A stretch of DNA of 64,000 bases, from the NCBI GenBank assembly GCA_948567375.1, contig OX419758.1, forward strand, positions 63,579,965 through 63,643,964. The letters run 5' to 3'. Under the pieces are notes generated by a model. The model did not search any database. It was given only the letters and a program-made list of their open reading frames with translations, and was not told the DNA's origin. This stretch comes from Lunularia cruciata (taxonomy: Eukaryota; Streptophyta; Marchantiopsida; Lunulariales; Lunulariaceae). Shown here in pieces: positions 1 to 64,000 of this stretch. Position numbers and translations under genes: made by a program. Position 1 is the first letter of the stretch. The number at the start of each line of letters is the position of its first letter.

Positions 1-617
1 AACAGGGGAGAAACCAAAATAGACTTGAGAACCTTAGAATCAATAGCTAGACATATGATTTAAAGGTGAGAATTAGTTTGGTAACATCTGGAAGGATGTT
101 ACAAATGATGGACTAAATAGATCAAAGAGAGGTATCACCAAAAGGGGACTTCTACTAATAGAGTAGGAACTGAAATATGCCTAAAATCTTTGAAGGCAAT
201 TTCGGAGGCCTAAATGGATGAATTAGGCCTCAAAAATGTGCAAATTTCCTCCCCCCTTAGAGGAAAAGATAGCCTTTCCATACTCCTTGCTTTGTCTTGT
301 CGAGAGCTTCTCAATGGTACCTTACTCACGTGATTCTGAGATTCCTACAGGAAGATTCCTTAAAAGATTCCTTCCGGTCAAAGCTTGTTTGACCAACCAG
401 ATAGGACCTAGACCAGACATGTCACCCATCCAAGTAAGTAATCCAAGGGTGGAGCTTGCTGACATGTCAGCTATCTATGTCCCTAATCCTATGGTAGAGC
501 TTCCTTGGAGGAGATCCTCTTTGTCTATATAATAAAGAGAAGGTGCTCCCTTGGGGCATCGAATGTTTGAGTGTGCAACCTGTGTTTTATCTCTTCTCTT
601 GTCCTCGGAGTATTACA
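1..617 (+). repeat. Solo LTR, family LTR-A, left end cut by window
   Basis: This is the 3' part of an LTR whose family ends in GGAGTATTACA. The same roughly 740-bp sequence recurs at 27742, 29209, 46784, 47899, 53701 (reverse), 54765 and 60361 (reverse). It carries the family TATA box (TATATAATAAAG, about 525) and a C-rich tract near 248. It lies opposite in orientation to element A and abuts element A integrase sequence at 618, so it is a nested insertion rather than element A's own LTR. The left target-site duplication is outside the window. A reading frame at 236-532 recurs in other copies but lies upstream of the TATA box, and I do not treat it as a gene. Confidence 0.85.
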
Positions 618-1770
618 ACAGCCAGACTTGATCTCCTACATTGAAGTCCATGTGTTGGCGGTGTGCTTTTGCATACTGTTGTTGCCAATTTTGGGCAATT
701 TGTAACCTATGCTTGGCATGCTCCACCCCCTATTGGATTCTAGAAAAGTGTTAGACAACATCCACCTTGGTAGCCACCAAACAGACCTTCATCAAGCTTG
801 AAGGTGTGAAAGGATGCTCTCCATACATGAGGAAGAATAGTGTGACTTATGTGGAGAAATTCACTAAATTGTTGTATGCAAATTCTACCAATGGAGTTAA
901 GGTGTCCCAACTCTCTTGCTCATCCAAAGTAAAGCCCTAAAGCATGTCCTCAATAGTGCAATTTTCACTCTTTGTTTGTCCATTGGTTTGTGGATGGTAA
1001 GTTGTGAACATAGCCAATTTTGTTTTGAAGAACCTAAAGAGTGTTCTCCAAAAACAAACTAGTGAATTGAGTACCTCTATGGGTGATGAGCACTCAAGAA
1101 AAGCCATGATGGGAGAAGGTAGCATCTAAGTAATTAAGCTAGTTGCGGGGCAGTCACATCCTTGGTCGTAGGATGTACATGACTCATTTTGCTAAGTCAA
1201 TCAACAAAGACTATAATGGAATCAAAACATGGAGATGGTCTTAGGCAATTCACAAACTAAATCCATGCTTACCTATTCCTAGCATTGTGTAGGAGTGGGA
1301 GAGGTTGGAGGAGTCCTATGGGAGCTCGATAAGAAGCCTTATTTTGTTGACAAAGTAGGCAGTTTTGAACATATTACATCACATCATTGCTCATCTTGGG
1401 CCACTAGTAATGGCGTTTGACTACATCCAAGGTCTTGTCCATTCCAACATGACCTCCAATAGTAGAATCATGACATTCTATTAGGATGGTGGTTCTTAGA
1501 TCCATAGCATCTGGGATCCACAACCTACCATCACGGAAGGTGAGTCCTTGGGTGTTGGTGATGCCTTTGAATGATTGAGCACCTACATTTTGTGGATCAG
1601 TTTTTATAGTAGCAAGAATCTTGGGCCAAAATTCAAGGTTCAGCTTGATTTCCACTACTAAATTGTTTGTTTTCATCATTTGCGTGAATGTATCTACAAG
1701 TTGCTTCTTGCCTTTCACATAACTAATTGTCATGTTGAATTGTTGTCTCCATTTGCCCACCAAATCTATC
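618..1770 (-). pseudogene. Element A integrase (broken)
   Basis: Minus-strand fragments show the integrase N-terminal zinc-binding region (about 1404-1540, with CHDSTIGGHVGMDKTL as the His region). Near 1010-930 they show the core, with YHPQTNGQTKSEN in place of the usual catalytic HPQTDGQTE. The glutamate position reads K/S here, so the DDE triad is damaged. The C-terminal end is lost to the solo LTR-A at 1-617. Integrase would join the retroelement cDNA to host DNA. Stops and frame changes split the region. Confidence 0.8.
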
Positions 1771-3480
1771 AAGAAGAAAGATCCTTTTGTGTCTTGAGGT
1801 AGACTAGAGGTTTGTGGTCTGTCTCTACCACAAATGCTTTCTCACCCAAATGGTGCTTCCAATGCTTGGTTGCAAAGACAATGGCCAACTCTTCTTGTTT
1901 AGTGGTGTGATAGTTGTTGTAAACGACCAAGACCGAGGAGAGAAATAGGAGAATAGAAACTCACATTGGGATACTTGAATGTAGGAAAACTCCATATGCC
2001 TAGCATGAACTTTGGCTTTGGTATTTATAGGTAGCAAATAAGGCCCTTGAGAAGCTTCTCAAGAAGTTTACTCAAGCCGCTTTCTTAGAGTGCAAGCCAA
2101 GTTAACTAGGAAGCTTCTCAAGAAGCTTCCTTCTAGAAGCCGCCTACTTGGCATGCAAACTAAGCTAGTTGGAAGCCTCTAGAAGCTTCTAGAAGCTACT
2201 TACTTGAGGTGCAAGCTAAGCTAGCCGGGAAACTTCTGAAGAAGCTTCCTAGATACTTCCAAAATATTCTAGGCTAATTTGTCTTATGTGCTACTTCATA
2301 AGCCTGACTAACTTCACTGTTAAACTCCATATTGTTACAGTTACATTTTTCCGGTAGCAACTAACAAGAGAAATACTCAATTGGGTGCCATCCATCTTTC
2401 TATTCTTGTTGTAGAACTCCTTTTGCTACACTTGATGCATTTGTACTATCTTGATTGGACATTTTGAATTATACCATTTCAAGGCTGGTGCATGTAGTAA
2501 TGCATCTTTCAACTCTTAAAAGGTCAATTCTTGAGCAATTCTTCATATCTACCTCTATATTCCTCATATCCCCTTGCCCAATAATGTGGTAAGGGGTTGT
2601 GCAATCTTGGAGAAATCCTTGAAAAATTGATGATAAAACCCCATCAATCCCAATAAACACTTGATTTGAATTTGATATTTTGGAGCACTCCATTTTTTAA
2701 TGACCTCTATTTTATCTGTTAACACTTGGATACCCTCTACACTTACTCTATGCCCTAAGTAGTCTACTTCAAATTTGCCAAACTTGCACTTTGAGATTTT
2801 GCCATACAATTGATTCTATCACATAATCTGGATGACTTCTTATAGATGTTGATTGTGCTCTATCAACATCCTACTGTAGTCTAAGATGTCATCAAGAAAT
2901 AAGACAATAGATTTATCCAATTATGGACAAAATATATCATTCATCAAACTCATGAAAGTGGTTAGAGCATTGGTGAGGCCAAATAGCATCACCAAGTACT
3001 CAAAGTGACTAAACCTTGTTCGAAAGGCTATTTTGTGTATGTCTTCTTCTGCAATCCTAATTTGGTTGTAATTGCTCAGCAAATCAAGTTTGGTGAAGTG
3101 CTTTGCCCCATTGAGTTGATCAAATAATTCATCCATGCAAGGTAATGGATATTTTTTCTTCACCATTTTTTGATTTAATCCCCAATAGTTGATGTACATG
3201 CGCATTGTTCTTGTCTTTCTTCTTCACAAACAATATAGGAGCCCCATATGGTGATATATTAGATTGGATAAACCCTTTCTACAACATATCCTCAGTTTTA
3301 GCCTTACACTCTTCCAACTCCTAAGGTGATAGTTGATATGAGGTCTTACAAGGAGGTGTTTTCCCATGATGTATCTCAATTTATGATCTACTCTTTTTTT
3401 TGGTAGTAAAAATACAAGTAATTCATCCAAAAAGATATCTTGGAACTCATTTGACCACATCTTTCAATTTCTTAGGAATT
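1640..3480 (-). pseudogene. Element A reverse transcriptase and RNase H (broken)
   Basis: RT occupies about 3480-2700. It shows a palm segment with [15 protein letters not shown] (about 3095-3050), [13 protein letters not shown] (about 3000-2955) and the catalytic FLDD of the YxDD box on the minus strand near 2905-2880. The RT thumb follows at 2809-2564. RNase H continues across the nested LTR-B and shows KHWKHHLGEKAFVVETDHKPL at about 1890-1820, including the conserved TDH. RT and RNase H copy the RNA template into double-stranded cDNA. Multiple stops and frameshifts interrupt it. Confidence 0.82.
1918..2339 (-). repeat. Solo LTR, family LTR-B, nested in element A RNase H
   Basis: On the plus strand it begins TGTAAACGACC and ends ATTGTTACA; reversed, it matches the LTRs of elements C and D over their whole length. 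Flanking 5-mers GTTGT and GTTAC match at three of five positions, so the target duplication is weak. It interrupts the RNase H reading of element A between about 1917 and 2340. It contains a perfect heat-shock-element pattern at 2181-2195 (aGAAgcTTCtaGAAg) and several GAAGCTTC palindromes. The TATA box reads in reverse near 2018-2026. Confidence 0.85.
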
Positions 3481-3831
3481 TTTCCATTGCGTTAGGCACT
3501 CTAGACTTCTCTTATTAAATCCATGAAACATCTATCTATCTTACCAATAAATGTGGTCTTTATGACATTTAGAGGCAACTCTTGCCTTTATGATCTTCCT
3601 TTAATCCCAAAGATCTTCCTTTGACTAGTTTTCACTACTTTCTTTCTCCAATCCACTATGGGATCCCAAAGTGGATTGGAGTGCTCTATCTCTGGCATAC
3701 CTAAGATCGCATTGTAATGAGCTAGTTGTATCACTCGCTACTTGATTGCTTCTTGATACTGTCCTATAATACTCCTAGAAAGGTAATACTCCTAGAGAGT
3801 ATAACCTTTCTATGTAATGACTCAATCCTCT

Positions 3832-4086
3832 CTATCTGACCATTAGAGGTAACTCTACTTTGTCCTTCTCTAGTTTCATCCCTAACCATGTTGCAACAAA
3901 GCAAGACAATAAATGCTTTGTTGCCCTTGGGTTTATCAATGCTCTCACCGGATTGCCTTCTAGCACTCCATTTACAGCAATTAATTGTGCATTTATCCTC
4001 CTCCTTTTCATACTTGTGCTCTTCCTCCTCCCACTTCTACTCTTCTTCACCAAGCCAATAAGGCTGTGAGGTACATTTAATGGCAA
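3832..4086 (-). pseudogene. Element A aspartic protease (broken)
   Basis: The peptide contains NGVLEGNPVRALINPRAT, where the family active site would read LIDPGAT or LIDSGAT. The catalytic Asp is changed to Asn and the Gly to Arg. It is followed by LLSCFVATWLGMKLEK, the usual continuation. Retropepsins cleave the gag-pol polyprotein. It lies between gag zinc-knuckle sequence (about 4200) and RT (below 3480), the normal Gypsy position. It is inactive as written. Confidence 0.7.
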
Positions 4087-4089
4087 TCT

Positions 4090-5148
4090 TCATTTTCCAA
4101 TGCAATTTCCATATCTTCCTCTTCAATGTCTCTCCATGTGGTTCAGAGGTTGCTTGTATGAAGGCCAAGAGCCTCTAAGATGGCGAGCATGATAACTGAT
4201 GGCTATGTGCACAATTTTGCCAAAATTGTAACATTGTTGTTGTTTTGATCAAGCCCCTTCTCCATGTAGGACTCCTTCTCTCCTTTCTTTGACACGTCCT
4301 CATTGTCCTTGGAAAGGTCTTGCTCTTATGTCTCAAAACCAAATGTTGCCCAATTCCATAGCATTGGTCCACCAAAATGGTGTGACTTGGCCTGATATTT
4401 TTTTATCAATGTTATTGCTTCACCTCCTCCAAGCACCCTTGTTATTCTTTGGGCACAAGCAATGGCTTCAAAAATAGTACAAAGATTTTGCACCATTACC
4501 TCTTGGTAAATCTGCTCTTTTAATCCTTTCTTGAAATTATCAAGAGCTTTGGCTAGACTCGTATTGGTTATTGCAACCTATAGATCTAGAAATATCTCCG
4601 CGTATTCTTGTATGTTGTTCTTCTACTTCAAACCCTAGAGTTTGGTTTGGGCCATTTGCACAAATCCACAAATGGGAAGTTCTTGGTTGTCCAAGTGACC
4701 TCTCTTCTTTCTACCAACAATGATTGTTCCCAAGCGTCATACCATGTGAGGGCCTTATTGATCAAGTACCCACATGCAAACACACCCATAGAATGATCAG
4801 TGATCTCCATCATGAACAATCAAAGGTATCGATAATTCTTGAAATCCAATTTTCCACTACTCCCATGGAACATTGTCCCTTGTAAGGCTTGATGTTGCAT
4901 GTCTTCTTCATTCGTAGTAACAATGTGGCTTGGTTGTTAATTGGAATCGGTGTCATCGGCATGCATAACTCTCTAGGTTCTTTGATTGTTGGTGTTGGTT
5001 GTTGAAACGGCTCTCCTTCTTGCATTGCTTGATCCTTCTTGATAAAACATACTTGATCTTGCAATTCCTCCATGTTCATCTTGATTTCTTGAAACTCATT
5101 TAACATCCCTTGCATTCCTTGTATCAACTCATACAATTGCATATCCAT
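4090..5148 (-). pseudogene. Element A gag (broken)
   Basis: The likely start is the Met at 5148 (MDMQLYELIQGMQGML), which aligns with the gag start of element E near 59757. An N-terminal coiled-coil-like segment runs to about 4990, then the capsid-like region with TWYDAWEQSLLVERREV at about 4740-4690. A decayed zinc knuckle lies at about 4250-4180, where the second Cys of CYNC reads Phe. Gag forms the virus-like particle and binds RNA. Several frameshifts are present. Confidence 0.75.
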
Positions 5149-5163
5149 TATTCCCGCACACAA

Positions 5164-5392
5164 TCAATGTTCACTTGCTACTTCCTACTACAATAGACGG
5201 TTAGAATGATCATTTTGGAGGGTGCAAAAAATATAGGGACTACCATTGGGACCTCAAAGGCCATCACTCATTGATAATATTCCTCACCAAAATTGCAGAC
5301 TACAAAATCCCTAAATATCACTTTTGGTCCAACAACATAATGGAGTTTTACTTGCATGTTGAAAGGATGAAGATTCAATACATTCAAATCCA
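5164..5392 (-). other. Element A 5' leader, part 1 (split by element B)
   Basis: Untranslated leader between gag and the primer-binding site. It aligns with 59765-59990 of element E (shared phrases such as 'gggactaccattgggacctcaaa'-type sequence in both). It ends at 5392 with ATCCA, the left copy of the element B target-site duplication, and resumes at 15321. Confidence 0.8.
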
Positions 5393-5843
5393 TGTCATGC
5401 CATTTGTAGTTCTGCATCTAGATGCTCGGACACTAGAGTTCCAATGATAGTAGTTAGAGTTATTTTAGTAGTTTCTCAGAGACTACTTTTTGACGGTTAG
5501 ATTTTGTGTTTGGGGTACTGACCTCACGGTGGGGCCCACCGTCACTTTGCACCATTTGCACCGTCAAGTGTGCCGTCAGCGGGACCGTTAGGATTTCAGG
5601 GCTAGCTCAAGTCCAGGGGTATAGTTTCAAAGGTGAGCTCCAGAGAGCTCACTTCTCTGATGTTGAGCCTTCGAGTTCCTGGCTATGGTGGCCAGAGGCC
5701 AGCGAGCGTCACCTGGATTCTCTATGCTTGAGTGGGTGTGGCTTGACTGTAATCAGTGCCCAGTTGTTGGCAGTTTATAGAGTGACAGGTCAAGTACTGA
5801 TCTGAGTTGAGTTGAGTTGAAAGTATTAAGCAATCTGATTACA
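5393..5843 (+). repeat. Element B 5' LTR (lacks first ~110 bp)
   Basis: It matches 14758-15215 from TGTCATGCC through AATCTGATTA, with a short (TTGAG)n length difference near 5805-5820. It lacks the segment at 14650-14753 that precedes this sequence in the downstream copy. It is followed by ACATCAGAGAAG, which resembles the core of an initiator-Met primer-binding site (ATCAGAG). Confidence 0.85.
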
Positions 5844-7217
5844 TCAGAGAAGTGAAGTCAGGGGGAAATTGGGTGCAGGAACTGTGAGTGTTAGTGGTAT
5901 CTCCAAGCTCGGTGGATCGTGGTAGCTCGATTCAAGTTCTGTGTGTTCCCTAGTGTGCAGAAGCTTGTTCAAGTGATGCAAATTTGGCAATTAGGCGGAC
6001 GGTGTGCGGAAGCACTGGCCAAATTTTGAGCAAAGAAGGAGCAATTTTTGAGCAGTGTTGTGATTTTGAGCTCAGGAGGTGAAGGCAGGACCAATTTGCT
6101 GCGAGTTGGGCTCAGAAAGTCAAATTGAAGGTGGAGTTGGGAAGCTCTTCTCATGAAATTGTGATTTGGAAAAACCTATTTTGTCAATTTGGCTCAAGTG
6201 GAAAGTTAACGGGGGATTTGGCGGACAGCCATCTTTAGGGTTTACGTCAGATTTTGGGCCAGATTTGGAGAAGTTTTGATGTTTGGCCAGATTTTGGGCC
6301 AGATTTGGAGAAGTTTTGTTGTTTGGCCAGATTTGGAGGAGTTTCACAGATTTGGAGAAGTTTTGCCAATTTTGGAGGAGGTTCGAAGTGGCAACAAGAA
6401 AGGCCTCATTTGGGCGTTTAGAGGCTTTGAGGCATAGGGTTGTGGGCTGTGGGCTATAAGAGGCTACAAAGGCCTAGAAGGGCCAAAAGGACCAGCAAGC
6501 CAGCTTGCTGGCGTGAGGCTAGCTAGTTTAGAGTAGATCTTGGTCATTGGTTGGCAAAATTTGCCTTTCCTGCTAGATTGTGCGCAATAGAGTTTGACCT
6601 CTAGATCTCTTGTTCCTAGACTGGTGCCCTAGCCAACTGGTCCACCCTCACTTGTTGTCCTAGTGACTGCACCATTGTTATCTATACACATGTAGCTTTG
6701 GCTAGGAGAGGCAGTTTGATCCTATTCTTGGTGATCCTAGTAGCTTAGGACTTAGATACGAACTACTTTTATGCCAAATCCCAAATGGTGGCAGAGTCAG
6801 TCCCGTGTTGTGTTATGAGATGGAGGGTTTTCATTTAGATTTCTTGTGATTGGATCCCCTCCATTCTCTACTTCTTGTTTGTGTACCACGCTTGTGTGAG
6901 GTGCCCTGACTTTTGAGCGTTGGTGCTCTGGTGTGCTCTCGGTGGTGAGGTTGGAGTGATGACCAGTTAGACTACCTTTGTTTCTCTCCGGTGAGGTAGG
7001 AAGTGATGACCTGCAGACCATGAGAGTGCGTGTTATAATGGCAGGTTACAGGTTGCCCTTTCCCCTAGTGTAGTTATCTTGGTTAGAGTTACATTAGTGG
7101 GTGGTGTTTAGTTGGTGTTGGCACGTGGTGTTGTTGGCACTTTGGTGGGGTACTTGCGGTTGCGACTTGTAGTTGCAGTTTGTGGTTTGGGTTTGCTGTT
7201 GTAGTTACTTGGTCACG
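5844..7217 (+). other. Element B 5' leader with 40-bp tandem repeats
   Basis: An unusually long leader of about 1.4 kb between LTR and gag. No coding domain is recognisable. At 6248-6367 a 40-bp unit (CAGATTTTGGGCCAGATTTG as its first half) occurs twice, followed by a shorter degenerate third copy. Purine-rich 'ggagaagttttg' phrases recur to about 6380. The likely gag start at 7218 lies in the context ACGATGG, with A at -3 and G at +4. Confidence 0.6.
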
Positions 7218-8646
7218 ATGGAGTTCTTTGGAGATTCCAGAGGAGTTAGCCCTGCAATACGCAATGGGTTTACTCGGAGTGGTGCTCGGTATCAGCCTGT
7301 ATCTCAAGTCCTAGTGAGGGAGGAGATTGACTCTAAGTTGGAGTTTGACACAGGAGCTGATTTAGTTGAGAGTGCACTTGGTGTGTCCGTACCGTTGTTG
7401 TGGGACATGGACAAGATTTATGGGGCCTCCAAAGGCCCTAGGCGTTACTTAGGTATAGTGGGTACCATTGAGTTGGATGACTTCATCCAGGAGTTTGATA
7501 GTTGGTGTGATCTACAGTAGATGCGGAACCCGACTTTGTTCACACCCTTCATGGCATGGAAGGGGTTGTTTCAGCACTTGGAGGGTCCGCCGATGGACGA
7601 CTACCATGAGTTCAGGAGAGCTCATTTGGAGGAGATTGAGTTATGGAGATAGTATTGGTCTCCACACTATGTCTCCATCACTTCAGGCTTGGTGGCTAGG
7701 AGTAGATCGGCTGTACCTACGAGTTCTAGCTTGAGTAGTGTGGGTGGAGCTAGTGGAGGTGCACTAGCTGGAGATAGTGCTACTACGAGTGGATGTACCA
7801 CTACAGGAGGTGGTGTGGTACCGGGGTTTAACCCCATGGTGGAGTTCTTCCTATGTTTGAGGCAGAACTACCAAGGAGTGCGGACTGACAAGCTGAGGAG
7901 CTTGCAGGAGTTCCAGCAGAAGGCTGGAGAGAGCCTACGCGAGGCATACACTCACATGAGGTGGCTGATCAGTTTCACTCAAGGAGTTACTGAGGCCCAG
8001 GAAGTCCAATTTTGGTATGGGATATTGGACATGGAGTTGCGACGTAGAGTTCGTGATGCTATGTTGTTGCAAGCTACTTCGCCCACTTTGGCAGTAGTCT
8101 TTGGTTTGGCTGAGCGTATTGAGCTCAACATGGTGGAGGAGAGAGTGGTGACATCTGGATTTGGTAGGGAGACCTCATCCACGGCTATGACTTCTTTTAG
8201 AGTGCAGTAGAGTGCACCACACTCAATTGGTTTTTGAGGACAAGGTGGACAGCCCAGATCCTATGGAGCGAGTGGAGGGCCTAGTGGAGTTAGACCCTTA
8301 CCCTCATTTTCGGGTCAGCAGCAGCCAGTGAGTGGTGGTGTTTCTTGTTGGACTTGTGGTGGACCTCACCATCAAAGAGAGTGTACTCAGGGCAGCGGAC
8401 TTGATACCTCTAGTGCATCACAGCCATCACAAAGGCAGTGTGAGCACTGCCACAGATTTGGTCACACTAGTGATCGGTGTTTTGACCTACACCCGGACTT
8501 ACGGAGTGGTAGGGCTGCTATGGCAGGTAGTAGAGGAGCTCCAATTCATGGAGGACAAGGTGGTAGAGGATCTACACCTAGTAGGGGTGCAATACCTGCC
8601 CTTACTTTTGACACAACTATGGCTACTCGGATTGAGCAATTGGAGT
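7218..8646 (+). pseudogene. Element B gag with two zinc knuckles (in-frame stops)
   Basis: Structural polyprotein for particle assembly and RNA packaging. I chose the Met at 7218 (MEFFGDSRG) over 7173 for its better start context. An N-terminal region runs to about 7690, then a Ser/Gly-rich stretch. The capsid (retrotransposon gag) domain at about 7830-8110 contains LREAYTHMRWLISF and VQFWYGILDMELRRRV. Two zinc knuckles follow: CWTCGGPHHQREC at about 8347-8385 (a variant with three residues between His and last Cys) and CEHCHRFGHTSDRC at about 8439-8480 (canonical CX2CX4HX4C). In-frame stops fall at 7518, 7650, 8208 and 8646 (all TAG) and 8235 (TGA). The frame is otherwise continuous into the protease. 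Confidence 0.9.
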
Positions 8647-8651
8647 AGAGA

Positions 8652-9839
8652 TTGGCTAGTATGGCTATTGCTCAGAGGAGATCAGATTCGGGTGTTGAGG
8701 CTTCCTCCTCATATGATGGTGATAGAGATGCTTTGGACTTCATGTGCGGAGCAGCACAGGTGGATGCATCTGCAGCAGTGACTAGGAGTGCAGTACGTGC
8801 TCCAGAGCCTAGAGGAGCATCAGTGGAGTTGGACCCACAGAGAGGAGAGGTTGGGAGACATGTCAGACTTCCCCAGTCTTTCATGCTATCTGAGGCATTG
8901 CAGATGATATCCATGGTTCCTAGGCGTCCTAGTGCAGGTGTGGTAAGTGGTGATGGAGTACATGATGGAATACCTACAAGTCAGCCACCTACTACTACAT
9001 GGACTAAGTCTAGCATGATGTTAGGGGCGGCTCAGCTGATTATGCGGCATCCTTTGTTTTCAGCCAGTGACATGTTTACATTGGGAGTTGACCCAGCCCC
9101 AGTATTCCAATTGGCTGCCACGTTGTGTGAGAGTAGGGATGGTGCAGTTCCTACTACTAAAGCAGAGGTGGTTGGTAGTGGAGCTGACTTGGGTGAGGAG
9201 CATGGGATCCGTTCAACAACCAGTGGTTTATGGCAGGCAACAACGGCTAGACTGGAGGAGTTGCCAGCTAGACCGGCATTTGAGAGAGTGCGGTTTACAC
9301 TTGGTGTTGTCCTATTGGATAACCAAAGGGGGATTTTTTGTTTGGTGGGACCTTCAGGGAAGGTCTATACACCACACAGAGTCTTGTTAGACTCTGGTGC
9401 GCGGTCCCTTATGTTGGGGAAGGCTGTAGTTGTCGGTCTGGAGTTACGGAAGATCAATGTGGAGAGGTGTCCATTTCAGATCCAGACATCTCTAGGTGGT
9501 GGTTCGACACAGTACATCACACGTGGAGAGCTTGTTGTCCAGGTTCAGCCTGGTCATCCGACTGATAGCTCGGTGGTGAGAGCTTAGGCTATTGTGACGA
9601 TAGTTGAGTCATATGATGTGCTAGTTGGAGGAGCAGTGTTATACTCTATGGGTTTTAGCATTGACTATTGGGAGGAGACAGCCTCTTATAGACCTGGTTG
9701 GCATTCTGGTGAGGGACGGGTATGTCGCCTACTAGTACGCTTCAGTAGTGGTAGTCTTGGCTCACTACAGTCCAAGACCATGGCAGCATCAGTTTTAGCT
9801 TTCAGCGGTGCAGTTACTTGGCCTGGTAACTTGTTGTAG
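8652..9839 (+). pseudogene. Element B linker and aspartic protease (in-frame stops)
   Basis: It continues the gag frame. Residues encoded at 8652-9330 form a linker I cannot assign. The retropepsin domain starts near 9380 with VLLDSGARSLMLGKAV, whose DSG catalytic triad is intact (about 9387-9395). The second half, after the TAG at 9585, shows YDVLVGGAVLYSMGF near 9606-9650, in the position of the hydrophobic-Gly motif that closes the retropepsin fold. A further TAG at 9837 separates it from the methyltransferase. The protease would cut the polyprotein, probably releasing the methyltransferase. Confidence 0.85.
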
Positions 9840-11042
9840 GGGAACGCCCATGCAGAGGATACTCTAGTACCAGAGGAGATCACTTGGCTTTGGAGTACGA
9901 GTGGGATTGTTCCATCCACCTTGGATGTTCCATTGTGGAGTTCAGAGGAGGCATTGCAACAGCATGCAGATCAGTTGATGCAGCAGGCTTGGAGTGGAGC
10001 CTTCGTACCATCAGGAGATGAGTGTGAGGATGAGCTTTCGGAGGCGATTTCTTTGACACCTCTGGATACCACACTCATTGCTTGGCAGTATCCAGTAGAG
10101 GGGATATGCCTATTGGAGTTGTTTGGTGGGATAAGCACCGGACTAGCTATGGTGTTACAGGCGGGTATCCGAGTACAGAGGTACTTGTATGTAGAGAGAG
10201 ATGAGACTGCTAGGCGAGTCTCTCTATATCATGTGGCACACTTGGCTTATCGGTATCCGGAGTTATTACCGATGTCAGCAGTCAGAGGTTACCAGAAGGC
10301 CCTACCAAGAGACATTTCCTTACTTGGGGCGCATGACCTAGAGAGACATGGGCCTATTCACTTGGTGATTTCTGGATGGCCATGTTGGGGACATACACGT
10401 GCGGGCCGTGGTTTGGGTCTTTAGGATCCTCGTTCTGGTGTGTTTTGGGAGATGTTACGGATACTACGACATCTCCAAGTTCATCAGTTTGTTTCTCCAG
10501 CTTACCTTTTGGAGAACGTGCCATTGATGGGTGATTCTTGCACTAGAGTGGTGGCGAGTACATATCAGGTCCATTCATGGATGGGACCTACTATATTGTT
10601 AGATGTAGCCAAAGTGGGATCACGGGCTCATCGTCTTTGTCTTTGGTGGACAAACTTCTTACCCAGAGAGGTTCTACAATGTAGTTATGATGGGATTCAG
10701 CGACTAGACCATATTCTTGTTGATGATATCTTGGATGTTGGGCATCAGTCTAAGACAGTGGTAGTGGCTAATAGGTCACCTATGGTAGTGGTGAACCTAG
10801 TTGGACAGCCTAGAGCTGCATTTCCCACACTCATGAGTTTCCCAAGCTCTCATGCTTTTCGAGAGGGAGGACCTAGACTTGTTTGGGACTCGTAGTTACA
10901 GCAGTTGGTGGAGCCCAACGCTGATGAGAGAGAGCGGGCAATGGGTTTTTGCACCGATATTACCGCTGTTCCATTCGTGTCAGAGGCATCCAGGCATCAG
11001 GTGTTAGGTCAGGCTATGGACCTAAATTGTTTGACCTAGATT
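9840..11042 (+). pseudogene. Element B cytosine-5 DNA methyltransferase domain (in-frame stops)
   Basis: It would transfer a methyl group from S-adenosylmethionine to carbon 5 of cytosine in DNA. Visible motifs in order: I, LLELFGGISTGL (10110-10145, AdoMet binding); II, RYLYVERDETAR (about 10180-10215); IV, ISGWPCWGHTRAGRG (about 10368-10412) with the catalytic Cys codon TGT at 10383-10385; VI, AYLLENVPLMGD (ENV at 10512-10520); VIII, GSRAHRLCLWWTNF (about 10617-10660); IX, PNADERERAMGF (about 10917-10950); X, RHQVLGQAMDLNCLT (about 10990-11036). The motif order is the standard unpermuted one. The phrasing around I, VI and VIII looks more like the DNMT3/DRM side than DNMT1, but that is impression only. 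It sits in frame between protease and RT. TAG stops at 10422, 10893 and 11037 make this copy dead; position 11037 would be Trp by family expectation. A Trp follows the PC dipeptide where Gln or Asn is common. Confidence 0.9.
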
Positions 11043-12450
11043 GTGAGCCTTGGCTTGGCAGAGCAGCGTAGGATGCGCTTGATAGGCATCACCACTCGGA
11101 CACTTGTGAGCCCTGTGGCTATCGAGATGATTCAGGCACATGTTGGGGGCGATGGACCGAGTGGACATGGTATTCTTGGGACACATCCAGTAGCTACTAG
11201 GGAGAGTGGTCTACTTGGAGTCCATCTAGGTGAACGTGGGCTACTTGGATTACACCCTTGGTCCACATGGGATGCAGCTAGAGGACGTGTGGAGCTTGCA
11301 GCTAGAGTGGAGGGAGTTTTTCACACAAAGGTTGGGACCTCTAGTGGTCAGGAGCATGACACTACTGCTCCCAAGGGCCCAGTGTAGCAGCCAATCAGTA
11401 TGTCTTCCACTCCTACTACAATTATAGAGGATACTTGGGAGCCAGATCTTGGACCCAAGCTTACTGGAGAGGAAAGACGGAGGGTTTGGAGGTTCTTGAG
11501 GAGTCACATGAGTTGTTTTGCCTTCAGTATGAAGGATTTGGGTGCTTTGAAGGGACCTGGTATACGGATTGAGCTGACTAGCAACACACCAATTTTCAGA
11601 CGTCCTTATCAATATAGTGATATGGAAAGGACATTGATTCAGAGCCGGAGTAGTGACCTTTTTGAGGCTGGTTTGGTGGAGATTTCACATGGAGAGTATG
11701 CATGCATCAGCAACAATGATGCCAGCCAAGAAGGATATGCATGGCAACTATATAAATAGGCGGATGTGTGGAGATTACCATCCTATCAACCGACAGACGA
11801 GGGCTGATCGGTATGCCATGCCTACACCGAAGGAGATTTTTGATGCGATTGGGCATGCAAAGGTCTTTAGTACTTTGGATCTTCGAGCGGGATATCATCA
11901 GTTGCCGATCAGAGAGGAGGATAAGTCCAAGATAGCATTTTGGGCTATTGATCCTCACGGCAAGGATGTGTTATATTAGTGGAGGTTCTTACCATTTGCA
12001 TTGAATAATGCTCCTGCTGAGTTCCAGAGGGTCATGGATAGGATCCTAGCTGGATTGGATTTTGCTTGGTGCTATATTGATGACATTTTGGTTTATAGCA
12101 CTATTGTGGAGGAGCATGAGAGACAGTTGTTGGAGGTGTTTGAGAAGTTGAGATCTCATGGACTCAAATTACATCCTAGGAAGTGTAGGTTCTTCCACGA
12201 GCAGGTTGAGTATTTGGGTCACACTATCTACCCCGGAGGACTTGGTGTCTAGCAGACCAAGGTGGAGGCTATTGCACGTATTCCTCAGCCTACGGATGTG
12301 AGCAAAGTGCAAGCATTCCTTGGGTTGGCAAACTTCTATCGCCGCTATGTTAGAGGATTTAGTGCCATTGCCAAGGCCCTGACCAAGCTTACATAAGAGT
12401 GGTGTTGGGGAGACGAGCAGGAGAGAGCTTTTGTAGAGCTCAAGGAGAGG
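11043..12450 (+). pseudogene. Element B linker and reverse transcriptase (frameshift and stops)
   Basis: About 115 residues after the methyltransferase are an unassigned linker ending in TAG at 11385. RT begins near 11400. Frame one covers SHMSCFAFSMKDLGALKGPG and FRRPYQYSDMER; a duplicated TGCA near 11698-11705 then shifts to the next frame, which continues with MPAKKDMHGNY, RRMCGDYHPINRQT, FSTLDLRAGYHQLPI, FLPFALNNAPAEFQRVMD and the catalytic CYIDDILVYS (YIDD codons 12073-12084). The thumb follows with YLGHTIYPGGLGV and FLGLANFYRRYVRGF. Stops fall at 11977 and 12250 (TAG) and 12394 (TAA). All catalytic Asp residues I can place are intact. Confidence 0.92.
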
Positions 12451-14091
12451 TTGACATCTGCTCCTATTTTGAGGAGACCGATCAGGGGACGACCATTTCA
12501 GGTTCACACTGATTGGAGTATGTTGGGGCTTGGAGCGGTGCTCACCCAGCATGATGATGAGGAGAAGGAGTTTGTGGTGGCCTATGCTAGTCGCTCCAAC
12601 AATTCAGCGGAGATGAAGTATAGTTCATATGAGGGAGAGTGCTTGGTAGCAGTTTGGGTAGTAGAACATTTCCAATGTTACCTATTTGGTAACCCCTTCA
12701 CTCTCATCATTGATCATCAGCCGCTGAAGTGGTTGATGGAGTCTGACAAGCTTTCAAGGAAGCTTGCACGATGGGCTCTGATTTTACAAGAGTATGATTT
12801 CACGGTTGTTCATAGACCTAGAGTAGTGAACCGTGATGCAGATGGGTTGAGTAGAAACCCATGTCCTAGCCAGCAGGATCAGACCGGAGCACATTGGCAT
12901 GCTGAGACAGATGAGGAGATGGTGCCAGGTTGGCATGCATCGGCCTTTCTATGTATATTTGCAGAGGCTTTGGTGGTATCTCTCTCAACGCATACAGGAG
13001 GAGTTATTGAGGTCACAAATCTAGAGAGTGAAGATATTGGTACAATTCAGCAAGACATTCATGATGATGTCTTAGTGATGGACTATCTTTGCACTAGTGT
13101 TGTGGGTAGCACAATTGGGGCCAAGGAGAGAGACCATGCTCTTCAGCGAGCCAAACGGTTCAGATTGGAGGGTAGACACCTTTTGCATGTATGGGAGGAT
13201 GGTAGAGTGCAAGTAGTACCACTTCCATCACAGAGACCACAGTTGGTCCGTCATGCTCATGAGGAGCTAGGACATTTTGGAGTAAAGCGTACATATAGCT
13301 TACTCCAGAGTCATTATTGGTGGCGTGGTATGCAGACCAAGGTATGGCAATTTGTTGCCAGATGTGTGGTTTGTGACCAAGTTAGAGCATCATTCAATGC
13401 TCCTATGCCACAGTTACATCCATTACCTATTATGGGATTAGGTTACCGTTGGAGTTTGGACTTCGCCGGACCTTTACCGCTGACCATGAAACATCATCGG
13501 TACATTTTGGTGATGGTGGAGCACTTCTCCAAGTGGATTGAGTTGGTGGCACTTCTTGACAAGTCTAGTGAAGGGACAGCTTACTCCTTCCTGGATCGAG
13601 TTCTTAGTCATTTTGGTGCACTAGTTGAGGTTTTGACTGATCAGGGTACAGAGTTCTTGGGGGAGTTTCAAGTCTTGTGTGACAAGGCTTTGATTGATCA
13701 TTGTACTACATCACGAGATCACCCTGAGGTAGATGGCTTAGTAGAGAGAGTGGTTCAGACGGTGAAGAGAGGATTGCAAAAGTATGGTTTGCAGAGAGGC
13801 CACTTGGGAGATTGGGATCTCAAGTTACCTTGGTTGGCCATGGGCTATCAGTTCAGCAGGCAAGCCTCCTTAGCATCCTTCTCTCCATACTTTCTACTCT
13901 ATGGACAAGATCCAGATTTACCTGTAGCCATTCATCGAGATGCTACTATAGTTTTGGACTTGGATGACCCCAATGTATGGATGAGCGCATGTTCTCAGCG
14001 GGCAGAGATCTTTCAGAGAGTGATGCCGATGGCCTTTGAGAACTTGGCGATTGCTCAGCATAGAGATACTTTACGTTATGCTACCATTTGA
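12451..14091 (+). CDS. Element B RNase H and integrase (546-codon open segment)
   Basis: The longest open segment in the window. RNase H: FQVHTDWSMLGLGAVL (first Asp), SSYEGECLVAVW (Glu), LIIDHQPLKWLM (Asp) and NRDADGLSRNP (last Asp). Integrase: zinc-binding region with HAHEELGHFGVKRTYSLL and ARCVVCDQVR (HHCC type, about 13250-13380); core with WSLDFAGPLPL (first Asp, about 13455), VLTDQGTEFLGEF (second Asp, about 13635) and HPEVDGLVERVVQTVKRGL (Glu, about 13720-13760). The DDE triad is intact. The TGA at 14089 interrupts the C-terminal domain, which continues with FHPGDYVYLQQ near 14122. As written it is a fragment of the pol polyprotein, not a free gene. Confidence 0.93.
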   Translation: MTSAPILRRPIRGRPFQVHTDWSMLGLGAVLTQHDDEEKEFVVAYASRSNNSAEMKYSSYEGECLVAVWVVEHFQCYLFGNPFTLIIDHQPLKWLMESDKLSRKLARWALILQEYDFTVVHRPRVVNRDADGLSRNPCPSQQDQTGAHWHAETDEEMVPGWHASAFLCIFAEALVVSLSTHTGGVIEVTNLESEDIGTIQQDIHDDVLVMDYLCTSVVGSTIGAKERDHALQRAKRFRLEGRHLLHVWEDGRVQVVPLPSQRPQLVRHAHEELGHFGVKRTYSLLQSHYWWRGMQTKVWQFVARCVVCDQVRASFNAPMPQLHPLPIMGLGYRWSLDFAGPLPLTMKHHRYILVMVEHFSKWIELVALLDKSSEGTAYSFLDRVLSHFGALVEVLTDQGTEFLGEFQVLCDKALIDHCTTSRDHPEVDGLVERVVQTVKRGLQKYGLQRGHLGDWDLKLPWLAMGYQFSRQASLASFSPYFLLYGQDPDLPVAIHRDATIVLDLDDPNVWMSACSQRAEIFQRVMPMAFENLAIAQHRDTLRYATI

Positions 14092-14481
14092 GGAGGAGGT
14101 TATAGACCCTTGATCCATTGATTTCATCCAGGCGACTATGTATATCTACAGCAGACAGCACCGACAACACTTGATGTTTCTACAGGCCGCACTATCTTGA
14201 GAGTGCGTGAGGTTTTGCCATCTGGTGTCCTTGTGTTAGAAGGACGTGATGGGTTGTTTGGAAGGATCATGTGCGCAATTGTGCGCCATGCCACCTCCCA
14301 AACATTGATGGTACTATGGACCCAAGCTTGGCACTTGTACGTGCAGGCTTGAGGTGTATGTTATGTGGCTGCTACTATGTTAGTGTGTGATAGCTATTCG
14401 AGAGGATGGCATATGGCATGTATGACTCCTCCCCTCACGGTGGTTCCTCAGGGACAGTGGTTATGTCCTAGATGTACTTGA
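14092..14481 (+). pseudogene. Element B integrase C-terminus and PHD finger (frameshifts)
   Basis: After the TGA at 14089 the frame runs on as FHPGDYVYLQQTAP and ILRVREVLPSGVLVLEGRDG (with one more TGA at 14119), then shifts near 14255 to VWKDHVRNCAPCHLPNIDG and DPSLALVRAGLRCMLCG. The CMLC pair (14355-14366) is the first Cys pair of a PHD finger. After another shift near 14375 come MLVCD, then RGWHMACMTPPLTVVPQ, then GQWLCPRCT and TGA at 14479-14481. This is the C4HC3 signature of a PHD finger with the fourth Cys changed to Tyr (TGT to TAT). PHD fingers bind histone H3 tails, so the likely role was chromatin targeting. The spacing between the second and third Cys looks short, suggesting a small deletion. 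The domain ends the polyprotein. Confidence 0.82.
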
Positions 14482-14649
14482 CCTATAGCTAGTTCATTCT
14501 TTATATGATATAGATTGCAGACAAGCGACTAACAATGGGGCTCCATAGCACCCGGCCTCCTGATCTTTGCCCATTAGAGGGTATACCATATACTTAGAGT
14601 AGATGGCTATCTAGAATTAGAGGGACCTAACCGCCAGCTAGGGGTGCAA
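14482..14649 (+). other. Element B 3' untranslated region
   Basis: About 170 bp between the PHD stop and the start of the LTR-related sequence. No reading frame of note. The last bases, AGCTAGGGGTGCAAT (14635-14649), are the only purine-rich tract near the LTR and are my best candidate for the polypurine tract. Confidence 0.5.
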
Positions 14650-15215
14650 TTGTGGCACTTTAGAGTCTATGTATGACTTATGTGTGAGTTGTGTTTCTAT
14701 AGTGTATGATGTTGACAGCAATGTATGTTGTGTAGCAATGTATATACGCACGATAGCTGTCACACCATTTGTAGTTCCGCATCTAGATGCTCGGACACTG
14801 GAGTTCCAGTGATAGTAGTTATAGTTATTCTAGTAGTTTCTCAGAGACTACTTTCCAACGATTAGATTTTGTGTTCTAGGTACCGACTTCACGGTGGGGC
14901 CCACCATCACTTTGCACCGTTTGCACCGTCGAGTGTGCCATCAGGGGGACTGTTAGGGTTTTAGGGATAGCTCAAGTCCAGGGGTATAGTTTCGAGGGTG
15001 AGCTCCAGAGAGCTCACTTCTTTGATGTTGAGCCTTCGAGTTCCTGGCTATGGTGGACAGAGGCCGGCGAGTGTACCTGGATTCTCTATGCTTGAGTGGG
15101 TGTGGCTTGACTGTAATCAGTGCCCAATTGTTGGCAGTTTATAGAGTGACAGATCAAGTACTGATCTGAGTTGAGTTGAGTTGAGTTGAGTTGAAAGTGT
15201 TAAGCAATCTGATTA
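14650..15215 (+). repeat. Element B 3' LTR (X segment 14650-14753 plus Y segment 14758-15215)
   Basis: The Y segment (TGTCACACC to GATTA) matches the 5' LTR at 5393-5841. The X segment (TTGTGGCACTTTAGAG to CGCACGA) is absent in front of the 5' LTR but present again at 15216-15319. The purine-rich candidate tract lies upstream of X, not upstream of Y, which favours X+Y as the complete LTR (about 566 bp). A (TTGAG)n run near 15165-15190 differs in length from the 5' copy. Confidence 0.75.
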
Positions 15216-15320
15216 TTGTGGCACTTTAGAGTCTATGTATGACTTATGTGTGAGTTGTGCTTCTATAGTGTATGATGTTGACAGCAATGTATGTTGTGTA
15301 GTGATGTATATACGCACGAC
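15216..15320 (+). repeat. Second copy of LTR segment X at the right end of element B
   Basis: It matches 14650-14753 over 104 bp without gaps and with about two or three mismatches. It directly follows GATTA of the LTR and directly precedes ATCCA, the right target duplication. It therefore lies inside the inserted unit. Confidence 0.85.
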
Positions 15321-15691
15321 ATCCATAACATCATAATAGAATGTAGATTGTCAAATCCCACTCTTTGTCATATACCACCATAGTAGAATCATCGAGTTTG
15401 GTGAATTCATCACTCTGTCCATGAATTCTGCTCCAAAGTCATAAACTTATGATACTCTCATTCGCTCACACTAGATGTATATAATCTTGATGTGGAATGG
15501 ATTCAAAAGTGGGAAGCTAGATGCTAGAAATTGTCCTCTCGGTGCATCCATCCCATCCACTCTCCAAAGCCCTTCCCAAGTCTAACAATTGCACTATGTT
15601 CTCCACCTCAAATTACTTAATTTCACTAGCTCATACTCTTCCAAAAGGGGCGATCCACTCTCTTGGATTAAAACACTCACTCTGATACTGT
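15321..15691 (-). other. Element A 5' leader, part 2, and primer-binding site
   Basis: It resumes element A after element B and aligns with 59990-60360 of element E. It ends with ACTCTGATACTG (15679-15690); reversed, this is CAGTATCAGAGT, a decayed initiator-Met tRNA primer-binding site directly beside the 5' LTR. Confidence 0.8.
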
Positions 15692-16283
15692 TTTAATATT
15701 CCAAGGACAAGAGAACTTTTCAAGAGAGAAAACATAGATTTCACACTCAATCATCTGATGCCCCAAAGGAGCACATTCTCTTTATTATATAACCACAAGG
15801 ATCCTCTCAAAGGAAGCTCCACCCTTGGATCAGATACATGGATTGGTGACCTGTTAGTAAGCTCCATCCTTGGATTAATTTTTTGGATGGGTGGTGACAT
15901 GTCAGTCCTTGTCTTGTCTAGTTGGTCAAATGGGTGGTTTTACTAAAGGGAATCCTTAGGGGATCTTCTTGTATGAAGCTCAAAATCGCATGGATAAGGT
16001 ACCATTCAAAAGCTCTCAAACAAGACAAATCATGGGGAGGAGAAGACAAGCCTCTTCTTTTAAGGAAGGAGAGTATTTGCATTTTTATGCCTAATTCATC
16101 CATTTAGTCCTCCAAAAATGACTTTAAAGTTTTTAGGCTAGTTTCAGCTTCTGCCCTCTTAGTAGAAGTGCTCTTTTGGAGATACCTATATCTTATCTAC
16201 TTAGTCCCTCATGTATAACATCCTTACATATGTTACCAAACCAAATTTCATCTCTAGATCATCTTCTAGTTATTGGTATTACA
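15692..16283 (-). repeat. Element A 5' LTR (LTR-A family)
   Basis: Reverse-oriented LTR-A. On the plus strand it runs from TTTAATATTCCAAGG to GGTATTACA. At about 592 bp it is shorter than the usual 740 bp, so internal deletions are present. The reversed TATA box reads near 15778-15790. The opposite LTR of element A lies beyond the left window edge, so no target duplication can be tested. Confidence 0.85.
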
Positions 16284-19200
16284 CTATTGGTACTAATGTT
16301 AATGTGCATAAGCATGCATATTTAATTGTGCAAACTATGGATGATATCTTTTAGTTGGTAGAAGGAAATCAAGCTTATGGTACATTGCATTGTGAATAAA
16401 AAAAGAGTATGGGCCACTACCACATGTAATTGTCTTGTTGATATTATCACTCAATGATGCAAAATTTTAGGTAGAGTTGTACATGCAAATTTGATCACAC
16501 AAATTTTGTGGCAAGTGGATCAATGGTAGAAAGAAGAAATTCCACTTCATGGGATATTGCATGAAAGGGTAGTAGCTCATTTTTCCACTCTTATAACATA
16601 GCAAGAAAAAAGGATTATATTGAGAGGATCTTGAAGTGCACATTATGTTTGTCTCACCATAGTTCCATCATACAAGAGCATGTGTTTTAGTGTTAAAGAA
16701 CATCAATATGGCAATCAAAATGTCTATTGCTTGCAAATATGCATGTTGAGTTAGATTTTTGACTTTTCATTGTTAAGTCCAAGTTGGATATCCAATAAAG
16801 TGTGATATGGACTCTAAATTCAAAAGAAAAACCCACCAAAGCTTCTATAAATCACATGCAATATTTACCGATTGAACATATGACAAAGCTTGGAGTGATC
16901 ATAAATAAAAAATTCATGCAAAAACATGGAAAATAAAAATGCTTCTATTGTATGGTATATGTGGTGTAGCAAAGCTAGAGTATTATTTACATTCATTTCT
17001 AGCCTTAGTGCTATGAAAATCATCTCTAACATAACATTACCTCTACTCTTTGCATTATGAAGTCGTGGAATACCTATTGTCATGTCATGCTAATTAGTTT
17101 AGATGATGTATTTTCTATGGGTGTGGATTTCACCCATATATTATAAGATGGTTGGGAGAAGAAATTAGTGTATGTGGATCTTTGATAAAGATTTGAACCA
17201 ATAAATTTTTCCATTCATCATAAGATGGCTAGGAGAAAAGTTCACTATATGTGGTAAAATCCCAAACCAAATTGAGAACTCTATCAACTTGGGTTTTTTT
17301 GTAAAAAGAGTCAATTAAAGATGATGAAATAAATTTTGGTTCAAATTTTAAGTCAAGCACTCAAACTCAATTTTGTAAAGTTTTGTATGTTTGATGTAAT
17401 TTGGTTGTGTGTGGACCATGTTATCAAATTTTAGAAGGTAATGGATGAGTATGAATGATGTTTAAAAGGGGTTTGGTGGCGCTCTCAAAGGAAGGGTTGA
17501 AGGTTTATGAGTAAATTTTTAGGTTTAGGAGTTCACTATGAACCTAGAATGACCCAAGACAAGATTAAAAGTCACTCCATAATTTTCATCCACACATAAT
17601 TATAAGAATGTCTATAGAGCAACACAGAATCTCAATAGATTTGGTGGTATGAAATGAATTTTGAATGGAGTTGAGACACAACTAAAGTCACTCTAAATAA
17701 TATGGACATGAATAAAATTTTCAGAAAAGGTATTTAGGGAGAATATAATATCTAAAAAATTAAAAATATAGATGAAAATTAGAATAATCACATGGAATTC
17801 ATACCAAGTAAACTAAAAAAGCCCAAAAAATCATAATGAGCAGACATACCGGTAAGCATTGTAAAGCTCAAATGCTTCAATGGTTAGTTAACTCTTTGAG
17901 TTTGCTAAAATCAGTGCAAATATCTTCCTTAACTAATTTGATAGACTATCAGCTTAGAATTTCACCACTTTCTAGATTCATAAATAAGTGCAAATATTTT
18001 CCTTAACTAATTTTAATGACTATCAGCTTAGAAGTTCACCTCTTTCTCACTTCCTATATTGAAGAGTTTGTGGAAATGTGAAGCCAATGCCTATTCTCAA
18101 GAGCTAGGAGCACAATTACCTACACTATTTGCAAGCATAACATAAGAGACAACAAGGTAAACCAAATGAAGGTAGTTATATTGATGTATTAAAATATATT
18201 CATATTTTATTAAAACTAAATAATAAAATATATAAATTATGGGAAAGAAGGAAGAAGAGAGATTACTAACATGTTTTCCTTTGAAATCTGTCAACTACCA
18301 GTATTTGGTTGGATGATTGTTCAACATTACACTTCTTGCTATTTCCCAAGATATGAGGGCTTCTTTTCTTTCCAAAATTTCATTTGCAGTCTCTAATTCC
18401 CTTAAAAAAAATTACAATATAAGACTTCCTTCTCATTGAATCTAGTCAAATTTCCTACTAATCCAAGTCCTCATTTAACAAAATTTGGTCCAATTCAACT
18501 TGATCAATCTAATTGAAATCCTATATATGTTAAATAAAATAGCCTCAACAAAATCTGGAGAAGACTATCCTTTGCTATGTAAAAGGAAGTTACCAACATT
18601 TTCAAGAGTAAGCAACCACCATAGACATAAGTTGATGATTTTTTGATGGATGTTGCCTTTCCAAAGCTTGGTTGCATTTGCACTTGATCCCAACATCCCA
18701 TCAACTTCAATGTAAACCTTGAAATCTTGAACCTATAATGGAAAAAAGGGAGGCAATTCCATGAAAAGATATTAAGTGTTCACAAAACTTTGTTCAAAAC
18801 TTAGGAATAGACTTTAATAGTCTTACTTGAAACAAAGCTTCTTTAAACTGACCAGCAAAGCAAAAGCATATTATCTCTAGCTTGTGCTTACTTGCTCTTC
18901 CAAGTCTATTTATTATTTCATCACATATTTTGAAAATAGCTTTCTCCCAAAGAAAAAATGAATGAGCTAACTATACACCCTTGAAATAAATGACCAATGG
19001 ATATTTTTCAGAAAACTTCACATGTTGTATTTCATAGTTCTCTAATTCTATAAAAAATTTGGAGCGAACAAGAAAAATATTCCCATTTGAATCTAACATA
19101 AGAGATAAACAATAGTACATAGTATACAAATTTGATGGAAATATCAACACTCCTTTCTTCTTATTTTTGGTGCTTCTACTATCACTTTGTTGATTATCAA

Positions 19201-19608
19201 CTAAGGACTATTTAACCTGGTCATAAAAAAGTCTTCCAACCTTGTGAGATTAATAAGAGAAGATAGGCCACATTGGCACAATTTGAGATGTTAGCCTTGT
19301 GTAAATTAACTTCATAACTTTAATGATATAGAATGAAATTAATCAGGGCACCTTCTATAGAAATAGGTTGTCTCTCTTAACTTTCTTCAAATATTGCTAT
19401 GGCAATTGAACCTTTATGTTCAAGGCCTTCTCCATGGCTAACAAAATACAAGCATCCTCTTAGTCTATAATCCTTCTAGTAATACTTCATAATTCTGCAT
19501 AATTGTTCCTCACATGGATAGGTATGAACCTAATGCTTAAATGTGGATATTTAACAAAGGTAACTAATTAGACTCTATGAAAGGAGCAAATATTTTCAAG
19601 ATAAAGAA
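16284..19608. other. AT-rich DNA, no recognisable gene
   Basis: No frame with a domain I recognise and no LTR family member. Near 17140-17260 two related phrases built on 'ataagatgg(t/c)t(g/a)ggaga' sit about 80 bp apart, suggesting an old small duplication. Short reading frames (for example 16865-17083 and 18097-18294 on the minus strand) show no motif and look like chance. Confidence 0.5.
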
Positions 19609-20250
19609 GATAAGAAAAGAGCACTTGAAGCATTAAATCAAAACCAACCTATTTTTTACTTTTCAATAGTGTCACTGACAGATTATCATACTCAAGGGAA
19701 ATTTTTTTGACAATAAAAACAAGAAATAAAATTCATGGTGAATCCGGACCTTGAAAACACCACAAAGGTGATGAAAATATAACTTAACTGGATAAACCTT
19801 CCATACTCAAAGAAAAATTTCATGAGTAGTAAAATAGCTATAATATAAATTTAGGATGCTTTGTGCTAAATGGTCTAGGTGTGTCACCAATACTTCTACA
19901 ATACCCTACATGAAGCATTCTAAAGATGTGGAAGATAAGAAAAGAGCACTCAAAGCATTAAATCAAACTAATATATTGTTGACTTTCTAATAGTGTAGTC
20001 AAGACATGATCATACTTAATGGTAATCTACACAAACACAACAAAAACATTCTCATGAGTTATTCTAAATAAATCTAGACTTCAAAAGCACCAGAAAGGTG
20101 ATGAAGATATAACTTAATTGGATAAAACTATCATCCTCTAAGTAGAAATTTACGAGTAGTATAGTAGCTAGAACAACAATTTGGAGTGAGTTTTGCTCAA
20201 CGGTCTTGGTGTGTCATGAGCACTTCTACAAAATAATTACACACATGGAT
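19609..20250. repeat. Tandem duplication, 324-bp unit, two copies
   Basis: AGATAAGAAAAGAGCACT-like sequence at 19609 recurs at 19933. The following features recur in order: 'aaagcattaaatcaaa', 'caatagtgt', 'aggtgatgaa(a/g)atataactta' and 'ggtgtgtca'. The copies are visibly diverged, with small indels. Function unknown. Confidence 0.75.
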
Positions 20251-20837
20251 TATAATGGCTTAAACATCAATAGGTGGACACCCTAGACACCAAGTGTGTT
20301 ATTTAAGCATACAAATCTAATTTGGGGACAATGGACAAAAAGGTAGTAAAAGTTATCTACCTTATTGTAGTAGGCAAAAATCATCTTTCAAAGGTAAGTA
20401 AGATAGTAGATTTTCTTATTTTGTTTATTCATAAACATGAAAATAAACTATAGCAAGTACTGATTGGAATAGATGATCAATGCCTACGTGCTATTAAATG
20501 CGAGGGGTAGATTACCACCTATAAGCAAAGACTTATACCTTAAGGTTCAAAGCTTTTTATTTTCAAAACTTTCAAATGTATAAAAAAATAAAGTATTTGC
20601 TCATAATGAGTTTATGTTAGGAAAATATATTGAAGCAATGTTTGGCTCAATATATTTGAATAGTATAAAAATTGAATGAAATGATTAGTCTGGTCTATCT
20701 CAAGATAACTTGAAATTGAAATATCAATACCAACTACAATTTAACCAAAACATAAGTATGATCATGTTTTAAATAAACTTATTGCTTTATGTAAAAACCT
20801 ATCCTTCATTCAAAAGGAAGTATAATCATTATCCTCA

Positions 20838-21165
20838 ATCACCAATAAGAAGAATCATCATATACTTAAACTTGTAATCCTTCTCCAATTGGTCAAATTA
20901 ATTTTGCAGATAAATACAAACTTGGAAGTTGCTCATAGTTCAATCCTTAGTGTTCATACATATTCAGAAACCGTCTATGTCTTATGAAGAAGGTAGGATA
21001 ATCTCCAATAAGAAGATTGATCTTATACCTAAACTTGTATTCATTCTCCAATTGGTCATATTAGTATTGCTCATAAAGACAAACTTAGAAGTTGATCATA
21101 GTTCAATCACATTAGTGTTCATGCATATTGGAAAGTTGCTTATAGTCTTATAAATAAGATAAAGT
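20838..21165. repeat. Tandem duplication, ~163-bp unit, two copies
   Basis: CCAATAAGAAGA at 20842 recurs at 21005, followed in both by 'tta(a/c)cttgta', 'ttctccaattggtca', 'gaagttg(c/a)tcatagttcaatc' and 'tagtgttcat(a/g)catatt'. No coding content is recognised. Confidence 0.75.
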
Positions 21166-21184
21166 ATAAGGAATAATCTAAATA

Positions 21185-21350
21185 AATAAATAAAGTTTTT
21201 CTTAACTAAATATCATTATCAGTAGAATTATCTTCCAAATAATGATGCAAGCTTCTCATTTGCTCCAAGTGAATGGTTTGAAATTATGGCTTGTGGGTTG
21301 TAATAACTACAAATTTTCCCCAAAAGATAATTTTCCATATCTTTCTATAT
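21185..21350 (-). pseudogene. Remnant of a Gypsy RNase H domain
   Basis: On the minus strand the fragment reads IIFWGKFVVITTHKP, then TIHLEQMRSLHH. It lines up with the RNase H end of element C (53130-53230), which reads YLLGKQVIMQIDHKP and then TIHLDHMKS. The Asp of the family DHKP is changed. Only this piece is recognisable, so it is the trace of a very old element of the LTR-B type. Confidence 0.55.
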
Positions 21351-21652
21351 TTAAAAATAAATTTTTATTCATAACAACAATACTATATTAATATTTTAAG
21401 AATTCACCACAAAATTAGAGTTGATATATATATCTTGTACTCAATTTATTGCTTTTTGGTTTCACTTTGTGGTTGGATTTTCTAAAATATCATTAGTTTA
21501 TTAGATAAAAATCTCAAATGATTATTGTTATAACTTGTGGCTAAATCTGGATGTGTGTTATTCAAATTTTGATTTAAGATATGATTTCTTGTGACCTTAA
21601 GAAAAATTATAATACAAATTGAGTACACAGAAATTGAGTGCTAGAACTCAAA

Positions 21653-21827
21653 ATGAGTTAGATGTAGCTTTTTGATCATATCTAGATCATATAGTCACAA
21701 AAGAGCATTTCATAATATCAATATGATTCTTTTGATTGAATGAGTTAGATGTAGCTTTTTGATCATATCTGAATCATATAGTCACAAAAAGAGCATTTCA
21801 TAGTATCAATATGATTCTTTTGATTAG
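21653..21827. repeat. Tandem duplication, 87-bp unit, two near-identical copies
   Basis: ATGAGTTAGATGTAGCTTTT at 21653 recurs at 21740. The units end in 'atcaatatgattcttttgatt' and differ at only a few positions, so this duplication is younger than the neighbouring ones. Confidence 0.9.
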
Positions 21828-23636
21828 ACCTTTCTACAAAGATAAGGATTACAACAATTTATGAGTGAGAGACACTAAATATTGGTTGAAGTATTTTGGA
21901 TAATTTTTAGTTTTGATAGAATAAAAGAATTTATAGTTTCAAGTAGTCAAAAACTATATACAAGAGAAAGGGTCTCAGAGATTGGCTTCAAATTTTACTT
22001 TATACTAACAACTTAAAGAGTCAATTTAGGGATACAATGTAGATATAAGATAAGCATTCATTGTTATACACTCCTTTTATATATGCATAAGGTCCAAGCA
22101 ATAATGTTTTAGACCTTCATCTTTTTTTTAACCTTGTGCTAAGTTGTGGTATTATTGTGATTGACTTGATTGACATATGAAGAAACCTTGAGTTGTAGCA
22201 AAAAACAACATTGACTCAATTAGAATCTATGGAAATTTGAGACACTAGAGAAATAACTCATTATATAAAGATTCTAGACTACCAAAAACATTACATTAAA
22301 TCTTTATTGACTTGATTGTATTTGAAGCTTCTATGTAGACTAAATAGTGAAGTTCATTTTGAGCAAAAACTACACATAGTTAACATTGGTTGACGTTTGA
22401 CTTACTTATACCAATCTTGCTTTGTAAAACACGTTTAAACATCATGAACTACTGTACAAAAGCTTATATTGAGGACAAAAGGCAAAATTCAAAGAGATAA
22501 AAGCATAATTAGAATAACTCTTATGCATATTCTCAATCTACAAAGATAAATTATTATATAATTTTATAATTAAGTTAAAACATAATATAAATATATAGAT
22601 AGTTACGAGCTAACTTTAGATACCAAGGGAAACCATGTAGATTCACTTCTCTCTTTAGGACTTGTGATCTCAACACATGCTATTTGTACTCGCATGGATT
22701 AGTTGTTTGTATGGGAGAGATAATGTCCAACATCAATTTCTTAACGATGTTGGTTGAGAATAATTATGTCAACAAAGATGATACATGTATTGTGAACAAC
22801 TTGCTATAAATCCTAAATTCAAGTAAGCCATATGTCTTGCATCAAAGATATAAGGTATGTATTGTAAAGATTCCACCAATTTGATACCTCTAAAAGTCAA
22901 GTAATTAGATTAAGTATATATTTGCAAGTTGCAAGGAAGTATACCATTATTTGTAGGTTTGATCAAACCAAAAATAGAGTTGATAAAGAGAATATGAATG
23001 TATCAATTTCACACTTTTCTAAGTAACAGTTATGAGAGTTCGTATATTTTCTTATGGATGCCATATATAAAATTTTACCTCTTGATCAAAGAATATAATT
23101 AAGAATATATTTTCTTGCTCACAAAATAACTCTTAGTATACCTATCTACCCTAACTTCTATTATATAATAATACTTTAAAGGACATTGATAAGCTCATGG
23201 ACACCAATTTACAAGCTTTATGTTTTCCTTCTAGAAATATGTTCCTTTTTTATTCAATTACTTTAATAAAATAAACAAGTAATGAATATGGTTTTCTAGC
23301 TCTTATAGTAAAATATTTATTTGACTATTCATTAAAGCAAAATTCTTAATTAATTTAGCTTTTTAATTTGAGTATTGGTAAATTCACATCTCAAAAAACC
23401 ATGATCTTAGATCTTTTTAAATTGTTTATTTATAGAAGGTGTATGATGACTAAAAGAAAGAAAAAACTATCCTTATATATCATCATAATCATCTCTCCAA
23501 AATGGTAAAATATCAAATGAATTATTTACTAAAGTGTTATTGGCTTTTAAGATGGTATCCCATCTATAGTAATATAAAAGGAAAAACATTATGCTTGTTT
23601 GTAAAACAAGCACAAGTGAAAAAATCTTTTATAAGA
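21828..23636. other. AT-rich DNA, no recognisable gene
   Basis: I see no domain, no LTR match and no long frame here. Confidence 0.5.
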
Positions 23637-23870
23637 AAACCAAAATAACCAAATTGGGAACTTTTGTAAACACTTCAAATAGGCAGTCATTCAATTTGGC
23701 TTTGCTAGTATCCTTTGGTTTCTGTGGATAATAGGTATTAAATACTAAACTAAAATATTTTGCAAGCAAACCAAAATTGGAATTGTCTAACACTTTGAAG
23801 AGACAATCTCTCACTCTGTCTTCATTAATATTTGTTTGTTTTGTGGATAAGAGGTATCAAATACTATTTG
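23637..23870. repeat. Diverged tandem duplication, ~130-bp unit
   Basis: AACCAAAAT opens both units (23637 and 23768). 'acttc/actttgaa', 'ggcagtca/gacaatct' and 'tgtggataa(t/g)aggtat(t/c)aaatact' follow in order. Old and partly degraded. Confidence 0.6.
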
Positions 23871-26800
23871 GGTTGATAAATTCACATATTTAGGTGTTTC
23901 AAGATGATATCTTTATGTCTTATACAAAGAAGACTATCAAACTCAATGCATGTTTGTGCAAAACATTCAAATGGTTTTGCAAAAATTCATAATGTGAATT
24001 CCTAAAATTTGAGTTTATATTCTTGAATCATTGAGTGTCAACAAAAATGCATATAAATTCAAGAACAAATTTTCAAAGCTACCATAGACTGGTCAGCTAT
24101 ATAAGATATTGGTGATTTTTGGGATCTCATTTGGTTGGCTATATTTTATTCATAGTTCCTATATTACTATGTTCAAATTAATATATCTCCACCCACAAAA
24201 TTATAAAAATTAATGTTAAATTTCAAAGCAATTACATACTAGTTGTTATATTTAAAAACACTCAATGAAAAAAAATAAAAAAAATAAAAAAAGTCCAAAA
24301 TGATCTTAATTTGTCATTTATTATTAAAACAATGATCAAAGAAGAGTTTGTGTCTATAAATTCCATCTATCTACTTATTTTTATACTATTTATGACAGAA
24401 TAATACAAAAAAACAAGTAGAGAAAATAAAAGAACTTAATACAATCTAATCTAATTTGGATATGACTATGATCTTATGAAAAAAACATTAGATGATTGTA
24501 GCACAAAAAGATGATTGGCTCGTAACTTCATAACCCAAGTACTAAATCTATAAGGTGTTTATTGGCACCTTGCACTCCGTGACTTTAAGAAACCTCTTGA
24601 GTAACTTTATAAAAAACAATCCTTGAATTTTATTGGAGATTTCAATCCATGTGAAGTTTCTTAAGTACCTTCAAAATCTATAAAATTTATTTTTACATGT
24701 TTTTTAGTTTAATGGTGGCATGTATGATTATAGATATACTATTTATTACAAATAATTTTCATAATCCTGGTTGTACTAAATTTGCAGGTGCCTTCTAGAA
24801 TTTTCTAGTAAAAATTTTAGATTCTAAAGTTAGTTTTATATTAAAGACGTGAACTTAGACTAATAGAAGTATACCAAGCAAATCTTCCTTTAAAATAAAA
24901 ACAATTTTACTTTCTCTCTTATTATTTCACTGATTGTGTTGAAGGTCCTTGATATCTAGTTATGAGTTTCTAGCAACAAATGTGAAGGTTAATGTGAAGT
25001 TTAGTAATTATTTCCAATGTTTGAAACCCAGATGAAATAAATCAAAGATTTAGACACTCCATTCAAATGCATATGTTTTGCTTCATTGTGTATGTTCATT
25101 TTAATATTCTTTGGTCAAAATCTAGCTTTCCTACAATTCAGCTTTTATAGAAGAAATCAAAGCTTATATAATCTTATATACTAAAGAGAGCAAACTTATA
25201 CATTTAACCAATATTTGGTTATATGATCATGCTCTAAAGAATCATGGATATATTTAAATTATAAAGCAGTTTTTTATATCTTATCAAATATGGTGACACC
25301 TGATTGTTACATAGAAAGGCTTGTGGAATCAACATAAAGCAATAAGGTTAGAGAGTCTTAACCAACATTTAAAGCTACATTACTATTGGTCATGTGATGA
25401 GACTAAGCATGAGTCCTCAAACAGGCATTAGGCATCAACAAACTAGATGAAATAAATATTTAAGTATCATCAGGTATTTATACACACAAGTTTGGTTCAA
25501 GGTTTCAAACTTTAGAATTAACAATACCAATATGGACATATGGTGCTTTTTGCTTGCTTTTCCTCCCTTCCCAACATGTAGCCTCGATAGATTGGGACAT
25601 CAAACTTAAAAAATGGGTTTGTTATGGATATTAAGTAGACAAAAATTTTATGAAGTGAAAATAGATATCAACTCCATATAAAAAATCATTGGCTAAATAT
25701 ACTTCCAAGTGTTAGAACCATAATTCCATTTAAGTGTTATTAGCAATTTAAATTGCTTAGATGATTTGATCATGACTTCGATACTATGTTTTTTTCTATC
25801 ACAAGCTTCTTTAAACTTCATTATGAAAATCCCTTTATATTTCATTTTCTCTCTATACTTGGTCATATTTGGTTCAATAGATATAGAGTCCATAATCATA
25901 AAGGCTTTGAACATTGGGCCAATTGGATCATTAGACTTCTAAATTCCTTAACTTTCCTATCTTTTACACAAATTCTTTGCAAATCTAATTTAACCAATTT
26001 ACTTACGCTCAATCTTATTATTAATATGCTCTTGAAATTACTTGGATATAGAACTCAACCATAAATGATTTTTTATTAGCTTGTTATCCAGGAATATGGT
26101 TTTTTACAAGTTATTTCCTGATGCCCAAAATTTAAAATGACATGTTAATCTCTATTGTACCCAAAGTTGAAAAGTATGATATTTTACTATTGATTACTTC
26201 TATTAATTTTGATTTTTCTTAATATAAAAAGAAGAAGGTAAAAAAGAGCTACATTTAATATCATTTGAGCCTTAAGAAGATAGCACATACTTTTGAAAAA
26301 CTTTAAGAACATGAGGATTTGATCACAAAATATACAAGTCATTGTACCATGTAGACTACTATCCAAAATAGACAACACTTTAAATAATGAATCAAGCTTC
26401 AAAATCAACCTAATTGACATATGAATCATGATCTAATTGTCATTTTTTACTTTGGAATCAATAAATGCACATTCTAGATTATAACTTATAATTCATTATT
26501 TTGAATAAAATAAAAATTAGGTTAGTATAGTAGCTAAGATGATAAAGAGTAAATCAATGTTAATCAATGGTCTCAATTGGTTTAAGTATCAATGGCTTGA
26601 AGATTTTAGGAAGTGAGATGAATCTTAGTGTAAAAGAAATGAGTGTTTAAAAAATAATTCATGATAATGAACAAATAAAATTATTAATAATTAATCTTAT
26701 TACAAACATGACTTAATAGGTTGGGCCTCTACAACTTTGAAATATTTTGAATTAAATAATTAAGACAAAATTTGGTGAAGATGACTGAATAAAGTAAAGG

Positions 26801-27023
26801 AATTTGACCATGATAAAAAAAATCAAATGTTCAAAGATAATGCTTCAATATATAATATGCGAGTTCATCAAGTACATTATCTACCATACTTATATGATTG
26901 TTTGAAAATTAAAGGATCTTAGGAGCTAATATATTAATAAGCATTTAAGAAGGAAGCTATACTTATTACCAACTATTTTATGTAGTATTATTATTTGAAT
27001 ATTTGTGAAGAAAGGTATATTAT
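23871..27023. other. AT-rich DNA, no recognisable gene
   Basis: It contains an A-rich low-complexity run near 24266-24293. Small frames at 25786-26064 (plus) and 26187-26429 (minus) are rich in Leu, Ile and Phe, as expected from AT-rich DNA, and match no family I know. Confidence 0.5.
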
Positions 27024-27415
27024 TGTAAAAGTCCAAGGAAAGAGACTACAGAATAGAAGATCATAGTTGAAATTCTCAATTTAAAGAAATCTTAATATAT
27101 AGATCAAGCATAGGCTTTGGTGTTTATAGGTAACCTAAGTACAAGGATCACAAGAAGCCTTCAAGGGAAGTCTTTCTGAAAATCACCTTTGCAAGTCAAG
27201 CTAGTTTTTATTACTTGATATGCAATCTAAACTAGTTATTTATGTTGCATATAAGCTAAGTTGGTCCATCAACTTGACATACAAGAAGTTTCTTAGAAGT
27301 TTATTGCCAAGAAGTTCCTGAATATTTCTATAAGATTTAAAGATTTTCCTAGATATATGATAGTTCTACATCCTTTTAGCTATGTTTAGCTTGTTCTAAC
27401 TCTAGTATTATTATA
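27024..27415 (-). repeat. Element F 3' LTR (LTR-B family, degraded)
   Basis: It starts TGTAAAAGTCC and shares in order with D's LTRs: 'ggctttggtgtttatagg' (reversed TATA region), 'gcaa(g)tcaagctagtt' and 'ctagtattattatata' at the internal junction. Strongly diverged. It is followed by sequence matching the end of D's internal region (compare 31552-31680). Confidence 0.75.
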
Positions 27416-27741
27416 TATTCCATTACCATTAGTGGATGAACTCCTTACTGCCATGGAATCTTCAAACACACATATAGCCACTTGCTCATTTTGGAGATGA
27501 GAAATAGGCTCCCGTGTGGTATCATTAAGAGTACACCCTTTGCAAAATATCTCATATTCAATTTGTTGTTAGTGGCCATGTAAGATGTTGTGACATGAAA
27601 TTATATGGTCAACTTTGTATTTTTCATGATCATTACTATAGATTGGAGGAGGACAAGGAAGGTATGAGGAAGTAAGAAAAGAAGAATATAAAAAAATATT
27701 TTAACTTTGAGGCATGGAAGATAAGATGAATCATCAAGTGA

Positions 27742-28485
27742 TGTACTACCAAGAGCTAGCTATATGAAACAGATATGAAATTTGGTTTGGTAACATCCGG
27801 AATGATGTTATACATGATGATTAAAATACATTAGATAGAAGTATCACCAAAAGAGTACTTCTACTAATAGGGAAAAAACCATAATAGACTTGAAAACCTT
27901 AGAACCAATAGTTAGACATATGATTTAAAGGTGAGAATTGGTTTGGTAACATTTGGAAGGATGTTACACATGATGGACTAAATAGATCAGACAAAGGTAT
28001 CACCAAAAGGAGACTTCTACTAATAGATTAGGAATCAAAATATGCCTGAAATCTTTGAAGGCAATTTTGGAGATCTAAACGGATGAATTAGGCCTTGAAA
28101 ATGTATAAATCCCCCCCAATTAGAGGAGATGCTAGTCTTTTATCCCCATGGTTTGTCTCATCAAGAGCTTTCCAATGGTACCTCATCCATGTGATTATGA
28201 GATTCATACAAAAATATTCCCTTAAATATTCCATACAGTCAAAGCTTGTTTGACCAACCAGATAAGACTAGGACCAACATGTCACCCATCCAAGTAAGTA
28301 ATCCAAGGGTGGAGCTTGCTGACATGTCACCTATATGTGTACCTAATCCTATGGTGGAGCTTCCTTGGAGGAGATACACTTTGTCTATATGTCTATATCC
28401 TTCGAGGCATTGGAGATTTGAGTGTGAAAATGTGTGTTTCTCATGGTGTGTTTCTCTTTGGATCTCCTATCCTCGGAGTATTACA
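27742..28485 (+). repeat. Solo LTR-A in element F
   Basis: A 744-bp LTR-A from TGTACTACC to GTATTACA. Flanking 5-mers AGTGA and TGTGA match at four of five positions. It splits the integrase C-terminal region of element F and is inserted opposite to its direction. No internal retroelement sequence adjoins it. Confidence 0.88.
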
Positions 28486-29208
28486 TGTGACTAAGAAGAG
28501 CAAGTTTGTAGATGACATGAGTAATAATAATGCCAATGTTATATACCCACTAAGAGCAAGTTTAAAAAATGAGGTATAAAGAGGAAAGAAATGTTACTAG
28601 AGAAAAGCATAACCTTATCTTAGATTTGAAAGTGTGCTTCTTAATTATGATGACTATCAATATATTGCTTTTGCTAATTTTGAGCAACAAGAAGATTAAA
28701 CTTGGCTTGGTCTAAGATATAGATAGCATGGACAAGAAGTCAAAAGTAGGAGGAACACAAGATGGCAATGGAGCAAGAAGGAAACATGGAACAAGTAGAT
28801 CTTAGATATAATTCAAAAAGAAAAGGCAAAAAGATTGTACTTTTTTACTTGGAATTATTGGAGGCAAACTAAAAAACCATATGATAAGTATCCCAATCAA
28901 TATAGTGAACATTACAAAGGCATATATATCTTCTAAATTTAAATTCAGTCCTTTTTTGCCTACAAATGTGAGGATGATAGGTTAAAGATAAGGTAAGGTT
29001 GGTATTTGTGAGTTAAAAAAACATTTACTAAAATTTACCAGAAAATTGAGAAGCATAATCAAGATGAGAAATTTTGGCATACCATGGTGTTTAAAGACAA
29101 TATTTAAGTAAAGTGGGGTCAATATTGGAGTATCCATGGTATTCATGGTGGATGCTAGGTGAATATTCTTGCTACATTCATCAAAAAATACAAGAATGGT
29201 TGTATGAC
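28486..29208 (-). pseudogene. Element F integrase core, part 1 (broken)
   Basis: Minus-strand peptides include TTILVFFDECSKNIHLAST, then MDTPILTPLYLNIVFKHHGMPKFL. The same segments read FVDKLSKQIHLAPT and FKHHGMPSVL in element D. Stops and frame changes throughout. The upstream part lies beyond the next nested LTR. Confidence 0.78.
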
Positions 29209-29925
29209 TATAATACCAAGAACTAGCCATATGATCTAGATGTGAAATTTGGTTTGGTAACATCTAGAATGATGGTTTACATGATAGTCAAAATATATCA
29301 AATAGAAGTATCACCAAAAGAGTACTTCTACTAATAGAGCAGAAACCGAAATAGACTTGAGAACCTTAGAACCAATAGCTAGACATATGATTTAAATGTG
29401 AAAATTGTTTTAGTAACATCTAGAAGGATGTTACACATGATGGATTCAATAGATCAGAAAGAGGTATGACCAGAAGGGGACTTCTAATAATAGAGTAGGA
29501 ATCAAAATATGCCTGAAATCTTTGAAGGCAATTTTGGAGGCCTAAACAAATGAAAATGCAGATTCCCCCCCCAATGAAGGAGGTGCTGGCCTTCCCTCCC
29601 CATTTTTTTGTCTTGTTTAGAGCTTTCCAACGGTACCTAACATGATTCTGAGACTCTTATACAAAGATTTCCTAAAAGATCTCCGGTCAAAGCTTGTTTG
29701 ACCAACCAGATAAGACTAGGACCAACATGTCACCCATCCAAGTAAGTAATCCAAGAGTGGAGCTTGCTGATAGGTCAACTTTCTGTGTTCCTTATCCTAT
29801 GGTGGAGCTTCTTTGGAGGAGATCCTCTTTGTCTATATAATAAAGAGAAGGTGCTCCTTTGGGGCACCGAATGTTGAGTGTGTAATTTGTGTTTCTCTCT
29901 CTTCTCTTGTCCTTGGAGTATTACA
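29209..29925 (+). repeat. Solo LTR-A in element F integrase
   Basis: A 717-bp LTR-A from TATAATACC to GTATTACA with a perfect 5-bp target duplication, ATGAC (29204-29208 and 29926-29930). The integrase reading of element F continues across it: SLPK-type sequence to the right joins TTILVF to the left. Confidence 0.93.
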
Positions 29926-31140
29926 ATGACATTGATCAATCTTTGGTAAGGATATAATGAGGTGTAGAATTACATGTTCTCAATGAGAAAATAGAATTGA
30001 GAAAGGTAAGAGTAGTCCAACAAATTTATGGTTATTTTCCTTGTTACATTGGCAATTCTTACAAGATCAAATAAAATCTCAAACCATGACATATTTGGCA
30101 ACAAGCATTGATAGTTGTAGGGTATCAAGGTCTTTTTCTAACAACAATTTATGAGTCATGCACCTCTTGAAGTTAGAGAAGTTGTAGATCTTCTATTGTT
30201 AGGATCTTGATTTGGTCCTTGCAAAATAGAAAAGATGTTCCATCCTTAAGTGAAGAGATGTTGTTCTCTTTGTCTTGTGATACAAGATACCTTTATACAA
30301 GATGGAAAACGGGTCATGTTGTTTAGTAATCTTCAACTCTTCTTGGACCTTTGAGTTAATCAAAATCATGGGAATGGCTATTGTTATGAGAGACTCAAGA
30401 AGAATATTCAAATCAAGTAGTTGTGACAATGTATAATGAAAGATATCAAAAGAATTGCTTATAATCAAGTTTGATATTAAATAATTTTAGTTGCCTTTCT
30501 CATCAATGATGCAAACTCAACCTTTACTCCAAGTGTAAATTGGATGCAAGAATTCATGATCAATATACATTATCATTTGTTTCTCCAAGAGATAATGTCA
30601 CCGCACCATTTATGACATATATCAATACAAGTTGTTCTTCATCTTGAGAAAAATAACTTCTTTCTACATTTTTTTAATTAATGAGATAAAACTGCAATGG
30701 GTTGCAACCCGCTTAGGGATTCATATTGCATCACAACGCCAATTGCAAAGTTAAAAGTATTACAATCAATAAGACAATGTAGTTTAGGATCATATGGTTT
30801 GAAGATGGTTCATAAGGAAACTGTATCCTTTAGTTTCTTGAATGTTTCTTTTTTCTTAGTGGTCCACTCAAAGCTTCTTTTTTTTCCCAAGAGATAGATT
30901 AACAATGTGGCCATACAAGTTTCATATAAGACAAACCATTGCAAATCATTAAATCCTTAGAATTTGATGGTCAAGAATAGACTAATTGGTAATAACCTTG
31001 ATCTTCTCCTCTTCCATCTTGACTCTTCTTGCCAAAATATTATGACTCAAGAAACTAAATTCCTATTGCCAAAAGGAAAACTTGGATTTCTTGGAATAGA
31101 ACTTCCTTTGTTTTAACTGTCTTTAAGACTTCTCATACAT
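29926..31140 (-). pseudogene. Element F integrase N-terminus, RNase H and partial RT (broken)
   Basis: The peptide at 30468-30199 matches the RNase H/integrase linker of element D (compare 33156-32734, sharing 'ITIAIPMI/ITTIMTVSI', 'KVQEEL/KVQNEF' and 'ILYHKTK/LLFHE'). RNase H follows to about 30720 and RT thumb-like sequence to 31140. It is heavily degraded and ends at the D junction. Confidence 0.7.
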
Positions 31141-31551
31141 TGTAAAAGACCGTGACTGAGGAGAGAAATAGGAGAATGGAAACTCACATTGGGACACTTG
31201 AATGAGAGAAAACTCCAAATCCCCAGCATGAGCTTTGGCTCTTGTATTTATAGAGATCATAAAAGGCTCTTGAAAAGCTTCTCAAGAAGCTTCCTTGAGC
31301 CGCTTTCTTGGAGTGCAAGCCAAGTTAATTGGGAAACTTCTAAGAAGCTACCTTCTAGAAGTTGCTAACTTGGATTGCAAGCTAAGCTAGTTGCAACTTT
31401 CTAGAAGCTACTTACTTGAGTTGCAAACTAAGCTAGCCTAGAAGCTTCCCAAGAAGCTTCATAGATAATTCTGGAATATTCTAGGCTAATTTTTCTTATT
31501 TGCTACTTTGTTAGCCCTACTAACTTCATTGCTAAACTTCATATTGTTATA
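31141..31551 (-). repeat. Element D 3' LTR (LTR-B)
   Basis: From TGTAAAAGACC to ATATTGTTATA on the plus strand; it matches 36274-36683 throughout. It contains repeated GAAGCTTC/TTCTAGAA motifs and the reversed TATA box near 31246. Confidence 0.92.
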
Positions 31552-31597
31552 TATTCTCCCACCACTAGTTGGTGACGTCCTTGTCACCATTGAAGCT

Positions 31598-32121
31598 TCA
31601 AACTCCTAGTTGGCCATCCATGGATTTTGGAGGTGAGAAAGAGGGTTTCCATGTAGCATCATGAAGGGGATACTCCTTCAAAAGGACCTTGTACTCTATA
31701 TGTTGTTTGCATCCTTGTTGAATGTGGCAACATGCAAGGATATGATCAAATTTGTACTCCTCATAATCATTGATAGGGATAGGAGGAGGAGGAAGTTGGA
31801 CACAAGAGGAAAAAGAAGATGGGTTAGGAACAAAGAGTTTCAACTTAGAAATGTGAAAGAAAGAGTGATGCGCATATAACAAGGTAAGGCAAGTCAATAA
31901 GCAATAAGAGAGATGATTTAGGTGACCTCAAAGGGTCCTATCCAATTACAGGTGAGTTTACAAACTTGGGTATCAAGTGGGAAATGTAGGTTACTAGAGG
32001 ATAGCATGACTTTATCACCAAATTCAAAGGTGAGATCACGATGATGGTGGTCTATATATTGTTTTTGACAATTTTGAGCAACAAGGAGGTGAGATTTGGC
32101 TTGTTGGAGAGATTGGGACAT
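31598..32121 (-). pseudogene. Element D integrase C-terminus and chromodomain (broken)
   Basis: It shows SNLHFPLDTQVCKLTCNWIGPFEVT (31990-31920), then FFHISKLKLFVPNPSSF and, in the chromodomain, EEYKFDHILACCH, then HIEYKVLLKEYPLHDATW. A chromodomain at this position defines chromoviruses and is known to direct insertion to heterochromatin by binding methylated H3. The aromatic-cage Trp of the usual LVKWKGY reads Leu here. A frame break separates the two parts. Confidence 0.85.
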
Positions 32122-32271
32122 GGTGGTTCAAGAAGGTTGAAGTATGAGGGATCTGAGATGGAAGAAGAGTAAGAAGAGAATCTAGAACAAGCTGATTTTG
32201 GCCAAAATTGAGAAACAAGTGAGAAAATCCAGTGCTTGCGTATTTGGAATTATTGTAGGCAAATTTTGCAA

Positions 32272-33156
32272 CTACAAGACATTCATCTCAATTTTTATGG
32301 TGGACATTGATGAAGGCACACAACATATCCTCCAAGGTACAATTTGCACGTTTGGTTTATCTATCAGTTTGAGGATGATAGGCCATGGATAAAGCAAGCT
32401 TGGTGCCAAGTATTTGGAAGAGTGCTTGCCAAAACTTCTTGGTGAATCGGAGATGAGTACACTTGGCATCCCATGATGCTTGAAGACATTGTCAAAGTAG
32501 ATTTCTGCTAAGGTTGGAGCATCCACTATATCAATGGTTGGTGCCAAGTGGATTTGCTTACTAAGCTTATCCACAAACACCACGATTGTTGTGTGTCCTT
32601 GCTTTGTCAAGGGTAAGGATGTGATGAGATCCAAGCTCACATGTTCTCATTGAGTGGATGGAATGGGGAGTGGTTGAAGGAGTCCACTTGGCTTCTAGTT
32701 GCTGGCCTTTTTATGTTGGCAGCTCTCACACAATCAGACAAACTCTTGAACATCTCGTGTCATGTTGGGCCACAACCATTGGCATAGGAGGGTACCCAAG
32801 GTCTTGTCCATACCCATGTGCCCAACTATTGGTAAATCATGTGCTTCTTGAAGGTGTACAAGTCGGAGATCACCTTTGGCTGGAACATAGATCCGGACCT
32901 CATGGAATAGAAGGCCTTCCTTGAAGGAGAAGCTGTTGTATTCCTTTTTGCATATTGTAAGACAACCATGTACCATTTGGAAGAAGAGATCTTGTTGTAG
33001 AGCTGACCAAAACTCATTTTGGACCTTGGAGTCAATTGATACGGTCATAATTGTTGTTATGATGAAAGGGAGAGACTTCAAATCAAGTTGCCATGATAGA
33101 GCATCAAGGATGACATGGAACCAAACTGGTTTGTACTCAAGTTTGATGTCAAACAA
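32272..33156 (-). pseudogene. Element D integrase N-terminus and core (broken)
   Basis: The zinc-binding region at about 32830-32734 shows HLQEAHDLPIVGHMGMDKTL. The core shows DLITSLPLTKQGHTTIVVF then VDKLSKQIHLAPT (first Asp intact), and FKHHGMPSVLISDS, where the second catalytic Asp region SDRDPRF is damaged. The Glu region is frame-shifted. The 33156-32840 portion is the RNase H to integrase linker. Confidence 0.85.
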
Positions 33157-33159
33157 TTT

Positions 33160-34440
33160 GAGTTGTTTTCCTCATCTATGATGTCAACTCTTCATGTTTT
33201 CCAAGTGTAAGGTCTACAACAATAGTTTGTGATTAGTTTGCATGATCACTTGTTTCCCAAGAGATAATACCTCCATACTTTGGTGACAAATACTATTGCA
33301 AGCTGTTATTGGTCTCAAGCAAAGTAATTTCTTTCAGCCATATTTAGTTAGTGAGACACAAAGGAAATGGGATGTAGTCCATATAGGAATTCTTGTTGCA
33401 ACACGGTTCCAATTGTAAAGTTAGAAGCATCAAAATCAACCACACAGGGTAGTTGAGGATCATATAGTTGAGGATGAGTCTTGACGACACCATATATTTT
33501 TACTTCTGGAATGCTTCTTTGTGCTTGGTGGTCCACTGAAAGCTCAAGTTCTTCCCCGAGAGGTCAATCAATGGTGCAGCCACATGATTATAATAATGAA
33601 TGAACCATCGGAAAAAACTGGCCAATCCATTAGATGCTTGTACTTCTATAACGCCCTTTAGAGTAGGCCAATCAATAATGGCCTTGATTTTCTCCTCTTC
33701 CATCTTGATCCCCTCTAATGAGATCTTGTGACCCAAAAAGGTAACTTCCTTTTGCCAAAAGGCACACTTTGACTTCTTATAATAAAATTTCCATTATTGT
33801 TGTTGTCTTAGGACTTCTTGCACGTGATTCATGTGTTTTGCCTCTATCTTGCTATAGATTAAGATATCATCCAAGAACACCACTATGTATTGATCCAATA
33901 GTCCATCTACACTCAATGCATCTGATCTATGAAGACCGTTGGAGCATTAGTGAGCTTAGAAGGTAGAACTCTCTACTCAAAATGCCCATACCTTGTGCAA
34001 AAGGCAATCTTTTGCACATCTTCCCTATCAATGAGGATTTTCCAATAGCAACTACAAAGATCCAATTTGGAAAAGTATTGTGCTCCACTCAATTGATCAA
34101 GCAAGTCATCAATCCGAGGCAAGGGATATGCATTCTTGCTTATTGAGCCCACAATAATTAATACAGAACAAAGTCTTATATCCTTCTTTGGAACAAATAA
34201 TACTAGTGCTCTCCAAGGAGAGGTACTATGTCATATAAAGTCCTTCTCTAAAAAATCCATAAGTGTTTTTTGCAAATCCTCCAACTCCTTTGGTGAGAGC
34301 AAATATATTGGTCTACTCACTACAATACTCCCTAGCAATAACTCAATCTTGAAGACCATACCACAATCGAAGGGTAATCCCTTTGGCAAACCATCCAAAA
34401 CCACGTTCACAAACTCTTGAATTATTTGGTCAACATTGCT
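33160..34440 (-). pseudogene. Element D reverse transcriptase and RNase H (broken)
   Basis: RT fingers and palm span about 34430-33850. The catalytic VVFLDDILIYS lies near 33895-33860 on the minus strand. The thumb at 33736-33500 shows MGHKISLEGIKMEEEKIKAI and FFRWFIHYYNHVAAPLIDL. RNase H at 33480-33180 shows YDPQLPCVVDFDASNFTIG (first Asp). Several stops. RT lies directly downstream of the tandem repeat block. Confidence 0.87.
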
Positions 34441-34499
34441 TGATGAGGCTCTTAATCCTCAGATTATCCTTGTACAATCAACTTGATCCACACTACAAA

Positions 34500-34690
34500 A
34501 ATAGGCTTATCTTCCTCCAAAGCTTGCTCTATGGGTGCTTCACTAACAAACTTCCCATGTAGAGACTCATCTTTCTTCAAAGCTTGCTCCATGGCTGCTT
34601 TCTTGGTAAACTTCCCATCTTGGGACTCATCCCCTTCAAGGATTTCTCTATGGTTACCTTCTTGACAAACTTCCTATCTTGGGGCTGACT
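34500..34690 (-). repeat. 20-residue coding tandem repeats in element D pol (three copies)
   Basis: On the minus strand three units of about 60 bp encode variants of KFVSEATxEQALKxDESLHG, for example KKAAMEQALKKDESLHGK and FVSEAPIEQALEEDK. The oldest unit reads KKVTIEKSLKG and has a 1-nt loss. The block lies between protease and RT. The same repeat occurs in element C (51715-51890). Confidence 0.85.
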
Positions 34691-34765
34691 ATTTTTAGGT
34701 GTCTTACTCAAATGTGCCAGATAACCTAATCAGAAATTACTATCTTGGTATTGTTCTTGAATTTC

Positions 34766-35045
34766 TCATTGAATCCAATCAAATTGAACCTTATGAAATT
34801 CAAGCCAAGGTAGTCCTAGAATGACATTGTAGTGTAGAGGTGCCACTACAAACCCCATACACTCCAAATACTCCTTCCCAATCTTAAAGGTAACAAGATA
34901 CAATATAAAAAATATAGAACCCTTTCCACCATCTGCCATTGTCAATCTACTTCTAATTATTGGCTTGATAGTAATACCCAATTCCTTTGCTACTTGCATA
35001 AACATGCAATTCTCTCAACTTCCAAAATCAACCAAAATCCTACAA
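34766..35045 (-). pseudogene. Element D aspartic protease (broken)
   Basis: It reads CRILVDFGS at about 35040-35015 (the active site DSG changed to DFG), a stop, then MFMQVAKELGITIKPI and, at the end, PLHYNVILGLPWLEFHKVQFD. The last segment contains the Ile-Leu-Gly motif that closes the retropepsin fold. Element C has the corresponding VDSRS and PLHYDFILSFTWLEHHKVQFD. Confidence 0.83.
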
Positions 35046-35049
35046 CCCC

Positions 35050-36120
35050 AATTAGATTTTGTAACTAACAAATGAAGCAAAATTGAATAGGTCACGCCTT
35101 CGATCCCATGGGAATTAATCAAGCTTCCAATATGTGATATGAAATCTCCTATTAGGATTCCTTGTTTCCTTGATCATTCGGCTTTACAAACTCCATTTAG
35201 GCAACTTGTCAAGATTGCCCATTCTTGAGTGGACATTTGGTGATGGGATGTCCCAATTGGTGACAAAAAAACAACCACCATTTTGTCATAGTTTCTGTCT
35301 ATCTATAGTGCCAAGTAGTCTCCATTGAATGGCATCAATCTCCATTGGTTCCAGCTCCTCCACTTGTGTGTAGTGTATCGGTAGGTTCCGTGGAGGTCAA
35401 AGTTGAGACCAAGTTGCTGCCACTAAGGAATCAAAATGTTTGGCCAACTGCATGGCTTCCTCCAAGTGTTGTGGCTCTTGCATGGTTACCTCTAATTTAG
35501 TTCTTGACTTCAAGCCCCTCACAAATCAATCTAGAGCTTCACCTTCCAATATATCCAGAATTTCCATGATATTGTTTTGGAATTGCATCATGTAACTTCT
35601 TACAAAGCCAATCTATTTCAACTTTGCCAACCTATCTTGTGTAGCTCATATGGCATTTATAGCTTTGAACCAACTAATTATTGCACTCTTGAATTCTGCA
35701 CACGTCAAGATTAGTGCAACAATTTGTAGTTAAGCTCGCTCCAATTGGAATCTCCACCATAGCTTTGCTACTCCATCCAATTGGCTAGAAGCCAAGAGAA
35801 TCTATTTTCACTCATCTTGTAGATTGGTAGTTTCAAAATAACATTCACATTCAAACAAAAAATTCTCCATTGCACTTGCTTTCAAATACCTTAGGTTTGG
35901 TGAATTTGGATTTGATCTTCTCCATCTCAAACTTGTGATCTCTTTATGTGTTCTTGTTGTTGTTGGGCTTGTTCATCCAACAATCAAGTAAGGTGCTCAA
36001 TTTTTTTTGCATAGCAATAATAACATATGGTATTTCTGCCATGGCTACTACACTATCTCGGTATTCTGAATGTAATCATTTCACGTAATTCATCACTTTG
36101 TGCTTTGGGTAAGATTTTCT
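35050..36120 (-). pseudogene. Element D gag (broken)
   Basis: A zinc knuckle is readable at about 35275-35215 as CFF, then CHQLGHPITKCPLKNG after restoring a single base in a T run, so the knuckle carries a 1-nt frameshift. Upstream, capsid-like sequence runs to about 35900. An N-terminal Gln/Leu-rich part lies near 35980. No continuous frame of length remains. Confidence 0.65.
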
Positions 36121-36260
36121 ACATATGATCACCTTGTTTTAGCAACCCTTGATACTTCCAAATGAATTGTGTGAAATAATGCTTGGGTAGTACCTAAACA
36201 TGAAAATCTTAATGGTTTACCAGAAGTGGATTTTGTGGTCCATAAATTCCATCCATCCAT

Positions 36261-36272
36261 GCTCTGATACCA
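36261..36272 (-). other. Element D primer-binding site (initiator Met tRNA)
   Basis: GCTCTGATACCA on the plus strand is the exact reverse complement of TGGTATCAGAGC, one base from the 5' LTR. It primes minus-strand DNA synthesis. Confidence 0.95.
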
Positions 36273-36273
36273 A

Positions 36274-36683
36274 TGTAAAAGATAAAGACCAAGGAGAAAA
36301 ATAAAAGAATGGAAGCTCATATTGGGATACTTGAATGAGTGAAACTCCAAATGCCTAGCATGAGCTTTGGCTCTTATATTTATAGGGATCATACAAGGCT
36401 CTTGAGAAGCTTCTCAAGAAGCTTCCTTGAGCAACTTCTTGGAGTGCAAGCCAAGTTAATTGGGAAGCTTCTCAAGAAGCTTCTTTCTAGAAGCTATTTA
36501 CTTGGCATGTAAGCTTAGCTAGTTGGAACCTTCTAGAAGCTATCTACATGGGGTCCAAGCTAAGCTAGTTGGGAAGCTTCCCAAGAAGCTTCCTAGATAC
36601 TTTTGGAATATTTTAGGCTAATTTGTCTTATTTGCTAGTTTGTTAGCCCTACTAACTTTGTCATTAAACTCCATATTGTTACA
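36274..36683 (-). repeat. Element D 5' LTR (LTR-B), with heat-shock-like motifs
   Basis: A 410-bp copy from TGTAAAAGATA to ATTGTTACA on the plus strand. Upstream of the TATA box (reverse strand, 36377-36384) lie repeated GAAGCTTCTCAAGAAGCTTC and TTCTAGAAGC motifs between 36405 and 36600, spaced like heat-shock elements. Confidence 0.92.
36377..36384 (-). promoter_or_regulatory. TATA box of element D 5' LTR
   Basis: TATAAATA on the minus strand (context CCCTATAAATATAAGAG). The same box is conserved at 49593-49600 in element C. Its place between the repeated GAAGCTTC block and the LTR 3' end fits a U3 promoter. Confidence 0.75.
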
Positions 36684-39600
36684 AACTAATACCTCATTCT
36701 CCCAACCTCTTGCTTGAAAGCTTCAAACCTTTCAAAATAACAATCAAATTGTATGTTGCTTGAAGCACATAGTGTCTCTTTAGAATAAGTGCAACCTATT
36801 CCTCTTGATCCCAATCCAGCTTGATATATGTAATCTTCACTTTTGCACAATCCATGAAGGTTTTTCATTTTCCCACTTTAGTGCAACCTTCTCAACTTCC
36901 AATCCTTGCACCTAAATATCCAATGTCGACCTATGAGCATGGTTTGACACTAATTTCTTACCTGTCTCCTTACTACTGCCTTGGCTCAATTACTTAGCTC
37001 AATTTTGTTTCTCCTTATGGGGCACCTTTTCTTAGATCTTTGTGGTTCATGTGAAATGATTTGGTATCAAGGATTATTGTTTGTTCACTTAGTTAGATGG
37101 TCTTGTAATCCATTGGCAATTGGTTCACATAAGGGTTAGGATATCTTAAGGAATCTGATTTTGTGGTAAGTTGTTAATTGCACTAATTTGTGACACTTAA
37201 ACACAAGATATGGAAAAGGAAAACATAAAATTCCCTGTATTCTTTACTATGGGGGTTAACTCATCATGTTTCCCAAATTAGGGTTAAAAAGATACAATCT
37301 CTTCTTGCTTCCTTAAATCCATTATCCATTATCCTAACCTACAAGACTCCTATTCACTACATTGTTCTTTTGATCATATTCAAATCTTTTTTTTTCACTT
37401 ATCTATACCAAATATAAACACAATATACCTTAGTCCTTATATCATTTTTGTAGATCCTACATTGTCTTGGCTCTATAGATCATTCTTTCAAATGATCACA
37501 GTAGAAATACAATTACCTAATCTCTTCCAATCTCAATCTCAACCCAATTTTATTTTAATTCCAATCTCTTGCTATCCAATATTTGTCTAATCCAAACCTC
37601 AAAATGGACATTTTGCATTGCCATTAATATAACCTACCACTCTTTTATCAGAAGTTAACTTTTATGCCAGAGTTTACCAAATCTCTCTTTTGTAATTCAA
37701 ACTCTCTACAATTCAAACTCTTACCACATCTTCTTGTTAACAAGAAGATCAACAAGATGACCTTAAATTATGTATCTAGAAGTATGCAATGCAAAACTGA
37801 GCTTTGATGTTTAAATAGAATATAAGATGCAAAAATTGCTAACCCTTATACAAATTTTGCACTTATGCACAATGGCAAACTTCCATTCCAAAATTATGTG
37901 ATCACATTCTAATTCTTGCAATGAGTAGCATAACTTTTCTCTATAAATGGTATTTAAGAATATAGCTATGGCATTTTAAATTACATTAATTTTAATTCTT
38001 ATAGTCACAACCTCTTCTTGTTAATTTGGTAGGTTTTCTAATATTTTATCAAATGCACTATATCTTATCAATATAAAGAATTCAAAAATAATCAAATATA
38101 TAAAACTTTATTCTAGGAAAATCTTGTACTAAATTCAATCATCTTAAAAGCATGCAGAGTTTTAAATGAACAGGTCTAATAATGATTGTTCCAAGCTCTG
38201 GAAACCACTATTTCCACTACCTCTTGTGTATATTTGAACATAAAGGGAATATCACACCCATAATCTATTTCATAAATTATAGTTAGGATTTTAAGGATTT
38301 TCATCTTTGGAATAAGCAATATCTCTATAAGACATCTATAAGACACCAGACATGATTCAAATTAAATTTATTGTGATACAAATATTTAAAGTATACCAAA
38401 GGAGATTAAGCTCACTTTACAGTTTTTATCTTATCAAAAGCAAGGTCCTTATTTTGTTTTGAATAAATAAAAACGTTGGGTTGCTCCACAATAGAGCTTG
38501 GAACATGTGCATGCAAGCCATGATGAAGCAAAACCAAGTAAAGACCAATATTGGAAGTGGATGTGCACTTCAATTCTAGATTGCATTCTACATATATAAT
38601 GCAAGTATGAAATTGAATTTGAGAATTGCACTATATATTTTTTAATATATATTAAATACTATTTTATATGCATACTACTTGCACTCAATTTTTATTATAT
38701 ATGTCTTTGACAAACAAGTCAAATGCTTTATGTTAAATATTCATCATGTGTTCATGATATATTATGCATATCTCCAATTCAATCTATATTGAAGATTCTT
38801 CTTTCACGTGGAGCTTCTTTGATACTCTTTGTTCTTTGAAATACATGTGTATTATATTTGCATAAAAATGAAATTGGTGAAGAGTGAGTTATAGCTTTAT
38901 TTTCTCTATTTTGTACTTTTTTTTCTGGTTATTGGTGCTTTGATAAATACTTCTTCCAACTTCTTTGACACACATAATGGATGATCATATTACGTAACTA
39001 ATTTTCTTTCTAATTTCTAACATTCTCTACATTTATCTTCAAAGAGCTTAGCTTCTTATTTGTTTTGGAAGGATATTTTAATTCTTTTGTATAAGAAAAT
39101 GACCTCGTCAAGATTGCAAAAAGAGAGAAGATTATTGACTTGACAATGTATAAGTTACAAAGCTCTTATACAAAGGGGAAGAACATAGACAAGGTTCATA
39201 GATTCAAGATAGTTTCTCCTATAAAATATTTGGCTATGTCTATGATCCATAAAACTTCAATAACCAATGGTTGTTGACATGTTAAAAAACATTCATTTAT
39301 AAAGGAAAAAACATAGGACATTATTAATGTATTTGTTCTCTAATAGTAGCAAGAAATGCAAGAAATTTATCCAACCCATCAACCAATCTTTATAAGTTTA
39401 CAAGAGTAGTTGGAAAAATTTACATACTTTACAATAAGTGTTTTCAATAGAGGCATTAGAAGGCTTATTCATTTGCAATTGGTTTGATTCATTCAAAGGA
39501 CATTCAAGGAATAAGATAAGGTTGAGCAATGGTCTTTGGCAAATTTGATAAAAAAATCATGTTCTTAGGTGAAGAAACACATAAAAATCTTAGCAATATC

Positions 39601-42600
39601 ATCACCTTATAATAGCCTTATTATAAATTAAATGATATAATAAATGCATTTTTTGAATGACTTCAAAAGTAAAACTTCATGCAACTTCATGTCAAAAGTC
39701 TCATATTTGTGTGTATTTTGACCATTTGGGTCCAAAAAGATGGCATATTTGTACTTTTGAGAATAATAGTATGTATAAGAAGTCCCCTCATCATTTGATA
39801 AATATTTCATAGTTAAATTTACAAATTGATCATATCTTAGTGCATCTAAGTTCCTGGATTATATATGGGTTGGAACAAGTATACCATCAAAACTTTCCAC
39901 AACTCAATCAAATGCACATTCTCCCACCAAAATTTCCTAAGCATCCTTAATATTTGTCTCAAAATTATACCAATAAGTGTCTAATCAATTAAATTTGTAA
40001 CCTATATTTTACACTTTGTGAGTAATTTGCACACAAATCCTAGTATAAGAATAGGAAAGTTAAAGTAGTGTATATTTTTAGCAAGAATTTTCACTTGAAA
40101 ATTTGCTTGAGCTTTGTTCTACATACAGAAGACATATAAAAACTCTCTTAAAATTCCAAATCATGGGTTTAAATTCACCAAATTTGGATCACATCATGCC
40201 ATGACTTGTAATTCAACATACCACCATTCCTCCACTTCTACTACTTAAGACAACCCATCAACATGGATAAAATGAAATCAAAGTTCTCTCTTTGATTCAA
40301 ATTTTTTTACAAAATGCATTCATATTTGTTACAAAATACCTAAAGAAATGAATTTATGAGCTTATAAGCAATCCTAACTATACTTAAAAAATAAAATAAT
40401 TCATGTCACAATTACTATCTTACATAGCTCTAAGGGATATACTATGAGTGTCCTTTTTGTTTATCTCAAACAAGAATGAAGTACTTCAAGCTACTCTATT
40501 AGAATCTTACTAAATAATCTCCATATTAAAACTTGTATAATAGATAATATTTTCCTTCTCTAATAGTGAAGTTAAAAACTCTACCATTTGCTACTTGAAT
40601 TGAATCTACATTTTTCTAAAGGTAAGAAATGAAAGAAATCCTACTTATGTGGAATGGTTACTCCTTGATAGAATTGGAGCAAAGTTATTTAAGCCTTGTG
40701 CTCATTTAGACAATTGAACTACATATCAAGAATGGATCTAGAGCAATCAACCCATATGTATCTTTGGATTCTTTACTTATTATACTAAACTTTCAATGCC
40801 AAAAAACACCTCTGATGCATTATAGTGCTTAAAATAGAAATTAGATCCCTAGAGAACTACTTCAATACCTTTTGCTAGAGAAATCTTCTTCTAAAACAAA
40901 ACAACTCTACAACTTGGTAGTCACTTCTTGTCATAGAAATCCAAGTTCTTGCTCTTTTTGCTCTTCATAAAACCTTTTTAACTCCCTCTAGAGTTGTCAT
41001 AACCCTTGCTCATTTGCAATACTTAAAATATCATCTGTCTAAAGATGAGATGAAATGGCTTGATTTCTTTGAAGCAAAACTTCTAGTTTTATATATTGAG
41101 ATTTTATCTTTTTTGCTATTTTATATCTTTGATCTTATCTTAAGGACAAGGCTTTAACACAAAGTGCTGTGGATTTTTTAACTACATAGTTCCAATACAA
41201 TACTTGGTCCTTTGTTGTACAATGATTATATCAAAACTTAGGTTATAAATGTAGCTCAAGATATAGATTATTTAGGGAACTAGATCCTCAAAGAAAATTT
41301 GTATTAATTCACTCTAAAGAATTCTTAACACTAAAGGTGAATCTGGTCAATTATAATCTTTGTCTTTTTTGACATCTTGCTTTGAAATTGGACTATAAAA
41401 AATCACAATCCTAAAGCTAGGAGTTGGATTTATTGAATCAACTTAAGAGGAGTAACTTTGGGTTTTGGTATCTAGGTAAGGTTGAATGATCCACACTCAA
41501 TTTGGTCTTAGGTTGATGCCAAGTCAAGGACATCACATTGAAGTCTTGACCTGATTTTTTCATATTAATTAGTATTGGCTAAGTTAATTATCCAATTTGA
41601 ATACAATCCTCATATCTTGGTCTTCTTCTTACAAAGCAAAAGAAGAAGATTAATTTAAAACATGACTTAAGTATATTTTCTCTCCACCAGTATTATTTGG
41701 GTCCTTTACATTGCCTTTTTCTTGAACTTTTGTTTGAGAAAATTAATTTAAAGCCTTTGAGTGTGACATAGAGGTCATAAGCATACCCAAGAGAAGTTAT
41801 GTTCTATATATATGGTTTTTTTCTATATATATAATAATAAACTTTAGTTTTTTTTGTCCTTAACAGCACAAAAATCAAGCTATTACTATGTATTTTTTCT
41901 ATGAAGTGTTTTGATGGACCATAATAACCCATTTTTACTTGGTTTCCTTTGGATTTCTAACACCAAATTGTTAACAAAGAATAAATGTTTTGATAAACTC
42001 CAATCCAACTTTCTACTTAGTTTCCCTAGGGGCTCCAGCCTTGATGATTTCCATGAGCACTGTATGTTTGGACCAAGTTTTACATGACTTTCATTTTAGA
42101 AGTTGTATAAAGAGTCAAGGATGATTGTGAAACTACTTTCTCCATCTCCTTAATCTGAATTTTCCTCCTCTTCTTGGTAATAACCTTCTAAGTTGAGCAA
42201 GTAACTCATTAAGATGACTTTTAGGTGGTTTTGTACAAGGTTACCTTCTAGCTCTTGGTTGGATAAAATGGTATATTCCTCTCAAGGGTAAAACCCTTAG
42301 CTCACTTGTATGAAATATGATGGTATTTAGGTGAGTAGCAAAGAAAGTAAGTGTCAAACCTATCTACATATAATGTATTATCAACCCAATTTACTATTCA
42401 TACTTTCCATAGTTTACATAGGACAAGCATCTTACCAACTATAAGGTTAATGAAACAAGAGTGTAATACAAACTTTACAAAGCATTGAGTGAATATAGCT
42501 AAAATTGGATTTTTAAGATCTTCAAACCTGACTCTATTTTGTATTCATGATTCAATTGCTTCTTGGCTTCATTAAGTTCAACTTATAGACCTAATTCCTC

Positions 42601-42831
42601 ATGAGGTTAAGGTTTGGATGCCTAAGAGAACTCTTGCTCCAAATATTCAATGAGGTAGCTAAGAACTTTGGACCAAACCTTTATGGTTCAAGAGCAAGGC
42701 TTGTCTCTACGACAATAAGGATTGAGATTGAAGTAAGTTTCTTAGACTTTGTTATCAACTTTAAGGATTGACTCAATTTCATGTTAAGAAGCTTAACTCT
42801 AATTTATGTGAATAAACTAGTCCTTATGTGG
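36684..42831. other. AT-rich DNA, no recognisable gene
   Basis: About 6 kb without LTR family members, retroelement domains or a long frame. Short frames at 36686-36868, 38449-38631 and 39628-39810 (all minus) show no motif. Short AT palindromes occur near 38635-38660 and an AT-rich run near 41800-41835. Confidence 0.5.
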
Positions 42832-43175
42832 TGTAACAATATGAAGTTTATTGACAAATTATTCAAGACTAAAAAAATAGCAAATAGGCCAAATTAGCCA
42901 AGAATTATATAGATATTATAGAAACATCTAGAAAGCTACTTGGTACCTTCCAAGTATTGGTAATGTGCATGCCAAGTGGTGACTTCTAGGAAGAAGCTTC
43001 TTGGGAGGCTTCCTAACTAGCTTAACTTGCATGCCAAGTAGACAACTTCTAGAAAGAATCTTCTTGAGAAGCTTCTCAAGAGCCTTGTATACTTCCTTAT
43101 AAATACAAAATCCCAAGCTCATGTTAGACATTCAAAGTTTCCATCATTTTGGAGTCCCAATGTGATCTTTCACTT
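42832..43175 (+). repeat. LTR-B fragment, right end missing
   Basis: It starts TGTAACAATATGAAG and follows the LTR-B order through 'cttctaggaagaagcttcttggg', the TATA region 'ccttataaatacaaaatcccaagctcatgttagacattc' and 'cccaatgtgatc', then leaves the family near 43175. No internal retroelement sequence follows, so it is a truncated solo LTR. The heat-shock-like motifs are partly conserved. Confidence 0.83.
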
Positions 43176-45413
43176 TGGCCTTCCACACGGCCAAATGTTC
43201 CACTTTACACATGGCCAATTGTTTACTTGGCTTAGGGAGGATGTATAGATAGGAATCTTATAATGGTTCATAATTATACTCAAGTATAGGAATCACTTAG
43301 AGATAGCTACCCTCAAAGGTAGCTCTCAAGTCTATCACCCTTGCAAGCTCTTGTACTCCTTGGTATGTTCCTTTGTACCCTTGTTTATAGAGTCTTACTT
43401 CACAAGTTCCTTATACAATTTCCCACTTAGGCAAACAATGCAACAAATAAATGAGGAGCACAATTCCATAACACATTATACATGGTTAACAAAAATCACG
43501 CTTATACTTGAACATTCATAAAATTCATGTACAATAATGGTTTATTTATTATTTATTATTTATTTATAATATTTATTTGATGCTTAGATCCTCAAGTTAA
43601 TATAAGCAATAAAACCTCGAGAAAGGGTAACCTTTGGTTCCTATGGCCACAATGATAGTCTAGTCTTTAGCACACAGGTGAACAAAAAAAACTACAAGAG
43701 ATAAGTGAATTTCCCCTTGTATGAATCCCTTATCATGGAATCTTGGTCGAAAGATTGCACTCTAATATGGAAACCACCTGCTTAAATAGCTAGTCTAACC
43801 CTTTTTTTTGTCTACCCTTATCACTTCTCTACTTATGGTTGCCTCCTCCTTTGCATGCTCACACCATAAATGCCAATTGGCTCTCCTCCCTTAGATGTCC
43901 TTTGCCTAGTTGTACATACTTTGATTACTATTAGAGTGCAGCGTAAGTCTTAATATCTACCTACTTCTTTGTTATAGTACAAAACCCATAGAAGAATACA
44001 CCCATACTTCTTTAACTTGTTCACCCACCAAGGAAGATCTCATAATCTTTTCTATTTCCAATGCCCTTGGTACTTAATCAGCTTGTAGAGGTCTTATCTT
44101 GCAAGCCTTTTAAGTATGATCCTATAGTAATGTACCAACTAGTTGATGGTTTCTTGCAATAAGGCTTTGTACCATTGCACAACCAATAAATACACACACA
44201 TAAGACTTCACCATTTACAATTATACCAAATCAATTAAGTCTTGAGATTTGAAGTAAAATTTGAATCCGTATATCACATAAGCTTTTGCAAAGAATATAC
44301 TTCTTAAGTAAAATTTAATATGCATATTCTATTAATAGACTTTGTTAGGATTGTATGTATTTTCACTTCATATTGTATCCTTGATAAAATAAAATAAAAA
44401 CTTAATTATAAACACAAATAAACATATGTTTTCAATTTATTTATAACTTTTTTATTATGTATGATGCAAAATATTTTCAATCTTATATGAAGAAAGGATA
44501 TTCAGCAAGGATGTAATATGAGTCCATAATTATTATAAAATAATTGTATGGCATTCAAATGTTATCTAACTTTGATGAATTTTTTTTATAAACATAATGA
44601 TAATACTCTTTACTTTGTAAAGTTTATATATGCATATAGATCTTTGTTCACAATGTCAATTAACTTATATTTTCTATATCTATACATAGAATCTAATTTA
44701 CCCTCAACCCAAATTTTATATTTTTCACATAAATTTTTAACAAGTTTTACAATATGAAACTGTTTAATCTTTAAATCAAAAGATCATACAAGGACAATAT
44801 TTTTGGTTGTTTTGATAGAAATATATTTTTCTAAATAAAATTATGTAATTTTCTTAGTGTATCATCTTGATATCTACTTTTTTCTCATGAAAATTTATAT
44901 TATATTCTCCTCTTATCATTTCTAATTATGGGTTGTCTTGGTGCTCAAATAAGATTAAATAATTTATTTATTGATATTAAATTCTTTATTATCATTCTTT
45001 TCCTTTGTGTGCTGCTCCTTTTATATTATTACGAGTACTATGAAAAGACAGTAATTTTTTTGCAAGATAACTTAAATTCTATATGAAAATTAAACTAAGT
45101 TAGTAGACATTGAGGCTTTGATCAAGAAGAAAAATATTATCTTTGAATTTTTAACATAGAAAATACAAACCCATACAAAATTCAATCAAATTTGAATTTA
45201 AATAAATTTCAGTACTTGGAAATATTACAAATAAAATGAGTTTTAAAATTTTATTTTTTATGTACATCTAATGGGACATTATAGAATAAAATGAATAAAA
45301 GTACTTTCAAAATACATCACCATACAAAGATAAATAGGATTTACTATTAAATTTGGTGACAATTTGTTATGGATTTTCTTGTTTACTATGAGTTCTTTTT
45401 GTTCAAAATTCTA

Positions 45414-45415
<2 letters not shown>

Positions 45416-45465
<50 letters not shown>

Positions 45466-45477
45466 CTCTCTCTCTCT
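45416..45477. repeat. Compound microsatellite (TA)n(TC)n
   Basis: About 22 TA units run directly into about 8 TC units. Confidence 0.97.
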
Positions 45478-45981
45478 TGTTAATTATTAAAAAACACACC
45501 TTTTTTTGCTATGTAGCTACCTTTTTTACTCACAAGTAGATACTTTTTGACATAGAGAATCAACTACATATCTTTATATGTATCTTTATATGTATATGTA
45601 TCATAATTTGAATGATGAATTTTATTTTATTTTATGAAATTGGTTATTTCTAAACGATTTATAACTTGATTGCATAATTGCCTAGAGAAATCATGTTGCA
45701 ATTTTTCTAATTTGGTCTCACAACATTATATAATTTGGCCAAATACAATTAATATGATACTTTATATATATTTATTTTATTGTCTTATATATTTCCAAGG
45801 TTCTTACTATCAAGTGGTAAAAGGTATTTATTCATTTCAGTTAGCTTCTATTTGTTGTAATTTAGTGAACTGAACTTTTTAGAATTTTTATGTAGATTGC
45901 TAAACTTTAAGAACCTTGCTATGGACCTTTGTAACAAAATATTTAGTAACTTTCATATGGACCAGCACATGTCTAGCAAAT

Positions 45982-46144
45982 TAATAATTAAATTTAATCA
46001 AGTGCATCATTACCTTACATATAATAAGAAGGGTAATAATAATTAGATTTAATCAAGCTTGTCATCACCTTAAGTATAAATAAGAAGTATATTAATAATT
46101 AAAATTAATCAAGCTTATCATCACCTTAAGTATAAAAGAGAAGG
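45982..46144. repeat. Three diverged tandem units, ~52-59 bp
   Basis: Units start near 45982, 46034 and 46093. Each reads 'taataatta', 'aattaatcaag', 'catcaccttaa' and 'tataaaagagaag' or close variants. Confidence 0.75.
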
Positions 46145-46783
46145 ATATATTCCATCCCAAAGTATTCAATTAGTCTGCATCATGCTCTTAGTCCATCCCT
46201 TCTCTTTTATCATCCTTACTTTTCCTATGAGATTTTGCTTTTCTACATTGCTACGAATAGATTCAGTGCTCCTTTTAATCAACAATTTTAACAAGAGTGT
46301 GAATAATTATTTCATTAGTTTATGATATCTTATGTTAGGATATTTTGGATATCCATTTACACAATGAACACTTTATGTATTAGAAGATCACTTATTATCA
46401 AAGGTAGAAGTAATTATTTAAATTCTCATCCAGACTTATATATTCATAATGGCTATAACATTTTATAATAGCTATTAGATAGTGACATTGATATGTTGTT
46501 GATACTAATAGTGATTTTCATATTGATATTAGCTATGATAGTATTGGAAGTTAAGGCATTCTAAAGAGGGATCTTATGTGCTTGTACGGAGCATACTAAA
46601 GAAGATCATCTTCTTAGTAAACTCACAGATCTTTGTAAAAACATTAGTTAAGCATTAAACTCCTTAACATATCGTTTTAATGAGCCTCATTTTCTCAACC
46701 TAATAAACCCCACAATATCTCTTCAAAATATCTTTACATTGTTGGTACACAAGTGTAGATCCAATACCAATCAACTCCTTAAC

Positions 46784-47527
46784 TATAATACCAATAACTA
46801 GACATATGATCTAGAGATGAAATTTGATTTGGTACCATCTAGAAGGATGTTATACATGATAGACTAAGTATATCAAATAGAGGTATCATTAAAAGAGCAC
46901 TTCTACAAATAGGCCAAAAACCAAAACATGATTGGAAATTTTATAATCAATAGCTAGGCATATGATCTAGAGGTGAAATTAGGGGTGAGTGACATCTCGA
47001 AGGATGTTACATATGATGGAGAAAGTAAATCAAATAGAGATATCACCAAAATAGCACTTCTACTAGTAAGGCAAAAACCAAAGTAGGCTTGAAAACTTTA
47101 GAGGCAATTTTGAAAGCTTAAACGGATGAATTAGACCTAAAAAATATGTAGACCCCCCATCAAAGGAAAAGCTAGCCTTCATTCCCCCTTGTTTTGTCTC
47201 ACTAAGAGTTTACCAATGGTACCTCACCCACATGATTATGAGATTCTTACAAGAATATTCCATAAGATTCTCTTTGGTCAAAGCTTATTTGACCAACCAA
47301 ATGGGACCAAGACCAACATGTCATCCATCCAAGCATGTAATCTAAGGGTGGAGCTTGTTGATAGGTCACCTATCCATGTACCTAATCATATGATTGAGCT
47401 TCATTGGAGGAGATCTTCTTTGGCTATATAATAAAAAGAAGGTGCTAGTGGAGTGAGGCATTAGAAGAGTGAGTGTGAAACTTGTGTTTTCTCTCATGGA
47501 GAGTTCTATTGTCCTTGGAATATTACA
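46784..47527 (+). repeat. Solo LTR-A with perfect target duplication
   Basis: A 744-bp copy from TATAATACC to ATATTACA, flanked by TTAAC on both sides (46779-46783 and 47528-47532). The TATA box is near 47424. Confidence 0.94.
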
Positions 47528-47603
47528 TTAACCAATGAACTCATTCCAACGTAGCTTTAGAAAAAATGATTCCATTCTTTCAAAATACGTAACCCAATTG
47601 GTC

Positions 47604-47650
47604 TAATATCTAATCCTTCAAGAATGGGTTTCTTGAAGGATTAGATATTA
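47604..47650. repeat. Perfect 21-bp inverted repeat with 5-nt loop
   Basis: The left arm is 47604-47624, the loop TGGGT and the right arm 47630-47650. The arms are exactly complementary. The right-arm sequence TTCTTGAAGGATT recurs in part just downstream (about 47668-47682). No Rho-type or Pol III context is seen. Confidence 0.95.
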
Positions 47651-47898
47651 GATTAGATTAGATTCTTGAAGGGTTTCTTGAAGGATTTTCATCATCAGCT
47701 TGTCTCTTATATCTCATTTTTAGCATCTAGACAACAATTTCTACCTCAAGTTTACTTTTACAAAAAAATGAGTTTAATATCCTATGTTATGATCCTACCT
47801 CCTTGAAAGTTGGTATGGTGTGTTGCAAAAGCTCACAATCCTCAAAATGACATTGTACCAAAAATCTATAATTATAACGCAAACCATTGTTATCTTGT

Positions 47899-48481
47899 TA
47901 TAATATCATTAGCTAGGGATATTATCTAGAGGTAGAAATTTATTTTGTAATATTTAGAAGGATGTTATATATGATGGTCTATATAAATCAGATAGAAGTT
48001 TCACCAAAAAAATATTTCTACTAATAGGGTAGGGGCCAAAAATACCCTAAAACTTTCAAAGCCAATTTTAGATGCTTAAATAGATGAATTAGGCCTCAAG
48101 AATTAGAACATTATGTCCTTTGAAGAAATATGAATTTTCTTCTCCACCATGTTCATCTTGTTGAGAGCTTTCAAATGGTATCTCACCCATATTATTATGA
48201 GTTTCATTTAGGAGGATTCTCCAAAGATTCCCTCTAGTTAAACTTGTTTAACCAACCAGATAGAACAAAGATTGATATGTCATCCATCCATAGAACTAAT
48301 CTAAGGGTGGAGTTTGCTTACATGTCACCAATCCATATATATGACCCAAGGGTGGTGCTTACTTTGAGAGGGATACTCCTTGATATATAATAAAGACAAT
48401 GTGCTTCTTTGGAGCATTGGAGTATTGAGGGTTGAAGCCTTGCATTTCTATTGGAGGTTCTCCTATCCTTGGGATATTACA
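47899..48481 (+). repeat. Old solo LTR-A, with internal deletions
   Basis: 583 bp from TATAATATC to ATATTACA, more diverged and shorter than other copies. Flanking 5-mers CTTGT and CTTAA match at three of five. It is the most decayed LTR-A in the window and probably the oldest. Confidence 0.82.
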
Positions 48482-49306
48482 CTTAACTTGGTGCAAGGCC
48501 TAGGGCACATTATCAAACTCAATAGTTTCAAGTCTATAGTTAGCTGTTAGCCACTCTTTGAGCTCTAACATAAGCAAGTCATTCATGACTTGCAACACAC
48601 TTCCTTGATAATCCTAGATTCTCATATGTGAACTTCTCACCTAATAGTCTAACTGTCCAAAAAATTCATCTAAGGCTTAGTCAACATTTCTTAGTACTAC
48701 CCAATTAACACTAGAATTAGATATTAGAGCTTTGATATTAGAGCTTAAGACAATCATAACAAAGTTGAAAGTGCAACTTTCAATAATACACCTAGACTTT
48801 GCTTCATATCACTTGGATAAACTTTTCAAAATTTAATAGGGTTAGATTGTAGTAACACAATATTGACCAAATAATAATGAAATAATAAGAAATAGGTCAT
48901 CTTCATGAGTACATGGTTCAAGAATGGTTAGATGTAGAGGAAAACTCATAATGCAATTTTGTATTATTTCATGTTTCATTTGTATCAACTACTCATGAAA
49001 GAGTGCACCGGCACCAAGAAAACACCTCACAAAATAATGAAAATGAAAGATCCTAATTATGCAAGATGAATTCAAACTAAACTTTGAATATGATGATTCA
49101 ACATGATACAAAGAGGCTATTTCACTTCAAAGAATCCTACTCTAAAGAACATGTTCTAATTTTCTCCAAGGCATGTCTTCTCTAAAGAGTGTTCCCTTTA
49201 TGACCACTATATGTCTTTGCTTCTATGGAGTATTATCAATTCTATAGATCACCTAAGTTCCCTCGAGACAACGCTTCATGAAGATTACACCAAGGATGAA
49301 ACACAA
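48482..49306. other. No recognisable gene
   Basis: Somewhat less AT-rich than its surroundings, but no domain or repeat family identified. Confidence 0.5.
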
Positions 49307-49710
49307 TGTAACAATATGGAGTTCAGCAATGAAGTTAGTTAGGGCTAACAAAGTAGCAAATAGGAGAAATTAGCCTAGAATATTCTAGAGGTATCTAGAA
49401 AGCTTCTTGGTTAGTTTAGCTTGCACCCCAAGTAAGTAGCTTCTAGAAGCTACCAGCTAACTTAGCTTGCAAGCCAAGTAGGCGGCTTCTAGAAAGAAGC
49501 TTCTCAAGCTTCTCAGTTAACTTGGCTTGCACTCCAAGAAAGTGGTTCAAGGATACTTCTTGAGAAGTTTCTCAAGAGCCTTGCATGCTCCCTATAAATA
49601 CAAGAGGTTAAGCTCATGCTAGACATTTGAAGTTTACCCACATTTAAGTGTTCCAATGTGATCGTCCGTTCTCTTATTTCTCTCCTTGGTCTTGGTCTTG
49701 GTCTTTTACA
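49307..49710 (+). repeat. Element C 5' LTR (LTR-B)
   Basis: 404 bp from TGTAACAATATGG to GGTCTTTTACA. The U3 part contains GAATATTCTAGA (49378-49390), GCTTCTAGAAGC and AGAAGCTTCTC motifs upstream of the TATA box at 49593-49600. Confidence 0.94.
49593..49600 (+). promoter_or_regulatory. TATA box of element C 5' LTR
   Basis: TATAAATA in the context CTCCCTATAAATACAAG, conserved in every LTR-B copy including the decayed ones. It lies about 110 bp before the LTR end, which puts the transcription start near 49625-49630. Confidence 0.75.
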
Positions 49711-49723
49711 TTAGTATCAGAGC
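49711..49723 (+). other. Element C primer-binding site
   Basis: TTAGTATCAGAGC directly after the LTR; it differs from TGGTATCAGAGC only at the start. It serves the initiator Met tRNA. Confidence 0.88.
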
Positions 49724-50429
49724 ATGGGATGGATGGAATTTATGGACCACCAAATCCATTTCCAGCAAACCATTAGGATTTGTGTGTCCAAGTACTACCC
49801 AAGCATTGTGTTTCATACAATTTATCATCTCACTCTTTGGGTATGATTTTTTGCATGCAATCACCTTATTTGAGGAACCCTTTATACATTTGGTTGTAAT
49901 ATTGGAGAATGGTGGACATGTTGTATCTATGGGTTAATAAGTTAGATAAATTGGGAGTAGTGGGATAGAGTAGTAGCCATGGTGGCAATACCCAATGTTA
50001 GCATTGATATATAACAACAAATTGATCACCTTACTTGATTGTTGGATGAACTATGAGCTGGTATATCTCTCACTCAAGATGACCTCTGATAGCTATTATG
50101 GTAGCGCATCATGGACTAAGAGGGCAAAGAACCCCAAATCCATCATACTTTTCCAAGGCTAACACTCCAAGACTCAAGACATTGCTCACTAGAGAACTCA
50201 ATGAGAGAGAGATAGTTGCAAATGAAAGGATGATGAAGTAGTGGTACTCATCTTTTCCACTTGCTCTAAAGTAAGATCCCCTTTATCTTAGCTATGACTA
50301 ACTTTAGCTAATTGTGACTAATTTAAAACCATCCTTTATCTCTATATAAATAATATCTCTCAAGTACTAGTAATAACAAACTAAATATCATAATACTATA
50401 TACATACACAAATGGGTGTTACAGAACAA

Positions 50430-51300
50430 GACCATCAACTACAAGAATACACAAAGAGAGCACCAATTCAAGATGGAGAAGATTGAATCCAATTTCCAAA
50501 ACCTAAGGTGTTTGAAGGCAAGAATCTCTTGGACATAGTAGAGAATTTTGTGTTTGATTGCAAACTTTACTTTGAAGCTGCCAATCTTCAAGATGAATAA
50601 AAATAGATTCTCTTGGCTCCTAGCCAATAAGATGGCATGGCAAAACTTTGATGGTATTTTTGAGTGGAGCAAGCTGAATGACAAATTGTTACACCAATCT
50701 TGATAGGGGAAAAATTCAAGAATGCAATACTTGGTCAATTTAAAGCTATAAATGCCACATGAGACGCATGAGATAAGTTGATGAAATTGAAATAGATTGG
50801 CTCTGTAAGGAGCTACATCACACAATTCCAAAAGATCATCATGCACATTACAAATGTACAAGAAAGTGAAGTTATGGGTCAATTTGTGTGGGGCTTGAAG
50901 TCATGAACCAAATTGGAAGTGACCAAGCAAGAGCCACAAAATGTGGAAGAAGCCATGTAGTTGGTTGAGCACTTTGATTCCTTGGTTACAACTTGGTCTT
51001 GACCTTGACCTACACAAAACCTACCAGTACATTACACACAAGTGGAGGAACTGGCACCAATGGAGATTGATGTTGTCCAACGGAGATCACTTGGTACAAC
51101 GGATAGAGAAAGATTACAACAAAATGATAGTGTTTTTATTGTTGCCAAGTTGGATATCACATTGCTTAATGTCCACTTAGGAATAGGCGACCTCAATAAA
51201 TGCCCAGATGGAATCTATGGAGCACATTGAAATGATGAGAAATGATGAATCCTAGTAGGAGATTTTGAACCGCATGTTGGGAACTTGATTAGTCCCAATA
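50430..51300 (+). pseudogene. Element C gag (broken)
   Basis: The capsid-domain start reads KPKVFEGKNLLDIVENFVFD and KLYFEAANLQDE (about 50500-50598). The domain end reads IGSVRSYITQFQKIIMHITN (about 50795-50860) with several TGA/TAG stops between. A zinc knuckle at 51130-51172 reads CFYCCQVGYHIA, a stop, then CP; its spacing is CX2CX5HX3C rather than canonical. Confidence 0.78.
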
Positions 51301-51339
51301 GGATGGAAGGCTTGACTTATGCAAGTTTGCTTCACTTGC

Positions 51340-51665
51340 AAGGTATGATATTTGATTGGAGTTGTAGGATTTTAGGTTGATTCTAGAAGTTTGGAGAATT
51401 ACATGTCCATGTAATAAGCAAATGAATTACATGTTATTATCAAGCTAGTAATTGGAAGCAAATTAATAATCTGCATCCCATACCTCACATCCAATTACAT
51501 TGAGGTTAGGAAGGAGTAGTTGGAGAATATGAGGTTGATAGTGACACCTCTACATTATGATTTCATCTTGAGTTTTACTTGGCTTGAACATCATAAGGTT
51601 CAATTTGATTTGAATGGACAACAAATTAAAGTACAACACTAAGGTAGGAATTTCTAATTAGGTTG
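51340..51665 (+). pseudogene. Element C aspartic protease (broken)
   Basis: VDSRSLE at about 51380-51400 is the active site with Gly changed to Arg. The domain end is IVTPLHYDFILSFTWLEHHK near 51535-51605. It matches element D domain by domain. Confidence 0.78.
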
Positions 51666-51714
51666 TTTGGCACCTTTGAGTAAGACACCTAAGAATAGTC
51701 ATTCACAAGATGAG

Positions 51715-51890
51715 AAGTTTGTTAGGAAAGCAACCATGGAGCAAGCTTTGAAGGGTGATGAGTCCCTACATGGGAAGTATGTTAGTGAAGCAACCATAGA
51801 GCAAGCTTTGAAGGGTGATGAGTCCCTACATGGGAAGTTTGTTAGTGAAGCAACTAAAGAGTAAGCTTTGGAGGAAGATAAGTCTATCTT
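51715..51890 (+). repeat. 20-residue coding tandem repeats in element C pol (three copies)
   Basis: Two nearly identical 60-bp units encode FVRKATMEQALKGDESLHGK and YVSEATIEQALKGDESLHGK. A third, FVSEATKE then a stop then ALEEDKS, is degraded. They lie between protease and RT as in element D. The unit is acidic and helix-prone. Confidence 0.92.
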
Positions 51891-51949
51891 TGCATTGTGG
51901 ATCAAGCCAATTGCACAAGGAGAATTTGAGGAGAGGTAGGAGCTTCATC

Positions 51950-53250
51950 AAGCAAGGGTTGATCCAATAGTTAAAGAGTTTGCCAATGTGTTTCTGGATG
52001 ATCTACCAAAGGGATTACTCTTTGATTGTGGTATGCCCTTCAAGATTGAGTTATTGAGTTATTGCCAAGGAGTAATCCAATGAGTAGACCAATCTATTGG
52101 CTCTCACCAAAGGAGTTGGAGGAGTTACAAACAACACTTATGAAGTTGCTAGAGAAGGATTTCATACGACATAGTACATCTCCTTGGGGAGCACCAATAC
52201 TATTTGTTCCAAAGAAGGATGGAGGACTTTATTTCTATATTAACTACCTGGGCTCAATAAACAAACGGTGAAGAATGCATATCCCTTGCCTTGAATTGTT
52301 GACTTGCTTGATCAATTGAGTAGAGCACAATACTTCTCAAGTTGGATCTTTGCAATGGCTATTGGCGAATCCACAATGATAGGAAGATGTGCAAAAGATT
52401 TCCTTTCACACAAGGTATGGGAATTTCAAGTGGAAAGTTCTACCTTTTGTGCCCACTAATGCTCCAAATCTTCATGGATTAGATGTATCAGGTGTTGGAT
52501 GGACTATTGGATCAATACGTGGTGGTGTTCTTGGATGATATCTTAATCTACAGAAAGATAGAGGAAGAACATGTAATTCATATGCAAGAAGTCCTAAGAC
52601 AACTACAAGAGTGGAAACTTTATTGCAAGAAGTCAAAGTGTGCCTTTTGGCAGAAGGAAGTTACTTGATTGGATCATAAGATCTCATAAGATGAAATAAA
52701 GATGGAAGAGGAGAAAATCAAGGCCATTATTGATTGGCCTACTCCAAAGGATGTTATAGAAGTATGCGCATTTAATAGATTGGCCAAATTTTACCAACGG
52801 TTCATCCACTATTATGCCCATGTAGTTGCACCATTGACTGATCTCTTGGGGAAGAACTCAAGCTTTCAATGGACCACCAAATACAAACAAGCATTCTAGA
52901 AGCTAAAAAATTTGGTATCTTCAAGACCCATTTTGCAACCATATGATCCTCAACTACTTTATATGGTTGATTTCAATGCTTTTAACTTTGCAATTGGAGC
53001 CATGTTGCAACAAGAATTGCCAAATGGATTACATCCCATTGCCTTTGTGTCTCACCAACTAAATATAGCTGAAAGGAATACTCTACTCAAGATCAGAAAC
53101 AACTAGTAATGGTATATGACATCAAGGTATGGAGGCATTATCTCTTGGGGAAACAAGTGATCATGCAAATTGATCACAAACCATTATTGTAAACAATACA
53201 CTTGGATCACATGAAGAGTTGACATCATCGATGGGAGAAGCAATTGCAAT
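51950..53250 (+). pseudogene. Element C reverse transcriptase and RNase H (broken)
   Basis: Fingers: RPIYWLSPKELEELQTTLMK and GAPILFVPKKDGG (about 52090-52225). Palm: DQYVVVFLDDILIYRK with catalytic FLDD near 52520-52535. Thumb: EEEKIKAIIDWPTPKDVIEV and FYQRFIHYYAHVVAPLTDL (52702-52860). RNase H: LLYMVDFNAFNFAIGAML (the first Asp retained within VDF) and YLLGKQVIMQIDHKPLL. The frame changes several times. Confidence 0.88.
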
Positions 53251-53254
53251 TGTT

Positions 53255-53700
53255 TGACATCAAACTTGAGTACAAATGGAGTTGGTTCCATCTCATCCTT
53301 GATGCCCTATCATGATGGTCTGATCTGAAGTCTCTCCCTCTTATCACAGCAGCCATTACAATGGTGTCAATCAATGTCAAGGTCCAAAACAAGTTTAGGT
53401 CAACTCTTCAACAAGATCCCTTCTTCCAGATGGTACATGGTCATCTTGAAACATGTGACAAGGCATACAACACCTTCTCCTTCAAGGAATGCCTTCCATT
53501 CCATGAGGACCAAATATATGTTCCAACCAAGGGTGATCTTTGACTTAGACACCTCCATGAAGCCCATGACTTACCAATCATTGGTCACATGGGTGTGGAC
53601 AAGACCTTGGGTATTCTTCAATGCCAATGGTGGTGGCCCAACATGATATAAGATGTTCAAGACTTTGTCCAACCATGTGAGAGATGCCAATGCAACAAGG
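53255..53700 (+). pseudogene. Element C integrase N-terminus (cut by element E)
   Basis: KVQNKFRSTLQQDPFFQMVH (53370-53430) is the linker. The zinc-binding region LHEAHDLPIIGHMGVDKTL is spread over two frames near 53550-53610. The Cys pair region CERCQCNK ends at 53700, where element E begins. Confidence 0.82.
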
Positions 53701-54445
53701 TGTAATACTCCAAGGACAAGAGAAGAGAGAAAATATAAATTTCACACTCAATCATCCGATGCTCCAAAGGAACACCTTCTCTTTATTATATAGACAAAGA
53801 GGATCTCATCCAAGGAAGCTCCACCATAGGGTTAGGGACATAAATAGGTGACATGTTAGGAAAATTACTTACTTAGATGGGTGACATGTTGGTCCTGATC
53901 CTATCTGGTTGGTCAAATAAGCTTTGACCGGAGGGAATCCTTTAGGGAATCTTCTTGTAAGAATCTCATAATCACATGGGTGAGGTACCATTGGAAAGCT
54001 CTTGCTGAGACAAAGCAGGGGGGGAGTGAAGGCCAACCTTTCCTCAATATTTGGGGGGGGGGGGTGAGAATTCACACATTTTCAAAGCCTAATTCATCCG
54101 TTTAGGCCTCCAAAATTGCTTCAAAGATTTCAAGTATATTTCGGTTCCTACTCTATTAGTAGAAGTACTTACTCCCCTTTTGGTGATTTACTTATTCCCT
54201 TCTGATCTATTTACTCCATCATGTGTACATCCTTCTAGATGTTACCAAACCAATTCTCACCTTTAAATCATATGTCTAACTATTGGTTTTAAGGTTTTCA
54301 AGTCTATTTCAATCTCTACCCTACCAATAGAAGTTCTCTTTTGGTGATACTTCTATCTGATCTATTTTGTCCATCATGTATAACATCATTCCTGATGTTA
54401 CCAAATCAAATTTCACATCAAGATCATATGGCTCTTGGTATTACA
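53701..54445 (-). repeat. Element E 3' LTR (LTR-A)
   Basis: 745 bp, plus strand TGTAATACTCC to GGTATTACA. It contains a run of 12 G near 54053-54064, longer than in other copies. Confidence 0.94.
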
Positions 54446-54460
54446 AACCTCTCTCCTTTT
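54446..54460 (-). other. Element E polypurine tract
   Basis: On the minus strand AAAAGGAGAGAGGTT directly precedes the 3' LTR; it primes plus-strand DNA synthesis. Confidence 0.8.
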
Positions 54461-54485
54461 AAGATGCAACATCCTCGTTGTGCAA

Positions 54486-54764
54486 TTATTGCTCAAACAC
54501 TTGTACCAAAATTGGTGCATGAGTCAAATTGACAGCGAGTTCCCAGGTTGCCCCATAGAGGGAGTAACCTTTCCATTGTACTAGATAGTACACCTGTGGA
54601 TGGCAAGTACCACACATGCATTTTTGGAGGATACGCTCCACTTCATATTTCTCCGTGCCATCAATGAGTGTTGGACAAGGTCGAAGGTCTTGTGTGGAAT
54701 GATAATGGCCCAATCAGGGAGCATATTTTCATAGTAGGAAGACATGGAACATTGGATGGATCTA
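54486..54764 (-). pseudogene. Element E chromodomain and integrase end
   Basis: KYEVERILQKCMCG, then YYLVQWKGYSLYGATWEL is a well-preserved chromodomain (LVQWKGY with both aromatic-cage positions kept). Upstream, reading across a frame change, is FHVFLL and KYAPDW, the junction peptide that continues the integrase C-terminus from 55502. Confidence 0.88.
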
Positions 54765-55501
54765 TGTAATACCAAGGGTTAGCCATATGATCTAGATGTG
54801 AAATTTGGTTTGGTAACATCAAGAATGATGTTATACATGATGGTCAAAATAGATCAGATAGAAGTATCACCAAAAGAGTACTTCTACAAATAGTGCAAAA
54901 ACCGAAATAGACTTAAGAACCTTAGAACCAATAGCTAGACATATGATTTAAACGTGAGAATTGGTTTGGTAACATCTGGAAGGATGTTACACATGATGGA
55001 CTAAACAGATCAGAAAGAGGTATCACCAAAAGGGGACTTCTACTAATAGAGTAGGAACCGAAATATGCCTGAAATCTTTGAAGGCAATTTCGGAGGCCTA
55101 AACGGATGAATTAGGCCTCAAAAATGTGCACATTGCCCCCCCCCAATAGAGGAGAGGCTGGCCTTCCCTCCCCCCTGCTTTGTCTCATCAAGAGCTTTCC
55201 AACGGTACCTTACGTGATTCTGAGATTCCTATAGGAAGATTCCCTAAAAGATTCCCTCCAATCAAAGCTTGTTTGACCAACCAGATAGGACCTAGACCAG
55301 ACAGGTCACCCATCCAAGTAAGTAATCCAAGGGTGGAGCTTGCTGACATGTCACCTATCTGTGTCCCTAATCCTATGGTGGAGCTTCCTTGGAGGAGATC
55401 CTATTTGTCTATATAATAAAGAGAAGGTGCTCCTTTGGGGCATCGAATGTTTGAGTGTGCAATCTATGTTTTCTCTCTTCTCTTGTCCTCGGAGTATTAC
55501 A
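54765..55501 (+). repeat. Solo LTR-A nested in element E integrase
   Basis: 737 bp from TGTAATACC to GTATTACA, flanked by ATCTA (54760-54764) and ATCTC (55502-55506). It is opposite in orientation to element E and splits its integrase C-terminus between LPPHMEI and FHVFLL. Confidence 0.93.
55409..55421 (+). promoter_or_regulatory. TATA box of LTR-A
   Basis: CTATATAATAAAG, kept in nearly every LTR-A copy. The embedded AATAAA could also act as a polyadenylation hexamer in readthrough. Confidence 0.7.
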
Positions 55502-56545
55502 ATCTCCATGTGTGGTGGTAGCTCAAGGTGATAGGCCACAATGCCAACTTGATGAAGAATTGGAAAAGGCTCAATAAAACAAGGTCTAAGCTTACAAGGG
55601 CCAACTAATGTGAGGTGGGTTGTAGACAACTACACTTGATCCTCAACATTGAACTCCATGTCCCTATGGTGTGCATCGGCATACTAATTCTATTGATTTT
55701 GTGCAATCTGCAATCTATGCTTGGTGCTCTCTACACCTTGTTGGATTCTAAAAATAAATGTGTTGACTGCATCAACTTTGGTAGGCACCGAACTGATCTT
55801 CATTAAGCTAGAAGGTGTGAAGGGATGCTCACCATACATGAGGAAGAATGGAGTGACACGGGTGGATGCATTCACCAAATTTTAGTAAACAAATTCCACT
55901 AAGGGGAGTAGGGTGTCCCACCTTTCTTGCTCTTCTAAGGTGAAGCCGTGCGACATGTCTTCAATAGTGCAATTAGCCCAATCTATTTGTCCATCTATTT
56001 GTGGGTGGTAAGTTATAGACATGGCCGACTTGGTTTTGAAGAAACCAAAAAGAATTTTCCATAACAAACTAGTGAATTGAGTGCCTCTACTGGTGATGAG
56101 TACTCAAGACAAGCTTTGGTGAGAGAAGACTACATCTAAATATAATTGAGCTAGTTGTGGAGCAGTCACATCCTTGGTAGTAGGGCGTACATGAATCATT
56201 TTGTTGAGCCAATCCACAAAGACCACAATGGAGTCAAACCTTGACTGAGGTGGTCTTCGGTAATTCACAAACTATATCCATACTTACTTGTTCCCAACAT
56301 TGTATAGGAGTTGGGAGAGTTTGCAGGATCCTTGTAGGAGCTTGATTAGAAACTTAGTTCTATTGACAAAGTAGGCAGCTATGTATGTACTCCATCACGT
56401 TGTTGCTCATCTTGGGCCAATAGTAATGGCATTGGACTTCTTCCGAGGTCTTGTCCACTCCGACATGACTTGTAATGGCCAAATCATGATATATTGCTAG
56501 AATAGTGGTGTGGGATATTTGAGATCCATATTTTGCCATCACGAA
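55502..56545 (-). pseudogene. Element E integrase (broken)
   Basis: Zinc region at 56542-56360: IYHDLAITSHVGVDKT and YIHSCLLCQ (H, H, C, C kept). Core: DSIVVFVDWLNKMIHV (about 56245-56200, first Asp kept), then LLWKILFGFFKTK and ITYHPQIDGQIDWAN (about 56000), where the catalytic Glu reads Asp. C-terminus: VGPCKLRPCFIEPFPILHQV, then AYHLELPPHMEI at the solo LTR junction. Confidence 0.87.
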
Positions 56546-58133
56546 AGGTGAGTCCTTGGGTGTTGGTGATGCCTTTAGACGATTGCGCTCCTATAATCTA
56601 TGGATTAGTTTTTGTAGCAACCAGAATCTCTAGCCAGAATGCAGGGTTAATCTTAACCTCTACCACCAAATTGTTTGCATATATATATCCATTCATATAT
56701 ATATATATATATGTCAAAATATATCAGCATGCGGGTGAATGCATCTACAAGTTGCCTCTTACCTTCCACGTAGGTGATTGTCATGTTGAAGTGTTGTTGC
56801 CACTCTGCCTACCAAATTTGGTGACAAGATAGATCTTTTTGTGTCTCCAAGAAGACTAGAGGTTTGTGGTCTATCTCTACTACAAATGCCTTCTTGCTCA
56901 AATAGTGCTTCCAATGCTTGGTTGCAAGGACAATAACCAGCTCTTCTTATTTTGTGTTGTGATAGTTATGCTATGCTAGTAACAACTTTTGAGAGAAATA
57001 TGTAACTAGATGCCATCCGTCATGCCACTCTTGTTGTAGGATTGCTCTTATTGTTATGCTTGATGCATCTTTGCCAACTTGATTGGACGTTATGGGTCAT
57101 ACCACTTCAAGATTGGTGCATGTAGTAAGGCGGCTTTCAGTTCTTGAAAGGCCAACTCTTGTATGGTTCCTCACACCCAGTTCTTCCCCTTGCCAATTAG
57201 TGCCATTAAAGGCTATGCAAACTTGGAGAAGTCCTTGAAAAATTGATGATAAAATCTCATCAACCCCTAGAAGCTCTTGAGTTGAGTTTGATCTTCTAGG
57301 GCACTCTATTTTTGAATGACCTCTATTTATCTACTTGAATGCCCTTTGCACTTATTCTATGCCCCAAGTAGTCTAATTCAGACTTGCCAAACTTGCACTT
57401 TGAGATTTTTGCATACAATAGATTTTGTCCTAGAATCCAGAGGACTTTTCATAGATGTTGTTTATGTTCTATCATCGTGCTACTATATACTAAGATGTCA
57501 TCCAAGAAGATGATAACAGACTTATCCAAGTATGGATGAAATATGTCATTCATTAGACTCATGAAAGTGTTAGATGCATTGGTGAGGCCAAAAGGCATCA
57601 TGAGATACTCAAAGTTGCCATACTTGGTTTAAAAGGCAATTTTGTACACATCCTTCCTTGCAATTTGGATTTGATTGTAACCACTCTGCAAGTCAAGTTT
57701 GGTGAAGTATCTTTCTCCATGGAGTTGATCAAACAGGTCATCCATGCAAGGTAATGAATATTTGTTTTTCATTATTTGTTGATTAAGATCTCGATAGTCA
57801 ATGCATATGCACATTGTATTGTCCTTCTTCTTAAAAAAACAAGACAAGAGCCCCATATGGTGATATGTTGGGTTGGATGAGCCCTTTTTGCAGCATCTCC
57901 TCAATTTTAGTCTTACACTCCTCCAACTCATGAGGTGAGAGATGATATGGGGCCTTACAAGGAGGTGTCTTCCCCAGGATTGTCTCAATTTTATGATCTA
58001 CTCTCCTTTTTGGTGGTAATCTTGAGAGTAGATCATCGGGAAAGACATCTTGAAACTCCTCCACCACATCCTTCAATTTCTCATGAATTTTTCCATTGAG
58101 TTGTGCACTATGGACTTCTCTTATTAGACCCAT
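56546..58133 (-). pseudogene. Element E reverse transcriptase and RNase H (broken)
   Basis: RT: ISPYGALVLFF (about 57855), FTKLDLQSGYNQIQIARKDV (about 57700) and catalytic [11 protein letters not shown] (about 57520-57487). Thumb to about 57300. RNase H ends with KKAFVVEIDHKPLVFLETQ (about 56890-56835). A TA-rich microsatellite sits at 56680-56712, where element A has plain coding sequence. Confidence 0.87.
56680..56712. repeat. (AT)n microsatellite within element E
   Basis: Two runs of AT dinucleotides flanking CCATTC. They are absent at the same place in element A (about 1670-1685), so they expanded after the two copies separated. Confidence 0.85.
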
Positions 58134-58299
58134 GAAACATATATCGGTCTTATATATAGTTGTCGTCCCTATGACATAAAGAGACAGTTTTTGCGTGTGT
58201 TATTTTTCTTTAGCCCAAATAATCAACCATTGGTGGGTTCTCACTACTTTCTTCCTCCAATCTACCATAGTGTTGTAATGATCCATCCATGTTATGCCT

Positions 58300-58610
58300 A
58301 AGTTTGCATCATAATGAGCTAATTGTATCACTCACCGCTCAATTGCTTCTTGATATTCTCCTATAGAGAGTGTTACCCGTCTAGGTAATGATTTAATCCT
58401 CTCTATTTGCTTGTTCGGTAACTCTACTTCTTTGTTCTCATCTCTGTCTAGATCCATTCCAAATCTTATTGCAATAGAGCAAGACAAGAAATTCTAGCTC
58501 CCGGATCTCTTAATACTCTCACTTGATTGCTTTTTAGGACTCCATTCACGATAATCAATTGTGAGGTTGCCTTTTGGGACCTTTGCACACTTGTCCTCTT
58601 CCTTCCCTTC
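58300..58610 (-). pseudogene. Element E aspartic protease (broken)
   Basis: It reads NGVLKSNQVRVLRDPGARISCLALLQ in two overlapping pieces (each under twenty residues when split at the DPG). It matches element A's protease. The active-site sequence is RDPGA in place of IDSGA. Confidence 0.6.
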
Positions 58611-58614
58611 CTAC

Positions 58615-58635
58615 CCTAAACCCTAAACCCTAAAC
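58615..58635. repeat. Three perfect CCCTAAA telomere-type repeats
   Basis: Exactly three plant telomere units inside the gag/protease junction of element E. The aligned position of element A (about 4035) has unrelated T/C-rich sequence and is about 14 bp shorter. Confidence 0.93.
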
Positions 58636-58639
58636 TTCC

Positions 58640-59757
58640 TTATTGAGCCAATAAGGTTGCAAGGTACATTACTGGTGATCTTCATTTTCCGAAGTGATTT
58701 CTACCTCCTCCTCTTCAATGTGTCTCTCCACCTTGTTCACAGATTGCTTGTATGCAGGCCAAGGGCCTCTAAAGAGACAATCATGACAATTGGTTGATAT
58801 GTGCCCAATATGGCCACAATTGTAACAATGGCGTTGTTCTCCTTGAGTTCCTTCTCTTTGTGGGACTCCATCTCTCCGTTCTTCTTCCCATCCATGCTCT
58901 CCTTGAAGTGATCATGCTCCTAGGTCTCAAAACTGAAGGTTGTTGAGTTCCATTGGTATTGGTCCACCCATGTGTGAGATTTTTCCCCAATAATGTTGAG
59001 GTGGAACTACTCTTTCACATCCACCAAATGCCCCTACTATTCTCTATGCACAAGCAATGGCTTCAAGTACCGAGTGAAGATTTTGCACCATGACTTCTTG
59101 CCAAATCCGCTCCTTCAACCCTTGTTTGAAATTATGGATAGCCTTTATTGGACTTGTGTCAATTATTACAACTTGTAGATCTAGAAATACCTCCACATAC
59201 TCTTGTACGTTGTTCTTTTGTCTCAATCCCCATAGTCAGATTTGGACCATCTATAGAGAATCCACCAATTGGAAATTCTTCAGCAATCCTTCTTGCATTT
59301 TTGTCCACATGACCTCCCTTCTCTCTGCCAACATGGATCATTCCCAAGCATCATACCATGTGAGGGCTTTATTGGTCAAGTACCCACATGCAAACACGCA
59401 TGCAGCATGCTCAATGATCTTTGTTGAGAACAATCAGAAATACCAATTCATTCTTGAGATCTAATTTTCCACTACTCCCATTTTACACTATCCCTTGTAA
59501 GGCTTGATATTGCAGGTTTACTTCATCCGGAGTAGCGATGTGGCTTTGTTGTTGATTGGGTTTGTAGGCACAAGTGCCTTTCCAAGTACTTCAGTTGCAA
59601 GTATTGGGTTTTGAGACGACTCTTCTTCTTGCATTGCTTGACCATTCTTGAGGATCTGCACTTGATTTTGTAATGCCTCTATGGTCATCTTAATCTCTCA
59701 AAATTCATTCAACATCCTCTTCATTCCTTGCACCAACTCCTGCAACTATGGATCCAT
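58640..59757 (-). pseudogene. Element E gag (broken)
   Basis: The likely start is the Met near 59757 (MDP, then LQELVQGMKRMLNE after a stop), in the context GCCATGG. Capsid: QEYVEVFLDLQVVIIDT and AIHNFKQGLKERIWQEVM (59200-59080). A canonical zinc knuckle CYNCGHIGHISTNC lies near 58830-58790, then FRGPWPAYKQ. Frame changes separate the parts. Confidence 0.83.
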
Positions 59758-60347
59758 GGCTTCTACAACACTCAATTGCTATTGTCTACTTCAATAGTTT
59801 GTTAATATGATCACTTTGGAAGGTTCACAAACTATTGGGACTACCATTGGGACCTCAAAAGCTATCACTTGTTGATAATACTCCTCACCAAAATTTCTAA
59901 CCACAAAATCTCTAAACATCAATTTCTATCTCATTACATAACAAATTTCTACTTGAGTGTTGAAAGGGAGAGGATTTCAGACATTCACATCTATAACATT
60001 ACAATAGAATGTGGATTGTCAAATCCTACTCTCTATCATATACTACCATAGGTAAAATCATCAGGTTTGGTAAGTTCATCACTCTATCTGTGAATTTTGC
60101 TCCAAAGTGATAAACTAGCGATACTCTCATTTGCTCATGTTGAATGTACATAACCTTGATGTGGAATGGGTTCAAGAATGGAAAGCTAGGTGCAAGAAAT
60201 TTTCCTCTTGGTGCATCCATCCCATCTGCTCTCTAAAGCCCTTCCCAAGTCTATCAATTACTATATGTTTTCTATCTCAAATTACTCAGTTTTAGTAGTT
60301 TGTGCTCTTCCAAGAGGGGTGATCCACTCTCTTGGACTAAAACAATT
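59758..60347 (-). other. Element E 5' leader
   Basis: Untranslated leader, uninterrupted. It aligns with element A parts 5164-5392 and 15321-15678 and shows that element B inserted between them without visible deletion. Confidence 0.75.
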
Positions 60348-60359
60348 GCTCTGATACCA
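60348..60359 (-). other. Element E primer-binding site (initiator Met tRNA)
   Basis: GCTCTGATACCA, the exact reverse complement of TGGTATCAGAGC, one base from the 5' LTR. Confidence 0.95.
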
Positions 60360-60360
60360 T

Positions 60361-61114
60361 TTAAATACTCCAAGGACAAGGGAAGAGAGAAAACATGGAT
60401 TTCACATTCAATCATCTAATGCCCCAAATGAGCACCTTCTCTTTATTATGTAGATAAAGAGGATCTCTTCCAAGGAAGCTCCACCATAGAATTAGGCATA
60501 TAGATAGGTGACATGTCAAAAAGATTACTTATTTGGATTAATTACTTGGATGAGTTACATATTGGTCCTGATCCTATCTGGTTGGTCAAATTAGCTTTGA
60601 TCAAATGGAATCTTTTAGGGAATATTCTTGTAAGAATCTGATAATCATGTGGGTGAGGTACGGTTAAAAAGCTCTTGATGAGACAAAGTAGGGGGAGGGA
60701 AGGCCAGTCTTTCCTCTATTTGGGGGGGGAGGATCTATACATTTTCAAGGCCTAATTCATTTTTTTAGGCCTCCAAAATTGCTTCAAAGATTTCAAGCAT
60801 ATTTTGGTTCCTACTCTATTAGTAGAAGTACTTACTCCCCTTATAGTGATATCTCTTTTTGATTTATTTACTCCATCATGTATAGCATCCTTCTAGATGT
60901 TACCAAACTTTCTAAATGTTCTCACCTTTAAATCAAATGTCTAACTATTGATTCTAAGGTTTTCAAGTGTATTTTGGTTTTTGCCCTATTAGTAGAAGTA
61001 CTCTTTTGGTGATATTTCTATCTGATCTATTTTGTCCATCATTTATAACATCATTCCAAATGTTACCAAACCAAATTTCCCATTGAGATCATATGGCTAG
61101 CTCTTGGTATTACA
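60361..61114 (-). repeat. Element E 5' LTR (LTR-A)
   Basis: 754 bp, plus strand TTAAATACTCC to GGTATTACA. It matches 53701-54445 throughout, with scattered substitutions and a short duplicated phrase near 60905-60920. Confidence 0.94.
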
Positions 61115-61960
61115 TAAAGCCAACAACCAGAAACCAAGTGTACTCCTTCAGCCACTCTCCATTTCAATTGCTTGATGGGAACACGTAAGCTTGGATCTCA
61201 TCACGTCCTTGCCCAACGTGAAGGAAGGTCACACATCAATTGTGGTGTTTGTGGATAAACTCAACAAGCAAGTCCATTTGGTGCCAACCTTTGATATCTT
61301 GGATGCTCCAACATTAACACAAATCTACTTTGATATTGTCTTCAAGCATCATGGGATGCCTTGCATACTCATCTGTAACCTTGATCCTCAATTCACTAGG
61401 AAATTTTAGCAAGCACTCTTCCAAATACTTGGCACCAAGTTTGCTTTTTGCATGGCCTATCATCCTCAAACTAATAGATAAACTGAACATGCAAATTGGA
61501 GGATTGGAAGATTATGCTTTGTGCCTTCATCACCATCCACCATACCAATTGGGATGAATGTCTTGCAGCTACGGAGTTCGCATACAATTATTCCAAATAG
61601 GCAAGCATTGGATTCTCTCCTTTGTTCCTCAATTTTGGCCAAAATCCAATTGTTATAGATTCCTTTCTTGCTCTCCCTCCATCTCATGTCCCCCATACTT
61701 CCACCTTCTTGAAAACCATATTCCAATCCTTCAAACAAGCCAAATCTCATCTCCTTATTGCTCAAAATTGGTAAAAAAATGTGCGGACTACCATCATCAT
61801 GATCTCACATTTCAAGTTGGTTATAAATTCATGCTCTCCTCTAGTAACCTTCTCCTCCCACTTGATACCCAAGTTCATAAAATTGCCCCTAATTGGATAG
61901 GACCCTTTGATGTCACCCAAATTATCTCTCGTGTTGCTTATTGACTTGCCTTGCCTTGTC
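61115..61960 (+). pseudogene. Element C integrase core and C-terminus (after element E)
   Basis: ITSLPNVKEGHTSIVVFV, then DKLNKQVHLVPT (first Asp region), FKHHGMPCILICNLDPQF (second Asp kept in LDPQF) and AYHPQTNR, stop, TEHAN (Glu kept). The C-terminal region shows PNWIGPFDVTQIISRVAY. Most of it can be read with two or three frame changes. Confidence 0.87.
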
Positions 61961-62291
61961 ATAGGCATACCCACCTATCTTTCAGATTTTCAAGTTGAAA
62001 CCCTTTGTTCCTAACCCATCTTCTTTCTCCTCTTTTCTCTAACCTCCTCTTCCTCCTCCTCCTATCCCTATCAAATGATCATAAGGAGAATGACGTTGAT
62101 CATATCCTTGCGCGTCACCACATTCAACAGGGCCATTGACAACATAGAAAATACAAGGTCCTTTGGAAAAGTATCTCCTTCATGATGCCACATGGGAACC
62201 TCTTTATCATCTCCATAATGCACAAACAGCCATCCAAGAGTTTGAAGCTTCAATGACAACAAAGAAATCACCAACTAGCATTGGGGGAATA
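61961..62291 (+). pseudogene. Element C chromodomain and polypurine tract
   Basis: DVDHILARHHIQQGH, then KYKVLWK and HDATWEP-like sequence in shifted frames (62090-62195) form a decayed chromodomain. ATTGGGGGAATATA at 62278-62291 is the polypurine tract beside the 3' LTR. Confidence 0.78.
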
Positions 62292-62490
62292 TATAACAAT
62301 ATGGAGTTTGGCAACAAAGTTAGTTAGTGCTAACAGAGTAGTAAATAAGACAAATTAGCCTTGAATATTCTAGAGGTATCTAGAAAGCTTCTTGGCTAGC
62401 TTAGCTTGCACCCCAAGTAAATAGCTTCTAGAAGCTTCCAACTAGCTTAGCTTGCAAGCCAAGTAGGCAAGAAGCTTCTTGAGAAGCTCC
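62292..62490 (+). repeat. Element C 3' LTR, truncated
   Basis: The first ~200 bp of LTR-B from TAACAATATGG, including a perfect heat-shock-like pattern TTCTAGAAGCTTC at 62426-62438. It breaks off near 62490, before the TATA box. Confidence 0.88.
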
Positions 62491-64000
62491 ACATCCACTT
62501 AGCAAAGAGTTGTCGTAGAATTTAGAATTAATCAAATAACTATTGTGATAGAGTAAGCAACTCTATCACTACCTTCAGAGGAAGTTTAATTTCCTTATAA
62601 ATGTCTATCTTTAATCTTAATGTATCACATGATTTGCTAAATTTCCTATTAGTATGCTCTTGTCCAAGACTCAATGCTCTATCTCCTTGTCTTTGATTGT
62701 CTTCTTGCACAAGGTCTACATCTACAACTTAAGCTCATGCAATTTGGTTTTAGTCATCTTTTCCTTAGTGGTTTCTTCTTCAATGTTGATATGTTTTTCT
62801 CAAAGATCCTCCCACATCTCCATCATCTTTGTAGTTTTCTTTGTCTTCTCTTGGATGTTGTAACAATGAACTCATCTAGCATCTTATGTTGGTCTATTGC
62901 TTGATCTTCCTTCTCCTTCTGCAATATTGCTTGTATTGCATCAAATAAATGACCTATTTCCTTCTTTTACTCCATGATGGCTTCCCAAGTGATGTTCCTT
63001 CATTTTTTGGTCTATAAATTTGGTTGCAGCTAAAGAACATGTACATCTTAATTATGTAGCGTGCTCTTGAGCCCTTTTTATTATGATTATTTGACACCCA
63101 AAGAGTGCTTATCTCCTTGTAGAGTCTTCATACCAAATTCTCTTGGGTCTTCTTCTCAACAAGTGAGGAATTCTACCTCCTTAGCCCTTGGTTCTCATGT
63201 AGCAAGTCATTGCCTCTTTTGAATTCCATCTTATATAGATGTTAGTTCTTCTCACATCTTGCTAAAAGTTGTCATTCTTTGCCAGTAATGCATACTTGTT
63301 TATATGAATTGGGGACTTTCAAATTCAAGGTTTTCACTTCCTATAAATATCCCATACAAAATTTTATAGTTACACATGAAATTTTTTTGTAAGTACAACC
63401 ACAAAGAGTATACATATTTTTCATGGAGAACCTAGAAGTTTCATAAAATTTCATAAGGATCACAATTTTAGTGACACATAGCTTTTTAAGGGTTTAATAA
63501 GAGCAATAGTGTTTTCTTGTAACTCTTAATGAATCGGTAAACATTCATTGTTTTTAATTGAAGTGCTTTGAGATCATATTTGAATGGGAGACAAGTGTCA
63601 TAATTAATCAAAATTTCTTCCTTCTTCCTTGTCAAGAAGGACTTTTGAGTTCTTATATTAAGTGACTAAGATATTTGACTACATTTTTTCTCTTTTACCA
63701 TTGACATTCTTCACTTTGATTTCTCCAAATCAAGTCTTCATTTCAATGCCATGATGTAGTACATAGTACTAGAGAAGGAAATGATAAATGTATGGAAAAA
63801 GTAATGTTAGAAGTAGAATATGAAGAGTACAATGATATTGGATAATGATAATATGATATTGGATGAGTGGGATTTTGGAGAATGGAAAGAAGCATGGAGT
63901 TACCATGAACCTTATATAGAAGAGAATGAATTAATTATTGATGTGATTTTGCAAGTTCATTATAGAAGGATGCATGATTTGGTGAGTTCAAAGTTGTATG
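62491..64000. other. No recognisable gene
   Basis: Read on the minus strand, parts of 62600-63250 give charged, Lys/Glu-rich peptides broken by many stops, which could be an old coiled-coil gag, but I cannot support an assignment. Nothing else is seen. Confidence 0.4.

What the first reader, a model, noticed from the sequence alone, without database searches (positions are those of the whole stretch)
9840..11042. A cytosine-5 DNA methyltransferase carried inside a plant Ty3/Gypsy retrotransposon
Seen: motifs I, II, IV (catalytic PC), VI (ENV), VIII, IX and X lie in order in the same frame as gag-protease upstream and RT downstream, inside an insertion bounded by ATCCA duplications. Known: capture of C5-methyltransferases by retrotransposons has, as I recall, been reported in dinoflagellates and the charophyte Klebsormidium; I know of no well-described land-plant case. 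Inference: the element may have methylated its own cDNA or insertion sites, or altered host silencing. The position between protease and RT implies release by polyprotein cleavage.
Basis: partly seen in the sequence, partly recalled or inferred. Interest (0 to 1): 0.95.

Follow-up and report, generated by a model that had tools for sequence, protein, structure and literature searches.

The report
Retrotransposon carrying its own DNA methyltransferase
A plant jumping gene, present in thousands of copies, carries an enzyme of the kind that hosts use to silence jumping genes by DNA methylation, so it may mark its own new copies; such elements were known from algae and were said to be absent from land plants.

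Summary
The stretch encodes a decayed DNMT3-class C5-methyltransferase (PF00145 24 bits, cut-off 22; best PDB match DNMT3A, 7.7e-8) inside a 9.93-kb Ty3/Gypsy element, window 5393-15321. The target duplication is 4 bp (TCCA), not ATCCA. It is no one-off: a motif-I pattern occurs at 3,317 places in the 566-Mb genome, control 0, and relatives occur in Marchantia, Calypogeia, Riccia and Sphagnum. (1) The domain belongs to the Gag side: ORF1 is gag-protease-methyltransferase, ending at TAG-CAR-YYA, a tobamovirus-type leaky stop, in 31 of 31 copies compared; RT-RNaseH-integrase follows in frame. (2) The integrase ends in a PHD finger. (3) The termini are split, A-coding-B-A-B, as in the algal KnitGypsy-Dnmt3. 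Shared variants show purifying selection on the domain. Related green-algal Gypsy elements carry it between RNaseH and integrase. Best reading: a land-plant branch of an old green-lineage Gypsy group that probably methylates its own cDNA; that activity is inferred. A 2019 paper states that land plants lack such transposons (PMC6338049, passages). New variant of a known kind.

The parts
5389..5392 (.). left target-site duplication TCCA
   Evidence: 4-bp duplications in 8 of 8 copies with both ends found, window included
5393..5841 (+). terminal repeat A1 (begins TGTCA); no B follows it
   Evidence: no B match in any of the 11 left pieces
5842..5866 (+). site directly after A1, place of the primer binding site; the primer is not identified
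   Evidence: ACATCAGAGAAGTGAAGT identical in 9 of 9 left ends found, 11 searched
7218..11384 (+). ORF1 region: gag, protease, methyltransferase (broken by stops here; longest stop-free frame in other copies 1428 aa)
8346..8480 (+). two CCHC zinc knuckles of gag (CX2CX4HX4C, read by eye)
   Evidence: translation
9320..9680 (+). aspartic protease region (DSGA, by eye); Pfam match here below the cut-off (13.4 of 24.3 bits), PF13650 precomputed in relatives P0180, P0190, P0193, P0198
9843..11042 (+). DNMT3-class C5-methyltransferase domain, 3 stops in this copy
   Evidence: model of relative P0002
10374..10385 (+). motif IV GWPC with the catalytic cysteine
   Evidence: WPC.G in 29 of 30 copies, WPCQG in 24 of 30 (three-frame search)
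11385..11393 (+). shared stop TAG-CAG-CCA between ORF1 and ORF2 (UAG-CAR-YYA, tobamovirus-type leaky stop context)
   Evidence: TAG-CAR-YYA in 31 of 31 copies (TAGCAGCCA in 28; the other three differ but still fit CAR-YYA)
11388..14481 (+). ORF2: RT, RNase H, integrase, PHD finger; frameshift and stops in the RT part of this copy
14368..14475 (+). PHD finger at the end of the integrase
   Evidence: PF00628 33 bits, E 6e-8, cut-off 24
14640..14648 (+). polypurine-type tract before B1 (AGGGGGGCG in 7 of 11 copies, close variants in 4)
14649..14753 (+). repeat B1
14754..14757 (+). short spacer between B1 and A2 (GC or GT after ...CGACA in 8 of 11 copies)
14758..15214 (+). repeat A2
15215..15321 (+). 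repeat B2, ends CGCACGACA
15322..15325 (.). right target-site duplication TCCA
59960..60020 (+). paralogous empty site in another copy of the host repeat

Best explanation
This is a dead copy of a high-copy, once active Ty3/Gypsy family in which a DNMT3-class C5-methyltransferase is a permanent, selected part of the element. Translation gives mainly Gag-protease-methyltransferase; leaky reading of TAG-CAR-YYA gives a smaller amount extended by RT-RNaseH-integrase-PHD. Protease would free the methyltransferase inside the particle in Gag-like amounts. There it most likely methylates the element's own new double-stranded cDNA (probably CG, as the active dinoflagellate retroelement enzymes do), so the DNA reaches the nucleus already looking like silent host DNA, while the PHD finger steers integrase to chromatin with unmodified H3K4. 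cDNA made as B-A-coding-B-A is joined end to end and cut at a B/A junction, which yields the integrated A-coding-B-A-B form with 4-bp duplications. Shown here: domain identity, gene order, shared stop, split repeats, duplications, copy number, relatives, selection. Inferred: readthrough, packaging, cDNA as substrate, benefit to the element, PHD specificity, the circle step.
Against: No activity, expression, protein or methylome data were available. In PMC5890265 the KnitGypsy-Dnmt3 enzyme gave no de novo methylation in yeast; the authors call that inconclusive because human DNMT3B was inactive too (passage). KnitGypsy copies in the alga carry CHH and CHG methylation like other silent transposons (same call). 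CG depletion and CHG decay fit host methylation alone. Readthrough rests on sequence context. Some relatives have methyltransferase and RT in one frame with no stop (P0150, P0200, P0202, P0212), and several Marchantia and Sphagnum gene models join methyltransferase with RT, RNase H or integrase (P0058, P0063, P0168, P0169, P0172, P0175, P0177, P0201), whether by prediction across the stop or truly is not known. 3 of 8 RT-first copies had no methyltransferase, nor any other element sequence, at the expected place. The selection test has few shared sites; shared C>T changes there are N:S 29:24 with 7 stops, probably recurrent decay, and were left out of the test. A1/A2 identity of the window copy is only 92.4%.
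Confidence: 0.55

Rival explanations
1. The enzyme acts on RNA rather than cDNA: being made with Gag, it meets genomic RNA and the primer first, and could methylate RNA to help packaging or priming.
For: Gag-side position; PMC5890265 raises RNA methylation for the dinoflagellate LINE enzyme that was inactive on DNA (passage).
Against: The closest class by sequence and fold is DNMT3; DNMT2-type tRNA methyltransferases score far lower (1g55 E 0.56).
Confidence: 0.12
2. The enzyme works on other DNA: methylation in trans of host or competitor DNA, or of invading DNA viruses, shifts silencing or protects the cell in which the element lives.
For: Thousands of copies; the host keeps its own DNMT3-like and DRM-type genes, so there is a system to interfere with; PMC6338049 speculates that transposon-borne methylases defend against DNA viruses (passage).
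Against: Copies carry strong CG and CHG decay (CG 0.067, CAG 0.051, CTG 0.068, CHH 0.0075 per site), so they are silenced, not spared. The same paper expected such elements to be lost in land plants, where it holds DNA viruses to be of little weight; they were not lost here.
Confidence: 0.15
3. The TAG between methyltransferase and RT is ordinary decay rather than a recoding stop, and the family makes one long polyprotein.
For: New stops in these copies come mostly from C>T/G>A changes (methyltransferase 18 of 20); some relatives have no stop there (P0150, P0200, P0202, P0212).
Against: It is in 31 of 31 copies, always followed by CAR-YYA even where single bases differ; no stop-free frame among 123 loci is longer than ORF1; ORF1-length proteins ending after the methyltransferase exist in Marchantia (P0165) and in several metagenome groups.
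Confidence: 0.1
4. The block is a one-off insertion or captured gene in a single element.
For: None found.
Against: 3,317 places; 30 of 31 aligned copies keep at least 90% of it (these copies were chosen by the methyltransferase); same order in relatives.
Confidence: 0.01
5. The domain is a passive passenger or a structural part of Gag without catalytic role.
For: The Gypsy enzyme tested in PMC5890265, that of K. nitens, was inactive in yeast, a result its authors call inconclusive.
Against: Catalytic motifs kept in most decayed copies (I 30, IV 29, VI 25, VIII 26, IX 25, X 27 of 30), in distant relatives (P139, C140, E183 invariant in an alignment of 18 rows), and shared variation is constrained.
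Confidence: 0.1

Closest known systems
KnitGypsy-Dnmt3 of the charophyte Klebsormidium nitens (de Mendoza et al. 2018, PMC5890265)
   Same: DNMT3-class domain in a Gypsy element; repeats laid out as in DIRS elements (A-coding-B-A-B, figure legends); purifying selection on the domain.
   Different: Described there as part of the Pol ORF and as an independent acquisition in the K. nitens lineage, with fewer copies than in Symbiodinium; the words PHD and readthrough do not occur in the main text. Here: bryophyte-type host, about 3,300 domain places, Gag-side ORF with TAG-CAR-YYA, PHD.
SymbioDIRS-Dnmt3 of dinoflagellates (same paper)
   Same: DNMT3-class domain in a retroelement with split repeats.
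   Different: Tyrosine recombinase element; here a DDE integrase and 4-bp duplications.
Gypsy elements of chlorophyte algae with RNaseH-methyltransferase-integrase order (P0146 Chromochloris zofingiensis; P0214 Monoraphidium neglectum, RT-RNaseH-methyltransferase; metagenome P0203, P0210)
   Same: Related methyltransferase, RT and, in P0203 and P0210, integrase-PHD.
   Different: The domain lies after RNase H instead of between protease and RT. PMC6338049 mentions methylase retrotransposons in green algae in general.
Host DNMT3/DRM genes
   Same: Same enzyme class.
   Different: The host's own fragments (L057-L059) fall outside a clade of all 47 retroelement-type rows in a motif I-VI tree, support 100/98; the full-domain tree leaves DNMT3A unresolved.

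Membership tests
DNMT3-class C5-methyltransferase | PF00145 domain with motifs I, IV, VI, VIII, IX, X in canonical order | tested here: met
   not the rearranged DRM order
DNMT3-class C5-methyltransferase | closest sequence and fold is DNMT3 | tested here: met
DNMT3-class C5-methyltransferase | placement inside the eukaryotic DNMT3 clade in a tree | tested here: inconclusive
   unresolved with DNMT3A on a long branch; groups DNMT3A with the host DNMT3-like fragment (90/90), outside the 47 retroelement rows
DNMT3-class C5-methyltransferase | methylates cytosine in DNA | not testable with these tools
   no wet test
Ty3/Gypsy | order RT-RNaseH-integrase, RT nearest Ty3 | tested here: met
Ty3/Gypsy | full direct LTRs at both ends | tested here: not met
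   A on the left, B-A-B on the right
KnitGypsy-Dnmt3 group | Gypsy domains plus DNMT3-class domain plus DIRS-like repeat layout | tested here: met
   against PMC5890265
KnitGypsy-Dnmt3 group | common descent with the K. nitens element | not tested
   no protein named as K. nitens appeared
DIRS elements | tyrosine recombinase, no target duplication | tested here: not met
   rve integrase and no recombinase hit in the pieces scanned, 4-bp duplications in 8 of 8
Chromovirus | chromodomain at the integrase end | tested here: not met
   the stretch 13900-14484 gives PHD, no chromodomain, at E<=0.1
Tobamovirus-type readthrough signal | UAG-CAR-YYA context | tested here: met
   motif as in PMC2754532 (passages)
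Tobamovirus-type readthrough signal | measured readthrough | not testable with these tools
   needs a reporter test

The most novel reading that the evidence does not exclude
One DNMT3-type domain was captured once by a Gypsy lineage before the green algal and land-plant lines split (or spread between them), moved between two places in the polyprotein, and was kept ever since as a Gag-level particle enzyme that pre-methylates new cDNA, while an integrase PHD finger selects H3K4-unmodified chromatin: a self-silencing retrotransposon that installs its own heterochromatin.
Probability: 0.3. Interest if true: 0.9.

Novelty: new variant of a known kind. Interest (0 to 1): 0.75.

Why it matters
Hosts use DNA methylation to silence transposons, so a successful transposon that keeps a methyltransferase for a very long time is a paradox. 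The only Gypsy case described in detail that I found in print is one alga, and PMC6338049 holds that land plants lost such transposons and explains why (passages); this family contradicts that for bryophyte-type genomes. Relatives in Marchantia make it testable in a model plant: whether the element's DNA is methylated before it integrates, and whether self-methylation helps transposons spread by doing less harm. About 3,300 domain places in one genome is also a warning for gene annotation: several relatives are named DNA (cytosine-5-)-methyltransferase in UniRef. Thousands of DNMT domains could shape the host methylome if expressed.

Tried and rejected
Rejected: one-off insertion; viral origin not supported (viral contigs: none for P0034; 8 loci at 27-42% identity for alignment A1; 4 of these 8 were put in the trees and fell apart from the retroelement rows); DIRS or chromovirus membership; 5-bp duplication. 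A primer site was not identified: the sequence after A1 resembles initiator-tRNA complement only partly (tRNA recalled). RNA structure 3' of the TAG was folded in 5 copies without a shuffled control and is not used. The whole-genome share is not measured; 3,317 full-length copies would be about 33 Mb, an upper guess. The motif-I pattern was taken from the window and is exact at only 9 of the listed places, the others listed differing by one base, so 3,317 against 4,615 RT places is not an exact ratio; a second methyltransferase pattern did not complete. The 40 places are the scored ones of 3,791 candidates; the window and 30 others were aligned, 9 were not fetched. The RT tree has 12 rows; no methyltransferase-less sister family was available, so single capture is not proven. 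Alignment A1 holds 18 and the full tree 52 rows, chosen by me from 215 proteins and the loci.

Full report
Observation. Window 9843-11036, read with X at its TAG stops, matches PF00145 (24 bits, cut-off 22, E 3e-5) and DNMT3A in the PDB (7.7e-8). The pieces between stops give no methyltransferase hit alone. Motifs I, IV, VI, VIII, IX and X lie in order in one frame. 100 protein relatives at E<=0.001 are listed, the top two at 61% and 68% identity over 100% and 89% of the query; names include Calypogeia fissa, Sphagnum, Marchantia polymorpha and Riccia sorocarpa, the rest mainly metagenome proteins. The feature is far beyond chance.

Element. It spans 5393-15321. RT is nearest to Ty3 (1.7e-36, with the RT of another copy); RNase H, integrase zinc finger and integrase core are found in the window. 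The integrase ends in a PHD finger (33 bits, cut-off 24) whose nearest solved relatives are CHD4, PHF12, KMT2C/D, KDM5 and similar fingers, several of which read H3 with unmodified K4 (recalled). The element sits in another repeat; a paralogue of that repeat at 59960-60020 shows the empty site, and the duplication is TCCA.

Termini. The left end is repeat A alone, the right end is B-A-B. Of 10 other copies fetched in pieces, 9 have B1-A2-B2 on the right (the tenth breaks off inside A2) and 8 have A1 on the left within the fetched piece; none of the 11 left pieces contains B. Ends are TGTCA...CGACA, and all 8 copies with both ends, window included, have perfect 4-bp duplications. A purine tract stands directly before B1, so a canonical LTR would be B-A. 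The integrated form is a circular shift of B-A-coding-B-A. I infer end-to-end joining of the cDNA and cutting at a B/A junction, which has a two-base spacer in 8 of 11 copies. The same layout is reported for KnitGypsy-Dnmt3 of Klebsormidium (figure legends in PMC5890265).

Coding plan. A TAG followed by CAR-YYA separates methyltransferase and RT in 31 of 31 copies aligned at that place (a first pattern search with fixed flanks had found 29). This is the tobamovirus-type context: CAR YYA is described as essential for TMV readthrough, and the TMV signal gave 32% in the plant test of PMC2754532 (passages). Among 123 PF00145 loci the longest stop-free frame is 1428 aa, in 2 loci. Marchantia P0165 (1278 aa) and 13 metagenome proteins of 1330-1451 aa contain protease and methyltransferase without RT and end shortly after the methyltransferase. 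ORF1 is therefore gag-protease-methyltransferase. Other relatives differ: P0200 and P0150 fuse methyltransferase to RT; P0202 and P0212 run from methyltransferase to the integrase end in one frame; P0203 and P0210 have RT-RNaseH-methyltransferase-integrase-PHD; P0146 (Chromochloris) and P0214 (Monoraphidium) have it after RNase H. Several Marchantia and Sphagnum gene models also join methyltransferase with RT or integrase parts; whether these are predictions across the stop was not tested.

Abundance and state. A 29-base motif-I pattern with up to 3 mismatches occurs at 3,317 places, an RT pattern at 4,615, controls 0. Of 8 copies picked by RT, 5 carry the methyltransferase at the expected place at 82-94% identity to the window, and 3 have no element sequence there, so they look truncated or disrupted rather than methyltransferase-less. 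Of 30 copies keeping 90% of the domain, 7 have it free of stops and frameshifts. Decay is dominated by C to T at CG (0.067 per site), CTG (0.068) and CAG (0.051), against CHH 0.0075: the imprint of CG and CHG methylation.

Selection. To separate element evolution from decay I compared variants shared by 3 or more copies with singletons, leaving out C>T/G>A. N:S for the methyltransferase is 5:12 against 41:22 (p 0.012); gag 1:9, protease 4:11, RT 1:8, RNaseH-integrase 0:6 show the same. The excluded C>T class gives a weaker shift (shared 29:24, singletons 62:25). Variants seen in exactly two copies were not used. So the domain is constrained, perhaps somewhat less than RT and integrase.

Relationships. 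The full-domain tree groups the protease-methyltransferase-RT elements (26 rows, 100/97), a set of own, Marchantia, Calypogeia, Sphagnum and 4 metagenome rows (14 rows, 100/100) and the RNaseH-methyltransferase-integrase set (13 rows, 100/99), but leaves DNMT3A unresolved. A shorter motif I-VI tree with host DNMT3-like and DRM fragments separates all 47 retroelement-type rows from them (100/98), with the 26-row group at 81/87. For some of these rows the element context is not known. The RT tree agrees with the split by position (12 rows); the integrase tree is weakly resolved. This suggests one capture followed by a move within the polyprotein, but methyltransferase-less sisters and the Klebsormidium sequences are missing.

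Function. The AlphaFold model of relative P0002 matches DNMT3A closely, and catalytic motifs persist. Gag-side expression would put the enzyme in the particle. The likeliest substrate is the element's cDNA, as proposed for dinoflagellate elements, whose DIRS enzymes methylate CG in yeast; the KnitGypsy enzyme did not, a result the authors call inconclusive (PMC5890265). This is inference. Rivals are RNA methylation, action on other DNA (host or virus), or no catalytic role.

Literature. PMC5890265: parts 1 and 2 of 7 of the text and passages. PMC6453930, PMC12344493, PMC6317226, PMC2754532, PMC6338049, PMC8616336, PMC9477723: passages only; all others: search listings. PMC12344493 mentions retroelement DNMT3s in streptophytes and dinoflagellates, there as Copia and DIRS. 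PMC6317226, the plant LTR classification, has no occurrence of methyltransferase or PHD. [quoted passage not shown] No land-plant case was found; most subscription papers and all bioRxiv preprints are not held.

Noticed in passing
window 2477-3202 (-), 33446-33892 (-), 52339-53312 (+), 57078-57980 (-): Other decayed Gypsy RT regions, mostly 25-36% identical to this family; in the same search the proteins with a methyltransferase matched it only within 10098-11144 or so.
   Followed up: partly
window 2354-5393 with 56979-59994, 15319-16241 with 59987-60908, 32716-35974 with 50424-53690: Large repeated host elements in the window; the first two pairs give the empty site.
   Followed up: partly
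L057, L059 (own genome C1 and C6): Fragments with DRM-type rearranged motif order; L058 (C7) holds a DNMT3-like exon. The host has its own methyltransferases of these classes.
   Followed up: partly
P0146, Chromochloris zofingiensis: Between methyltransferase and integrase a stretch looks like a G-patch (by eye, not tested).
   Followed up: no
P0055, P0060 (JGI metagenomes): These have 58 and 170 member sequences and look like a subfamily whose relatives have motif IV PCQGMSMAGNQ; its host is unknown and may lie outside bryophytes.
   Followed up: no
P0009, P0012, P0164: Element domains in Sphagnum and Marchantia are named DNA (cytosine-5-)-methyltransferase in UniRef, so host gene counts may be inflated.
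   Followed up: no
window 16000-64000: No ORF of 150 aa or more from ATG, GTG or TTG, and no tRNA in the whole window: repeat-rich sequence.
   Followed up: no
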